A model generated the notes under the pieces. It saw nothing but the letters and a program-made list of their open reading frames with translations. It searched no databases and was not told the origin of the DNA. From Enchytraeus crypticus (taxonomy: Eukaryota > Annelida > Clitellata > Enchytraeida > Enchytraeidae), in NCBI GenBank assembly GCA_905160935.1, contig CAJHZI010000570.1:246781-310780 (forward strand): DNA of 64,000 bases, given 5' to 3'. Shown piece after piece: positions 1 through 64,000 of the stretch (the stretch's first letter is position 1; every line of letters begins with the position of its first letter). The position numbers and the translations under genes were made by a program.

Positions 1-450
1 TCAGAAAATATTTTTCAACTTTTGTTAAAGATAAATCTTACAGGAACGCTTGCAGGTATGTAAGACATTTATTTCAGAATTAAGCTTTTACTGATACTTT
101 CCCACTTGATCTCACAGTTCCAGTGTCAATGATTGAAATATCGAACAAGAATTGATAAAAACAAATTAAAAAGTTAAGTATAAAGGAATTCCAGTGAATA
201 TAATGCTAAAGACAAAAACTAAAGCCAAGTTTAACGTCAGTTTCCTGTTCGACATGTTAGGTCAATGACGAGAAGCGCACTGAACTGAATCCTAGCTGTA
301 TCCACTTACCCGCTTTTGAACACTATGCCAACAAGCCACCGATTCAGCCCATCGTACGTATAATTAAGTGCATTATTTAATTAGCGCTTCGCGTAGCATA
401 TTGCCCAGTGTGACCCTAAAATGATTATGTCGAGTTACGGCAAGTCCTTT
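1..450. other. Left edge, mostly unassigned
   Basis: A degraded reverse SINE is suggested at 205-330 (AAAGCCAAGTTTAACGTCAG, TTTCCTGTTCGA). Otherwise nothing recognised. Confidence 0.45.
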
Positions 451-454
451 TGAA

Positions 455-490
455 CCCAGGAAAGAAGAGTTACGACTCTTCTTTCCTGGG
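455..490. repeat. Perfect hairpin, 16-bp arms, 4-nt loop
   Basis: CCCAGGAAAGAAGAGT, loop TACG, exact complement. Confidence 0.97.
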
Positions 491-656
491 AGCGAGAGTG
501 GGGTTGGGTGTTAGATTGATATGGAATCACGGGGATTGGCGGTGGTTGCATAACAAAAATGCAACTAAATATACAATTTTTCTTTTATTAACGAAAAAAT
601 ACAAATATATGCCTTTGCATAAGAAAATTGTTCATAGTTCATTCTACTTCTACTGA

Positions 657-678
657 AACTGAACATATATGTTCAGTT
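657..678. repeat. Perfect 22-bp palindrome
   Basis: AACTGAACATATATGTTCAG plus TT, self-complementary. Confidence 0.97.
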
Positions 679-680
679 GT

Positions 681-762
681 AGAAATAGAATGAACTATGA
701 ACAATTTTCTTATATTGACTGCTGTCAATATAAGAAAATTGTTCATAGTTCATTCTATTTCT
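681..762. repeat. Perfect hairpin, 39-bp arms, 4-nt loop
   Basis: Left arm 681-719, loop TGCT, right arm 724-762, no mismatch. A further direct copy of the right arm, with one change, lies at 620-652. Confidence 0.97.
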
Positions 763-781
763 TATATAGCAGCTTATATTA

Positions 782-813
782 CGAGTCCGTTCAGCGGATG
801 CTGAACGGACTCG
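782..813. repeat. Perfect hairpin, 14-bp arms, 4-nt loop
   Basis: CGAGTCCGTTCAGC, loop GGAT, exact complement. Confidence 0.97.
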
Positions 814-899
814 CGTGCAACCTGTCTTCAGCTCTCATGATGAGCTTGCTCTGGGTTCTTCTTTCGGACTATTCGACCTTCCACAACAGTAACCGTTCT

Positions 900-1868
900 A
901 ATTCTTATCAGTTTCTTGCAAGATGCTCATCCGAATAAATTCTTAGTTGACTTATGGAATTTGTATGCCATTCCTGGAGCACCAACACTGTCAATTATAG
1001 GTAGCTGCTTGTCAAACGCTCGGTCATAATAAATTTAGCCTCTACGAAATCCATCTTAATTCAAAACTATATAGGCCTACATGTAGATATTACAATTTCG
1101 CCTTATTATCCATAATTCAATTTTTCTATCATTCGCACGGATTTATATATTACCCGTTCCCCATTCTCTCCCCTCTCTCGCCCAATATATATCAAAGACA
1201 CTAGTCTTTAAAATCTGAAAGAGTGAGATTTCAGCTTTCTCTATTACTCACCGTTACTCAACACTGCAACCCACCACTAGCCGAAATATATTGAATTGCT
1301 TATTATTATTTGTCATTTATTCTGAATTAAATAACTGAATTTGCAGAATTACAAATTCAACTAGGGATTGTCAATAACCTTTCTGTCTCTAGAACACAGA
1401 GAATTGTTATCAATTTTCCGCAGATTAATATTTTTATGGCCTCTCTCTAACATTGCTCTATGTAAATTAATTAAGTGTTATGAGAATAATTATAGGAAAA
1501 TAAAAGTAGTTTATATTGATAAATATTTACATAGCTTCGTATGGTATTGATGTGCTTATTTTAAGATATTTATAATTGTGAAAATTTGTTTCAATGTCAC
1601 AAATTGCATTGATATTCTTTAGATATATGTATAGGTCTAATCATTTATAGATCTATAGGCCTACATAACTCTTTTTTTATTATAACTGTGGATGGTTAGT
1701 GCATATGCGAGTGTAGCCTACGTCTCTAAGCCTATGGGCTCTAAATATTTTAACGTGCTTAGTCGCCTCTTACAACACGTGCAGATTATGATTTATTTAT
1801 TATGCAGTGTCTCGGACACGTAGGCCTACTTAAAGCTTGATAAATATGGGTTCTTGTTTAATGTGCAG
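900..1868. other. No feature recognised
   Basis: AT-rich DNA; several AGGCCTA words. Nothing else. Confidence 0.45.
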
Positions 1869-2172
1869 GATCGTGAGCACAGTGCTATCGTGCTTTCACG
1901 CCATCACAAAGGAGATCGCAGAAGGTTGTGGGGAGAGAGACGCGCAAGAATACATTGTAAACAGCATTATGCCAGTCTTGCTGGAGTCGAATGAGACAGC
2001 ACAGACTTACTGTTCTATCGCAGATCCACTGAAGCAGTATTTCTTCTTCAGCGCAAATGATATCTCTGATAGTGGAAACAATTTCTCTAGTCATCGTGAT
2101 ATCATCATTTATATCATGGCGTTTATAGTTTCACGAGTTATAGCGAAAATCGCTGTGCAAGACAACGCATAG
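1869..2172 (+). CDS. Orphan exon-like ORF, unidentified
   Basis: Acceptor TTTAATGTGCAG, then IVSTVLSCFHAITKEIAEGC, DAQEYIVNSIMPVLLES, YCSIADPLKQYFFFS and a stop at 2170. Amphipathic-helix pattern and GC content above the surroundings suggest a real terminal exon of a gene starting left of the window. Family not recognised; it could also be a transposon remnant. Confidence 0.42.
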
Positions 2173-2289
2173 ATCTAGGCAGTAGGCCTATTTAAAGTGG
2201 GAATTGAGAACTACGGGAGCGATCATAATTTTTCGGGCGTCCTGTAATGTATTTACAGGTCTCCCAGTATCTAATATGGACCCCTAGCA

Positions 2290-2362
2290 GGTTAACGCAT
2301 CTCAGAAAAAATGAGAGCAAGGGGAACACAGGGGGAACACAAGGGGAACCTTGCTCTCATTT
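2290..2362. repeat. Fold-back around GGGGAACAC repeats
   Basis: AATGAGAGCAAGG and CCTTGCTCTCATT are exact complements enclosing three copies of GGGGAACAC. Confidence 0.85.
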
Positions 2363-2788
2363 GTCTGCGATGTTAGGGACAAGAACTGGGAGCAGACCTG
2401 AATGAGAAGACCAAAATTCCATATTAACTTAATTAACGAGAGTACATTTTGCTCTCATTTTGTCTGGGGCATATAGGCCTACTTCAATCAGAAGTCGTTT
2501 AGTTGAAAACAGACACAAGTTCTCAGCCTCAGGGAGTTAGGGTACATCGAAATTTCAAAACACGTGCAATAAAAGTTCAAGCTCTGTTGAAGGCCTGATA
2601 TGATTCGTGTCTCAAATTCATGTCAGTGACTAGTTATAGTAGTTGAATTGTCAACTGACGAAAAACTGAATCAATTTGAACATTGCACCCAATGATACTG
2701 AGTCAATTCCATATCAACATTGCATCTCTGAATCAGTCAATACCTCAACATTGCACCCACTGATTCTTAGTTGGTTTTTTGTTCCTTT

Positions 2789-2980
2789 AGTTACACACAT
2801 GACATACCGCATGTGCTACATGGCTTCCTTTCTTGGTTTCTGTTTTTGTAGTTTTCAGTATTTTCTCCATTCCCCTTCATGGTTATTAGTAATCGTTGCC
2901 TTTTGTTGGCGCATCAATTGCAGCTGGCGCGGATTTAAGAATAACCTTCCAACACACTCGGGATTTTTTTCTTTCAAAGC
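2789..2980. repeat. Dispersed repeat E, truncated copy
   Basis: AGTTACACACATGACATACCGC..GGCGCGGATTTAAGAATAACC; stops where the palindrome starts. Confidence 0.8.
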
Positions 2981-3069
2981 CAAATGCAATGCTGTAGTTA
3001 TTTGATGCATTGTTGATGTAGTTAATAACTGCATCAACAATGCATCAAATAACTACAGCATTGCATTTG
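2981..3069. repeat. Perfect inverted repeat, 38-bp arms, 13-nt spacer
   Basis: Arms 2981-3018 and 3032-3069 are exact complements; centre TAGTTAATAACTG is itself nearly symmetric. Confidence 0.96.
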
Positions 3070-3249
3070 ATGTAGTTAATAACTACATCAACATTGCACT
3101 AACTGATTCGGTGTCAATCACTACATTAACATTACATCTAGTACTGATTCTGCGGCAATCACCACATCGATCAAGTTAATGATTCAGATATCACTAATAT
3201 AACAATTGATAAGCTTATTTATGACAGAAATTGGTCAGTTTAAAAACTG

Positions 3250-3400
3250 CCAAAGCTAAGGCTAAGGTTAGCTAAGGTTAAGGTTAAGGTCAGTTTCCTC
3301 ATTCGAAAGCGATGACAGTGACGGGCGAGCCCAGGATTTGAACCTCGCACATACTGATCCGCGGTCGAGTATCTTACGATGTCGCTACTGGCTCCAGCCG
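3250..3400 (-). mobile_element. tRNA-derived SINE S1
   Basis: GCTAAGGTTA tail (expanded), GTCAGTTTCCTCATTCGAAAGC, GGGCGAGCCCAGGATTTGAACC, CGCGGTCGAG, ACTGGCTCCAGCC. Confidence 0.85.
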
Positions 3401-4075
3401 GAGTCAGAATTATAACATAATGGGAGACAGGCGTGGATACAGCGGAGGTGGGGGGCTGAGGGCTCGCTCCCTTAGGACTCTCGATAAAATTAGCACTCTA
3501 TAGTCAATGACTATGAATATGTTCCTTGAACCTGCCACTTGGCAGTGCACTGAAGAGAAGAAGTCAATGACACAGAGAAGGGCGCTTGTAAAAATGTAAT
3601 AATTTATGACCCTGTCTAAGAGTAAATATATATGGACACTGTCCAAAACAGTTCCCTCTCTAAAATTTATTAAGTTTCGTTAAATTTCTTCAGTATCTAT
3701 TTCCACCAATAAGAAGTCGCTTTAGCTCTGGTAATAAAGCTTATAGATAGTTTAATTGCTTACAAGCCTCATTTCCAGACCAAATATCACTGCGGATCAA
3801 AGATATGAATAGAATGAAGTCAGGAGGTAGGCCCATAGATCGACTAAGAAATAAAATAATTATTAATTTCATGGTCTGCCCAAACGTTTTGAAAATCAAA
3901 AATTGACTAAGAAACATCTATTTCAAAGGCTATATAAAGACCTGAATTTCTCGCCACAGGTGTTATTTTAAAGTTTGGGTTCGGGTTGGCCTCGGTTAGT
4001 CGCTGATAGAGAGATACTCAGGGTATGAAAACCTGTTCAAGGAACTCTAATGGGAAGCTTTAATAATATTCGTAT
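3400..4075. other. No feature recognised
   Basis: AT-rich DNA without repeat or exon signal. Confidence 0.4.
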
Positions 4076-4082
4076 CTGTTAA

Positions 4083-4937
4083 CAGGGGCGGATCCAGGAA
4101 TTTTTAAGGGGGGGGGGCCGAATTTTTTTGAGAGTGTACATATTTTTTATTTACCCCCCTTCTTCTTCGGGAAAGGTGATCCAACCAGGCAAATTGCGCT
4201 GTGTGAGGGTGGGGGTCTAAAATATTTCACTACTGAATTTTAGCTCATAGAGTGAATGTATCATCGTATATCTTACCTTCCCTCTATTCATACCCGTACT
4301 AAAGTCCAGGGAAAATCAAAAATGCCTTTCCCCATGCACTCATACCCGTACTGAAGTCAGGGGAAAACCTAAAATGCCAAAATCCTACATTGGTTTTGGA
4401 AAGAAGTAGCCTAGGTTAATTTTTCATTTCTGAGGAAACTCTGCGAATCTGGACAAATTGAAAAAGTGACCTAATTTTGGCGGTAGGGGGCCCTTCTCAG
4501 CCAAGGCTGTTTGCACCACTGCTCCAGGACAGAGTTTACATATTTTACTTACACCCTTTTATCCTCTAATACAGTGGTTAAAGTAAAAATGAAGAAGTAA
4601 AGGGGCAGGGTTCACATATTTACTTACACCCTCTTATCCTCTAATACGAACGTACAGTAGTTAAAGTAAAAATGAGAGCTAGTGAAACGGTCAACATTTT
4701 TCGGGCCCCCTTCCATTATGCAGATTTTTTAAATATGGGCCCCACTAGGGGCCCATATTTAAAAAATTGAGCTAATGCCTAATGAACGGAGTTCCCTCTC
4801 GTACTCCCCCCCGCCCACCACTGCCCTTACAAGCATATTTACACATAGAAATTGCCGTAGAAACAATGACAATACAATTTAAAAAAATTATCGGCGGGCC
4901 TACGGGGGGCCTGGGCCCCCCTCTGGATCCGCCACTG
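4083..4937. mobile_element. Non-autonomous hAT element
   Basis: Ends CAGGGGCGGATCCAGG and CTGGATCCGCCACTG; flanks TCTGTTAA / TCTGTTAT, 7 of 8 equal. Sister of 54111-54890. Carries a private 20-bp hairpin at 4724-4767. No transposase. Confidence 0.92.
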
Positions 4938-5119
4938 TCTGTTATGAATTTGAATTTTCTTTAAAATTTTGCACGACTGCTTTGATGTGTTGTTGTAACT
5001 TGTAAACATTTATAACTTTTGTTGAGATTTTCTCTGGAAACCGTGGTAAATAAATTATACGGAGGTTAGTTTAAGCTTAGAGTAAGAATACGTTTTACAA
5101 CCAAAATACTGAAATATTA

Positions 5120-6720
5120 ACTGAAATTAAACCTGAAAAAATGAAAACACCTTTCTCTACAGATGAAATAAAAAATTCTGTTAGGAAATTAAAAACAAAT
5201 AAAAGCCAAGGATCTGATGAAATCACAGCAGAAGAACTAAAAAACTGTCCTGAAAAATTTACAATGAAATTGCAAAAATATTCAAGAAAATGGCTGAAAC
5301 AGGAAAATATCCAGAAGAGATTAAACTAGGAATATTAATACCCCTACAAAAACCAGGAAAAGTAAAAGGCATATGCAGCAATTTAAGACCCATAATTTTA
5401 TTAAATCTTATCAGAAAGATACTGTCAATTGTAATGATAAATAGAATATACAATAAAATTGACAAAATAATACCAGTCACTCAAGCCGCCTACAGACCAG
5501 GCAGAAGTACCACGGAACACGTCCTAACATTAAAACTTCTTATCGAAAAAGCAATAACAAACAAAAACTCAGAAATAGAAATCATGCTTCTAGACATGAG
5601 TAAGGCGTTTGATACTGTCAATAGAAATAAATTATTAGAGGATTTAAGTAAAATAATTGATCAGGACGAACTGCATGTAATAAAACTTATCATTGATGAT
5701 GTAATTTTAAGAGTTAAAAATGGAGATGTAACTGGAAATGAGTTTGAAACTAATATTGGAATACCACAAGGAGATTGCTTAAGCCCGGTACTTTTCACAT
5801 TTTACCTTGCAAATAGCTTAAAAAACATGAAAACCAAATTCAAATAGCAAACCAAATTGAAGAGCACTCATACTTCAAAGAAAATATACCATATGAAGAA
5901 TTAATTCCTATTCATATTATAGAACAAAACTATAGCATAAAGCTAGAAATAGGTATAAATATTGATCAGCAGTTTGCAGATGATATTGCATATGTAAGCA
6001 CATGCAAAAATATAACAGACAAAATTCAAAAGGAAGTCAATAATAAAGTGAATAAGAGAGATTTAAAACTAAACACAGATAAAACAGAAAAATATACCAT
6101 TGGAAACAAAAATGATCAGGAATGGAAGAAATGCAAATATTTAGGTTCGTACGTGGATACTGAAAGAGACATGATCCATAGAAAGCAATTGTGTATGGCT
6201 ATTTTTAATAAATACAAGATGAAACTAACAAATAGCAAAATAGCAATGAAAACAAGAATAAATATATTCAATGCTTATATTATGCCAGTTTACATATTTA
6301 ACAGTGAGCTATGGACATTGACTTCAAAACAGGAACGCGAAATTAACATATTTCATAGAAGTCTACTAAGAAAAATACTTAAAATATATTGCCCTCACAT
6401 TATAAGCAATGATAACTTACATCAGAACAAATGAAAAAAAAGGAGTCTTGCAATTAAAACACGAAGACTAAAATGGATAGGTCACTTACTTAGGTTACCG
6501 AACAATGTACCTGTAAAACTTGCTTTAAATGAGAATAAAAAATCTCAGACAAAACAAAGAGGTTGTCAAAATAAACAAACGTGGATCAAATTAGTAAATA
6601 AAGATCTCAAAGATATAAATCCGAATTTGAACATATTAGATGAGAGCATCTGTGATCTGACTGAGGATAGAGCGAAATAGAGTCAATTAACCTTGAAGCC
6701 TACTGCAGGGTTCAAGTAGG
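5120..6720 (+). mobile_element. LINE A, RT ORF with two frameshifts and a stop
   Basis: KLKTNKSQGSDEITAEEL, then (shifted near 5300) LRPIILLNLIRKILS, LLDMSKAFDTV (catalytic Asp), GIPQGDCLSPVLF; shifted again near 5845 to FADDIAYVS (5973), then LGSYVDTERD, ELWTLTSKQE, stop at 6432, RRLKWIGHLLRLPN. Tail at 6720 ends (TAG)n. 5' truncated, no endonuclease. Confidence 0.9.
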
Positions 6721-6739
6721 ATGTAGCGCAGTCTTAGTA

Positions 6740-6910
6740 GTAGTAGTAAAAACATGTTTATTGTACCTTTATGGGTTTAAGTGTCAAATTGTGATTATAT
6801 AATACTAAATATTATATTTAATTATATTATATTATAAAAATTATATTATATTATATAATATTAAATGTTTTATTATATATTAATTTTAAATTATGATAGT
6901 ACAATTTAAA
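6740..6910. other. AT-only stretch
   Basis: Low-complexity ATTATATT mixture after the LINE tail. Confidence 0.7.
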
Positions 6911-7054
6911 ATGGATTGTACGTTTTCTCGTGAGTTTTCTCGTCACGATATAAAATGAACTGAAATACATATTTTGGAGAAAACCTCCATGTACCTGTCT
7001 GCAGTCTGCCAGTAGACATCTTTCATTAGAGAAAGAGTGGTAATTGAAGGATGG

Positions 7055-7130
7055 AGGTTATGGGGTAATGGATAGAATGTTCTCCTCGGATGCAAATGGC
7101 CTGGGTTCGAAGCCCAGATCAGTCAGCATT
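7055..7130 (+). repeat. tRNA-like sequence (probable SINE head)
   Basis: TGGGGTAATGGATAGAA as box A, CTGGGTTCGAAGCCCAG as a perfectly paired T-arm with box B. No acceptor stem pairing is seen, so not called a tRNA gene. Confidence 0.5.
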
Positions 7131-7295
7131 ATGATGGATATCCTCTTGTGTCCATGGAAGATTTTATTGCACCAGAGCTTGCTGCCAGTTAGATTACTTT
7201 AGATGCAGATTTGTGTTATATAGAGTATCACACTTTATCTATTCTCATCTACTAAATAGTTCTAGCAAGCAGTTTCCGATAGCGTTTCTGCCATA

Positions 7296-7360
7296 TTTTG
7301 TTAGTAGAGCGCTAGACATTAGTTTCGGAAGTCCTGGGTTTGAGTCATGCTCGCGCCATT
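7296..7360 (+). repeat. Second tRNA-like sequence
   Basis: GTTAGTAGAGCGCTAGAC and CCTGGGTTTGAGTCATG resemble boxes A and B. Diverged. Confidence 0.35.
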
Positions 7361-8039
7361 TTTAGTTACTTATTTGTATTTTTTCCTTTTTTTAAAGCTA
7401 GGGGAGGATTAGGGTTAAGGGTTAGGACTTAAATTTTTTTATAAATTTTTAGTGTTAGGATTTAGAATCTATCGATGTAAAGAAACGTTGATGCCGACAA
7501 GTTTCTTACGTGCAGCCGCAAGTCGAATTAATTAAGAAGTAAAATTTTAGTTTTGTTAAGAAGAGCACTGTCATTGGCTGAGTAGGCTATTATAATCTTT
7601 GACTTGCTGGTGCTGCTAAACAGAACGGTGTGCCTTGGTTACATTTTTTGTAAATACCATCATGAGAGAGAGAGATATTGCATTTAATAGTAAAATTTAG
7701 AGTCTCAATACATTCCAGCAGATTCTCAGAATGTCAGCTGTCCAAAACTCAACTGTTTTTAATAGACACTTAGAATATTAATGCTACAATTAATGCACTC
7801 AAATGGAAAATCAATAAGCAATCAAACATGGAGAAATTTATTTGAATATATGTAAAACAGGTTAAGTTATAGATTGGCGAATATCAGTAGGACGGTATAA
7901 GAAACTTTTATTATACGAATACAGGCATGTTATATGCGGCTTCCATGTAACAACTGTAACATACATGTATCTCAAATTAAGTTGTACAGTATTTGATTGG
8001 TGATGTGGTTCTCATAAATGGGCGTCTCAGAGAGAACTG

Positions 8040-8305
8040 GACTGGTTGGCTAGCTGACTGGCTGGCTGGATGGCTGGCTGGATGGCTGGCTGGCTGACAT
8101 ACTGACTGACTGACAGCCAGGCGACTGGTTGGCTGACTGACTGACTGATAGAGTGGAAGAGTTAAAAAGTGGTAGAATGGCTGGCTGACTGTCCTTCTGG
8201 CTGGCTGGCTGGTTGGCAGGCAGGCAGGCTGGTTGGCTGGCTGACTGGCTGGCTGGCTGGCTGGCTGACTGACTGACTGACCGCCAGGCTGGCTAGCTGG
8301 CTGTC
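8040..8305. repeat. (CTGG/CTGA)n microsatellite
   Basis: Interrupted GGCTGGCTGACT run; the minus-strand SQPASQPA ORF is its translation. It sits between two copies of GAGCACTGT.ATTGGCTGAGTA (7562 and 8314). Confidence 0.95.
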
Positions 8306-8709
8306 TTAAGAGGAGCACTGTGATTGGCTGAGTATTATAATGCTTCTTAATCCTTGACATGCTGAATGTCAAGGAATGAGAATGTACAAAACTTCTGATT
8401 TATACACAAAAATGCTATGTTGCAATAGGAGCTAAACTGTAATAAACGATCTAAATAGTAGAACTGTTTTCTTTTTACAGATATAAATATTTCTATCACC
8501 ATTTGAATTCTGTGAATTCCTGGCAGTTGTGTAATTTAATATTTCTTTCCTTTACTGCTTTCATGAGCTCTTAGAGTATTCATATTTTGTATGTTGAAAT
8601 TTTTCTAAATGAAAGTAAGTATTATGTAGTTGGACAAATTTTGAATATTTGAATCATAATATTTCTAAACGTCATCTTTTTGTTAATGAGCTAAATATAT
8701 TATTGCACT

Positions 8710-8750
8710 ATATAATATATATATATATATATTATATATATATATATATC

Positions 8751-8784
<34 letters not shown>

Positions 8785-8858
8785 CATGTGTAATATATAT
8801 ATACTGTATAGATATATATATAACATGTGTATATATAATACATGTGTATATATATATC

Positions 8859-8889
<31 letters not shown>

Positions 8890-8939
8890 TATATGTATAT
8901 ATCTATATCTATATTTATATATATATATATGTGTATATA

Positions 8940-8976
<37 letters not shown>

Positions 8977-9010
8977 GTATATATGTATATATACTGTATA
9001 TATACATGTT
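8710..9010. repeat. (TA)n with CATG/TGTA interruptions
   Basis: Three hundred bases of nearly pure TA/TATG; source of the YIYIYI ORFs. Confidence 0.95.
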
Positions 9011-9149
9011 TATAATATTGTATATATTCACTTTTGAAACATATATGTGTATCAATGTATTCTTTAACTTGATGTAGGCTATATAATATAAAATACTGTA
9101 GGTTACTTGGTGCAGACATTTCAATCATTGGAAATTGAAATTGACATTG

Positions 9150-10960
9150 ATTGATATTATATGATGCTAAGCAGAAAGCTCATAAGGATTGCAAGAAAGC
9201 TGTTAATCTTGCTAAAATCAATTCAACTAAAATAATATCTGATAAATTACAACAGCAGCTTTTAGAAACGAATGCCAATAATTTTTGGAAATGCTGGAAG
9301 GGTCATTTTAAAAATAATAATACTTTCAATAGAATAAAGGTTGATGGCTTTCAAAATAATCGTGACATTGCTAACCACATAGCAAATAATTTCAAATCTG
9401 CTTGTACACCAAACTCTGAAATATTTCATAATAAATTTAAAAAGGCATACGAAAAGCAAAAACTGGTATATACTTCTGAAGCAAATGATGTTGATATTGA
9501 TGTTAGATCCTTGGGAAATGCTATTAATTGTCTTAATTTAAATAAAGCAGCAGGTAGTGATGGTCTGATGATCGAACATTTGTTATATGCACATAAATTG
9601 GTGTTGCTAATAATTAAAACGCTCTTGAATATAATGCTTCGCACTGGACTGGTTTCCGACGCTTTTGGTATCGGTAGAACTACACCTATACCAAAATTCA
9701 AAGGGTGTAAAAGGGTCGTCTCAGCTGATGAGTTTAGGGGATCACTATATGCCCCGTCATCTCCAAAGTGTTTGAACATAGTATAAAAAAGTTCATTCAA
9801 TTACCAACTTCAAGTAGGCAGTTTGGTTTCAAAGATAAGGTTGGATGTATTAATGTAATACTTACCGTAAGAAAGGTCATAAAGTATTTCAGTGTCAAGC
9901 TGAGTACTGTCAGTGTGGGTGTTATTGATCTGCGTAAAGCATTTGATAAGTGTAATGTTTATGGCATATTACATATGTTACAATGTAGAAAAGTAAATGC
10001 ATATATCATTAATACTCTTGAAAATTGGTTCAGCAAAAATAGTACAACTGTAAATTGGGCTGATTCTGTATCGGATTGTGTTCAACTGCTATTGGGAGTT
10101 AAACAAGGTGGGGTTCTTTCACCTTCTTTGTTTGCTCTTTTTGTTGACACAGTTTTAGAAGCTTCTAAATTAGGTTGTTTCATTAATTATAACTGTTATA
10201 ATAGTTTTATGTATGCAGATGATCTTATTTTATTGATTATCTCTGTCACTGATCTTCAGAAATTATTTAATATCTGTGTATCTGTGACATGGCTTTTAGA
10301 GAGTTAGATTTACCATTAAATGTATCGAAATGTCACTGTATGCGCATCGGTCCTAGGCACAATTTTCAGTGCAAGCCATTGCAAATTAGAGATACTTGTA
10401 TTAATTGGGTGGATAGTATCAAGTATTTGGGAATAAATATTTTAAGAGCTAAATCTTTTAAATGTGATTGGAAAGACAGTAAATGTAAATTTTATACTTC
10501 AGTTAACACTATACTGGGGAGACTTGGAACAAAGGTGCACATTGATGTTTTATTAAAATTAATATTTGCTCAGGCGGTTCCAATCTTACTCTATGGTACA
10601 TGTATTGCGGCCTCCGGTTTGTCCTTTTCTGAATTAAAATACTTTACTTATGTTTATAACAGTATTTTTTTGAAACATTTAAATCGTACGATAAAAATGT
10701 TGTACTGAATTGTCAATGGTATTGCGTGTTTCTGGCCATTTGAAGTATTATTTGATTTTCATAGGTATAACTTTTTGAGTAAATTAATTGCCTGCAGTCA
10801 GTTAAATGATAAAATAGAAGTAGACAATTCTGACTATATGGATTACAAAGTTTTAAAAAATAATTATGCACTCCAGACAAAATATTCGCCAGCTGTGACT
10901 CGGTTTAGGTTGTGGTCATATTTTGAAAGTCTATTTTTAAATACTGAATAGGTAAATTTT
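9150..10960 (+). mobile_element. LINE B, long RT ORF in three frames
   Basis: NCLNLNKAAGSDGLMIEH, TTPIPKFKG; shifted near 9775: RQFGFKDKVG, VIDLRKAFDKCN (catalytic Asp), GVKQGGVLSPSLF, MYADDLILL (10212); shifted near 10295: LNVSKCHCMRIG, YLGINILRAKSF; a C-terminal frame ends at 10951. Only two or three indels and few stops, so a fairly young copy. CR1/L2-like by motif style. Confidence 0.92.
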
Positions 10961-11447
10961 GGTTTAAACAATTATCTATTTAGTAAGAATTTTAGTTCTG
11001 TTTAGTTTTATTTGTGATGATAAGGTATATCTTATGTTATATCTGTAGGTGATAGTTGATTATTTTCTCTTTTTGTTTTTGTTTACTGCCATGAGTTTGG
11101 TGAAACAAAGATTATATATACTTATATATATATATATATATTGTAGTTTAGTATTAATAATTAAATATTCATTCTTATGTTATCTATAGGAATAGAGTTT
11201 GGGTACTTATGTAGCATATATGAGAATACAGTTTACGTACTTACTAATGAAAATGAAATGCTTGAAACTTACTAAATCTAAAGAATTTGTGAATACATTA
11301 ATTACTTGTACTGTAAAATTTTTGCTTAAAATTCTTATTTAGTCTCATATTGGATTGTTTTAGGCTTCATATTAGGTGACCACGTGTTACATTGCTGGAT
11401 AATCACGGCATTATTTCTCATGTGCTGGGCTTACACAAAGTTCAATA
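10961..11447. other. LINE B 3' UTR and putative promoter-side spacer of SPIDR
   Basis: Ends of the LINE followed by (TA)n at 11112-11142, then 300 bp of AT-rich DNA. No core promoter motif can be argued. Confidence 0.4.
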
Positions 11448-11474
11448 ATGCTGTCTAGAAAAGGGAAACGAAAG
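11448..11474 (+). CDS. SPIDR: SPIDR exon 1 (start codon)
   Basis: The ATG at 11448 opens MLSRKGKRK and is followed by the donor GTGATT in phase 0. Joined to exon 2 it reads KGKRKLTWDTVST, matching the basic KRKRSWNTE start of vertebrate SPIDR. No TATA box or other promoter motif is obvious in the 490 bases between the upstream LINE and this ATG. Confidence 0.75.
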
Positions 11475-14400
11475 GTGATTAATTTTACACTTTTATAGTT
11501 GTAAGATTCTATAGTATGTATTAAAATCGCAATCGTGCATATACTTTCTGTATACATGTGCGTATACTGTTATATATGCACTTTCTGCTCCTGTCGCTAG
11601 CACGCTGCTTACCAAACTTATTAGTCCTTCAATTTCCCACTCATGTGGACCATGACAATGGAAACTTCAGTCATTATAAATATACATAAAGTTTCTCGTC
11701 TTATTGCTTCATCAGACTATCATCCGTTATCAATGATGTCTGTTCTTTCACATAGCACTGAATGTATCATTACTTCAAAATACATCTACACTTTTGTCTC
11801 CATCTACTGACCTATCTTTGCTAACCAATTTGCTTTTCAACCAATAAGTTCTCCTACTGGAGCCCTTATTCTATTGTATTGCTATTGCATTATTATAGCC
11901 CTCTTTCACAACATATCTTCTATACTTGAAAACCAAATATTTGTTAGAGTGATAGATCACGATTTTAGTAAGGCACTTGATGCCGTCAAACATTCACGAA
12001 TAATTTCTATTTTTGATGATTAACTTACATTGGACACCATATTTTGATTGCTCTAATGAACCTTAGTTGCTGTCTTGTTCTGGTCTTGATATTTTCTGTG
12101 TGCAGCAAGTAACCATTTGCATATGCACTTAAGCTCTTTCTGCGTGCAACATTTTATATCTCAACTCTGTTTTATTTGCAGTTGACCTGGGATACTGTCA
12201 GTACTAATGATATTGTTTCGAACTTCTATGATAAGCTCTCTTGTGTTACCCCTGTGAGGAAACAAAAATCTACCAAATCTGTTTCTCCACCTGGTACCAG
12301 TGTTAGAAAGAATGAAGCAGGAGGTTGGGGTCATAGGATGGACGGATTCAAGGTTGTGACTAGCAGGTCTGGGTCGTTGGAGTCGTCCATTAACAAGTCA
12401 GCTAAGAGAAAATTTGGTACTTAAGCATAATATGTTCATATGTGCTGCATAGTAAGGTTTATTATCTGATTAGGCGTATACTTAAATTATGTGGTTGAAG
12501 ATTTTGAAGTTTACATTTTTATCAGTTTGCTGCATAATAGGTATAGTTATCACAATAATGGAACCCAGTAATAATGCCTCCGTCTCTTCATGGTTTAGAA
12601 ATTTCTTCCAAAAGTAAATGTTTAAAAGTAATTGTTTAAAAGTAAAGATTACGTTGACGGTTTAAAGTTTTCATTTAACTAATTAATCTCTAAATCTTTA
12701 CTTTGTAAGATATTGTCTGATGATTATTCAACAAATTTACTATTTGATCAGCTTGACCTGGAATCTTACGACCTTAGGGATAGCAGTTTAAAACTTTACG
12801 ATGCTACCTGCTATTTTATACCCTGAGCTATGAGATATTTAATATAAGTCAATGAACTCAATTCTCTTTACAGGCTCTTTACTGTAACAACTTTACTGCA
12901 TGCTACATTCTACGCTATCTGTTGAACGAATAAAATTTTCAAAGAGATTTTCGGAGATTAAACCCCTGAAATGAATTTTAAGGATCCTTTAAATAAAAGA
13001 GTATTCTAAAAATGTTCAGGATAGGACGCCTAACAGTAATTTGTGCGATTTTGTTACCATACAAAAATTGTGTGCATATATAGGGATGAACATTTGGAAA
13101 CTAGGATAATAAGATATAGTCCAAGAAGCTTTAGAGTGAAAATTATAGAAATTCTAGACGGTCATTGATACGTGTCGATGGTTGAACGTTTGAGATACTC
13201 TCTCTCTCTTAGTGCACTGCCTACTGGCAGTTCCATGGTACATAACAGGCTTTACATTCTTGTATCAGGACAGGATGCTAAGAAATTGTTATCAGTCTCA
13301 AAGCGTCGCGATGAAGCCGCTCTTACCATGACTCGGGCTGTTGTTGATACTGTGGATGAATGGGTGTTGCATGACCAAATAAGAGATGTTTTGATACAAC
13401 GGCCTCTTTTAGCTGGGTGCGAGAAGGAATTTTCGTATTACTGGAAACTGAATTTGGGCGTCCACTGTTGAACTTTGAAAAGATGTTCAGCCTCCATGAC
13501 TTTTCAAAATCTCCAAACACGGAACTGTTCAGTGAATTTCATGATTATTTGCCTTCTCTCTCTCTTAGTGCACTGCCTACTGGCAGGTCCATGGTACATA
13601 ACGCCTCCACTCTTCTCTGTCTTCCGCCTTCCACTTCATTTCCACATATGAGTGGGTCCTTAAATCATCTAACATACCTAATATCGGCCTGCCCCTGCCT
13701 CTTTTTCCTTCCTTTCTACCTTCTATGACCTCTTTTAATAGACCTTCCCCCTTTAGAATGTGTCCTATCCATCTCTTCTTCCTATTTCTTAATACATTTA
13801 TCAACTGTCTATCTGTGCCAACTCTCTCCAGTACTTCCTCATTTGTAACCTTTTTGAGTCCAGCTAATCCTCTCCATTCTTCTCCAAGTCCACATTTCCA
13901 ATGCCTCCAGTTTCATAATATCTTCCTTCCTTAAGGTCCATGTTTCACATCCATACAATAGTGTGGTCCAAACCAAAGTTTTCACTATCTTTATCTTTGT
14001 GTCTTTCTTTAGACTTTTTGTTAATAGTTCTTTTCTACTACCAAAGGCCACTTTTGCTTGTGCAATCCTACTGCATATTTCCGTCTCACATTTCCCGTCA
14101 TCGGTTATAGTATGACCCAAATATTTGAAACTCCTTACCTGTTCCAATTTCGTACCATTTATTGTGATATTAACTTAACCTTTATTATTGGACACTCTCA
14201 TAACCTTGGTCTTTTTTATATTAATCTTCATGCCACATCTCAAAGCTGTATTCAGCCTATCCATTATCTTCTGCAATCCAATCTCGCTGCCTGCTACCAT
14301 TCCTTGGTCATCTGCAAATCGTACATCTTGTAACAAATTCCCTCCTACTTTTATTCCTTCTTCCAAGTCTTCCATGGCTTCATCCATCATTGCCTCATGT

Positions 14401-17400
14401 TTGAGATACATGATTATTATATCTCCTATATCATGTTTGAGATACATTGATTATGCATATCATTTTCGCTGATGCACATAAATGATATGTTGATTAAGTA
14501 GTTTCTGAGGCTGTTAATCTATTCAGTTAAATGGGGCTTCTAGTCTTTCATTTTAAATGTATAACTTAGTACCTTCAAATGTCAGGTTTCTATAAATATG
14601 CCATGGATTTTGTAGATATGGAATGAAATAATCTTTATTGCGTTTCATACCAGTATATACATCGAAATATATTCTTTGAACTTTGTTATAGATCGCTGGA
14701 AATGTAGGAATAGTAAATAAATAGCATAACTTTAAACAATAATTTGAATATATAAAACTAAAAGAATATATAAAACTAAAAGAATATATAAAACTAATAT
14801 ATAAAACTAAAAACTATTTTGATATATTATTCAGACAAAACGATGCTTATCAAATCGACCCAGCTGGTGGATGAGATAGAAACGAGTTCTAGTGAGGGAG
14901 AGAATGAAGATTGTTGTAGCATCCACACTGATGATGATGATAATACCGTCGATTCTCAGGCTAACTCTGGTAGGCTGCAGCGTAACACATCCGTGGATAA
15001 AGTAGTGTCAAGCTTGTCAGTTGCTGATATTAATGCTGGAAACAAAGCCAGAAAATCTTTTTCTGATGCAGAAAGTGAATTCAGAAAAGTCTTTGGTGAT
15101 ACCGGAAATTCTAAGAGAAGATCTTGTATTGATGCTGGAAAAGCTGCCAGGAGATCACGTCTAAACGCTGGCAGTGATTGTGTTACAGATGTCAGAGAAA
15201 GGAATGTTGGCAAGTTTTTTACTGCCTCAGAAGACAGTGTTGCCGAGCATTCCTCTCTTGAGTCTAATATTTTGCCCAAATATACTGCAGATATGGAAAA
15301 TTTTGTGAGAAGTTCATCTATTGTTGAATTAAATTCGAGAAAATATTTCACTGACACTGCAAAGGATTTCCAGGATACTGTTGCATTAGGAAATTGCTGC
15401 AGAGAAGCTGTTGTGAATGAGAAGAAATATAAGAATTTGAGTCTTTCTGCAGACCTGCCACAACAGACAAGTGATTTAAAAGTAGGGGAGGTTGTCAATG
15501 ATGGGCAAAGAAGGTCTCTTCCATTCTCACAATTGCATCATTATGATAAGGTAAAATCAATTGTTATTTTATACAATATGCCGTTTGTTTTCTATACATA
15601 AACATATCATTTAGTAATAATATATCTTCATATTCATTTATTACAATGAACCGCAGAGATCTTAAATAGTGTGATAAGCAATTGTACTATTAACTAATCA
15701 GTATTGAATATTTCAATGTAGTTACGTTGTTAAGTGAGACTAAATTTCAAACATGTTTAAGTATGAATGATGCACTAGTAAGGCCAATTAAACAAAACTG
15801 TAGGAGAATATAAAACCAAGTTCCACAGTTAATTTTAAATTCTATCTCCAGGTCTGACTGCAAAACCGAAAGTTTGAGTAACTCATGATTGCTCGAAGTC
15901 GAGTAACTTTCATTTGCCTACCATTCTCCATGTTACCACTAGCAAACATGTCATGATGATATTTTTATAGTGATTGTTTGCGTATATTGTTTTAGCAATT
16001 GGTGCAATTTTAAATTACTTTTGTACTCTTCAGTATTTTATCATAATTTTATATTGATAATCACTTTCTCTTAGTGCACTGCTTACTGGCGGGCTCATGG
16101 TTATAGCGTCTCCACTTATCGCTATCTTCCATTTTCCTCTCCTTTTCCCCCCATAAGGGTGGATCTTTAAATCATCTTCAACATTAATTCCCTTTAATAT
16201 ACCTTTTTTTTTAAAAAATTATTTTTTTAAAATTATTCCGTATAGTTACACACATGACATACCGCATGTGTTTACAATGTTTCCATTCTAAAGTTTCTGT
16301 TTTTTGTAGTTTTCGTTATTTCCTCCATTCCTTTCCATGGTTATTAGTATCGTTGCCTTTTGTTGGCGCTCCAATAGCAGCCGGCGCGGATTTAAGAATA
16401 ACCTCCAACACCCTGGGGATTGTTTACTTTCAAAGCTGTCTACACGCGGTCTTCCGGTCTTCTGAAGTGGTCGCCCACAATTTACTAACTGCGTGCAGCG
16501 TGGCTTTACTTCGTTCAACTGACGCGCAGCTGAACTGAGTGCGCTAAATCCCCCCTGTCGTTAAATCCCCCCTTTATTCATGGGGGGATTCTGCTTATGA
16601 CGAGGTGGGCCCCCTATGCCTTCCTCAGCTCGACTAACATTTATTAGGCAGGGGTGTCATTCCCTGAAAAAACAATCTTGTTTACCCAAATATACTTTTT
16701 AATTTATTGATAGTATATCGAAAATATTGTTCAAATACTTAAACTATAATTTCAAACTTCATTTGGACGGTTTGAGACATTTCAACTTGCAGAATCCACC
16801 AGTTCTAAATAGCTACAAATTTATGGCATTTTCCTGCTTGCAATGCAACTGTGCTAATGAGCCATCATTGCCATACACATGATAAAAAAATGCATAAATA
16901 TTTATTTTGACTTCTACGAACGTTTGAAAATAATCAGTTTTATAGCTATTGGCTGCTCAGTTGAAGATATATAATATATAAATTAAAATCGTTGAGATTA
17001 TGGAAATTATTGATAAAACAAAATGTATCCATTTTTAAAACATTTCTTTCAATATGTTCTGTGTAAACTGTTCCTCATAAAATACCAAGAACAGGCTTCA
17101 AAAGGCTTCACTCGTACAGTCGTTTTAAATCCTGTTGAAGACATTAGAATTTGTTTTAGTGCAGGATTCAAATCATGAACAGTTGACAAGAGTCTGAGAT
17201 CATAGCACTATGTTGTGTGCATCCATTCACTGGTGGAATAATTCTTGTAACTGTAAAACACTGAAATAGCATACAGTAAAACACTGAAATTATGTACTGT
17301 AAATATTGAAATAATATTCTGTAAACAATAATATGCTGTAAATATTGTATTATACTGTAAACAGTGAAATACTATACAGTAAACATTGAAATAGTATGCT

Positions 17401-20400
17401 GTACACACTGAATTAGTACACTGTAAACACTGAAAAAGTAAACTGTAAGCACTGAATTAGTATACTGTAAAACACTGAAATAGCATACTGTAAAACACTT
17501 AAATTATATACTGTAAATATTGAAATAGTATACAGTACACACTGAAATAGTTTACTGTAAACACTGGAAAAGTATCCTGTAAATACAGAAATAACATACT
17601 GTAATCACTGAAATTGATTCAGTGATTCAATTGTTTTTATAGTATTGTGTTTCAGCTGTGTTTACTGTTTCAGCGCTGAATTCTATTTTGCTGTTTCAGT
17701 GCTCCATTGAGGTGTCAGATATTGATTCAGTAGAGTCTAAATCGAGTTCTGATGAATCGAACGAGGTAGGAAATCTAGTTGTATTACTCTAGCTTGTGTT
17801 TGACTTAGATCATATTTGAAAATGATTGTGAAAAGTGATCATTAAAAATATTATATTGTTTGTATTACTTTTAGTAGACTACATGCATTGATATTTAAAG
17901 AAATTATATACTGTATAATATAGTAGTCCATTATGTTGAATATCTGAATATCTAAACAGGACTTAAAGAAAGCACCAGCAAATTGTTTCATAATCCACAT
18001 TTGTTTCCTGCTATAGGTTACGTTTAGATTGAATTGAAGAGTAGTGTAAGTGAATAGGTGAACTTGTTCATTGTTTAATAGGCTTGAAAGTCGGCTTTTA
18101 TGTGTACTTAAGGCGTTTCATTAATTGGAATGCTCTGATAAAATGAAAAAATAGTTAGAGAGAAGAGACTAATAGTACTTATCGTAACAAGAATTTAATG
18201 TGATCAGGCATTTGATCAAAAGTGCATAAATTCTTAATCACTGCAAATTGTACACTGTGGTAGTAGTGTCATAGTAACTATTGAAGAGAGCCAAACTCTC
18301 CACAGCACTCACCTAAATAACTATGAAGAGAGAAGAGAAACTTTTGAGCACCATTGGTAAAGTCATCCGATTTATCTGTTGCTATATACGTTTTCTCACA
18401 GAGGTTGGTATTGATTTATGTTAGTTATGCAGGGAGTTAGGTTGTTATTTAGGTTAATGATGCAGAGAGTTTGGTTTTTATTTAGGTTAGTAATGCGAAG
18501 AAGAGTTTGATTGCTATTTAGGTTAGTGATGCAGGGAGTTTGGTTGTTATTTAGGTTAATGATGCAGAGAGTTTGATTGTTATTTAGGTTAGTAATGCAA
18601 AGAGTTTGATTGTTATTTAGGTTAGTGATGCGTAGAGTTTGAGGTTAATGATGCAGAGCGCTTGGATGTTATTTGAGTTAGTGATTCGAAGAGTTTGGTT
18701 GTTATTTAGGTGAATGATACAGACAGCATGGCTGTTACATCATTTAGTGATACAGACAGCATGGCTGTTATATCATTTAGTGATACAGACAGCATGGTTG
18801 TTATGTCATTTAGTGATACAGACAGCATGGCTGTTATATCATTTAGTGATACAGACAGCATGGCTGTTATATCATTTAGTGATACAGACAGCATGGTTGC
18901 GATATCATTTAGTGATATGGAGAGCATGGTTGTTTTATCATTTAGTGATATAACAACCATGTATGGTTGTTATTTAGTTTAGTGATGCTGAGAGTTTGAA
19001 AGCTGATAAAGCAAGTGAGCATCTCTCTCAGGACATTGTTTCGGTACCATCTACTCAGGAGGACTGTGATGCTGCTAATATTTCCTGTAATTATCTGCTC
19101 TCTGTTAATATATATCTATTTATATTTTAACGACATTACAGGATTATTAATGATTTTTGCTGTCAAACGCACTGTCACTGAGTAGATTTAGTTATTTAGC
19201 TAGTTTTAAAGTTTAGCTAGATAGGTGTTTTAACAGAAGGCTTCTCATGTCACAGGATTATAATTTTATACCTGTTTCTGTTTTGACCAAAATCTTCTGT
19301 GTAATATTTGCAGTTAATTAGTACCTAGCATGTATTCATTACCTGTTTGATTCTTTACTTGATGTAATGCTTTCTGGAGTTTGGTAAGCATAATCATTAA
19401 ATCATCGTCATCATTATCTTCCCTTGAATCCCAGTTTAACTGGGGTCGGGATTAGACAGTTTTGTAGCAATTTTTGGAACTTAGGCGCTCACCAACCAAA
19501 TGCCCTTTCTGACGTTGGTTTTGATAAGCATAATCATTAAGTGCTTTTCGAATAAGGCATTAGCAGCACAGTCCTTTAAATTCTAGTTATAATAATATCT
19601 ATTATAATATTAATATTATAACATATAACATATTATAATATGTAATGATAATAGTTCTAGTTTTGATAAGCATAATCATTAAATGCATTTCGAATAAGGC
19701 ATTAGCAGCATAGTCCATTAGCATAATTTTTTTGGTATGACGAATAAAGGTATTCATATGTAATTTTGAAATTTACAATGATTGTTAGTGATGTTTTCGA
19801 TAGTTTTAAATTATTTGTGTACTGTGTCGAGAGTGAAACTGATAATTCCTCAGCAAACAACTGCATTTATTGGAATTTTATGTTACGCTAGCATTAGGTT
19901 TTATTTTCCATATGTTGATTTAAATATTTATTATAAATCTGTTTTATGTTTTAATTAAATAACTGGCAAGTTAAGTCTCGTTTAACCTCTGTTTCTTGTC
20001 TCTAAAGCAGTTACTGGCTAAACATAGGAGTAAATCCATGCTTATAGCAAGCAGCACTGGATTTAAACCATGTATGTACCGATCAGTACTGGATTTAAAC
20101 CATAGATGTACCTATCAGTACTGGATTTAAACCATGCATGTACCGATCAGTACTGGATTTAAACCATGCATGTACCGATCAGTACTGGATTTGAACCATG
20201 CATGTACCGATCAGCACTGTATTTAAACCATACATGTACCGATCATTGGATATTAACGGACTTGTTTTCAGCTCTGCTTGATTGTAGTTATATTGCAACA
20301 TAGCAGCCTGAGAGGGCTGTTGATCAACAGTGTTAAACACGGATTGATTGTTTCTTTACTCACATGTTAGCCCGTGAAGAGAGCACAAATAAGGCTAGTG

Positions 20401-23400
20401 ACTGGGTGAAGAGGGTTCTAATCCATAAGGTGACAGTGACACCAGAGAAAGTAGTCAAGGCTGGGTGTGAAAATGAGGAGGGAGTGGTGAAAGAGTCTGG
20501 TAAGAAGAAGAAAAGTTCATTTGTAAGGTAGGTACATTTAAAGTCTTAAAAGGGCTGAGGTCCCATTCACTTAGTTTTCTGTCTCGAAAGCCTCTCTGAT
20601 GGTTTTGGTACTGGAATCTGGAATTTAACATTGCACGTACGGATCTGCTGTCAGACATCTAATCCATTGTGCTATCTGATCAGTTTAGTAACCACTCATT
20701 GGTTATTTCTTATTGTACTGTAACATGCAAAATATTATATAGGGTGTCGCATAAGTTCGTATACCGTTTTCAAATTGCATTAACTCTGGAACTACTTAAC
20801 CGTTTTAAACCAAATTTGGACAGTATGTAGACACGATAAATAAAATATATGGGTACAATTTAATTTGTAATCGTACAAGTAATTAAGTAGAAACTGAAAT
20901 TTTTCTGAATGACGTCACATTTTCGCAAAAACTAATATTTTATAGTATTTCCTTTTTGCTTAATGACAGCGAGTATTCTATCCGGCATAGATTTGATTAA
21001 TGTCTGAAGTATTTCCACTTTCACTGATCTCCAAGCTTGTTGTAGACGACGTTTCAGCTGCACAACATTCGTGGGCTCTGGATCGCGGTAGACACTAAAC
21101 GACAGAATACTCCACAGGTTCTCGATAGGAGAAAGGTCTGGAGAGTTCGGTGGCCAGTCCTTCGGCTTAATGTACGATGGAATGTTGTCTTCCAACCATC
21201 TTGTTGTTTTGGCTGATGTATGACATCTTGCACCATCCTGTTGAAAGATGCCAAGGTCATTGTCATTGAACAGCTTTACTCGAGTAACGTTGCCGCCGGT
21301 TACGATTCTTTGAAACGCTGGCTTGACGAGTTTATCCAGTATGTTTACAATGTAATAATCCGAGTTAAGTCGTGTACCGTTCGGAATGAAGTGCAGACTC
21401 GTTAATCCGTGTGCAGTCATTCCGCCCCAAACCATAACCGAGGGACTGAACTTCATTTGAGCAGCGGGAGGAACATTACTCTCCTGTGATCCCCACACAG
21501 TGTCGTTCTTGGGATTGGGTATGTAAAACACTTTGAAGGGTGACTCGTCAGTAAACAGAACATTTGACCAATCCTGAACAGTCCAATTACGATGATCACG
21601 CGCAAACTTAATACGTTTCACCTTGTGAGCATCAGTCAACAGTGGAATTTTTTTTGCGACGCCAGTTCTTCCACTTCAGGTCATTAACCATGTATCTGCG
21701 AATTGTGTCCTTAGAAGCACGTTCATTACGAATTTTCAGTTGATTTGAAATACGGCGCAAACTCTGTCCACGTCTGTATTTTGCGGATTGGATGAGACGC
21801 TTGGCTGTATTAGACAGTATCTTCGGACGTCCACTACGTTTCATATCCACTAGTTTTTCGTCAAATTTGCTTCGACCTACCCACTTCGTAACCCAACACT
21901 TACTCCGATTTAACTTTTGTGCAATACATTTATGCGAATATCCTTCTTTAGCCAATACTACTGCCTGTGCACGTAATTGTATTATTTTAATTTTATCCAT
22001 ATTATAAATTATACGCGGCCTCATCGAACAATAACATTGACACGTTGATTAGCCTTGACTGCGGTCCTGGACGACAACATCAGGTAATTTCCAGGCACGC
22101 GCTGCATGCAGCCACAGCGTGTCTCTAGCTGCGCCAGTCAGAAAATGGGTCACATTGCGCGACAGCGCCGTGTGACGTCATTTCCAGGTCTAATGAAAAT
22201 AAACTTGCACCAACATCTAATTCACATCTATTATACACGAATACGAAGTTTTATGAACATGCGACCTTTACTAGCCGAATTACTGCAATTTGAAAACGGT
22301 ATACGAACTTATGCGACACCCTATATTAACCGGATAGAAGATATTCTGTGAACAACATGTTATGGATTTTTTTATTCCTTTTGTTATTATTCTCTTTTAG
22401 TTTTTTAATGCCCTGGGCTGAATAGGACCCTGGATTAAAAATAAGATAAAAGAAGGACTTTATATAATTTAAAGACAGATGATAAAGAAATATTTAAAAT
22501 AATTCGTCTACGCTCTGGGAGGCCACATTCGCCAAAGTGCCACGAACACAGACAGCCTTAAAGCGCTGGAGTGCAATAGACGGGTGCTGCCACCGAAAGG
22601 CTTTTTCTCGTTGGTCGCCTGTAATAGCGCTGGTTCTCCTGCCTAATTCGTTTATAATTTAATTTGTCATATTATGATTTATGCATTGATTAATCATAGC
22701 TTTTAATTATTTAAACCGATACAAGATTTTTAATTATCTAGAAGCAATGATCAGTTGTAGTTATGTATTTCTGCAGAAATGGACTGGCGGAGCGTCTGAA
22801 CAAATTAGTGGCTAGAGAAAAGTCTGCTGTTGCTTGCTGGATGCACAAAATTCAATCATCTGCCGAAATTGGTAGGCATTTGCTTTTAGGAAATACCTTA
22901 AGCACTATTATGACTATAGTATAGTGATGTTAGAAGTGGCACTCTTTCTCTCTCTCTCTCTTTCTCTCTCCCTCTCTCTCTCTTTCTCTCAATGTACTGC
23001 CTAGTGACAGTCCTAGTCCTGGGGTAAACAACTGGGCCACATATTTATATCGTCTTCCCTTTTTGGGTCAGTTTTTAGTAGTAGCAAACTGCGCAGTCTA
23101 ATATATAAGTTCAAATTAGGGTGTTTAATTAATTTGTGTTTTACAATTTTTTTAAATATACGGTCAATTAACAGTATTTCAGAAGTGCTCAATCATTAAA
23201 TTTGAAATAATGTGATACACAATTGGTCGAAGCAATGCAGTGTATATTATGTTAAAGTTCAAAGCCATGTTGAATGTCAGTTTCCTGTTCGATAGCCTCT
23301 CAGTTATTGGAAAAAAATTGGATGTAAGTCTTGCATCTAATCTGCTAAAATTACTATATTACTTTAAACCACTTTATTAATTATTACTTATCCTCTGTCG

Positions 23401-25718
23401 AACAACTTTCTAACATGCTAACATGCCATCTGCTCAGCTCTGTAGTATAGTTGTATCAGTTGTGTAGCAGTAGCTCTGTAGTTTAGTTGTATCAGTTGTG
23501 CAGTAGTAGCTCTGTAGTATAGTTGTATCAGTTGTGCAGTAGTAGCTCTGTAGTATAGTTGTATCAGTTGTGTAGCAGTAGCTCTGTAGTTTAGTTGTAT
23601 CAGTTGTGCAGTAGTAGCTCTGTAGTTTAGTTGTGTTAGTTGTGTAGCAGTAGCTCTGTAGTTTAGTTGTATCAGTTGTGTAGCAGTAGCTCAATTGTAT
23701 AGTTTGTATAGTTTGTTTTTATTGTTTTACTTGATATTTCTGTTGTCAGTGTTAATTAAAATAATTTCTTTTGGGCTACGATAATTTAGAGACTAAAGCC
23801 CAGTTTAACGTCGGTTTCCTACCTTAAGCATTTCAAAGTCAGGACATGTACTGGATTTCAACCGTGCACTACTTCTCCACAGTCGAACAGTTTATCTAAT
23901 TGCTACCTGCTCAATCCACAAATATTGTTAACTGCATGTAGTTGCATATTGGGTTACTTGGTTTAACCTTGATGTCACATCCATGTTAATAATAATAATA
24001 ATAATAATAATAAAGGTTTAACGTCCGTTTCCTCATCCAGGGATGATGTCAGGGACGTCATCCCTGAGAATTTTTTAATAACAGAATAACAGAATTTTTT
24101 GAGTTAGAATACTTATGCTAAATTATCATTCTTTTATTTTTTCGGTTTTTGAATGTTAGAGTGAGTATGTATTATTGCAATAATATTTGTATCAACTATG
24201 TGTTCATTCGTACATTATTTTTTCATTATCATTATTTTATTTTGTTCACTGATTAAATAGAATTGATGGAATTTGTGTCTGTTGAACACAATCTATTTAC
24301 TTGTTGTTAGTTGACAGTGACAAGCATATAGAAGGTAGAATCAGGCACAGGGTAGAGAGTTGTGGAGGTCTAGCCTTGTTGAGCTGTGATGTTGTGCATG
24401 GTGTGGAATATCTAAGACTCGCTGATAACAGGTCAGTCGTTAACGTCTACCTGCTGCTGTCGTCGGGTCTAACTCAACGATATACGAGCTCTACAACACT
24501 ACACGGTGCAGTCCTACATGTTCATCCTCCCTGGTCTGTACAGTCTATATCTGTTGTAAAATTATGTTACGTCATCTGATCATCCTAGGGCTGGTTCCAG
24601 CCAAAGATTTCTCTATGATTTTCCTCCACAAAACTCCATTCTTCTTCGTTTCCTCGATGTTAATGCTTTTTCTTCCTTCTCTTCTCCCATAACTTCTGAT
24701 TCCAGCAGCCTTCAGGTCTTCTTTGAGGCAGTTTTTCTATCTTCTTTTAGATCTTCTTTTTTCAACAATACCTATTGTTGTTTTGCTATCTGCTTTGTAG
24801 GTAAATATCTACAAAGCCGAATTTAACAGTTTGTTATTTAATATTTTGCTCTTTTATTTTATGGCATTAGGCTGTGCATATTGTTTTTATTTCTGTTGTT
24901 AGATATTGTAGTCTCTGAGATATATTGCTTTATGTCGTTGTTTGCATATATTTTACCTTTCAAAATTGCAATGTTGTGCTACGGAATCTTTGCATACCCG
25001 CTGAACAAAGTTATATATTATATTTAGTTGTCATCTGCTGCTCAAAATATCTACTTATTCAGTAAATTGACAGTTCTAGGTGCATATTATTGCTACTGCT
25101 ACTTGTAGCCTCTATATTTAAGTAGTTTGACTTTTGATACAGTATTTAATGCCTTACTCAGTAGCCGCTTTACATGCAGTTCTCGGCAATTGATTATATC
25201 AATTTGATCACCTACGAATGATTTACAAACAATTGTGTTGTATCGATATATGGAGAATTTGATTATCATTAAATATTTACATTGAGAAGATAAACTACTC
25301 TTTAGGACCTGTTAACACTGATTTCTTGAAACTGATTCTATTGAAAGTTTTTGTTTAGTTTAGCAAGTTGGCGTAATTTTAAAAATTGAACTTAAGTTAG
25401 GAAGGTTTATTAGTTGTCAGGTTATAAATAAATAATTTATCTATATATAGTCTGCTTTGCAGGAAATTGCTCCGACTCTGTGATTGCTGATGCTATGGTA
25501 CTGATCTACTGTAGTGTATATGAGAGATTATAACTGTTAATCCCGTGCTTGGAGCAAGTGTGTGTGGAGATGAAAGAAAAGCAGGGTATGGAATTAATTT
25601 ATGGAGTTGTGGACCTCCTGCTAGACGGTACTCTGTAAGAAATCAGATAGATGAGTTAGACTGTGAGGGATATTCACTAGAGAGAGATAGTGAGTTAGAG
25701 ACCGAGAGAGAGACTCAC

Positions 25719-25751
<33 letters not shown>

Positions 25752-28700
25752 GAGCGACAAAAGAAAATAGATAGAGAGAGGGAGATAGTGAGACGGAGCC
25801 ACTTTCTCTAAACATTATCGTGATTATCGATACAGGCAGACACTGAGACTCACACAGGATCAGTCAGGTGACGCTCTGGTCCTACTCTGCTCCAGTCTTT
25901 CCAAACTCATTCCACTCAAGCTGGAAAACGACTCTGATCAGTTGAACGACAGTGTGGACTGTCTGCCCTCTACACCTCAGATAGAGACCACCAGGGACTG
26001 CCTATCTCCTGTTCCTGTGGTAGACCCAGTGACTGCTCAAGTTGCCCGCCAGGTGGCTACAAATATGAATTGTTCGTCGTCTCACTCTTCTACCTCAGTT
26101 GTGCCTCGAGTGGATGTTCCTCTGCAGATAAACTACAAGGGTGACGAACAGTTGGTCGAAATAGCTCACGATTCAGCTGAAACTTTAGCTCGTCTACAAG
26201 TTGACTCTAAAGCTGGCGTTCTTTCACGCAGATCTCCATTTTATTCAGCTGTGGACTTCGCTCAGCAACAGTTGCCTGTTATTGGAGATCTCCAGCCATT
26301 GGATGTTTCATCTACAGCCGTCTTTCATCAATCTCGGTCTGTTGAACGATTGATGCTGGCTCGGTGGAGCTGTGACTGTCTTAATGGTATCGTACTGTGC
26401 CTTTAAAACTTTTCTGAATGAAAATGGTGCTATACATCTACATTGATATTTAGTTCAAAATTTAGTTTATTTCGTAACTACCGAAGTTACTAATTCCCTC
26501 TTCGAACAGGTTTAATTTAAATATAATTTATTTCCATTTAAAGCCAAGTTTACAATCTGTTTCCTGCTCTAATAGCATATCAATGATGGGAAGAGCATTG
26601 GATTTGAAACCTGCACCAACTGATCCGCTGTCGAAATACTTGCCAATGAACTAACTGCTCAGCCGGTTGAGTCCTTATAGTTTTTAAAAGTATTAAATGC
26701 AATGAGGCTGAACTCCAGCTTATTAATATGGACACGAGTAAAAATTATTGTTATTTTAAATAGCCATTTAAAACTAAAATCCTTATACTTACTATAGGAT
26801 ATTAGTATAATATTAATGACTGTTTGAATGACTCATTGTTGAGCTAGAAAGCTGACGTTAATCCCGTACATTTATGAATTATTGTAGTTGTTTAAGACAG
26901 AACTTCGAAATTCCGGTATTCAGTGACGATGATGCTTACATTATACTTATGCTATTCCTGATATTAATATTATATTGCAATTTTTTCAATTTTTCAGTAT
27001 TTTTTAGTTTGCGCTCATATAATCTAAGAGTTAAATTACGAGTAATTAACATGGCACTGGTGTAATCCAATCTTAATTTAGTGAAATGTATTCTATGTCA
27101 ACAGTTGATAGTCTAGCAAGTATTTCACGCTGCACATCCATTCTGTCGTCACACGCATGCAGAATTAATGTAAGTGTCTGTACCTAATGCTAATGTCTGT
27201 ACTCTATTGTAGAGATGGGAATTTTATGAATTTCCAGAGTTCGGGTTCAGTTCGGTTCACTGAAAATGAAAGTTCGGTTCGGTTCAGGTTCGGTTAGCAG
27301 TTGACAATTGGAGAGTTCGGTTCGGTTCGTTGAAAATGAAAGTTCGGTTCGGGTTCGGTTCTAACAAGGGTTCGGGTTCGGTTCGGGTTCGGCTTGCTTT
27401 CCGGCTCGCAAGAGTTCGATTCAAGTTTAAAATGATTTGGTTTGGATAATGTTGCAATTGTTCAACTTTACTTACAATAATTATGGTTATGACAAACATG
27501 TTAAAATGGTTTATGGTAAATATGCTTAAAAATTAAGTAAGTCATAATGGCTGCGACACTTTTTCACCTGGGTAAAAATATGACAATGAAAAACAGAGAG
27601 AAGTGGTATTTATTCCTGTACATTTCTTAAAATATTGTTATTTGACCAACAAATGTTCATAATATTGATAATTAGCTTTATTATTGTATCTAAAATATTT
27701 TCCTTGATTATAACGAGCAAATAGAATGCTTCATCAATTTGTACATTTTTATTGTCACTATAGGCCTATATATTAGATACGATTATAATTAAGTGTCTTG
27801 GCTAGAATTTGATCTAATATTTCAGAGACAAAGTGCAATTTAGTAACATAAAAATGTCAAATGAAGATGATTTAGTAAACACGTGTACTTCCATAGGAAA
27901 ATGATCATAATATACACCATTTGCTATCAACTGACCAGTAATAAGCTTCATAATTTACGTTAGGGTTTAAAATTTTAAACTCTCAGATCAATTCTGAAGT
28001 TACGAAAATAGTTATGAAATTATTGCATTGCTATGGTGCAAAATTATTTACTCCAGATAGCCTTAACGCATATAGAATATCATATATAATTATTTGTAAA
28101 TCTGGCTGCAAAAATATTATGGTAGCACACTAAAAATAGAAAAAATTCGTAATTTGAATTTGACAAGAACAAATCCACCAAGATTGAGTCAAGCGTTTTC
28201 AGATTTTTATGGGATACTCTCATCACTTTTGTCGCTTTGATGTTAATCTTCATTCCATATTTCAATGTCGTATCATTCAGACTATCCATTATCTTCTGTA
28301 GGCCCGTCTCGCTTCCCGCTACCATTCCTTTGTACCACTACCATTTTAAAATTTGTGTCAGAACCAGCCTTACCTGAATATATGCTGTTAGATGCTGTAA
28401 GACATGTAAATGCAAAAATTAATATAGATGTGTATTGTTCTTACTGTCTTTATATAATGTCAGGCTGGCGTAGAAGAAAGGAACTCCTAGAGTTTGGTTC
28501 AGTTCGGTTTGGACGAAGTCCGGGTTCGGTTCGGTTTCGGCTAGAGTCTGGGTTCGGTTCGGTTCGGCCAGAGTGTGGGCTCGGGTTCGGTTCGATTCGG
28601 TCAAAATTTTAGATTTTAGGGTTCGGTTCGGGTTCGGTTCGATTCCCATCTCTACTCTAATGCTCTGGAAGTGCATCTGCCAGACTCATGCAGAGTTAAT

Positions 28701-31416
28701 GTATGTGTTTGCAGTATACTCTAATTTTCTGTCAGTGCATCTGTCCCACTCATGCAGAGTTAATATGTTTGTTATGTACTCTAATGCTCTACCAGAGCAT
28801 ATTCTGTTGATCTATTGAGTTTAGTGTCTCCATCTGTATCATAAGCCGACCTCCAGGAATGATATGAGAAAGTGGTTGACTGTCCAAGTACTAGGCCTGT
28901 TCTTTGCATGTCTCTTGTATATTATAAGCTAAGTTCATGGCACTAGGCTCACTCGGCAGTTATAGCTAAATTACGAACTAAAACTAAATTATAAACTGAA
29001 TAGAACTTGAATAAAAATTGATGTTATCTTTTAGTTTGAGTTTGAGGCTTTTTGGAATCTATGAATGTGTGTAAGTACCCTTAATTTTTATATATTAGAT
29101 AATTTTAATTCAGTATGCATATAGTCTATACACTTACTTAGTAAGCTTAGACTCTATTTTATATCATTCGACATTTTCAGTAATTGAATCATTATAAAAA
29201 GACATTTAAGAATCACTGTCAAAATATGTTGATCTAGTAAACTTTAATTTTGCTTCAATGTGAATTAATGTTTGAATTTGCTTAATAGTATCTCTGTCAA
29301 ATTTTATTCTGATGTATTGTATTATTTTTGTTTTTAAATAGCATGGGGACGGTCTAGTACGATCTCCATTGACGCGTTTCCACGACAGCAGTTCTTGTTT
29401 GAGTTCTTATGATCGTCTGCTGACGTTCGAATCAGTGCAGCCGCTATCCCAGTCTAACGTGATTAGCCTGACGTCTATACTGGAGAGCATAGAGATGAGA
29501 GGAGGGTCCGTGGCAGAAAATATTAGCTTCACTGCTGTGTTGCAGCGTGTCTTCTATAAAAATATGGTTAATTCAACGTCATCTGATATCACTGAGTTAG
29601 TCAGATGCGTATATTTGTATTTACGTGTTGCTCTAAATATGTGTATGTTTGCTCCATGAAATTTGAGAACTCTTCTAAATTAAATACTTAAAATAAATAC
29701 ATACGTTTTGCAGATGTGGTAACTTTTTCTTTGAACTAAGGCTGCACTTTAATTTTCTTGAAGAGTTTTTTAAATTGAATGTTGCACTTAATGATGGTCA
29801 TTCTCAATTGAGTTCGTGTTTTGAACATTTAAGGGGTAGATATGGATTTACTGAAGCAATAGAGGGAGAAAGGTAAATGATTAAAACTGTAGATTGAAAA
29901 ATTTATATCGGTGAGTACTTATATGAATGTTAGATTACTGAAGTATCAGCTTGTATAGAAGGCCATCGTTACCGACCTGTTTCCATGGCATTTTTAGATT
30001 TTAGATTTTTTAGTTTTCTTTACTTGAACAAATTCATATACATGTATATTGGCCTAAGGTTTAAAAGCTGAAGCTAAAGCTAAGGTTAACGTCAGTTTCC
30101 TCACTCGAAAGCGATGTCAGTGACGGGCGAGCCCTGGATTTGAACCCGCACATACTGATCCGCGGTCGAGTATCTTACCGACTTAGCCTCTGGCTCCAGC
30201 CAAAGGTTAAAGATTTAGGTAATCAAAGGTTTAGGTAAGATTACGTGTAGGGTTAGGGCTAGGAGATGGTTAAGGCTTGTGAAGATTGTTTTTTTTCCAA
30301 AAGCAACGATTTAATTTTTTTTTTGAAAACCAATTAGAAAATAGGGAATTGACTGATGATATGGTACGGGACAGAGAAGAGGAAGAAGGTCTATTCGCAT
30401 CCCGACACTGGTTTTACTGGGATTAAAGGGAAGATAATGATGATGATGAGTCTACTACACCTGTAGGAGGTAAATTAGACTAACGATGTAGTAAGCAGAG
30501 TTTGAAGTAATGAGGCAGAGGTTAAGCTAGAGAGAGATAGACCACAATTGACGTGGGATGTGGTGATTAAGAGAAATAGGAAAAATAGTGGATTGACTGA
30601 TGATATGTTGTGGGACAGAGAGGATTGGAGAAGATCTAATTATATCCCGATCCTAGTTAAGCTGAGATTCAAGGGAAGATGATGACGGGTCTACTACAAG
30701 TGTATACATGTATATCCTGGTTTATTGCAGCACCCATTCACCTACCAGTGTATCACTGCTACTACAAGACTCTCATGGATTCCTCTGTGAAGTTCTTCTA
30801 CCGATCAACATGGATTTGAACCCTGACTGGAGGGCTAAACTTGACTCTCTCAAGCAGCTCGGCACAACCTGGTCTCTGCATAACCTCTCTATCAAGTGTC
30901 GAGTGACCAGGCAACGGCGAGTACTCGTATTTGTTCCTCATGTTTTACAATAATAATAGTTGTACAATAATAATAATTATAACATCAATTAGAGTGCGAC
31001 AGTCATCAATGACAAAATCGGGCACTATTGAGACAAACTCAAGCCGGCGAGCAAAAAGAAGGTCCAAAACATTGCAAATTCCAAAATCCAGAAAATCAGT
31101 CCAATGTGACATGCTGTACAACTGAATAACAATTTCATTTATCTTTTAGTGAATTTATTAGATGTTGATTATTTTAATTCATAGTATAATTTATGATAAT
31201 TACTATTCAATTTTTATAATTTATAGAATATACTGAAATATATTATGATGGAACAGTTGAGTTTCTTAAACTTGAAACACTGTGGAAAATTATAGTTATA
31301 TTTTTAAAATCTACAGAGTTTGACGCGCTCTACCTCAGCAACAGTTTCGTGGCTTTTTATTTTTTATTTCTTTACACATATTGTTTTAAAGGTGTTTTAA
31401 TTTTAAGTTTTCTATT

Positions 31417-31457
<41 letters not shown>

Positions 31458-32092
31458 TGTGAGTAAAAGAAAACATGTGCGTAGTCTCGCGCTCATAACT
31501 TTGGTATTAGTGAACCGATTTTTAAACTTCTTGCATGGGTATAATCAGGATAACATTTGCTATAAAATAACGTTAAGTGACTCTGCTAATTATTATTTTT
31601 GCGTTGAAGCAGTGCTTGAAAATATGCGCGACTGAAAATATTCAGTTCAAGTAAATCAATCGCTACAGAATGTTTACAAATCCAGTGGAACTAGCAACGA
31701 AACACACGAAACAAACAGTGTAATACAGCTACTGTCAACCAACTGTCAAAGCGTATGCTCAAAATGTCCTCCTTTGGCGCGAATACAAGCACGGAGACGC
31801 TTGCGCTACTCATCTTTTGCGTTGTCAATGACAGATTGATTGAAAGAGGCACAAGTTTTTTTATGAGCGCGTTATCTTCATTAGTAAACACCATTTTAAA
31901 ATTTCAACAAAAACAGACTATGTTTGTAAAATCGTCTCTTATTGTCTAAAGTAAACTAGAAGTGTCACAAAAGTTAGATATAAGATAAATAGTTTTCTTC
32001 TTCTTTATAATTCTGAAAATATTTTCAAAATCGGTTAACAATTGTCAAAATTGTGCGCGAAATACTGCGCACATGTTTTTTTATGACTCACA

Positions 32093-32129
<37 letters not shown>

Positions 32130-33153
32130 AATCCAGACCCTGGTTAAACTGGGATTTAGGGGAAGATGATGATGATGATGATTTACATATATATACATGC
32201 AGGGTGAGCAAAAAGAAGTGATAACGCCTGCAAAATGTTTGAATATTTTAGGCTACTGTTAATATTGTCAAATCAAATTTTTACCAATTACTAAAGGACT
32301 AATTGTGGATAGGTTGGCCAATTTTCATCCATTTTAATGCATAGATTGGCCAGTTATTTAAATTTCAGCATAGCAACTCCCATATTTTGCCTAAAAATGG
32401 CGTTTGCTACAACGGTAAGGGCAAATTGCACTTCATTGGCGAGAAGGAAAAGGTGAACGCTCAGTATTACATCAATGCTTTGCTTCCCTAGCTGTTTGAT
32501 GATTGCAATGATCTTCTACCAAATGGTTTCATCTTTCAGCTGGATGATGCTCTTGCTCATGATCATGCATCTCGTCATGCACAGCAATGTATCAGCGAGA
32601 GAAATCCGCATTTCATCATGAAGAGTGAATGGCCTCCAAACTCTCCCGATCAAAATCCTCTGGATTACCCTGTTAGGGGAACCAGGCTGCATCTCTATCA
32701 GAAACACCTCTCGAAGCCTAAAAACAAGGCAGAACTGCAGGAAGTGCTACCTACCATCAATTTGGGAGAGACTTACCCAAACTGGAAGCAACAAGGCTGT
32801 CCTATCGTTCCGAAAGCTGCTGCAGTCCTGAAAATCAGCTGGAGGAAAGCATATCGAACAGTCAGTAATGCTAGCAGATACAACTAGTTCTTGCTGAACC
32901 ATCACAACGACACTTTTCAGGGTCAAAAAATAAAGTTAAATATAATTTTTATTTACAGTACACTCAAAAAGGGGGGGTTGCTCTGCTGAAACTTTCATAA
33001 CTGGCCAATCTATGTATTAAAATGCATGAAAATTGGCCATCCCATCAGAAATTAGTCCTTTAGTAATTGGTAAAAGTTTTATTTAGAAATAGTAACAGTA
33101 GCCTGAGATATTCAAACTTTTTGCAGGTGTTATCACTTTTTTTACTCACCCTG

Positions 33154-33223
<70 letters not shown>

Positions 33224-36200
33224 CTGGAGCCAATGGCGAAGTCGGTAAGGTACTCGACCGCGGATCAGTAGATGCGGGTTCAAATCCTGGGCTCGCCCGT
33301 CACTGACATCGCTTTCGAGTGAGGAAACTGACGTTAACCTTAGCTTTACCAGCTTTATATATATACAGTATATATTTTTTTCACTGCTCCAATTGCTTAG
33401 TCGCTTTGTATGAACGTCGCACACTATGTTTGCAACGATTTCATGATTTACTAAACTTCACTGTAGAAGCTGAATTTATGAAGAAGTTGTTATTGTTAAT
33501 AAAGTAATCACATCCTGCTACATACAGTATTTGTTCTATAAGATGGACAGATTGTTTGATTTGTTTTTTGTCGGTAATTTCATTTAATGATATAAAGCTG
33601 GTAAAGCTAATTTTAACGTCAGCTTCCTTAGCTATAATAATATATTTATTCATTTATTATATTTATGATTTAATGATCGATTATTTGATTTAGCAAACAG
33701 ACTGTAGATTATCAGCACTAATTAGTGTGACTAATAGAGACTGACTAACTCTATTTAAAGAAGAAATTTGGTGATTGATTGAATGGTTGATTGTCTGTAG
33801 ATCAATCCATCTATATATCTGTATTAATATCACTATTTACTGTGATTAATACAGAAGCAACCAAATCGAACTATTTGACTGAACTGTTTTTGGTGATTGA
33901 TTGATTGATTGGCTGTAGATCTTCAGCTCTGTTCAGTGTGATAGACTCATTATGGAGGGCTGAGACTGTGACGAGGCCTAACTCTGAGAGTCAGGAAGAT
34001 CTGGTGAACTTTTCTCTTCCTATCAATTCATAGCCTTATCACTCAATCATCAATCAATCAATTGAACGCCAAATAAAATATGAACGTTGAAAATAAAAGT
34101 CAAATAAACATAAACCCTGGATGTTGGTGTAGTTAAGGTTTTATTGTTTCATTGACATTCCTGGACTTGTATGCTTTGTAATTGCGGCGAGGATTTAACA
34201 TCCCATTTCACCCATTGGAAGATCTTGAATAATACTGTGGGGTACAGATGAACGGGATTTTTCAGTTAGCGTAATATTTTTTATAACTTGCGTTTTCTGT
34301 CAGTTGCAGTCTTGGTAATTCGGTCAATGATTCGGTCAAAGTCCTAGGTTCCACTACCACCAGGTTTCTACTATGTGCTTGATGTTTACTTTATATGATA
34401 CTTGGAATTACAGCCACCAGGTTAATACGCTGGATGTTTATATTTTATGATGCTAGGAAATACAGCCACCAGATTTCTACTTTGTGCACGATCTTTATAT
34501 TCTATGATGCTAAGAAATACAGCCACCAGGTTTCTACTATAAAAGTAAGGTAAACACGCATTATAGTGAAATGATCAACTATGTTGATATATATCACTTT
34601 TAAATACCACATGTTTAAACCGTTAGGCAAATTAGTCCATTTTCCGAATAGCCAATCCAGTGAATGTCCGAGATTTGACTCTCAGATCAGCGCGGCTGGG
34701 ATTCGAACCCACCAGAGTTCACTTCACCTCAGGATCTGTCATTTAAAACTTCATGACGTTAGCCATACGCTATTATGACATTCTATGTGCTGGATGTTGA
34801 TATTTTATGATGCTAGGAATTACCACCACCAGGATTCTACTATGTGGTGGATGTTTATATTTTATGATGCTAGGAAATACAGCCACCAGGATTCTACTAT
34901 GTGGTGGATGTTGATATTTTATGATGATAGGAAATACAACCACCAGGATTTTACTATGTGGTGGATGTTTATATTTTATGATGCTAGGAAATACAACCAC
35001 CAGGATTTTACTATGTGGTGGATGTTTATATTTTATGATGCTAGGAAATACAACCACCAGGATTCTACTATGTGCTCGATGGTATTGACAGTGTCTGTGT
35101 GATGAGAGCTACTAACACGTCACACGTCTACACACCCCACCAATGGATCTACCCCTCCAATCTTCCTTCTCTCTCCTCCCTAGCACCTCAGCGTGTCTCT
35201 TTCATTGCCAGGCTGCTTCTTGAACAGGTCGAACTTCTTCTGTAAAATGATTGTTTCTGTAGCATTGTCATGACCAACAGATTGATTGTATTGATTGTTA
35301 TTTGTCTTTGTGATTGCTTTGCAAGATACTTTTTATCCTTTTGATCAATCATGTCTTTGCTGTAAACAGTGCCAATTATAAATTTGCTCAGATAAAATCC
35401 ACCTATTACCTAGTCTTTGAATCCACCAGGCTATTGGACTCCAAAGTGAGTAGTCTATCCATTGGGTAATCCCCTGAATTATGTATGCTTATTATTTTAA
35501 AATGTGTGATTGCGTTCCTTGAAGATTTTCAATTTTTGTAAACATTGTACTTAATAATTTGGAATTCAATATTAACTATAGCAACTACGGTATCATTGTT
35601 TTTAATATTTTTTTAATACTTTTGACTTCAAGAGCTATAACAGCATTAACTGTATGAATTGTTATTTATTTTTATTGTACTGTAACATTATATTTATATT
35701 GAATCACGTTAACTTCATAAGCATTGATAGCTATAACCGAAAGACTTTTTTAAAATTTAATGTTTAAAATTCAATGCTCACTACGTCACTGTAGGCTTTT
35801 GAGAGAGAAAACTTAATTAAAACTTGGCTGAAGGCTTGAGGTTTCAATTTGTGTAATTTTTAAAATACTTGTTTACTCATTGCTTGATTAATTCTACAAG
35901 TTGCTGTTGATATTGCGCCACATTAAACGTTTTCTTGCAGATAGCTCATTGTTAAGAAAATGTTGAACATGTTGAGGTTTACACTGGAACTTGAATCTCT
36001 CGGCTACATAATGCTGAATTAAACGCTTTATTGATTTATTGAGAGCAAGAAATGTTCCTCTCTGTCTGAATACGTCTGGTAATATTAGTTTAGCAGTAAT
36101 TTAAAGAGAAATATATGTGTTGATCTATTGCTTAATTGCTTAATATTGTTTAGATTATTAATCGATCTGTTTCTAGTGAGGAAGCTGATATTAACCTTAG

Positions 36201-39200
36201 CTTGACCATTTTTAAAAGATTGTTAGGCTTATTAGTCGATCTGTTTCTACTTATTTAGACATTTAATGCGCAGGAGATGGATGAGAGCAGACGTATGTTT
36301 GTATACAGTTCTGACTCAACTCGTGTGTCTGGAGGGATTTCTGTTGCGATTCATATCAGTCGACGAACTGTGTGTAACTGGGCGACTGACCTACTTTTAA
36401 CCAATAGAATCTTCGCTTTCTATAATATTCTCAGCCAATCAGGTTAGCCTTATAGCTGCACTGCAGTTGATTCTTGCTATGAGCTCTGATGGATACTGTC
36501 TATTTGTATAATAATATAATTTTCTTAAACATTATAATAATTTAATCGGACGATAGGATGGGCCGGGATTTAGTGCGCCTAGTTAAGCTCCGCGATAGTG
36601 AGCGTAGCTAAGCTACGTTGGGCTCAGTTAGTATATAGATGAGCGATCACTTTGGAAGACAGAGGATTGACTGCTTTGAACGAAGAAAAATATATCCCGG
36701 CTTTTGGAAGGTCATTCTTAAATCTGAGCCTTCTGCCATCAGTGCGCTGTCCAAGGTAACCAACGAGAGGTAGGATGAAATAACGAAACACTATAAAACA
36801 GCAACTAAGCAAGGGCTCTATAGCACCAAAGCGATTGTCATGTATGAAATCATACGAACAAAAAATTGATCAATGGCGTCTCAGACAATGCTAGTTTTAC
36901 AGGTACATCTCACCAATGCAGGTTTTTAAAATTATATGCACAATTCTGTCACGGTCTAATGCTCAGGTATTATGGCGTAGTCAGATAACGTCAGGTTATG
37001 TTCACCGCCTGTCGCTACCAAGAAGTGTCAGTGTTTTTTTAAATTGAGTCTGTTGTAATGGAGAGATTCTAGGACCATACTAATACAAACGAGAGAGAGA
37101 TTGCGTTGGCAAAATAATGCAATAATGCATCAGAAATAATACAATAATATAATAATACAATGATACAATAATACAATAATACAATGATACAATAATACAA
37201 TGATACAATAATACAAAATACAATAATGCAATGATGCAATAATACCATGATACAATAATACAATGATACAATAATACATAATACAATAATGCAATGATGC
37301 AGTAATACAATGATGCAGTTGGATGTATTATTGTATTATGGAGAGGGTATATTAGAGAGCGCTGCTCAGTAGTTAGAGAGAGTGTGTGTGTTAGAGTTAA
37401 CCGAGCCGCAGACTAATGGGAAAAGACAATACGGACTGTGAGCTGCTGTCGTCACCCAGGTAGACTATTAATATCCGTCGTAGTTAACATTTTATTGTTG
37501 TCGTCTCAGAACATTTTAGTAGCAATATTTCATAGTAAAGCGAACCACTTTAAGCGCAGTGGGTGCGCAGTAATAGAATTATTTTTGTCTTGTTATCGTC
37601 TCTATAGTAATCGGTTTGTAACATTAGGCCGGTCTCTGACTTCATCTAGAATAATAAAGTAAAAGTCTAAGGTTAGCGTTAGTCTCCTCACTTGGGGACG
37701 AAGTCGGTAATGGGCGAGCCCAGGATTTGAACCCCACACCTACTGATCCGCGGTCGAGTATTTTACCGGCTTCGCCACTGGCTCCAGCCATATATCTACA
37801 TACGCGAGTCCCTATTGTACGAGCGAAACATACACTATAGTAGCGACTAATATATAGGGTGTCCAGATAGATCGTGAACGATTTTGAATGACTGCCATTT
37901 TTAATCCACTAGTAACAAATTTATAAAAATTGTCATTTAGTATTTAATAATGTCTCCTTTATTCTTCAGTACAGCGTCAAGTCGATCATGCATCGAGCCA
38001 ATTAGATTTGTCAGAGTTTTCAGAGGTATCGATTTCCACGCCTTTCGAATCCGGCGTTTCAAGCTGTTCAATGTCTGCGGTTCAGGATCGGCATAAACCG
38101 TTGCCGCCATAATACTCCAAACATTTTCTATCGGTGACAAATCCGGAGAATTAGGTGGCCAGTCCTCTGGTGAGATATATCCATTAATGTTTGTGTTCAA
38201 CCACTCGACTGACGCTCTTGATGTGTGTGCACGTGCACCGTCTTGTTGAAACAATCCTTCGCCGTTATTACGAAACAGCTTTGTAGCTGTTAAATTCGTA
38301 CATACAACTGTTCGCTGGAATGCTGGTTTGACCTCTTTCTCCAGTATCTCATTGATGTAATAAGTCGAATTAACTGAAGTTTTATTTGGGATGATATGAA
38401 GTTTTGTTAATCCGCGAGCTGTAATACCACCCCACACCAGAACTGACGGGCTGAACTTCACCTGTGGCGCGCACGGAACAGAAGTTTCTTGTGATCCCCA
38501 TACTACATCGTTCTTATTGTTAGGTACGTAGTAAAGTTTGAAAGGTGATTCATCAGTGAACATGACACGCGACCAGTCAATATCTTTAAACTTCTTCGCA
38601 AAGTTGACTCGGCGGACTTTATAAGCACTACTTAACTTTGGGACCTTTTGTCGTTTAAAGCATTTCCATTTCAGCGTCGTTCGCATATACTGTCTTATTG
38701 TCTCTTTGCATCCAGCAAAGCGTTTGTCTTTCAATCGACGTGCTAACTTTCGCAGACTCTGTCCACGCACATATTTAGACTGCCTAATCAGTTTTTGAGC
38801 GGCAGCAGTCAGCACAGACTTTCGACCGCCTTGATAACGACTCTGCAGCGTTTCGTTTGGATTCTGCTTGTAGCGGTTGGCCCACTTGCTAATCCACGCT
38901 TTACTACGACCTAGTTTTTTTGCTATAACGCCATAACTATACTTTTCTTCCAATAGTGTAATAGCTTGTGCTCTAATTTGCGCTTCGTTTAATGTTGCCA
39001 TTGCCTAATCAGTGATACGCCGTTTATTTACTGCACTGTTGCGGCAGTTTTCTGTTTACGCACATTTTGATGACGTCACGGCAAATGACGTCAACACTTT
39101 GAAACGTAAGTTACAAACCTACAGTATTTTCCCTGTTATTTACAATTGAACAGCCTATCTGCCAGTATCAAACTTTCCACATTGTATTGTGCATAACATA

Positions 39201-41102
39201 TAATTTTTTGCATTCAAAATCGTTCACGACCTATCTGGACACCCTATAGATATAGGGCACGCTAGCGCAGATTAGGGGACGAAGGTCGGAAAGGCGACAC
39301 GAGCTCCAGATACATAGCTTAGGTTACGACCTAACAGGTCGGTCCACACTCGATCCTTAAAGGACTCGGGCTACGGATCATAGATAGGGAAATAGGACTT
39401 AGCCGAGCGGCTGCGATAGTACAAGGAGACAAGGGTGACCGTAGTTTGTATACTGTTGTCCAAAAAAACTGGAATAAAGAGCACAGCATAACTAAGCTAA
39501 GTTGCTGGTAGGATTGTTTATGCGTATTTCTTCAGATAAGTAGGTGCTCAGTTAAGGACCAAGGCTTACCTTTTCTTGATATACCTTGTAACGTGATTTT
39601 CCTTGTAAAGTCGCATAAAGTTGATATTAGAAGTAATTTCAGAGGAAAAAATTATGTGCAATTTTTATATGTTGTAATGGTTTGAATATTTTACTAGCTA
39701 AGAAATGTACTTATTTTACTTTATCGGTGCAATTGTTTCTTGAATTTTGAGGTATTTCAATAAGTTGAACTTTTATTTTAGTTGATCTCATTTCAAAGTA
39801 ATCTATAATAGAAAGCTAAATAAATGGATTCTAACATGGTGGTGTGGATGTTATAGGTGGATTATATGCAGACGAATACAGTATAGTAGGCCCTGTTGTG
39901 CGAGGGCCGAACGCTGAGAAAGCTGTCAACATAACTCTTCCCGATACTGAGCGACATCTCGTGAATGAAATTATGTCTAATGTTGAACTCGCAAATCCCT
40001 CGCTGCCTCAAATATCGCCTGCGTCTAACACCTACGACATTGTGCTTTTACAAGGTTTCTAACAAGATACTTTTCGAGCTTCTAAAGCGTCATTTTGTTA
40101 ACACTAGGGTAGTCTCACCAACCTTCTTCCTACACTGATCTCAATCCATTGCATAGTCCATCACATAGTCATCATATCACCATCCGCAAGATAGAATATT
40201 ATATTTAATATACTTAAGTGTTTATTATATTGTCTATTTATTAAATATGTTATTTCCCATATCTCTGTTTAATTTTTTAGTTAATAATCGAGATGTAAGC
40301 AAAGTTAGAACAGGTAAGGAGTTTCAACTATTTGGGTCATACTATAACCGATGATGGGAAATGTAAGACTGAAATATGCAGTAGGATTGCACAAGCAAAA
40401 GAAACCTTCGGTAATAGGAGAGACCTTTTAACGAAAAGTCTAAAGGAAGATACAAAGATAAAGATAGTGAAAGTATTGATTTTATTGGAGATGTGGATAT
40501 AGAGAAGAACGGAAAGGATTAGCTGGACTCGAAAAATGAAGAAATTTTAGAGAGAGTTGATACAGATGGACTGTTGATAAATGTGTCAAGAAATAGGAAG
40601 AAGAGCTGGATAGGACACAGTGTAAGGGGGGAAAGTCTACTAAAAGAGGTCATAGAAAGCAGAATGAAAGGAAATGGAGGAAGAGGCTGGCCGAGATTAG
40701 GAATGTTAGATGATTTAAATACACACTCATATGTGGAAATGAAGAGAAAAACGGAATGCCGAGAAGAGTGGAGGCATTATACCATGGACCTGCCAGTAGG
40801 CAGCGCACTAAAGAGATATGTAAGCGCTTTTCTTATTGGTTAATTTTGATGTAGTATTAACATATGTCCTACAAGATTACTGATGCTCTTATTATAGTCT
40901 TTCTTGTGATCAAGTGAGATTATTGTAAAATTACAAGAGATTTTCAATGAAAGAATACGACATTTTAGTCACAATGAAAGAATACTGCAGGGTATATGTT
41001 AGACGGTTAGAGTCACGTGCCAGTGCCTCGAGGAGCGAGAAGTGCCTGTGCCTTTGATCTTTATGTCCAATTTCACTTTATGGTGTGTCATATGTGATTG
41101 CG

Positions 41103-41146
<44 letters not shown>

Positions 41147-41921
41147 ATATATATATATTATATATCTAATATATATATTATATATATACAGGGTGAGTAA
41201 AAAAATGATAGCACCTGCAAAAAGTTTGAATATCTCAGGCTATGTTAATATTTGTAAATTAAACTTTTACCAATTAATAAGGGACTAATTTCTGGTGGGT
41301 GGCCAATTTTCATCCATTTTGGTGCATAGATTGTCCAGTTATGCAAGTTTCAGCAGAGCAACCCCCATTTTACCTTAAAATGGCGTGTTGCTACAACGGT
41401 AAGGGCAGATTGCACTCATTGACGAGAAGGTAAGGTTGAACTCTCAGTATTACGTCAGCACTTTGCTTCCGGAGCTGTTTGATGATTGCCATGCTCTTCT
41501 ACCAAATGGTTTCATCTTTCAGCAGAATGGTGCTCCGGCTGATGCATCTCGTCATGCACAGGAAAGGATCAGCAAGAGAAACCTGGATTACATCAAGAAG
41601 AATGAATGGCCTCCGAACTCACCCGATCATAATCCTCTGGATTACCATATCTGGGGAACCATGCTGCATCTCTATCAGAAACACCAGCCGAAGCTAAAAA
41701 CAAGACAGAACTGCAGAAGGTGCTTACGCCATTTTTAGGTAAAAATAGGGGGGTGCTCTGCTGAAACTTGATAACTGGCCTGTCTATGTACCAAAATGTG
41801 TGAAAATGGCCACCCATCAAAATTAGTCCTTTAGTATTGGTAAAAGTTTTATTGTAAAATATTAACAATAGCCTGAGTTATTCAAACTTTTTGCAGGTGT
41901 TGTCATTTTATTTTACTCTCC

Positions 41922-41983
<62 letters not shown>

Positions 41984-44900
41984 ATATATAATAACAATAA
42001 CAGTTAAAGTGCTACTGTTATCAATATCAACATCGAACACTATTGAGACAAATCCAAGCCGTTGAGCAAAAAGAGGTTCAAAATGGTGCAAATTCAGAAG
42101 TCCAGAAAATGAGTTCAAAGATAAAAGGAATTGAAGAAAATGATTGCTGGTCTGGTCGCAACTCATGGACACTGGATGGAAAAGAGAGATGGAAAAGGTA
42201 GGTCTTCAATTGCCTATGAAACTGTTCATAGGAAGCAAAGGCCTATGTGTTTCAAACCTTATTTCCGAAGAGTGGATAGACGAGAGTTCTAGATCTGCGG
42301 TGCAGCATGCTGGAAAGAACAATTGGATAGCTTAGCCCGCTGCCCGAATCGAGTCAAATAACTATTCTATCATAAAAAGTTTTAAAAGGCTGTTACCGAT
42401 ATAAATCCTAGTAGAATATGAGTTTGATTCAAAACTCACATAGACACGTTTGACTCATCACACGTTTGACTCATAACATTCCTTTTATTTTCTTTCTAAC
42501 TGATTATTATATGTGAAATGACATGAATTACTGCAGCTGTGATTTAATTGTCATATTTCAGACGCCATCATATGTGATATAGACGAGTCGACACTGAGCT
42601 CGTGGTTTGCCTGTAATGTTTGCTTCAGTGATCATCTCATCACCACTGACATCTATCAGTATGATCTCTTAATACTCCTGTTCATCGTCACTGATTAGCG
42701 ATTTAGCTATTATAAATGATTAGCTTTTTATTAATCTTCGTAGATTAGTGTATTCTTTTATCATAAATTATTGCCGTTTCTTAATCTTCAATTAGTGATT
42801 TATTTATCACAAATGATTAACGATTTATTAATTCTTATCGATAAGTGATTTCTTTATCATAATTGATTAGAGATTTCTTGATCATTATATAGCAATTTTT
42901 TAATCATTATCGATCTGTGATCTCTTGATCATTATTGATTGGTGAATTTTGATCATCTTTGATTATGGGTTTCTGAATCATCGTTGGTTAGCTACTTTTT
43001 TATCACTGATCACCGACTTATTGATCAAGTTAACTAGCGATTTATTGAGCTCTATTGGACGCTGTCTATCTGTGCTCTTTATAAAGTTTCAACCAAATCT
43101 GAAGTTTAAACTCATGTTGCATGCTTATATGGAAATGGATAAAAAAATATCATAAATATCCTTACTTTTTATTATGGAGCCAATGGCCATGTCGGTAAGA
43201 TACTCGTCAGCGGATCAGTATGTGCGGGCTTCAAATCCTGGGCTATCCCGTCACTGACATCGCCTTCGAGTGAGGAAACTGACGTTAACGTTAGCTTTAC
43301 CAGCTGTATATGAAACGTATTGTTAAATATAACATACCATTGCCTATTGTTAAGTGTGTCAGTTAACTGTGTCAGAATTAAATCATTTTGGGGGCCATTT
43401 AACTATATTTATCTTTAAGACATACTTTTAAACAATTGTACAATATAACTTTATAATTTATTTATCTTTCTGATCTACAATATTATTTTGATTGATTTAA
43501 AATTGTAGATATAAGATCTATATGTATATCGAAGCTTTGAGCTCTTTTTGTAGGCTCAATACTTCTGTCTTATGCACCCAGCTGAAATTCGACTACGTAG
43601 CCTCCTGTCTGTAGCGCGAGTGTTATATCAACTTAACGTAGCAGTCCATTAATGTAACTTTATGTATATATAATTTCTGCAGATCATTCCTGCAATGCGG
43701 TAGATGTAAAAGTTCTATCTCTAGTCCGGTCACTCGCTACTGTCTTCACGTGGTTGTGCAAACAAATTTCGCCAAAGTTAAAGTGAAGGTAGTATGTCAT
43801 GTCATGTAATCATCCTGGGGCTGGTTCCAGCCAAAGATATCTCTATGATGTTCCTCCACAAAACTCTATTCTTTGCCATTTCCCAGATGTTCTTTCTTTC
43901 TCCTCCTTCTGTTCTTCCATAAATGCTAACTTCAGCAGCCCTCAAGTCTTCTTCGAGGCGGTCCTTCTTCTTTTAGGTCTTCCAGCTGTTATCTGTTCTG
44001 AAGGTAGTATGACTGCGTTCTCAACTACGGAAGATTTTTTGTATATATTTCATTTTCAATCAACACTTGCTTTTGTATTCAAGTTGTCTGCAACTCAGCA
44101 AATTTTCCTTTTGTTATCGGTTATTACTCGTTGCAATTATTTGCTTCTCTCTCTGTGTGAAATATGTATTTTCTCTCATTATCTTAACCGTCTTTTTTCT
44201 AAAATATATTTTCGTTGCATTTCAATTACTTAATGTTCTGAAATAGTCACTTACAATGCCATTGGTAACCTAGCTTGTGCGTTATAAAAATAAGAAAACG
44301 GAACTTAGACGTTTATTGTTACTGTTTTTATGTTGCAGTTGTTGCAGAGCACCATTGAGAGACTACTGGAGTTGTACTGTACGGATGAGGTTAGAATAGC
44401 CCAGCGTGTTTTAAGTGAAGCTAAGTTATATTGAAATCAGTCGCTAAATTTTACATTGAAAATGCCAGTTTTTCATTAGAAGAAAGTGAGATTTTAACAT
44501 TTATTATAAACACTACATGCTATAGTATTTACATAGTTCAATATTATCTTTTGTTTAAGCAGCGCTTTTAATTTTGACCTTTAGCAATTAGTGTATTTCT
44601 ATAAGACATTTTGGTCACAATTGTGATTCTAATAAATTCAAAGGATGCACTTATGCCAGAGATTCACTCATTTATTAATTATCGATTAATTAATTCGATT
44701 AAGATCAATTATCATCAATTGTCATATTATGACTTTGGGTAACAGGATTGTTTTCTCAGAAAATGACGCCCCTGTCCAGTAAACGTTAAGTCGCAACTGA
44801 GGAAGGCATAGGGGGCCACCTCGTCTTTGGCAGAATCCCAAAGAATTAATTATTGTCTACTGAAGTAAACATTTCAGCAGGTATTGGTATATCAAAAGTA

Positions 44901-47900
44901 ATGTTATAGATGACTTTAAGCTCCACTCGTATGTGGGCATGAAGAGGAAAGCGGAAGATAGAGACGTATGGATGCGTTATATACCATGGTAATCTCTCTT
45001 TCTTGCTGCACAAGAAAGAGAGATTCTATGAATTATAGTGAAGACGTCTTTTCACTTCATTTGTCGTTCGATTCATTCAAACATTTACTCTGTGATAATA
45101 GATATTGAAGTAAGCTGTGCAGCAGGTATTAATTATAACTGTTTTGAATCTTTATTCAGTGAGTACTTTTTACTTTTTAAATCGTTATCGACTGGTGGCC
45201 GTGCTGATAGCATGCTTGCCTGAAATGCAAGAGGCTACGACTCTCAGTACACTTGCGATATGAATACAGACGTTGAATGCTTCTATATTGTAAAAGTGTA
45301 AGCGTGCAGTGGATGCTTTTGTGTAAAAATAAAGGCTACTGAAGTAAACATTTCTGAAATGTATTATCACGTGCATTCGCAATGCTAATAATATGTGATT
45401 TTTTGCAGAATGGAGATGTTAGAGAGATAATAGGGAAATCTGTGGGGTGCTTAACCTGCCTGATACGAGAGATACCAGCAAGAACAATGTACGCGAATAA
45501 TTCTACATATTGTGAGAGGAACAGAGTCTGTGAGGATAATTCCACAGGGTGTCCTAGGAACAGAGTCTGTCAGGCTAATTCTATAGGGTGTTCAACTTAT
45601 TCATCTGAGGTCGTAACAGGTGAAAGAGGCGTTGAACGCAAGATCTTGGAAACACATCGCAAGAACACTCATTTTGAAGATAAGTCAGTTACTGGAGGTG
45701 TAAAAGTTTGCAAGGAAAGACAGAAAGTCCGCAAAAATAGCAGTGACGGTGTGCTATTGATTTATGCCGATGAGATTTCTATTACTTAATCAATCAATCC
45801 ATCAATAAGTGTAATTACAATTTATGGTCCTGGATAATTTCTATAGAACTGAAAAATGAACAAAGTTTAGAACTCAACCGTTCTGAAATTTGACACAATG
45901 ATAATTAATTGATAATGATAATTTCGAATTAAAAGAAAATTATTTTTATTTCATGCTCTGTTATTAACTATGTCTCCTAAGACTACATCTGGTATTTGAT
46001 GGTTAAAAAGGTAATCATAGGTGAAACTTATATACCTATATCAGTGTTACACTAGGTGAAACGTATATCATGTCAGGTGAACATTGGCAACAAAGTTGCT
46101 ATTGAGTTGCAATTTACTGGAATTGCTATTGACTTGATTAGCTGCAACTTGTGTATCTAAACATGACTTCTACATGTAAATATTTCGTTAAACATTCATT
46201 TTCCTATTATTTAATTTTATAAACTAGATTAAAATAGAAGACTTAGATGATTTACTTAAGCCAGATACGGACTACAAACTCCAGGGTACAGCAGGCCAGA
46301 TTAACTCTCTTTTCCTGACTTAAGAAACGATATTAAAGTTTTTGTCCCAGCAGAAATCGTGTTGACAGGCTTTACATTCTTGTATCAGGACAGGATGCTA
46401 AGAAATTGTTATCAGTCCCAAAGCGTCTCGATGAAACCGCTCTTACCATGACTCGGGCTGTTGTTGATACTGTGGATGAATGGGTGTTGCATGACCAAAT
46501 AAGAGATGTTTTGATACAACGGCCTCTTTTAACTGGGTGCGAGAAGGAGTTTTCGTATTACTGGAAACTGAATTCGGGCGTCCACTATTGAACTTTGAAA
46601 AGATGTTCAGCCTCAAAGACTTTTCAAAATCTCCAAACACGGAACTGTTCAGTGAATTTCACGATTATTTGCCTTCTCTCTCTCTTAGTGCACTGCCTAC
46701 TGGCAGGTCCATGGTACATAACGCCTCCACTCTTCTCTGTATTCCGCCTTCCTCTTCATTTCCACATATGAGTGGGTCTTTAAATCATCTAACATACCTA
46801 ATCTCGGCCTGCCCCTGCCTCTTTTTCCTTCCATTCTACCTTCTATGACCTCTTTTAATAGACCTTCCACCCTTAGAATGTGTCCTATACATCTCTTCTT
46901 CCTGTTTCTTAATACATTTATCAACTGTCTATCTGTGCCAACTCTCTCCAGGACTTCCTCATTTGTAACCTTTTGAGTCCAGCTAATCCTCTCCATTCTT
47001 CTCCAAATCCACATTTCCAATGCCTCCAGTTTCCTAATATATTCATACCTTAAGGTCCATGTTTCGCATCCATACAATGACGTGGTTCAAACCAAAGTTT
47101 TCACTATCTTTATCTTTGTGTCTTTCTTTAGACTTTTTGTTAATAGTTCTTTTCTACTACCAAAGGCCGCTTTTGCTTGTGCAATCCTACAGCATATTTC
47201 TGTCTCACATTTCCCATCATCGGTTATAATATGACCCAAATATTTGAAACTCCTTACCTGTTCCAATTTCGTACCATTTATTGTGATATTAACTTCACCT
47301 GTATTATTGGACATTCTCATAATCTTGGACTTTTTTATATTAATCTTCATGCCATATCTTAGGGCGTATCATTCAGCCTATCCATTATCTTCTGCAATCC
47401 AATCTCGCTGCCCGCTACCATTCCTTGGTCATCTGCAAATCGTACATCTTGTAACAAATTCCCTCCTACTTTTATTCCTTCTTCCAAGTCTTCCTTGGCT
47501 TCCTTCATCATTGCCTCAGCGTAAATGTTAACAGCAGCGGCGAAATGCTACAACCTTGTCTTACTCCACGTCCTATTTCACCTTCTTCTGAGTATTCTTG
47601 TTGGAATTTGATTACTGCTCTTTGATTCGTGTACAAGTTCAAAATTAGTCTTCTATCTTTCCAGTCAATTCCTATTCTTTTTAAGATATTCATCGTCGTT
47701 ATCCAATCAATCCTGTCAAAGGCCTTCTCGAAGTCTACAAAGCATACGAAAACGTCATTTCCATATTCTAGGCTTCTTTCGCAAAGAAGCGGCATTACTC
47801 CTATTGCTTCTCTTGTGCCGCATCCTTTCCTTTACTATCTTTAATAAGATCTTCGATGCATATATGCCTTAAATTAATTAAATTGCCTTCCTCCCTGTCA

Positions 47901-48200
47901 TCTATAGGCCTATATGACGAGAACATAGAAATGATAACAGCACCGTGGATGGATGACGTCCTAAAGTTCGCACTAGCACAACTGAGGAAGTTTCAGCCAC
48001 GTGATGATTATTTGGAGCAGTTGGAGCCCACCATAATCTACCTGGGTGCTACTTCTCCACGCGGAGTACATTTCTGTCATCTGGAAGCTCTTCCTCATGT
48101 CCTCTGGAAGGCGAGAGCTGATTACTCTGTGAAGATGTTTAGATGTGTGCCCTCAACACTGAACACTTGGACTCATCTCCGCTACGTTCTACTCATTTAA
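11448..48200 (+). CDS. SPIDR: SPIDR-like DNA-repair scaffold gene, 22-exon model (whole span with introns)
   Basis: The assembled exons encode about 1,390 residues, longer than the roughly 915 of vertebrate SPIDR. Known role of the family: a nuclear scaffold that binds RAD51 and BLM and promotes homologous recombination. Seen here: a basic N-terminus, long acidic/serine linkers, the GLAERLN motif, an HPPW motif, FSVIDSLW, DEST..SW and a four-cysteine zinc ribbon whose 16-residue spacing equals the vertebrate one as I remember it. Exon order is collinear with the vertebrate protein. All junctions are GT..AG and phase-compatible except exon 12 to 13; exon 9 has two possible forms. Introns total about 33 kb and are mostly transposons and minisatellites. 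The identification is from memory, not from a search. The extra length lies in exons 3, 10 and 20-22. Confidence 0.85.
11600..12030 (+). mobile_element. Decayed LINE reverse-transcriptase fragment in intron 1
   Basis: Broken frames still read DYHPLSMMSVLSH, then FANQFAFQPISSPTGALI, then DHDFSKALDAVKHSRI. The last is the RT motif with the first catalytic Asp (DFSKAFDTVKH in active elements). Many stops; no intact ORF. Confidence 0.7.
12182..12416 (+). CDS. SPIDR: SPIDR exon 2
   Basis: Acceptor TTTATTTGCAG ends at 12181; the exon begins LTWDTVST in phase 0 and ends phase 1 at G|GTACTT, a weak donor that is exactly compatible with exon 3 (it restores an Asp codon). The encoded part is a polar, basic, probably disordered N-terminal segment. 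Confidence 0.72.
13110..14450 (-). mobile_element. LINE family D, 3' part of ORF2 plus tail (intron 2)
   Basis: Minus-strand frames give, 5' to 3': FADDQGMVAGSE (the RT YADD-equivalent box), LGHTITDDGKCE, LVWTTLLYGCETWTLRKED, then NRKKRWIGHILKGEG and GRGRPILGMLDDL up to a stop after YVPWTCQ, and a tail ending in a (CT)n run. The ORF is split by frameshifts. Beyond the tail lies a 300-bp segment (13232-13555) and then a second scrap of the same LINE 3' end (13195-13231). This is the most abundant family in the window. Confidence 0.88.
13232..13555. repeat. 300-bp segment duplicated at 46366-46675
   Basis: Begins CAGGCTTTACATTCTTG and runs into the LINE family D tail in both copies; the two are nearly identical. 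Both strands carry open frames of 65-99 codons, but the few differences on the + frame change residues (Ser/Pro, Arg/Leu, Ala/Thr), so there is no sign of coding constraint. Best read as 3' flank carried with a LINE copy. Confidence 0.7.
14835..15550 (+). CDS. SPIDR: SPIDR exon 3 (large acidic/serine-rich exon)
   Basis: Acceptor TATTATTCAG; starts with two bases that complete the Asp codon from exon 2 and ends phase 0 at HYDK|GTAAAA. It encodes 238 residues, beginning with an acidic Ser-rich patch (ETSSSEGENEDCC, DDDDN) and followed by degenerate repeats of about 17 residues around a D/N-A-G core (INAGNKARKS, IDAGKAARRS, LNAGSD). This is a disordered linker. Its equivalent in vertebrates is shorter and poorly conserved, so assignment here rests on phase and position. 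Confidence 0.75.
15551..16060. other. Intron 3, first part
   Basis: AT-rich intronic sequence; no repeat family or exon-like signal seen. Confidence 0.5.
16065..16200 (-). mobile_element. LINE family D 3'-end scrap
   Basis: TCTTAGTGCACTGC followed by decayed sequence parallel to the 3' end at 13560-13700. Confidence 0.7.
16238..16555. repeat. Dispersed repeat E, copy 2
   Basis: Starts AGTTACACACATGACATACC and ends GTGCGCTAAATCCCCCC. Near-identical to 61757-62074 and shared in part with 2789-2980, 59400-59665 and (reversed) 36565-36830. Less AT-rich than its surroundings. No transposase or RT frame, so class unknown. Confidence 0.8.
16556..16700. repeat. Dispersed repeat F, + copy
   Basis: Segment around GACGAGGTGGGCCCCCTATG and the following GGGGTGTCATTCCCTGA recurs in reverse complement at 44740-44845. 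Class unknown. Confidence 0.6.
17245..17690. repeat. Degenerate ~21-bp minisatellite before exon 4
   Basis: About 18 units of the type ACTGTAAACACTGAAATAGTAT, drifting in length and sequence. The reverse complement of the unit core (TATTTCAGTG) resembles the exon 4 acceptor CTGTTTCAG|TG, and the last 60 bp before the exon run in that opposite orientation. Confidence 0.8.
17700..17765 (+). CDS. SPIDR: SPIDR exon 4
   Basis: Acceptor TTTTGCTGTTTCAG; 22 codons, phase 0 on both sides, donor GAG|GTAGGA. CSIEVSDIDSVESKSSSDE resembles the SSIEILEYSSDSEKED stretch of vertebrate SPIDR. Confidence 0.78.
18410..18977 (+). repeat. 33-bp minisatellite made from the exon 5 acceptor
   Basis: About 17 units. 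Left units read GTTGTTATTTAG then GTTAGTGATGCAGAGAGTTT; exon 5 itself starts GTTATTTAG|TTTAGTGATGCTGAGAGTTTG. The right units are a more homogeneous sub-family (AGTGATACAGACAGCATGG) and are open in all frames, producing spurious ORFs. Each left unit carries a candidate 3' splice site. Confidence 0.9.
18978..19086 (+). CDS. SPIDR: SPIDR exon 5
   Basis: Acceptor GGTTGTTATTTAG; reads FSDAESLKADKASEHLSQ and ends phase 1 at T|GTAATT, matching exon 6. No strong similarity to the vertebrate protein is seen in this linker region; support is the phase fit on both sides and a coding-like composition. Confidence 0.6.
19400..19535 (-). mobile_element. LINE 3'-tail scrap (family F-tail)
   Basis: ATCATCGTCATCATTATCTTCCC followed by CCCAGTTTAACTGGGGTCGGGA, the reverse complement of the tails at 30401-30450, 30620-30690 and 32128-32175. 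On the coding strand these read as the end of an RT ORF followed by a (GAT)n tail. Confidence 0.6.
19500..19735. repeat. Local duplication (about 50-bp unit, two to three copies)
   Basis: GATAAGCATAATCATTAA followed by TTTCGAATAAGGCATTAGCAG occurs at about 19521 and 19665; the first part also at 19386. Confidence 0.7.
20040..20252. repeat. 32-33-bp minisatellite derived from the SINE box-B segment
   Basis: Six units of GGATTTAAACCATGCATGTACCGATCAGTACT. The unit matches the reverse complement of the tRNA-like part of the SINE (GGATTTGAACC..GCACATACTGATC), including the box B motif. Confidence 0.8.
20371..20527 (+). CDS. SPIDR: SPIDR exon 6
   Basis: Acceptor CTCACATGTTAG; starts with two bases completing a Ser codon with exon 5 and ends phase 2 at AG|GTAGGT. 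SDWVKRVLIHKVTVTPEKV then a lysine run KKKKSS leads directly into the conserved GLAERLN motif of exon 7, as in the vertebrate protein (acidic/helical segment, TPEN, KKK). Confidence 0.82.
20540..20700 (-). mobile_element. Degraded tRNA-derived SINE
   Basis: GGAATTTAACATTGCACGTACGGATCTGCTGTC parallels the reverse-oriented SINE core (GGATTTGAACC..CACATACTGATCCGCGGTC) with many changes. Confidence 0.5.
20740..22323 (-). mobile_element. Tc1/mariner DD37E element, transposase frameshifted (intron 6)
   Basis: Terminal inverted repeats of about 40 bp (TAGGGTGTCGCATAAGTTCG.. and its complement) with TA on both outer sides. The minus-strand transposase lies in two overlapping frames: 22024-21632 (HTH part, RAQAVVLAKEGYSHKCIAQKL) and 21639-20932 (FTDESPF, QQDGARCHTS, NSPDLSPIENLW). 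The two meet at a run of eight T at about 21646, so one indel breaks the gene. The spacing from the second Asp to the Glu is 37 residues. Confidence 0.93.
20932..22024 (-). pseudogene. Tc1/mariner transposase, split by one frameshift
   Basis: DNA-binding N-terminus then DDE catalytic domain, together about 360 codons, the same length as the intact relative at 37937-39001. The break is at the homopolymer near 21646, which could be a real mutation or an assembly error. All catalytic residues are otherwise present. Confidence 0.9.
22500..22645. other. Unexplained GC-rich patch in intron 6
   Basis: A 145-bp block clearly richer in GC than the intron around it; the minus strand is open (RTSAITGDQREKAFRWQH). 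No family recognised; probably a transposon ORF remnant. Confidence 0.35.
22777..22871 (+). CDS. SPIDR: SPIDR exon 7 (GLAERLN motif)
   Basis: Acceptor TATTTCTGCAG; starts with one base completing an Arg codon and ends phase 1 at G|GTAGGC. NGLAERLNKLVAREKSA then CWMHKIQ is the best conserved block of the family (GLAERLNGLQNRERSA..W in vertebrates), so this exon anchors the gene identity. Confidence 0.92.
22935..23065 (-). mobile_element. LINE family D 3'-end scrap with (CT)n tail
   Basis: A CT-rich run followed by CAATGTACTGCCTAGTGACAG, a decayed form of the family D 3' end. Confidence 0.6.
23440..23692. repeat. 36-bp minisatellite (intron 7)
   Basis: Seven units of AGCTCTGTAGTTTAGTTGTATCAGTTGTG plus CAGTAGT, with few differences. 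The minus-strand ORF of repeated TTDTTKLQSYCY is a by-product. Confidence 0.9.
23783..23930 (-). mobile_element. Degraded tRNA-derived SINE
   Basis: Reads CTAAAGCCCAGTTTAACGTC, GGTTTCCT, then TGGATTTCAACCGTGCAC..CTCCACAGTCGA, the reverse-oriented SINE order (tail, then box B). A shorter one lies at 23255-23300. Confidence 0.6.
24005..24070 (-). mobile_element. SINE-like repeat S2, 3' part
   Basis: An (ATA)n run then GGTTTAACGTCCGTTTCCTC and GATGTCAGGGACGTC. Reverse complement of 50560-50612 and 63955-64000. Confidence 0.65.
24311..24555 (+). CDS. SPIDR: SPIDR exon 8 (HPPW motif)
   Basis: Acceptor ACTTGTTGTTAG; completes a Val codon with exon 7 (AEIVDSDKHIEGRI). It carries a beta-rich stretch ending VLHVHPPWSVQSISV, matching VRIFPPWQKL of the vertebrate protein. 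Ends phase 0 at GTT|GTAAAA. An OB-fold-like domain probably starts here. Confidence 0.82.
24566..24740 (-). mobile_element. LINE family E 3' end, copy 1
   Basis: Parallel to 43796-43995. On the minus strand the better copy reads VLWRNIIEISLAGTS before a stop, a typical end of a LINE RT ORF. It begins 10 bp after the exon 8 donor. Confidence 0.7.
25585..25634 (+). CDS. SPIDR: SPIDR exon 9 (uncertain start)
   Basis: Donor CTCT|GTAAGA is strong and its phase 2 end completes a Leu codon with exon 10 (DLLLDGTLQTLRLTQ). The acceptor AAAAGCAG at 25584 gives phase 0, compatible with exon 8. A longer form from 25463 (reading NCSDSVIADAMVLIYCS) is in the same frame but holds a TAA at 25531 and would need another phase. 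Confidence 0.6.
25685..25790. repeat. (GA)n-rich tract in intron 9
   Basis: Interrupted AGAGAG run; it generates a spurious RERERE ORF on + and an SLSLSL ORF on -. Confidence 0.9.
25836..26391 (+). CDS. SPIDR: SPIDR exon 10
   Basis: Acceptor GATTATCGATACAG. Starts GDALVLLCSSLSKLIPL (beta/helix), then a Ser/Thr/Pro-rich linker and a terminal ERLMLARWSCDCLNG. Two donors are close: 26386 (G|GTATCG, phase 1) and 26391 (ATC|GTACTG, phase 0); the second fits exon 11. Composition is much less AT-rich than the introns. Confidence 0.78.
26540..26675 (-). mobile_element. Degraded tRNA-derived SINE
   Basis: TTAAAGCCAAGTTTACAATC, CTGTTTCCTG, then TTGGATTTGAAACCTGCACC..CTGATCCGCTGTCGA: reverse SINE order. 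Confidence 0.65.
27210..28654. mobile_element. Non-autonomous hAT element with GGTTCGG-rich ends (intron 10)
   Basis: 13-bp terminal inverted repeats TAGAGATGGGAAT / ATTCCCATCTCTA and flanking 8-mers CTCTATTG (27202-27209) and CTCTAATG (28655-28662), 7 of 8 equal. Both ends carry dense GGTTCGG/GGGTTCGG repeats pointing outward. The inside is AT-rich, has no transposase, and holds a LINE family D scrap at 28200-28340. Confidence 0.88.
28200..28340 (-). mobile_element. LINE family D RT fragment inside the hAT element
   Basis: Minus strand reads MVAGSETGLQKIMDSLN then YGMKINIKATKVMRVS, matching the FADD-downstream region of the copies at 14200-14330 and 47290-47430. Confidence 0.85.
29342..29577 (+). 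CDS. SPIDR: SPIDR exon 11
   Basis: Acceptor TTTTTAAATAG, phase 0. LTSILESIEMRGGSVAENI then FTAVLQRVFYKNM matches the L..SLLDVVESQG..VVVQRVYS segment of the vertebrate protein. The donor is placed at AC|GTCATC (phase 2) to fit exon 12; it is not strong and could be a few codons away. Confidence 0.82.
30064..30201 (-). mobile_element. tRNA-derived SINE S1
   Basis: Reverse of the + copy at 33221: tail GCTAAGGTTAACGTCAGTTTCCTCACTCG, then GGGCGAGCCC, box B complement GGATTTGAACCCGC, and ..CTCTGGCTCCAGCC. Contains both Pol III-type boxes. Confidence 0.85.
30340..30695 (+). mobile_element. LINE 3'-end fragments (two in tandem) in intron 11
   Basis: The second reads ERDRPQLTWDVVIKRNRK, LTDDMLWDREDWRRSN, YIPILVKLRFKGR and a stop, then a (GAT)n-like tail; the first, at 30340-30450, is a more decayed copy of the same end (LTDDMVRDREEE). 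A short tail copy lies at 32128-32175. Confidence 0.8.
30731..30920 (+). CDS. SPIDR: SPIDR exon 12
   Basis: Acceptor GTTTATTGCAG. SVSLLLQDSHGFLCEVLLP and the end KCRVTRQRR match LLVQDACGMFGEVHLEF and KVTRGR of vertebrate SPIDR: an OB-fold-like core. Donor CGA|GTACTC gives phase 0, which does not fit exon 13; other GTs nearby are also phase 0. Confidence 0.88.
30955..31115. repeat. Dispersed repeat H, copy 1
   Basis: CACTATTGAGACAAACTCAAGCCG..GAGCAAAAAGAAGGT..CCAGAAAAT recurs at 41993-42120 and, reversed, at 50763-50882. Class unknown. Confidence 0.7.
31454..32096 (-). mobile_element. Deleted Tc1/mariner derivative inside (TA)n
   Basis: Terminal inverted repeats ACACTGTGAGT..ACATGTGCG, flanked by TA repeats. 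The minus strand holds the start of a transposase (MVFTNEDNALIKKL) followed within 100 bp, in a shifted frame, by a typical C-terminal end (RKRLRACIRAKGGHFEH). The whole catalytic core is gone. Confidence 0.82.
32200..33153 (+). mobile_element. Mariner-like DD37D element, decayed, inside (TA)n
   Basis: About 160-bp imperfect terminal inverted repeats starting CAGGGTGAGCAAAAAG. A transposase C-terminal part at 32500-32887 reads FQLDDALAHDHASRHAQ, WPPNSPDQNPLDYPV; the NPLD Asp is 37 residues after the preceding Asp. The N-terminus is missing. Confidence 0.85.
33156..33220. repeat. (TA)n microsatellite
   Basis: Uninterrupted TA. Other long TA tracts lie at 8715-9010 (interrupted), 11112-11142, 31420-31453, 32098-32126, 41107-41188, 41925-41976, 50640-50702, 59278-59366, 61196-61341, 61703-61749 and 62996-63067. 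Confidence 0.95.
33221..33355 (+). mobile_element. tRNA-derived SINE S1, + copy
   Basis: Box A-like TGGCGAAGTCGGTAAGG, box B GCGGGTTCAAATCCTGG, then GCTCGCCCGTCACTGACATC and the tail GAGGAAACTGACGTTAACC. Good reference copy for the family. Confidence 0.88.
33690..33918. repeat. Two degenerate copies of the exon 13 acceptor region
   Basis: CTGTAGATTATCAGCACTAA (33702) and CTGTAGATCAATCCATCT (33797), each preceded by TTGATTG-type sequence in the second case, resemble the true border GGCTGTAG|ATCTTCAGCTCTG at 33919. Confidence 0.5.
33919..33989 (+). CDS. SPIDR: SPIDR exon 13 (FSVIDSLW)
   Basis: SSALFSVIDSLWRAETV matches AGIFSLIDTLWPPA of vertebrate SPIDR. Donor A|GTCAGG at 33990 gives phase 1, fitting exon 14. 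The acceptor is TAG at 33918 or CAG at 33926; neither fits the phase 0 end of exon 12, so a micro-exon, a different exon 12 donor or an indel is missing from the model. Confidence 0.78.
34340..35060 (+). repeat. 57-bp minisatellite made from the exon 14 acceptor
   Basis: About nine units, the five next to the exon nearly identical: AATACAACCACCAG then GATTCTACTATGTGGTGGAT. The true border is AACCACCAG|GATTCTACTATGTGCTCGAT. Each unit therefore contains the acceptor and the first 24 or so bases of the exon. The array is split at about 34546-34775 by an unrelated insert with a minus-strand tRNA-like box B (TGGGTTCGAATCCCA). Confidence 0.92.
34620..34750 (-). mobile_element. tRNA-like (SINE) insert in the 57-bp array
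   Basis: Minus strand has GGTGGGTTCGAATCCCAGCC, a perfect box B with a paired T-stem. A convincing box A and acceptor stem are not seen. Confidence 0.5.
35061..35227 (+). CDS. SPIDR: SPIDR exon 14
   Basis: Acceptor AACCACCAG, the last unit border of the array. FYYVLDGIDSVCVMRATN, HVYTPHQW and RVSFIARLLLEQ match CYILTAHPN.., YKLYQPP and RCSFYATVIYQK of vertebrate SPIDR. Donor CAG|GTCGAA gives phase 0 for exon 15. Confidence 0.85.
35228..36273. other. Intron 14
   Basis: AT-rich; a short duplicated stretch (TCGATCTGTTTCTA at about 36164 and 36237) frames a SINE-tail-like scrap (GAGGAAGCTGATATTAACCTTAGC). Nothing else recognised. Confidence 0.5.
36274..36442 (+). CDS. SPIDR: SPIDR exon 15
   Basis: Acceptor TTTAATGCGCAG. 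EMDESRRMFVYSSDSTR, ISVAIHI and AFYNILSQS follow the vertebrate order (EQREIWLLVTDVT, LLVYV, FFKDALRDQ). Ends phase 1 at G|GTTAGC. Confidence 0.8.
36565..36830. repeat. Dispersed repeat E, diverged reverse copy
   Basis: GATTTAGTGCGCCTAGTTAAGC..CACTTTGGAAGACAGAGG..AAATCTGAGCC is the complement of the E family in order, with many changes. Confidence 0.6.
37085..37320. repeat. (ATACAATA)-type microsatellite
   Basis: Interrupted AATAATACAATGATACAAT run; explains the YYCIIV ORFs on the minus strand. Confidence 0.9.
37661..37790 (-). mobile_element. tRNA-derived SINE S1
   Basis: TCTAAGGTTAGCGTTAGTCTCCTCACT, GGGCGAGCCCAGGATTTGAACCCCAC, CGCGGTCGAG, ..CCACTGGCTCCAGCC: reverse copy, diverged from 33221 in the tail. 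Confidence 0.85.
37855..39246 (-). mobile_element. Complete Tc1/mariner DD37E transposon with intact transposase (intron 15)
   Basis: 1,392 bp. Terminal inverted repeats of about 38 bp starting TAGGGTGTCCAGATAG with only a few mismatches, flanked on both sides by TA. One uninterrupted minus-strand ORF. Related to but clearly diverged from the element at 20740-22323. Nothing visible prevents activity. Confidence 0.95.
37937..39001 (-). CDS. Tc1/mariner DD37E transposase, 354 aa, intact
   Basis: Cuts and re-pastes its element at TA sites. N-terminal helix-turn-helix (about residues 5-50: AQIRAQAITLLEEKYSYG, KLGRSKAWISKW), a second HTH (about 60-110, KYVRGQSLRKLARRL), then the DDE domain: first Asp in FTDESPFK (about 150), second in FQQDGARAHTS (about 253), Glu in SPDLSPIENVW, with 37 residues between the last two. 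That spacing places it with DD37E groups rather than canonical DD34E Tc1. Start ATG at 39001; no in-frame upstream alternative looks better. Confidence 0.95.
   Translation of the reverse strand: MATLNEAQIRAQAITLLEEKYSYGVIAKKLGRSKAWISKWANRYKQNPNETLQSRYQGGRKSVLTAAAQKLIRQSKYVRGQSLRKLARRLKDKRFAGCKETIRQYMRTTLKWKCFKRQKVPKLSSAYKVRRVNFAKKFKDIDWSRVMFTDESPFKLYYVPNNKNDVVWGSQETSVPCAPQVKFSPSVLVWGGITARGLTKLHIIPNKTSVNSTYYINEILEKEVKPAFQRTVVCTNLTATKLFRNNGEGLFQQDGARAHTSRASVEWLNTNINGYISPEDWPPNSPDLSPIENVWSIMAATVYADPEPQTLNSLKRRIRKAWKSIPLKTLTNLIGSMHDRLDAVLKNKGDIIKY
39247..39856. other. Intron 15, right part
   Basis: AT-rich, no recognised element. Confidence 0.45.
39857..40054 (+). CDS. SPIDR: SPIDR exon 16
   Basis: Acceptor GGATGTTATAG. 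Completes Gly with exon 15 and reads GLYADEYSIVGPVVRGPN, ending YDIVLLQ with phase 1 at G|GTTTCT. It fits vertebrate QGRIVCAERTVLLLQKP at the start and NSICSVQG at the end, where it joins exon 17. Confidence 0.78.
40300..40830 (+). mobile_element. LINE family D, + oriented, broken ORF2 end
   Basis: Reads (with frameshifts) FQLFGSYYNR-like, then NVSRNRKKSWIGHSVRGES, GRGWPRLGMLDDLNTHSY up to EWRHYTMDLP. Same region as 13577-14147 in opposite orientation. Confidence 0.85.
41189..41924 (+). mobile_element. Mariner-like DD37D element, deleted, inside (TA)n
   Basis: Terminal inverted repeats CAGGGTGAGTAAAAAAATG.. related to those at 32200-33153, with (TA)n on both sides. Transposase C-terminal half at 41436-41738: FIFQQNGAPADASRHAQ (catalytic Asp changed to Asn), WPPNSPDHNPLDYHIWG. 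Non-functional. Confidence 0.87.
41993..42120. repeat. Dispersed repeat H, copy 2
   Basis: CACTATTGAGACAAATCCAAGCCG..GAGCAAAAAGAGGTTC parallels 30955-31115. Confidence 0.7.
42562..42658 (+). CDS. SPIDR: SPIDR exon 17 (DEST..SW and first zinc-ribbon knuckle)
   Basis: Acceptor CATATTTCAG. DAIICDIDESTLSSWFACN then VC: vertebrate SPIDR has VVGVDESTAFSWPVCDMC here. The C-x2-C is the first half of a zinc ribbon. Ends phase 2 at CA|GTATGA. Confidence 0.92.
42640..43075. repeat. Degenerate ~40-bp array adjoining the exon 17 donor
   Basis: Repeats of TGATTAGCGATTTATTAATC / GTGATCTCTTGATCATTATT type. The unit resembles the sequence just after the donor (GTATGATCTCTTAATACTCC..CACTGATTAGCGATTT). Confidence 0.7.
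43174..43305 (+). mobile_element. tRNA-derived SINE S1, + copy
   Basis: TGGAGCCAATGGCCATGTCGGTAAG, GCGGGCTTCAAATCCTGGGC, GAGGAAACTGACGTTAACG. Box B has one change. Confidence 0.85.
43683..43788 (+). CDS. SPIDR: SPIDR exon 18 (second zinc-ribbon knuckle)
   Basis: Acceptor TAATTTCTGCAG. SFLQCGRCKSSISSPVTRY then KVKVK: vertebrate FSCGDCSRVVTSPVLKRH and RVKVK. From the first CxxC to this one are exactly 16 residues, the same as I recall for vertebrates. Donor AAG|GTAGTA, phase 0. Confidence 0.93.
43796..43995 (-). mobile_element. LINE family E 3' end, copy 2
   Basis: Minus strand reads AGRPKRRRTA..AEVSIYGR-like, ENVLWRNIIEISLAGTS and a stop. It begins 7 bp after the exon 18 donor. Parallel to 24566-24740. 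Confidence 0.75.
44339..44389 (+). CDS. SPIDR: SPIDR exon 19
   Basis: Acceptor TTTATGTTGCAG; 17 codons LLQSTIERLLELYCTDE, phase 0 both sides, donor GAG|GTTAGA. Matches LLQRSISSLLRF of vertebrate SPIDR. Confidence 0.88.
44740..44845. repeat. Dispersed repeat F, reverse copy
   Basis: Reverse complement of 16585-16695: TTGTTTTCTCAGAAAATGACGCCCC, GGCATAGGGGGCCACCTCGTC. Confidence 0.6.
44915..45030 (+). mobile_element. LINE family D 3'-end fragment with hairpin
   Basis: Reads SSTRMWA*-like frame equivalent of THSYVEMKRKAEDRE, then TATACCATGG; the normal tail is replaced by a 15-bp perfect inverted repeat (44991-45025). Confidence 0.75.
45180..45245 (+). repeat. tRNA-like sequence
   Basis: TGGTGGCCGTGCTGATAGCATGC..GCAAGAGGCTACGACTCTC has a box A-like and a damaged box B-like part. 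Probably a SINE scrap, not a gene. Confidence 0.35.
45409..45699 (+). CDS. SPIDR: SPIDR exon 20
   Basis: Acceptor GATTTTTTGCAG. NGDVREIIGKSVGCLTCLI matches DGSYEVKSVLGKEVGLLNCFV. It contains an in-frame 39-bp repeat (two and a half copies) with RNRVC and NSTGC, absent from vertebrates. A donor at GGT|GTAAAA (45700) leads in phase to exon 21; reading through ends at a stop at 45787-45789, giving an alternative C-terminus. Confidence 0.82.
46228..46285 (+). CDS. SPIDR: SPIDR exon 21 (proposed)
   Basis: Acceptor TAAACTAG, phase 0; IKIEDLDDLLKPDTDYKLQ resembles the IGLEEIELLSA end of vertebrate SPIDR. Donor G|GTACAG gives phase 1, exactly what exon 22 needs. Without this donor it ends at a stop at 46319-46321. 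Confidence 0.6.
46366..46675. repeat. Second copy of the 300-bp segment at 13232-13555
   Basis: Same sequence with about ten differences, joined on its right to the same LINE family D tail but with unrelated sequence on its left. Confidence 0.75.
46676..47830 (-). mobile_element. LINE family D, best copy (intron 21)
   Basis: Minus strand keeps, 5' to 3': CFVDFEKAFDRIDW (RT box A with catalytic Asp, 47720), GVRQGCSISPLL (47555), the FADDQG box (47430), KINIKKSKIMRM, LGHIITDDGKCE, MYGCETWTLRYE and the terminal YVPWTCQ. Four or more frameshifts or stops break it. 5' truncated at about 47830. Confidence 0.9.
47908..48200 (+). CDS. SPIDR: SPIDR exon 22 / terminal exon (proposed)
   Basis: Acceptor CATCTATAG; two bases complete a Gly codon from exon 21, then LYDENIEMITAPWMDDVL, FHLEALPHVL-like FCHLEALPHVLWKARADYS and a stop. 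No vertebrate counterpart is known to me, so it is either a lineage-specific C-terminal extension or the last exon of another transcript. Codon content is coding-like and a poly(A) signal follows. Confidence 0.6.
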
Positions 48201-48476
48201 CACTTCAGCTCCTCTATTACGAAGAATGAGAAGCAAAAGCAATTCATTTTATAAGTTGTAGAAGACCACAGCAATTTCTTCTCGCCAGCTTAGGAAAGTG
48301 CCGTCCAAAGATCTAGGCGGTAATAAATAACAATCTCAATAACAATCATAAGCATTGAACAGTTAAGGAACAGATCGTAGTGTTGTTATCAGGACCAGTG
48401 GACTGACAAATAGATGAACTGATGTATGACTTAAGTACACATTATTCTTATTTATGTATATTTATTGATAAACTAG

Positions 48477-48482
48477 AATAAA
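48477..48482 (+). terminator. Poly(A) signal AATAAA
   Basis: AATAAA 277 bp after the stop at 48200; an earlier AATAAA lies at about 48323. Fits the 3' end of the + strand gene. Confidence 0.5.
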
Positions 48483-48859
48483 GAGTGAAACTTTGATGAT
48501 GTTTTTACAAGTTCTGAATCTAAATATTTTTGGCTAAATCTAAATATTTTTGTGACGTACCTGTAGGGATTGGAACCAAAATAATGTGACCTTGGGGAGC
48601 AGTAGCTTTAAAATTTTATATTTAAGGATCACTCGCTGATGTTCATGGTTGTTTAAAGTTGTTCTTTTTGTAGATAAGAAAATTCGAGGCCTTTCAGTAG
48701 ATTTTAATTATCACTGCCATGTTGATGAATTGTTAATTCTTTTGAAAGTCTTACATTTCTATATACTGGGTGCTAACACATTGCTTCCTTAATTGATGAA
48801 GTAACATTAAATTATGCTGATGTTTTATAAAAGGGACGAATCATTTTCTTAATATATTT

Positions 48860-49145
48860 TTCTTTCTTGTGCACTGCCTAACGACGGATCCGTGAAATAT
48901 AAGTCTTTCAACCATTCTATCCTCATCCTTCTTTTTCATCTCTATATGCGAATTTGTTATCAAATCATCCAACACCCTATGTCTTGGTCTGCCTCTAACT
49001 CTTCAATTACATTTTTCAGCAACTTACCCCACTTCTAAAATATATCCAATCCAACTTTTCTTTCTATTTCTTATTAAATTTAACTGTGTCTCTATACGTA
49101 CTCACTCTAGAACTTATTCATTTGTAATTTTGTCAATTATCAAAG
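48860..49145 (-). mobile_element. LINE family D 3' end, strongly decayed
   Basis: TCTTGTGCACTGCCTAACGACGG.., TCATCCAACACCCTATGTCTTGG, TTTCTTTCTATTTCTTA follow the order of 13560-13830 with about a quarter of bases changed. Confidence 0.7.
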
Positions 49146-49489
49146 TTATTTACTTCTATTGATACGAGTTTATGTGGGAGGCCTTCATGATGTTTTTGCC
49201 GTAAGCATATGATGCTATGATTGCCTTATTCAAATGTCTTTGTTAACTCTCCATGAAACTTTATAATATTAGAATCATTAGTGACTATTCAAGTTCTTAG
49301 TTTTGTTTGTTGCTATTCTAGTCAAGCTGCGATATAAAAATGCAATAAATTTTCAGTTCATATAGTTTCTGGAGAGTTTTCGAATTGTCTCTGTTGTGAG
49401 TAGAAGTTAATTTCGTAAGCCACAGGCTGTGCGTGTCAGTACGTGAGTAAACTGTTCTCAACGGCTGCAACTTTAGGTTAGATTAAGAC

Positions 49490-49912
49490 GACAAAAGATT
49501 ATAAGATTTCTAATCCTCTCTCGAGACTAAATTAAAAGAGAATGTGATCTCTAAATCGTCTCTTGATATGGATTAAGAGAGAACGGGATCTCTAAATCCT
49601 CTCTTGATATAAATTAAAAGAGAATGTGATCTCTAAATCCTCTCTTGATATGGATTAAGAGAAAACGAGATCTCTAAATCCTCTCTTGATATCAATTAAA
49701 AGAGAATGTAATCTCTAAATCCTCTCTTGATATGGATTAAGAGAGAACGAGATCTCTAAATCCTCTCTTGATATAAATTAAAAGAGAATGTAATCTCTAA
49801 ATCCTCTCTTGATATGGATTAAGAGAGAACGAGATCTCTAAATCGTCTCTTGATATAAATTAAAAGAGAATGTGATCTCTAAATCCTCTCTTGATATGGA
49901 TTAAGAGAGAAC
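49490..49912 (-). repeat. 41-bp minisatellite made from the 3' border of the minus-strand exon
   Basis: About ten units. On the minus strand a unit reads AAGAGAGGATTTAGAGATCTCGTTCTCTC then TTAATCCATATC; the exon ends CTCAAGAGAGGATTCAGAGATCTC followed by GTTCTCTCTTAATCC. Units alternate two variants (TGTGATC / CGAGATC). Confidence 0.92.
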
Positions 49913-50079
49913 GAGATCTCTGAATCCTCTCTTGAGATAGTCTCTAGTGACTGAAGTGTTGTGGCGGTACTTGGCGTCCAGTGCCTGACGTATCGTCCTC
50001 TCATCTGAAGCACAGGCCGCCTTCCTCACCAACTCCTCCAGCGACTGCAGACCCGACAGCTCCAGGTTCAAATCCGTAC
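49901..50079 (-). CDS. Unidentified minus-strand gene, exon B
   Basis: Acceptor TTGCGCTAG, then two bases that complete Gly with exon A: GTDLNLELSGLQSLEELV, ACASDERTIRQALDAKYR, DYLKRGFRDL. Helical, clearly coding (GC-rich codons in an AT-rich setting). It ends either by splicing at CTC|GTTCTC (49912) or, as drawn, four codons on at a TAA (49901-49903). Both borders are amplified as minisatellites. The family is not recognised; no function is claimed. Confidence 0.75.
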
Positions 50080-50245
50080 CTAGCGCAACAAGCATCGAAA
50101 TAATGGTTAAACTACACACCTAGCGCAACAAGCATCAAAATAATGGTTAAAATCCATACCTAGCGCAAGAAATATCAAAATAATGGTTCAAATCCGCACA
50201 TGACGCTAAAAGCATTAAAATAATGGTTAAAATCCTCACATAATC
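50080..50245 (-). repeat. 40-bp minisatellite made from the 5' border of the minus-strand exon
   Basis: Four to five units. On the minus strand: TTGTTGCGCTAG (acceptor) then GTATGGATTTTAACC, against the true border TTGCGCTAG|GTACGGATTTGAACC, then ATTATTTTGATGC. Confidence 0.85.
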
Positions 50246-50515
50246 AATCAATCAATAAAAATTTAACGTCCAGTTCTTCGCCATAAGGCAATGTCATAAC
50301 GCAAAAACACTTCAATCTTTATTTCACACCCGTACCTTGAGTAATAAAATAAAATTACATAATAGTATTCAATTAAACCTGTATCCAGAGTAACAATCAC
50401 TTAAAAATATTTCTTCAAATCCGTGCTATAAACAGCAAAAGTCTGAATAATAATACAAATCAGTTTTTACATGTAGAGAAATCAGTACGATAAAATGATA
50501 ATTTGATTTATAATT

Positions 50516-50615
50516 GGTCTGGATGAATTGATCTGTAGTGATGTGGGCTGTGGGGACGTCCCTGACATCATTATTGTATGTGGAAACGGACGTGAAACCT
50601 TTATTAAATATATAT
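50516..50615 (+). mobile_element. SINE-like repeat S2
   Basis: TGGATGAATTGATCTGTAGTG, GGGGACGTCCCTGACATCA, GGAAACGGACGTGAAACC. Same as the right edge of the window (63921-64000). Confidence 0.7.
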
Positions 50616-50634
50616 ATTATATATATGCATATAT

Positions 50635-50708
<74 letters not shown>

Positions 50709-50762
50709 ATGTATATATATACATATTTTTGGACTGATTATCTCTTTACTTTGGACTGATTA

Positions 50763-50882
50763 TCTGGATTTTGGAATTTGCACCGTTTTTGAACCTTCTT
50801 TTGCTCGCCGGCTTGATTTTGTCTCAATAGTGCTCGATGTTGTCATTGATGACTGTAGCACTCTAATTGTTGTTATTATTAT
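50763..50882. repeat. Dispersed repeat H, reverse copy
   Basis: TTTGCTCGCCGGCTTGATTTTGTCTCAATAGTGC is the complement of 31030-31060. Confidence 0.7.
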
Positions 50883-51169
50883 TTTATAATTTACGTGCAC
50901 TTGTGTTTTGGGCTTAATAAAGATCTACATGACACATTTTGAGAAGGGGCTTATGATACCCCTCTCTAAACCGCTGCAGCAAACACCGGTACATATTACC
51001 TTCCCAGGGCCTTAAGGATATCTATTCGTTATTAACTGATCATAAAGTTGAATGTACTCCACTTTCTCACGAAGCAAACGTTACAACCGTTTCGGCATAC
51101 TCTCACCAATGCGTTAATTGGTCTACTTTATAACCTTGAACCTGCTGACACTAGTTGCACGTTATACAT

Positions 51170-51170
51170 T

Positions 51171-51212
<42 letters not shown>

Positions 51213-51225
51213 AGAGAGAGAGAGG
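51170..51225. repeat. (GA)n microsatellite
   Basis: AG run with one interruption. Confidence 0.95.
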
Positions 51226-51229
51226 ATAG

Positions 51230-53110
51230 ACGTAGTGAGTTTTGTGCATATATATTAGAGACTAAAGAGTTATCTGATACGCTATAGTAACTGGTAATTT
51301 AACCAGTACTGGTAGACGACACAAGGCTGGGTCAGGGTTTGGCATTTCTTTGATAAATTGACTTGCAGTCAACTCCTTTGTTGGCTAATATTTACAATGC
51401 ACCAGGGATAAGAAAACCCCGGTCATTCTTTATCATCATTTCACACCGCATCGCAAGTTAGATTTCTTGAGAGATTTTTCCTAGAAGTGACATTGAGAAT
51501 ATAGAGAAGTGGAGGCAGTGACCGTAGAAAGATTGATAGAAAAGGGCTGTAGCGAATTCTTTAATTATATTTTCAGTGGGCCTACAAGAGAGTGGGTGTG
51601 GCATCTTGGAGAGAAGCAGAAACACTAATATCAAAAGACACAGTAAGAAAAACAGTAAGAGAAACAGTGATATCAATCGATGAGAAAAATAGATGGAGAA
51701 AGAGAGACAGAGAGTGAGAGGAGAGGACGTAAAGTGGTGACAAGATCATGGAGATGAATGCGACGTAGAGTTAGGTAGTGGTGAACTGAATATCAAAAGG
51801 CTATGAGAGGCTATTGGTTATATGAATAAAAGTATTGAGTATGTGAGGATGCAAGAAATGGATACGGATGAAAGATTTAGAGGACAAATTTAGAGAAAAT
51901 TATATCGAGAAGAGAAAGGAAGAGATGACAGGCTATCGCAGAATGATAAAAATTGACTCAATGATTGGTTCATCTTCAAAATTGTCTTCCAGTTCGTGAA
52001 AACTTTAAACTTCTTTATAATGAATTACATATATTTAAAAGGTTTAGATTTAACAGGTTTAAGCTATATCCCTAACTTAACAACTGATTTCCATGATTAT
52101 AGGAAGCCCCGTAAAATATGGCAAAGGAAGCCCGTATTCTAGGCTTTTACGTTTTATACATCCAGCCAATCAACGGGGTTTCAATGCGAATTTAAATTTA
52201 GGATCGGTCGCGTGAAATAGAAACTCTAACGAGCCTTTCAGCGACAACACAAGGGTGCGAGAGTGAGGTAGAGGTGATACCGTGACTTAAATGAGTGAGG
52301 TAGAGCCTATATGTGATACCTTGACTTAAATGAGTGAGGTAGAACCGTAGAACCTACAGGTGATACCGTGACCTAAATTAGTGAGGTAGAGGTGATGCAG
52401 TGATTTAATGAGTGAGATGGAGCCTGGATGTTCATGATACCGTGACATTTTTAAAATACATCTTGAATGACTTTGAATTTTTTCTGGATGAGAAAGACAA
52501 CTTTTACAACTTTTCCTAACTTTTCCTAAATGGCTTGTAAAACTTTCAAGATCTCCTGATCTCTTATTTCACTGAATACGTAATGAATTGGAATAAACGT
52601 TATTGAACTACCAACTATATTAATGCTAAAATAAAAAAATCTTCTTAAAAACTATCATATGAATTAATAGAAAACCTTTAAGCATAATGTTAAAATGTTA
52701 AAAGCCTATGCCTTGGTTTTCATAGACACACCCATTAAATATCAATCTGTGAAAATGACAGTAGAACAAGTTTCAGATCAATACAGTAAAACACTTTTTC
52801 CATAACGCCACATAATTTGAAAACATTTTTTAGGTGCTTAGTGTCAGATCTAATAAATCCACCGGCTATTCATTGGATTTTCAATGCTTTTGTACCAATT
52901 TTTATTTTTCTGCATTTTCTCTTCCCATCTTACAGCGTTTGTTCGGGCCACTTAACTGGAAATATATAACCAAACATAATTACAAACAAATATATATAAC
53001 CAAACGTAATTACACTGTGTTTGTCTTGTTTTAAAATGCGACTGAGCAGGTACTGTGGAAAGCAAAGAGAAACGTAGCACAGATGACATTATTCTTATAA
53101 TCTTGTGCTA
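51230..53110. other. Intron of the minus-strand gene, middle part
   Basis: Mostly featureless AT-rich DNA. A degenerate array of about 40 bp (GAGTGAGGTAGAGGTGATACCGTGACTTAAAT) with four copies lies at 52255-52445. Confidence 0.6.
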
Positions 53111-53114
53111 TTGG

Positions 53115-53780
53115 ATACCATCTCTTTCTCTTAGTGCACTGCCTACTGGCAGGTCCATGGTACATAACGCCTCCACTCTTCTCTGTCTTCCGCCTTCCTC
53201 TACATTTCCACATATGAGTGGGTCTTTAAATCATCTAACATACCTAATCTCGGCCTGCCCCTGCCTCTTTTTCCTTCCATTCTACCTTCTATGACCTCTT
53301 TTAATAGACCTTCCCCCTTAGAATGTGTCCTATCCATCTCTTCATCCTATTTCATAGTACATTTATCAACTGTCTATCTGTGCCAACTCTCTCCAGGACT
53401 TCCTCATTTGTAACCTTTTGAGTCCAGCTAATCCTCTCCACTCTTCTCCAAACCACATTTTCAATGCCTCCAGTTTCCTAATATCTTTCTTCCTTAAGGT
53501 CCATGTTTCACATCCATGCAATAGCGTGGTCCAAACCAAAGTTTTCACTATCTCTATCTTTGTGTCTTTCTTTAGACTTTTTGTTAATAGTTCTTTTCTA
53601 CTACCAAAGGCCGCTTTTGCTTGTGCAATCCTACTGCATATTTCTGTCTCACATTTCCCATCACCGGTTATAGTATGACCCGAATATTTGAAACTCCTAA
53701 CCTGTTCCAATTTCGTACCATTTATTGTGATATTAACTTCACCTTTATTATTGGACACTCTTATAACCATAAGATGTGAT
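53115..53780 (-). mobile_element. LINE family D, 3' part
   Basis: From LGHTITDDG-equivalent (KYSGHTITGDGKCE) through LLHGCETWTLRKKD to the tail CTTAGTGCACTGCC. Truncated at 53780; frameshifted near 53450. Confidence 0.88.
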
Positions 53781-54110
53781 TAATTGAATTCAGTGGACCT
53801 TTGTGAATATATTAACTTGTTAATCGATGGTGTTTTCTTAATGGAGCGTGAAAGCAGAATGTAAATAGAAATATACTGTAGTTGGTCCTACCACTTGGCC
53901 GAAAGTTTTAGAGAGATCATATTGACTGTTTATGAATCATTATTGTCTCATTTTACGATAATTACCGGAATGATTTTGATAGATGTCTTGCTATGTCTGC
54001 GGCGGTGCAGACACTACGAACGCATGCATATTTAATATAAGCCAGTCACGCCTCCATAGTACAAGCACCGAAGTGAGTAGGATGTGGGATTTGTCGCATA
54101 AAACTAGACG

Positions 54111-54890
54111 CAGGGACGGATCCAGAAATTTTTTAAGGGGGGGGGCCGAAATTTTTTTTTGATAGTACACATTTTTTGCTTACGAAGTACGCCTTATTAT
54201 GCCTTCTTCGCCGAAGTACGCCTAGTTACGCCTTATTATGCCTTCTTCGGGACATGTGACGCAACCAGAAAAAATGCTATGGGGGGGCTCAACATTTTTC
54301 ACTACTGCGCTAGACTCTTAGATTGAGTGTATGTGTCCCCGTATTTTACTCCCCCACTCAAAGACGTACTAAAGTGATAGAAAACCTAAAATGCCTAAAT
54401 TCCTACATTTGTTTTGGAAAAAAGTAGGCCTACATTAATTTTTTCACCTCTGAAGAAACTCAGCTGATCTGTACGAATTGTAAAAGTGACCTAATTTTGG
54501 CTGTAGGGGGCTTATACCGTCCCAGTCAAGGCTGTTTGCACCACTGCTCTGGAACAGAATTCACATTTTTTACTTACACTCTCTTTCCTCTTATAGGCCT
54601 ACAGTGGCTAAAGTGAAAATTGAGAGCTAGTGAAACGATCAACATTTTTCGGGTCCTCTTCCATTATACAGGGCTCCTAGGATAACAAATACGGGCCCCA
54701 AATTCCATATTTGAACTAGTTGAATTGAGTTCCCTCTCGTACCCGCAACCACCCCCCCCCCCCCTCTAATCACTGCCCTTACAAACATATTGACACAGAA
54801 ATAGCCATAGAAACGATTAAAATATAGTTTAAATTTTTTTATCGCCGGGCCTAAGGGGGGTGCCCGGGCCCCCCCCTGGATCCGCTACTG
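54111..54890. mobile_element. Non-autonomous hAT element with perfect 8-bp target duplication
   Basis: Ends CAGGGACGGATCCAG and CTGGATCCGCTACTG; flanking ACTAGACG on both sides is identical. Sister of 4083-4937 with poly-G/poly-C runs near each end. No transposase. Confidence 0.93.
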
Positions 54891-55717
54891 ACTAGACGTA
54901 TAATTAGCGAGGCACTGTACAATATCATGATCGCTTACAGCATACTGTATGTCGCATAACTACATGACGATACTCTTTTATAATTAAAAATGCAATACGA
55001 GGACAACGGGAAACAACCTCAGAAGCGTATATGCTCCGAGCTAAGGCCCAAGGGTTGTATCAACATTTGGTAAAATAAGACCTTGCGATGGTAATAACAT
55101 GTTGACTATCACTTTGTTCTATTTCAGCAATCAGACTTTGCGTTTTAAAAATTTATCTTGGGCCTGACACTTTGCAGACTATAGAATAGAGTGGGAGTAA
55201 GGAACAGGTTTCATTCATTATAAACCATTCAGTACAACTATGGGATGCAAATCTTGCAACCACAACTCCCTGTCATCCTAATACTCTCTTATTTCTAGGG
55301 TTATTGTTCTTCAAATAATACCAAAGTCGTAGTGACTACTAGCCTGTACTTTGTACTAGCATGTACAAAGCGACTACAAAATCGTAGTCGCTTTATAGAT
55401 GCGGTTCCTCAAATAACTTTAAACGACTGTGAATATAAATAGCCTTAAACAAGTTTGCTTTCATTGCAAAAAAACCTGCAATGAGGATTCCGTTCATATA
55501 TAATATTTCAAATTGATTGTATTCAGTTGGTATGGGTGTTAGTGAATGAATCTTGCAGCCAGACGGCTAACTTATCAGTCCGCCTGCTAATAATATCAAG
55601 GTGACGGTTCTAAACCCAATCGCATCATCTCTGACAATGCACTTGCGGCCAAAATGTCAAACTTAGTTTTATAGCATCTTTTATAATTCGTTGCTGGTAT
55701 ATTGAATTGGAAAAGAG

Positions 55718-55935
55718 TTGGATATGACACATTCTAAGGTGGCAGGTCTGTTAATAGAGATCATAGAAGGTAGAATGGAAGGAAATAGAGGCAGAGGCAG
55801 GCCGAGATTAGGAATGTTAGATGATTTAAAGACCCATTCATATGTGGAAATGAAAAGGAAAGTGGAAGACAGAGAAGAGTGGAGGCGTTATATACCATGG
55901 ACCTGCCAGTAGGCTGTACACTAAGAGATACTGAA
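55718..55935 (+). mobile_element. LINE family D 3' end, + oriented
   Basis: EIIEGRMEGNRGRGRPRLG, MLDDLKTHSYVEMKRK, WRRYIPWTCQ and stop, then CAGTAGGCTGTACACTAAGAGA. Ends 22 bp from the donor of exon A on the other strand. Confidence 0.9.
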
Positions 55936-55957
55936 TGATTGCTTAATCCTTCCTTAC

Positions 55958-56171
55958 CAGAATTGAAGTTGGTGAACCGCGCGGCAGAGCCCTCAGTTAG
56001 AACTATAAGGTTGGCGTCCTCGATGAAGGCGACGCTCTCCAGCCTCTGGAAGACCTTAACCTCAAAGAGTCTGGGACTGAACTTGAGTGACCTCTGAGCG
56101 GTGGAGTCTGTAAGTGTGGACTCAGCGGAGGACTTGTAGCGGTTGTAGCACGCCTGGAATATACTCCGCAT
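55958..56171 (-). CDS. Unidentified minus-strand gene, exon A
   Basis: ATG at 56171 opens MRSIFQACYNRYKSSAES, later FSPRLFEVKVFQRLESVAF and ANLIVLTEGSAARFTNFNS. Donor G|GTAAGG is strong; phase 1 fits exon B. A TGTGCTAG acceptor-like site lies just 3 bp before the ATG, so this may be an internal exon. Not recognised; the beta-strand-like VAFIEDANLIVLTEGS could be a propeller blade, which is only a guess. Confidence 0.75.
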
Positions 56172-56179
56172 TATCTAGC

Positions 56180-56480
56180 ACAATCAATCAATCCTTCAAT
56201 CAATCACTGGTGACTTATTTGTTGTTGTCGTCTCATTGTGAAGTTGTGATTTGAAATAAGATATCAATAAATTAATCAATATTTAATCTATCAGTCAGTT
56301 GACGTTTAATGGATCAACTAAGCAAACAATCAACCACTTAAATAGTAAATCATCAGTGAATCAACTAACTACTCAATCAATCAATCATCAGTCAATCAAC
56401 TAATCAACTAATCAACCAAATCAGGCAATCAATCAACTATTAAATACATCATGATTCAATCAATTGAGTGTTGGTTTGGT
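56180..56480. repeat. (CAAT)-rich degenerate tract
   Basis: Repeated AATCAATCAAT and variants just upstream of exon A. Confidence 0.8.
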
Positions 56481-56639
56481 TTAGTTGTGGATTTTTAACG
56501 ATTGTAGAGAGCTTGGCATACACTATTCATTATCTTTTACAACAAATTAAACAATCATTAATAAATTTATTCGTTATTAGGCAATCAGTAAATTCATACA
56601 GAGTCAATTCAGTGAGGATATCTGAAGATGAACACCAAT

Positions 56640-57330
56640 GATGAGCAAAATACTTTTCGAAAGTATTTCAAAATAGGCCTAATAATTGGCCTAGTTATAG
56701 GCCTACTTTTGAAAATACTTTTTAAAGTATTTTGAAAATATTAAAATAAAATACTATGCAAAAGTCTTTTAAAAAGCTAAAATATTGTTTAAATATTTGT
56801 AAAATTTAACAAACATTTAAATATGTCATTCTTTCAGAATATATAAAATAAGAAATTTCATTTATTTTACTTTGCTTTTAAGTTTGAAAAACAGATCATA
56901 TCTTAAGATCAGACTAACATAGATGCAAGACTTTTCTTTAAATTTATTTAAAATAAGATAATAATTAGTTAACGATAAAGTAACATTATGAAAAATTAAT
57001 TAAGATGAGTTTCATTTAATTAAAATATATTCGAAATAGAATTTACACACGTTGCCTGCTAAACAATCAAGAACCAAAACTGATTCCTAAATATAAATAA
57101 TAACTTTCGTTCAATTTAGGTTTTCACATTGAGTGAACAAAATTTAAGGTAGCTAAATTTAAAACAAAACATTAAATAAAAGTATTTTAAGGTAAAGAGA
57201 ATTTTGAAAAGACTTCAAAATATTTTTAAAAGTATTTGAAAATACTTTTAAGAGTATTTTGAAAATATAGAATAAATGAATATTTTCTATTTTGCAAATA
57301 TTTTTCTATATTGAATTTACTTTAGTGCCC
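56640..57330. repeat. Possible repeat with inverted ends (TACTTTTAAAAGTATTT-rich)
   Basis: CACCAATGATGAGCAAAATACTTTTCGAAAGTATTT at the left and AAATATTTTTCTATATT..TAGTGCCCATCACTG at the right look like distant inverted ends (GATGAGCA / TGCCCATC), with AAAGTATTT words at both ends and AT-rich DNA between. May be a hAT-type element. Confidence 0.45.
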
Positions 57331-57509
57331 ATCACTGCGGAGCAAACGTGTATATAAAATATACATGTATATCTCGTTATCGTATTAATCATAATCAAAC
57401 AATTAATTTGACATATTATAATTCATTATGAAAAGGAATCAGTTTTTCAATTATCAATTAATCGCACATAGCAAATAAAAAATTAAAATGATCAAATCAT
57501 TAAATACAT

Positions 57510-57745
57510 TTCTCTCTCTCTCACTCACTCCCTCTCTCTCTCTCTCTCTTAGTACATTGCCTGTTGGCATGTCCATGGCATATAACGCATCCACTCTTCT
57601 CTGTCTTCCGTTTTCCTCTTCATTCCCACATATGAGAGGATCTTTAAATAAATAAAAACATTCCTAATGTCGGCTTGCTTCTGCCTCTTTTTCCTTCCAT
57701 TCTACTTTCTATGACTTCGTTTAGTAGACCTCCCCCTTATGGCCG
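57510..57745 (-). mobile_element. LINE family D 3' end with (CT)n tail
   Basis: (CT)n then TTAGTACATTGCCTGTTGGCA.. following the order of 13560-13745, moderately decayed. Confidence 0.8.
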
Positions 57746-58048
57746 TAGTTACTAGTTAGGTAATCAAGTGTTTAAACATCAAAAGTTGCGTAAACTACAG
57801 ATTCGTCACAATTTGATATTCTGCAAGCTTGAATCGGTGTGCAAAGTAATGCAAAGCTCTGTGCGCCTGTTTTCGGGCGTTTAAACAGTTGACATGCTAC
57901 ATGTATACGCTGATTACGAAATAATATTCTGACTTTGTTTACGAAGTAAGCTGATTGGTCAATCAGCCTAAAGGACAGCGCTGTGATTGGCTGACCGACA
58001 TAATTTTGGCGGTTGACCTTGTAGTTAATAACCACGCAACATTTCTTA

Positions 58049-59276
58049 CAGTGGCCATACACGATACGATTTATTGTACAATTTATCTGTACAGATAAAT
58101 TGTACAATAAATTGTACAATAAATTTGATCGTGTGTGGGCAAAACTGACGGGAAAACTGACGAGAGAACTGATGACCTTGATTGCCCACACACGATACGA
58201 TTTATCTGTACAGATACAATATTGCCCACACACGGTCAGTTATATTGTACAATTTATTGTACAATTTATCTGTACAGATAAATCTGTACAGATAAATTGT
58301 ATATATGATAAATTGTACAATAAATTGTACAATATAACTGACCGTGTGTGGGCAATATTGTACAATATAACTGACGAGTGTCAGTTTTCAAAACTGTCGG
58401 GAAAACCATCCAATTTAACTGTTCAGATATCTGAACAGTTAAATCGTATCGTGTGTGGACGATCAACAAATTATTGTACAATAAGTTTGTCGACATGCTC
58501 CGCCCACAATGACTTCTGGCGCGCTTGCCGGCCTAAGCTTATTGTTGTTGAGTTATTTAATTAAGATAAAAGTAGGCCCATATAATAATAATGCAATATT
58601 ATTACTTTTGACAAGCAGAATTAATAATAAAAAAATATGCATCACAATTAAATTTCCATATTGAACTCTTTCATTAAGCTAATTAAAGTTTATAAAAAGT
58701 CATTGTAACAAATGTATACGGCAATATAAATATCTCAACGAAAAATATCAGAATTATGCGCATTTTTAACACATTCATTTATTTTACATCAATTATTTAC
58801 ATAATTCACTTATTTTACCGCGCTTTTATATTCTCTCTCTTTAATGAACGATCAATAAACAGGCCGTACAAAGGCCCATTAAAAAGGAGTCTATATATAA
58901 TTAAGAGTCCTCTCTCAATTTACTAGTCCGTAGAATTATGACGATGTAGATGATGATGATTACAATAATTATGACGATAATGATGTATGAAAATTATGAT
59001 GATAATGATGAAGATGATGATGATAATAATTTTGATGATGATGATATTTATGTATAATTACTATCAAGATACGATGCTATTAAGTGCTATTATCAGTTAG
59101 ATCTTCCTGATATTATTTAGCTAATAAGACAAAGTATGCACTCGCCTTTCGTTTTCGATCCATTTCGATTACTACTGCTTATAAATAGAAAACCTGTCCA
59201 ATAATTGATCCGGATATATTTCATGTAGCCAATATAGGCGCCATATATACGTATATACCAACATGTATATATACAC

Positions 59277-59373
<97 letters not shown>

Positions 59374-59978
59374 TATAAATAACGGCACACTGGGTAAGGA
59401 AGCATAGCTGCTTGTTTAAGGCTCATTTCCTCCTTCCTCTCCATGCTTATTATAAACTTATTATTAATCGTTACCTTTTGATGGCGCATCAATTGCAGCC
59501 GGCACGGATCTAAGAATAACATTTCATCACCCTGGGATTTTTCCCCTCTTAAGCTGTCAACACTCGGTCTTCCAAGGTGGTCACCCACAAAGTACTAACC
59601 GAGGTCGTTGTAGCTTAACTTCGATAAATTACGCGCAAATAAACCAAGTGCGCTAAATCCCGCCGTAAGACGTACTGTAGACTGTAATATTTTGGTTGAC
59701 TGTTATTAATCACGTGCTCTACAAATTGGAAATGATTGACAGCTAATTAGCATAACTGTTCAGATATCTGAACAGTTAAATTTGACCGTGTATGGGCGAG
59801 CATCAGTTTTATCTGCAGATAAATTTGATCGTGTGTGGGCGATACAGATTTATTGTACAATTTATCTGTACAGATAAATTGTACAATAAATTGTACAATA
59901 AATTTGACCGTGTGTGGGCGATACAGATTTATTGTACAATTTATCTGTACAGATAAATCGTATCGTGTATGGCCACTG
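58049..59978. mobile_element. Palindrome-rich PIF/Harbinger-like non-autonomous element
   Basis: Ends CAGTGGCCATACACGATACG / CGTATCGTGTATGGCCACTG, both flanked by TTA. Each end is an array of short palindromes (TTTATCTGTACAGATAAA, ATTGTACAAT, AACTGTTCAGATATCTGAAC) separated by ATCGTGTGTGGGC. The middle holds (GAT)n, a long (TA)n and a repeat E copy. No transposase. The 3-bp duplication and length suit Harbinger, but two nested elements are also possible. Confidence 0.75.
59400..59665. repeat. Dispersed repeat E, partial copy
   Basis: ATCGTTACCTTTTGATGGCG, GCAGCCGGCACGGATCTAAG, ..GTGCGCTAAATCCCGCC, more diverged than the copies at 16238 and 61757. Confidence 0.75.
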
Positions 59979-60059
59979 TTAGAGAATACCAAAAAATTCA
60001 GAACAATAGTTTACCAACAACAGAGGTTTAAACTATCAACTGATCAAGAAAAAGTAAAT

Positions 60060-60345
60060 TCCAGTATTAGAATGTATCCTATCCAACTCTTCTTCCTATT
60101 ACTTAATGAATTCAGCAACTATCTATTTGTACCAACTATATCCAGAACTTCCTCATTTGTAACATTTTGTGTTCAGCTAATCCTTTCAATTATTATCCAT
60201 ATCCACGTTTTCAATGCCTCAAATTTCCTGAAATCTTCTTACTTATGGTCTATATTTCACACCACCTTAATAGCGTGGTCCATAACAAGGCTATCATTAT
60301 CTCTATCTTTTCTCTATCTCTACATCAAGGTTTTCACTACATTTA
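60060..60345 (-). mobile_element. LINE family D, decayed fragment
   Basis: AGAATGTATCCTATCCAACTC..AACTTCCTCATTTGTAAC..ATAGCGTGGTCCATAAC parallels 13755-13995. Confidence 0.75.
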
Positions 60346-60407
60346 ATTTAAAGACAACTTATGAAGTCAATTATATATAAATGTATAAATCTATATATCT
60401 ATATATA

Positions 60408-61176
60408 CAGACTGGGGCAAAAAAATAAATCCCCTAGCGAAATCTCAATAACTTTAAGAAAACTCAAAATATCGCTACGAAATTTTCGGAGCTTCTAGGG
60501 GAGGAACTTATGCGTATATCCTGCAAAATTTGATGAAACTATTTTCATTAGTTACGAAATTACAGCATTTCTACGAGAAAAGTGAAAATCGTACGAAATC
60601 AATTTTAACAAGGCTTTTCGGAATGTCAGTCGTTCCTTTTAAAGAAAATAACGAGCCTGAAAAGGACCGTTTACTTAAGTGGTGGAGTTTAAGCATGCAC
60701 TACCTTGTTAGCTACTCCAATAAATGATGCTTAAAATTCGTTCTTATGTTAAAATTATTATTAAATTTTGAAGAAAATGTCCTGTACTTTTGTTTAAAAA
60801 AGCCTTGTTAAGATCGATTTTAACATTTTTTAGAAGAAACGCTGTATTTTTGTTACTTCTGAATATATTTTCACCAAATTTGCACGATAAGTGTAGAAAT
60901 TCCTCCTCTGGAGGCTCTGAAAATTTTGTAAAACTATTTTGAGTTTTGTCCAAGTTATTAAGACTTTTGGCAAAAAAAGCCTTGTTAAAACTGATTTTGC
61001 AATTTTCTCGTAGAAACGCTGTAATATTTTTTCTGCTCAATAGATTTTCATAAAATTTTCAGGATATACGCAGAAATACCTCTTCTAGACGCTCCGCAAA
61101 TTTCGTAGAGAAATTTTGAGTTTTCTTAAAGTTATTGAGATCTCGCTAGGGGATTATTTTTTTTTGCCCCAGTCTG
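60408..61176 (+). mobile_element. Mariner-like element with CAGACTGGGGCAAAA ends
   Basis: Terminal inverted repeats of about 70 bp, TA-rich flanks. Holds the end of an ORF (VVPFKENNEPEKDRLLKWW.. stop at 60727) and several internal inverted copies of GCCTTGTTAAAATTGATTTCG. Class inferred from the ends only. Confidence 0.7.
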
Positions 61177-61243
61177 TATATTTACAGGCCTCTCTATATA
61201 TATATAATTTATCAATTGTATATATATGTATATATACTGTATA

Positions 61244-61278
<35 letters not shown>

Positions 61279-61279
61279 A

Positions 61280-61341
<62 letters not shown>

Positions 61342-61345
<4 letters not shown>

Positions 61346-61698
61346 TTAATAATAATTTTAACATAAGAACGAATTTTAAGCATCATTTATTGGAGTAGCT
61401 AACAAGGTAGTGCACGCTTAAACTCCACCACTTAAGTAAACGGTCCTTTTCAGGCTCGTTATTTTCTTTAAAAGGAACGACTGACATTTCGAAAAGCCTT
61501 GTTAAAATTGATTTCGTACGATTTTCACTTTTCTCGTAGAAATGCTGTAATTTCGTAACTAATGAAAATAGTTTCATCAAATTTTGCAGGATATACGCAT
61601 AAGTTCCTCCCCTAGAAGCTCCGAAAATTTCGTAGCGATATTTTGAGTTTTCTTAAAGTTATTGAGATTTCGCTAGGGGATTTATTTTTTTGCCCCAG

Positions 61699-61702
<4 letters not shown>
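61342..61702 (-). mobile_element. Inverted partial copy of 60408-60770
   Basis: Nearly identical to the left 360 bp of the previous element in opposite orientation, with one (TA)n tract between them. Confidence 0.88.
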
Positions 61703-61753
<51 letters not shown>

Positions 61754-61756
61754 TTT

Positions 61757-62074
61757 TTACTATTCCGTATAGTTACACACATGACATACCGCATGTGTTT
61801 ACAATGTTTCCTTTCTTAAGTTTCTGTTTTTGTAGTTTTCGTTATTTCCTCCATTCCTTTCCATGGTTATTAGTAATCGTTGCCTTTTGTTGGCGCTCCA
61901 ATAGCAGCCGGCGCGGATTTAAGAATAACCTCCAACACCCTGGGGATTGTTTACTTTCAAAGCTGTCTACACGCGGTCTTCCAAAGTGGTCGCCCACAAT
62001 TTACTAACCGCGTGCTGCGTGGCTTTACTTCGTTCAACTGACGCGCAGCTTAACTGAGTGCGCTAAATCCCCCC
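61757..62074. repeat. Dispersed repeat E, copy 3
   Basis: Near-identical to 16238-16555. Confidence 0.85.
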
Positions 62075-62094
62075 TAAAAATATATATATATAGG

Positions 62095-62990
62095 CCTATT
62101 TTATATATAAGCCAAATGGTGACATACATGTACAGTATACGCTAACATAGTTGATAAACTAGTTTACGTATTCGAAGAGATTACCCTTGAAAGGGATCTA
62201 TAATTAAGTTCAATAGGCCTATGTCTACACAAATTTGAAATTTCACATGTAAAGCAAATAATGTGTACGAAAATTTAATACACAAACGGTCAATACGTTT
62301 TACGATTAATCAGGTATGACAAATAAGATAAATTAGAGAAAGAAATGCTGAGCTGATCTGCAAATAATGATCAATTAAAGCATAGCCGGAAGTCCAACTC
62401 TTATAAACAGGTGGAAATCAATGAACAACGGTCAGCGATTTAGATGGAGTTATATTACTTACATGTACATACCGGGGAGGTATTTACTTTTTAATTTTTT
62501 TTGTAATATTCATATACTTACATGTATATAGGCAAGTCTTGTGGTTATGGTAATGATTAGGGTTAGGGTATTTGGTGGTAGAATTAAAGCTGGGCTAAAA
62601 GAAAGTTGAAGGCTTATGCAGATTTTCGATGTTTTAAATTTAGACGGTATCTATGACGGTAAGTTTTAGCACCTGATAACTGTACAACTCTCGTCACTAT
62701 CAACTACTATATCTCTCTAAATATCTGCACATTATGAGCTACACATATATATGTACATGTGTAATACACACAAACATGCATTCGTTTCACTTACATGTTA
62801 AAAATTACGAACTGCATATGTTTAAATAATTTTCAGGAAGGCTACATGTATGTATACTGCGAATGTATTAACACTCTTCTTCGCCAATTCCACGATGTTA
62901 ATCCAGCTAGCGCAATTCTTTTAATTTCTTATTCTGATCCTCCTTCTGCTTTCATTTTGCTTCCGAGATAAATAATCGCTTTTTGCAACT
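62095..62990. other. Intergenic, no element recognised
   Basis: AT-rich; TACATGTA words and one short AGGGTTAGGGT stretch (about 62570). No ORF of note. Confidence 0.5.
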
Positions 62991-62995
62991 ATATG

Positions 62996-63067
<72 letters not shown>

Positions 63068-63070
<3 letters not shown>

Positions 63071-63850
63071 TAGACAAGGTTTATTCCTGGTTTTGCGCTA
63101 ACCGTCTTGCTGTTAATCCCTCCAAAACTGAATACCTTTTAATTGGCACTCCTTTGCAAAGAAGTAAAATTACCAATAACTCTGTTAATTTTCAGAATCT
63201 TGCTCTTTCACATTCTCGATCCGCCAAAAACCTTGGAGTCATATTTGATGAAAACCTTGACTTTAAATCCCATATCTCTTCTGTTTGTCGCGCTTCTTTC
63301 TTTCAGATTCGTCAGATTAGACAAATACGTCGATCACTTACTAGAAATTCAGCCACTATCTCTGCTAATTCTATAGTTCATTCAAAGCTCGACCACTGTA
63401 ATTCATTATTACATGGGTTGCCTACTTCTTCTCTAAATCATTGCAGCAACTTCCAAAATTCTCTTGCACGTGTTTTGTAAGTCCCTCGCTTCAATTTCGC
63501 TCTCTTTCCTACTTTTCGCGTTTTTTCCAACTGGCTCCCTATTAATACGCTTAAATATAAATTAGCTCCATTTTACTTCAAAACTCTGCGATTTGGGCAA
63601 GCCTTCTTCTTACTTTATCTGAAATTCTTCTTCCCTATCGCCCCTCACGTACACTTCGCTCCACCGATGCCAATCTTCTCTCAGTTCCAAATATTCTCAC
63701 GTAATTGGGCAGACGTTCATTTTCTTACGCAGCACCCACAATCTGGAACTCTTTACCTTCTAATCTTCGCTCTTGTTTTTCTCTTTCAACATTCTCTAGC
63801 AAGCTTAAAACTTACCTTTCCCACCATAGACATAATCAATCTACCTTGAC
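63068..63850 (+). mobile_element. CR1/L2-like LINE, 3' part of the RT ORF
   Basis: WFCANRLAVNPSKTEYLLIG, SAKNLGVIFDENLDFKSHI, SIVHSKLDHCNSLLHGLP are the standard post-catalytic motifs of CR1/L2-type RTs. Frame is kept to 63480, then shifts; a later frame keeps FSRNWADVHFL..NSL-like remains. 5' cut by (TA)n at 62996-63067. Confidence 0.87.
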
Positions 63851-63920
63851 CGTTTTTTGATCACCGGGCTGGCTTTCGTTTAGGACCTTACTTCTCCTCA
63901 GCGCATTTCTTTCGCAGAAT

Positions 63921-64000
63921 GGTCTGGGTGAATTGATCTGTAGTGATGTGAGCTGTTGGGGACGTCCCTGACATCATCCCTGGATGAAGAAACGGACGTT
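63921..64000 (+). mobile_element. SINE-like repeat S2, cut by the window end
   Basis: TGAATTGATCTGTAGTGATG..GGGGACGTCCCTGACATC..GAAGAAACGGACGTT. Confidence 0.7.

Follow-up and report, generated by a model that had tools for sequence, protein, structure and literature searches.

Tandem repeats lying over exon-intron borders are known from lancelets, in which those in the globin genes BflGb6 and BflGb9 have been called 'mirage' minisatellites (PMC3087553). The accessible part of that paper cites earlier reports of mirages in Adh3 and other lancelet loci, describes 5' or 3' boundaries as affected, with many of the units repeating the AG/GT signals, and gives unit lengths of 10-72 bp for Adh3 and 150-160 bp for the globins. 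It also presents mirages as a proposed route to new introns and cites Rogers' idea that introns are gained by tandem duplication of AG/GT-bearing segments (PMC3087553). Repeats at splice sites are likewise described for lancelet PGBD5, in a paper whose accessible part cites Adh and troponin C (PMC3902484).

Here, we describe an exon, exon B, with a tandem array over each end, in a window of 64,000 nucleotides (the whole stretch of DNA that was analyzed). As far as the accessible text of the lancelet papers allows a comparison, the 40-bp array at the 5' end of exon B resembles lancelet mirages in having a unit that lies over an exon/intron border with AG/GT repeated and a unit length within the Adh3 range. 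The locus differs from the lancelet globin mirages in that the second array, with a 41-bp unit, lies on the stop codon and in that the host is probably not a lancelet. The PGBD5 repeats lie in another gene and probably in another phylum; relative to them, the units at exon B are short, and a stop codon is part of the 3' array. For lancelet mirages, splicing and length instability were examined, whereas the exon B arrays are known from the sequence of a single assembly. We consider it very probable that exon B is a last coding exon whose acceptor and stop-codon ends were independently duplicated in tandem from gene sequence. The anatomy, reading frame, homology and polarity are established from the sequence; transcription, splice choice and the mechanism of birth are inferred.

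Exon B and its host gene

The gene structure was predicted using tblastn of the homologue P0002 and the inferred splice sites, as follows.

49901..50079, minus strand: exon B, predicted last coding exon with stop codon TAA (49901-49903); tblastn match of P0002, 49% identity, residues 427-481
55958..56174, minus strand: exon A, predicted penultimate coding exon, 217 nt; tblastn match of P0002, 63% identity, residues 355-429
50080..55957, minus strand: intron A/B, as it would follow from exons A and B

Exon A, whose end is overrun by the P0002 match by a few bases, ends in phase 1 before CTG|GTAAGG, a donor scoring at the 99.6th percentile, and this phase is compatible with the acceptor ahead of 50079. 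The frame of exon B runs from GTDLNL to KRGFRDLVLS and then reaches TAA at 49901-49903. Joined, exons A and B encode 131 residues. Searching with these among 233 candidates, limited to proteins of ~240-770 residues having short words in common with the query, we identified two proteins with E ≤ 1 (E of 6-7e-38), isoforms X1 and X2 of LOC135496080 from the ribbon worm Lineus longissimus (Nemertea), so that the homology is supported by a single gene, with two isoforms, in a single species. Aligned pairwise, isoform X1 is identical at 73 of 127 residues (57%), and no gap falls across the A/B junction, in support of the first-pass annotation, which had placed an exon with its acceptor at 49901-50079. 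The homologue ends in ..YLKQGLRESMYT and the frame here in ..YLKRGFRDLVLS, both four residues beyond the aligned part. Because the C-terminus of the homologue coincides with the stop of the frame, exon B is likely the last coding exon, with a stop codon at its 3' edge. The first-pass annotation had taken both borders of exon B for splice borders; this does not apply to the 3' one, since 49901 is the last base of the stop codon.

A search of the whole 524-Mb assembly with the homologue gave five matches with E ≤ 0.01, all on the minus strand and in order, of which three on contig C478 cover homologue residues 89-185, 225-285 and 284-357 and two on C477 are exons A (residues 354-429) and B (427-482); residues 1-88 and 186-224 had no match in this search. 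The host gene was thus found once in the assembly. The window end at 64000 is the end of its contig (C477:310780), and the upstream exons lie at C478:6135-14319. Because the gene spans this gap, C477 and C478 are probably neighbours. Three of the five matches (exon A and two on C478) contain one TAG each, and the one in the exon A match is the acceptor directly upstream of exon A; the two on C478 weigh against an intact gene.

The host protein is uncharacterized and has a weak possible resemblance to FAD-binding proteins: with the Pfam family FAD_binding_3, the homologue P0002 scored 15.0 bits (E = 0.015) and P0001 13.7 bits, below the cut-off of 22, and they are not assigned to the family. 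Exons A and B together gave one Pfam match below the cut-off (E 0.23) and, in the PDB, 50 weak matches to nearly exclusively antibody chains (best E 0.1), which we took as chance. Exon B alone matched no Pfam family, had one insignificant match in the PDB (E 0.64), and, as a 59-aa query, found no protein homologue; the latter search says little because such a query reaches only proteins of similar length. As for other families, the smoothelin domain had two matches in the genome, both on C359 and none at the exon B locus, and the molluscan haemocyanin family PF14830 had no match, which at the sensitivity of the search does not imply its absence.

The predicted A/B intron contains, besides an AT microsatellite, two LINE-like copies and the intron-side portion of the 40-bp array. 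The LINE-like copies belong to a set of three copies in the window (46672-47305, 53118-53749 and 55713-55935) that are 91-98% identical in the matched pieces; we call them LINE-like because the copy at 46672-47305 adjoins a reverse transcriptase match at ~47470-47760. Elsewhere in the window, a long open frame on the minus strand (37940-39001) resembles a Tc1-type transposase with DDE_3 and HTH domains, and a second transposase-like copy, in two frames, lies at 20935-22024. Possible exons of a further gene are GC-rich open stretches on the plus strand (~14819-15601, 25835-26403, 29340-29560 and 30750-30950), with no Pfam family scoring above the cut-off in the four ORFs tested.

The arrays over the acceptor and the stop codon

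Tandem Repeats Finder (TRF) and a lag comparison agree that two arrays overlap the ends of exon B, as the first-pass annotation had described. The arrays and the repeated acceptors are as follows.

50065..50239, minus strand: 40-bp minisatellite, 4.4 copies (TRF), covering the splice acceptor of exon B
50240..50270, minus strand: repeat-like tail TGGACGTTAAATTTTTATTGATTGATTGATT, adjoining the outer end of the 40-bp array
49504..49939, minus strand: 41-bp minisatellite (TRF), with an A/B dimer of 82 bp
50080..50081, minus strand: AG acceptor used in the mRNA as inferred; the exon starts at 50079, with ungapped homologue alignment across
50120..50121, minus strand: repeated acceptor that shares the 14-mer of the real one; if it were used, a stop would follow two codons past the junction codon
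50160..50161, minus strand: repeated acceptor scoring slightly higher; if it were used, a premature stop would follow

On the minus strand, the 40-bp similarity continues from CGCTAG through GTACGGATTTGAACC and then ends, so that 15 exon bases lie within the unit. This matches the earlier description of the array as a CGCTAG acceptor plus the first 15 bases of the exon. The unit thus comprises 25 intron and 15 exon bases across the acceptor, which is what defines a mirage. CGCTAG|GT is kept in three of the four full units, and the copy adjoining the exon would be the real border. The splice signal is repeated across units at full strength: using approximate position weights, the acceptor scores were 7.64 (50159), 7.07 (50119) and 7.07 (50079), and the copies therefore score at least as high as the real site. 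Six acceptors were tried (50205, 50159, 50119, 50111, 50079 and 50044); the frame stays fully open with 50079 alone, and the other five run into an early stop. Based on the frame and the homologue, the exon-proximal copy would be the acceptor used. The tail at 50240-50270 had 19 matches elsewhere in the genome, of 30-43 bases each, in a search that scored best candidates only. On C689 (locus L010), partial copies of it are spaced 42 bp apart.

For the 3' array, TRF called a period of 41 (49505-49935, 10.5 copies) and a period of 82 (49504-49939, 5.3 copies), of which the latter fits better. In the lag comparison, the 41-bp similarity sets in ~33-39 bases ahead of the ORF end, just upstream of CAAGAGAGGATTC, and continues beyond the reading frame. 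Its unit had been described as about 25 exon bases plus the sequence that follows; the exon end is indeed repeated, and the content is corrected to 30 coding bases (10 codons), TAA and 8 downstream bases. With a stop codon in the unit, a poor donor and a homologue that ends there, this array is not a mirage as defined above; it acts like one though away from splice borders. In all 10 units of the comparison, which excluded a decayed 11th one, TAA is at the same place, each time after 10 codons, and the unit peptides are KRGFRDLVLS, KRGFRDHILF, KRRFRDLVLS, KRGFRDYILF, KRGFRDLVFS, KRGFRDPVLS and KRRFRDHILF. Unit 1, which is the exon copy, shares 95-98% identity with the remaining A-type units and 73-85% with those of B type, a pattern consistent with a duplication whose products diverged before a dimer containing the exon copy was amplified.

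That exon B is instead internal, with both splice borders turned into minisatellites and a donor before GTTCTCTC, we regard as extremely unlikely. Such an exon would be in keeping with each array being built from the border it touches, and a kinase exon described below has both of its apparent splice borders repeated. However, the homologue has its C-terminus where the frame of exon B stops, and the repeated GT at 49912 (CTC|GTTCTC) has a donor score of -5.47, at the 9.9th percentile of the 3194 GTs on the minus strand; as donors, all 12 GTs between 49951 and 49452 scored no higher than the 34th percentile. Points contrary to a last coding exon are the missing AATAAA and the donor-like sites within exon B and past the array. 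Those within exon B are TTG|GTGAGG at 50029 (99th percentile), CGG|GTCTGC at 50052 (92.5th) and CAA|GTACCG at 49970 (80th), and the homologue alignment reads straight through them. Those past the 41-bp array, at 49442 (71st percentile) and 49423 (76th), are moderate. In the 1.2 kb scanned past the stop codon, AATAAA is absent, and the poly(A)-type signals are ATTAAA, at 48708 only, and weaker variants such as TATAAA at 49265.

The exon ends that lie within the arrays align to the homologue (GTDLNL with GMDINL and KRGFRD with KQGLRE). The alignment of these array-borne stretches supports that the exon came first and that the arrays derived from it, as in the first-pass annotation, which derived each array from its adjoining border. 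The reverse order, in which older arrays supplied the repeat sequence that became the exon ends, could draw on the 98% identity of the exon copy of the 41-bp unit to another array unit; this identity points to recent exchange between exon and array or to recent amplification. Yet the exon codons in both arrays match the homologue and would be older than the arrays unless the homologue has arrays too. Moreover, at the sensitivity of the search, exon B with the first 41-bp unit had no copy outside the locus, and the 40-bp unit had none elsewhere except for the repeat-like tail. We therefore hold the reverse order to be very improbable. Even less credible is an assembly artefact with wrong copy numbers or with arrays created by misassembly: the window does reach the end of its contig and parts of the gene lie on two contigs, but the units are not identical to one another, their A/B dimer is ordered, the outer edge is decayed, and unrelated loci have the same kind of structure.

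Under the preferred reading, in which both ends of a last coding exon were copied, a segment over the splice acceptor would have been duplicated in tandem to give the 40-bp array, a 'mirage' minisatellite. Independently, a segment over the stop codon would have been duplicated to give the 41-bp array by the same process at the coding end. Replication slippage followed by unequal exchange would be the likely process. The extra 40-bp copies would sit in the intron, with only the exon-proximal acceptor giving an open frame, and the extra 41-bp copies would fall past a stop codon common to all compared units. The extra copies may thus be tolerated because they lie in the intron or the 3' UTR.

Arrays at other exon borders

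The first-pass annotation held that two arrays meeting at one exon are hard to explain by chance. Minisatellites with a period of 10 or more make up 8.29% of the window, and for 0.46% of positions (0.35% without the exon B locus), a randomly placed 179-bp segment has each end no more than 10 bp from a different array. To place this in the context of the genome, we used 50 kinase loci, comprising the best 30 of 137 listed and 20 lower-ranked loci without an internal stop that were hand-picked before repeats were seen; the loci are partly dependent in that neighbouring exons overlap (L054/L064, L055/L061 and L056/L058). Arrays cover 8.95% of the flanks and 1.86% of the sequence within domain hits. 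Seven of the 100 domain-hit edges, which only in part coincide with exon ends, are spanned by arrays, as compared with 7.5% of random flank points; the spanned edges are in L028, L029, L048, L049, L060 (twice) and L064. Because hit edges partly differ from exon ends, the rate per true border is probably above 7%, and a modest enrichment of arrays at borders is possible. With independent edges at 7%, arrays at both edges are expected at ~0.25 of 50 loci, and one was observed. These figures, with ~9% of flanks covered and edges spanned about as often as random points, do not bear out the claim. Two arrays at one exon are unusual per exon and are expected somewhere in so repeat-rich a genome, roughly by chance. 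Border arrays are common in this genome, and exon B is one instance of a general pattern.

We also placed exon borders using a position weight matrix (PWM) at 49 loci, with L022 skipped for Ns. At 0.70 identity, copies were nearby at 2 of 44 acceptors and 3 of 21 donors, as compared with 1 of 44 and 0 of 21 for control positions inside the exon. This test misplaced the visibly repeated acceptors of L048 and L049, and we therefore prefer the count of hit edges over all 50 loci.

In L060, a kinase exon (hit 1201-1482, minus strand), which we take to encode a PKA-like kinase, has both apparent splice borders in arrays. On the acceptor side is a 30-bp array with eight copies of CTCAG, and on the donor side a 61-bp array with five AAGGTGAGT-like copies, including the exon's own. 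The notion of both splice borders of an exon lying in minisatellites, under which exon B was first described, fits this exon instead. Arrays over a border were also seen on the donor side in L028 and L064 and on the acceptor side in L029.

The kinase paralogues L048 and L049 have CAG|GTAATTGG-type acceptors repeated upstream, and their arrays, with related sequence in both, repeat the acceptor together with the first exon codons (VIGKGSF, presumably the glycine-rich loop). The two loci have 88% nucleotide identity and differ at 14 of 59 fourfold sites. This divergence supports that border arrays can persist or recur at one border, and the arrays may be older than the duplication of the paralogues. 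That both paralogues have related acceptor arrays despite this divergence, and that the 10 units compared at exon B keep TAA and an open 10-codon tail, would agree with arrays being under selection, e.g., for acceptor choice or for formation of the transcript 3' end. Young units would, however, retain TAA by descent alone, and the similar shares of hit edges and random flank points that arrays span require no selection. We consider it very unlikely.

Implications of the repeated exon ends

The 40-bp array fits the description of a mirage, and the animal group is probably new for mirages. In the literature searched, no report of border-spanning arrays outside lancelets was noticed, which is a weak indication as subscription papers were mostly beyond reach. 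In humans, repeats that alter gene structure have reportedly been found.

With respect to Rogers' model, as far as it is set out in the accessible part of the citing paper, AG|GT, which the model takes as its raw material, is present in three of the four full acceptor units at exon B; the difference is that the 40-bp array lies in an existing intron and no new intron is seen. Repeated acceptors beside an exon offer raw material for the proposed route to new introns, and, being equally strong, they provide a natural test of how the spliceosome chooses among near-identical sites. A genome with arrays at an appreciable share of its exon borders offers many replicates of this situation, probably outside lancelets.

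The stop-codon array is the most unusual part of the exon B locus. A far-reaching view, which we find rather doubtful, is that this is a non-chordate genome with genome-wide, long-lived mirages at about one in ten exon borders, in which the stop-codon array is a store of cassettes for the last residues. Exchange could then swap the last residues (LVLS, HILF, YILF, PVLS and LVFS) and leave the gene unbroken. More generally, a change in copy number at the coding end may be buffered by the stop codon in each unit.
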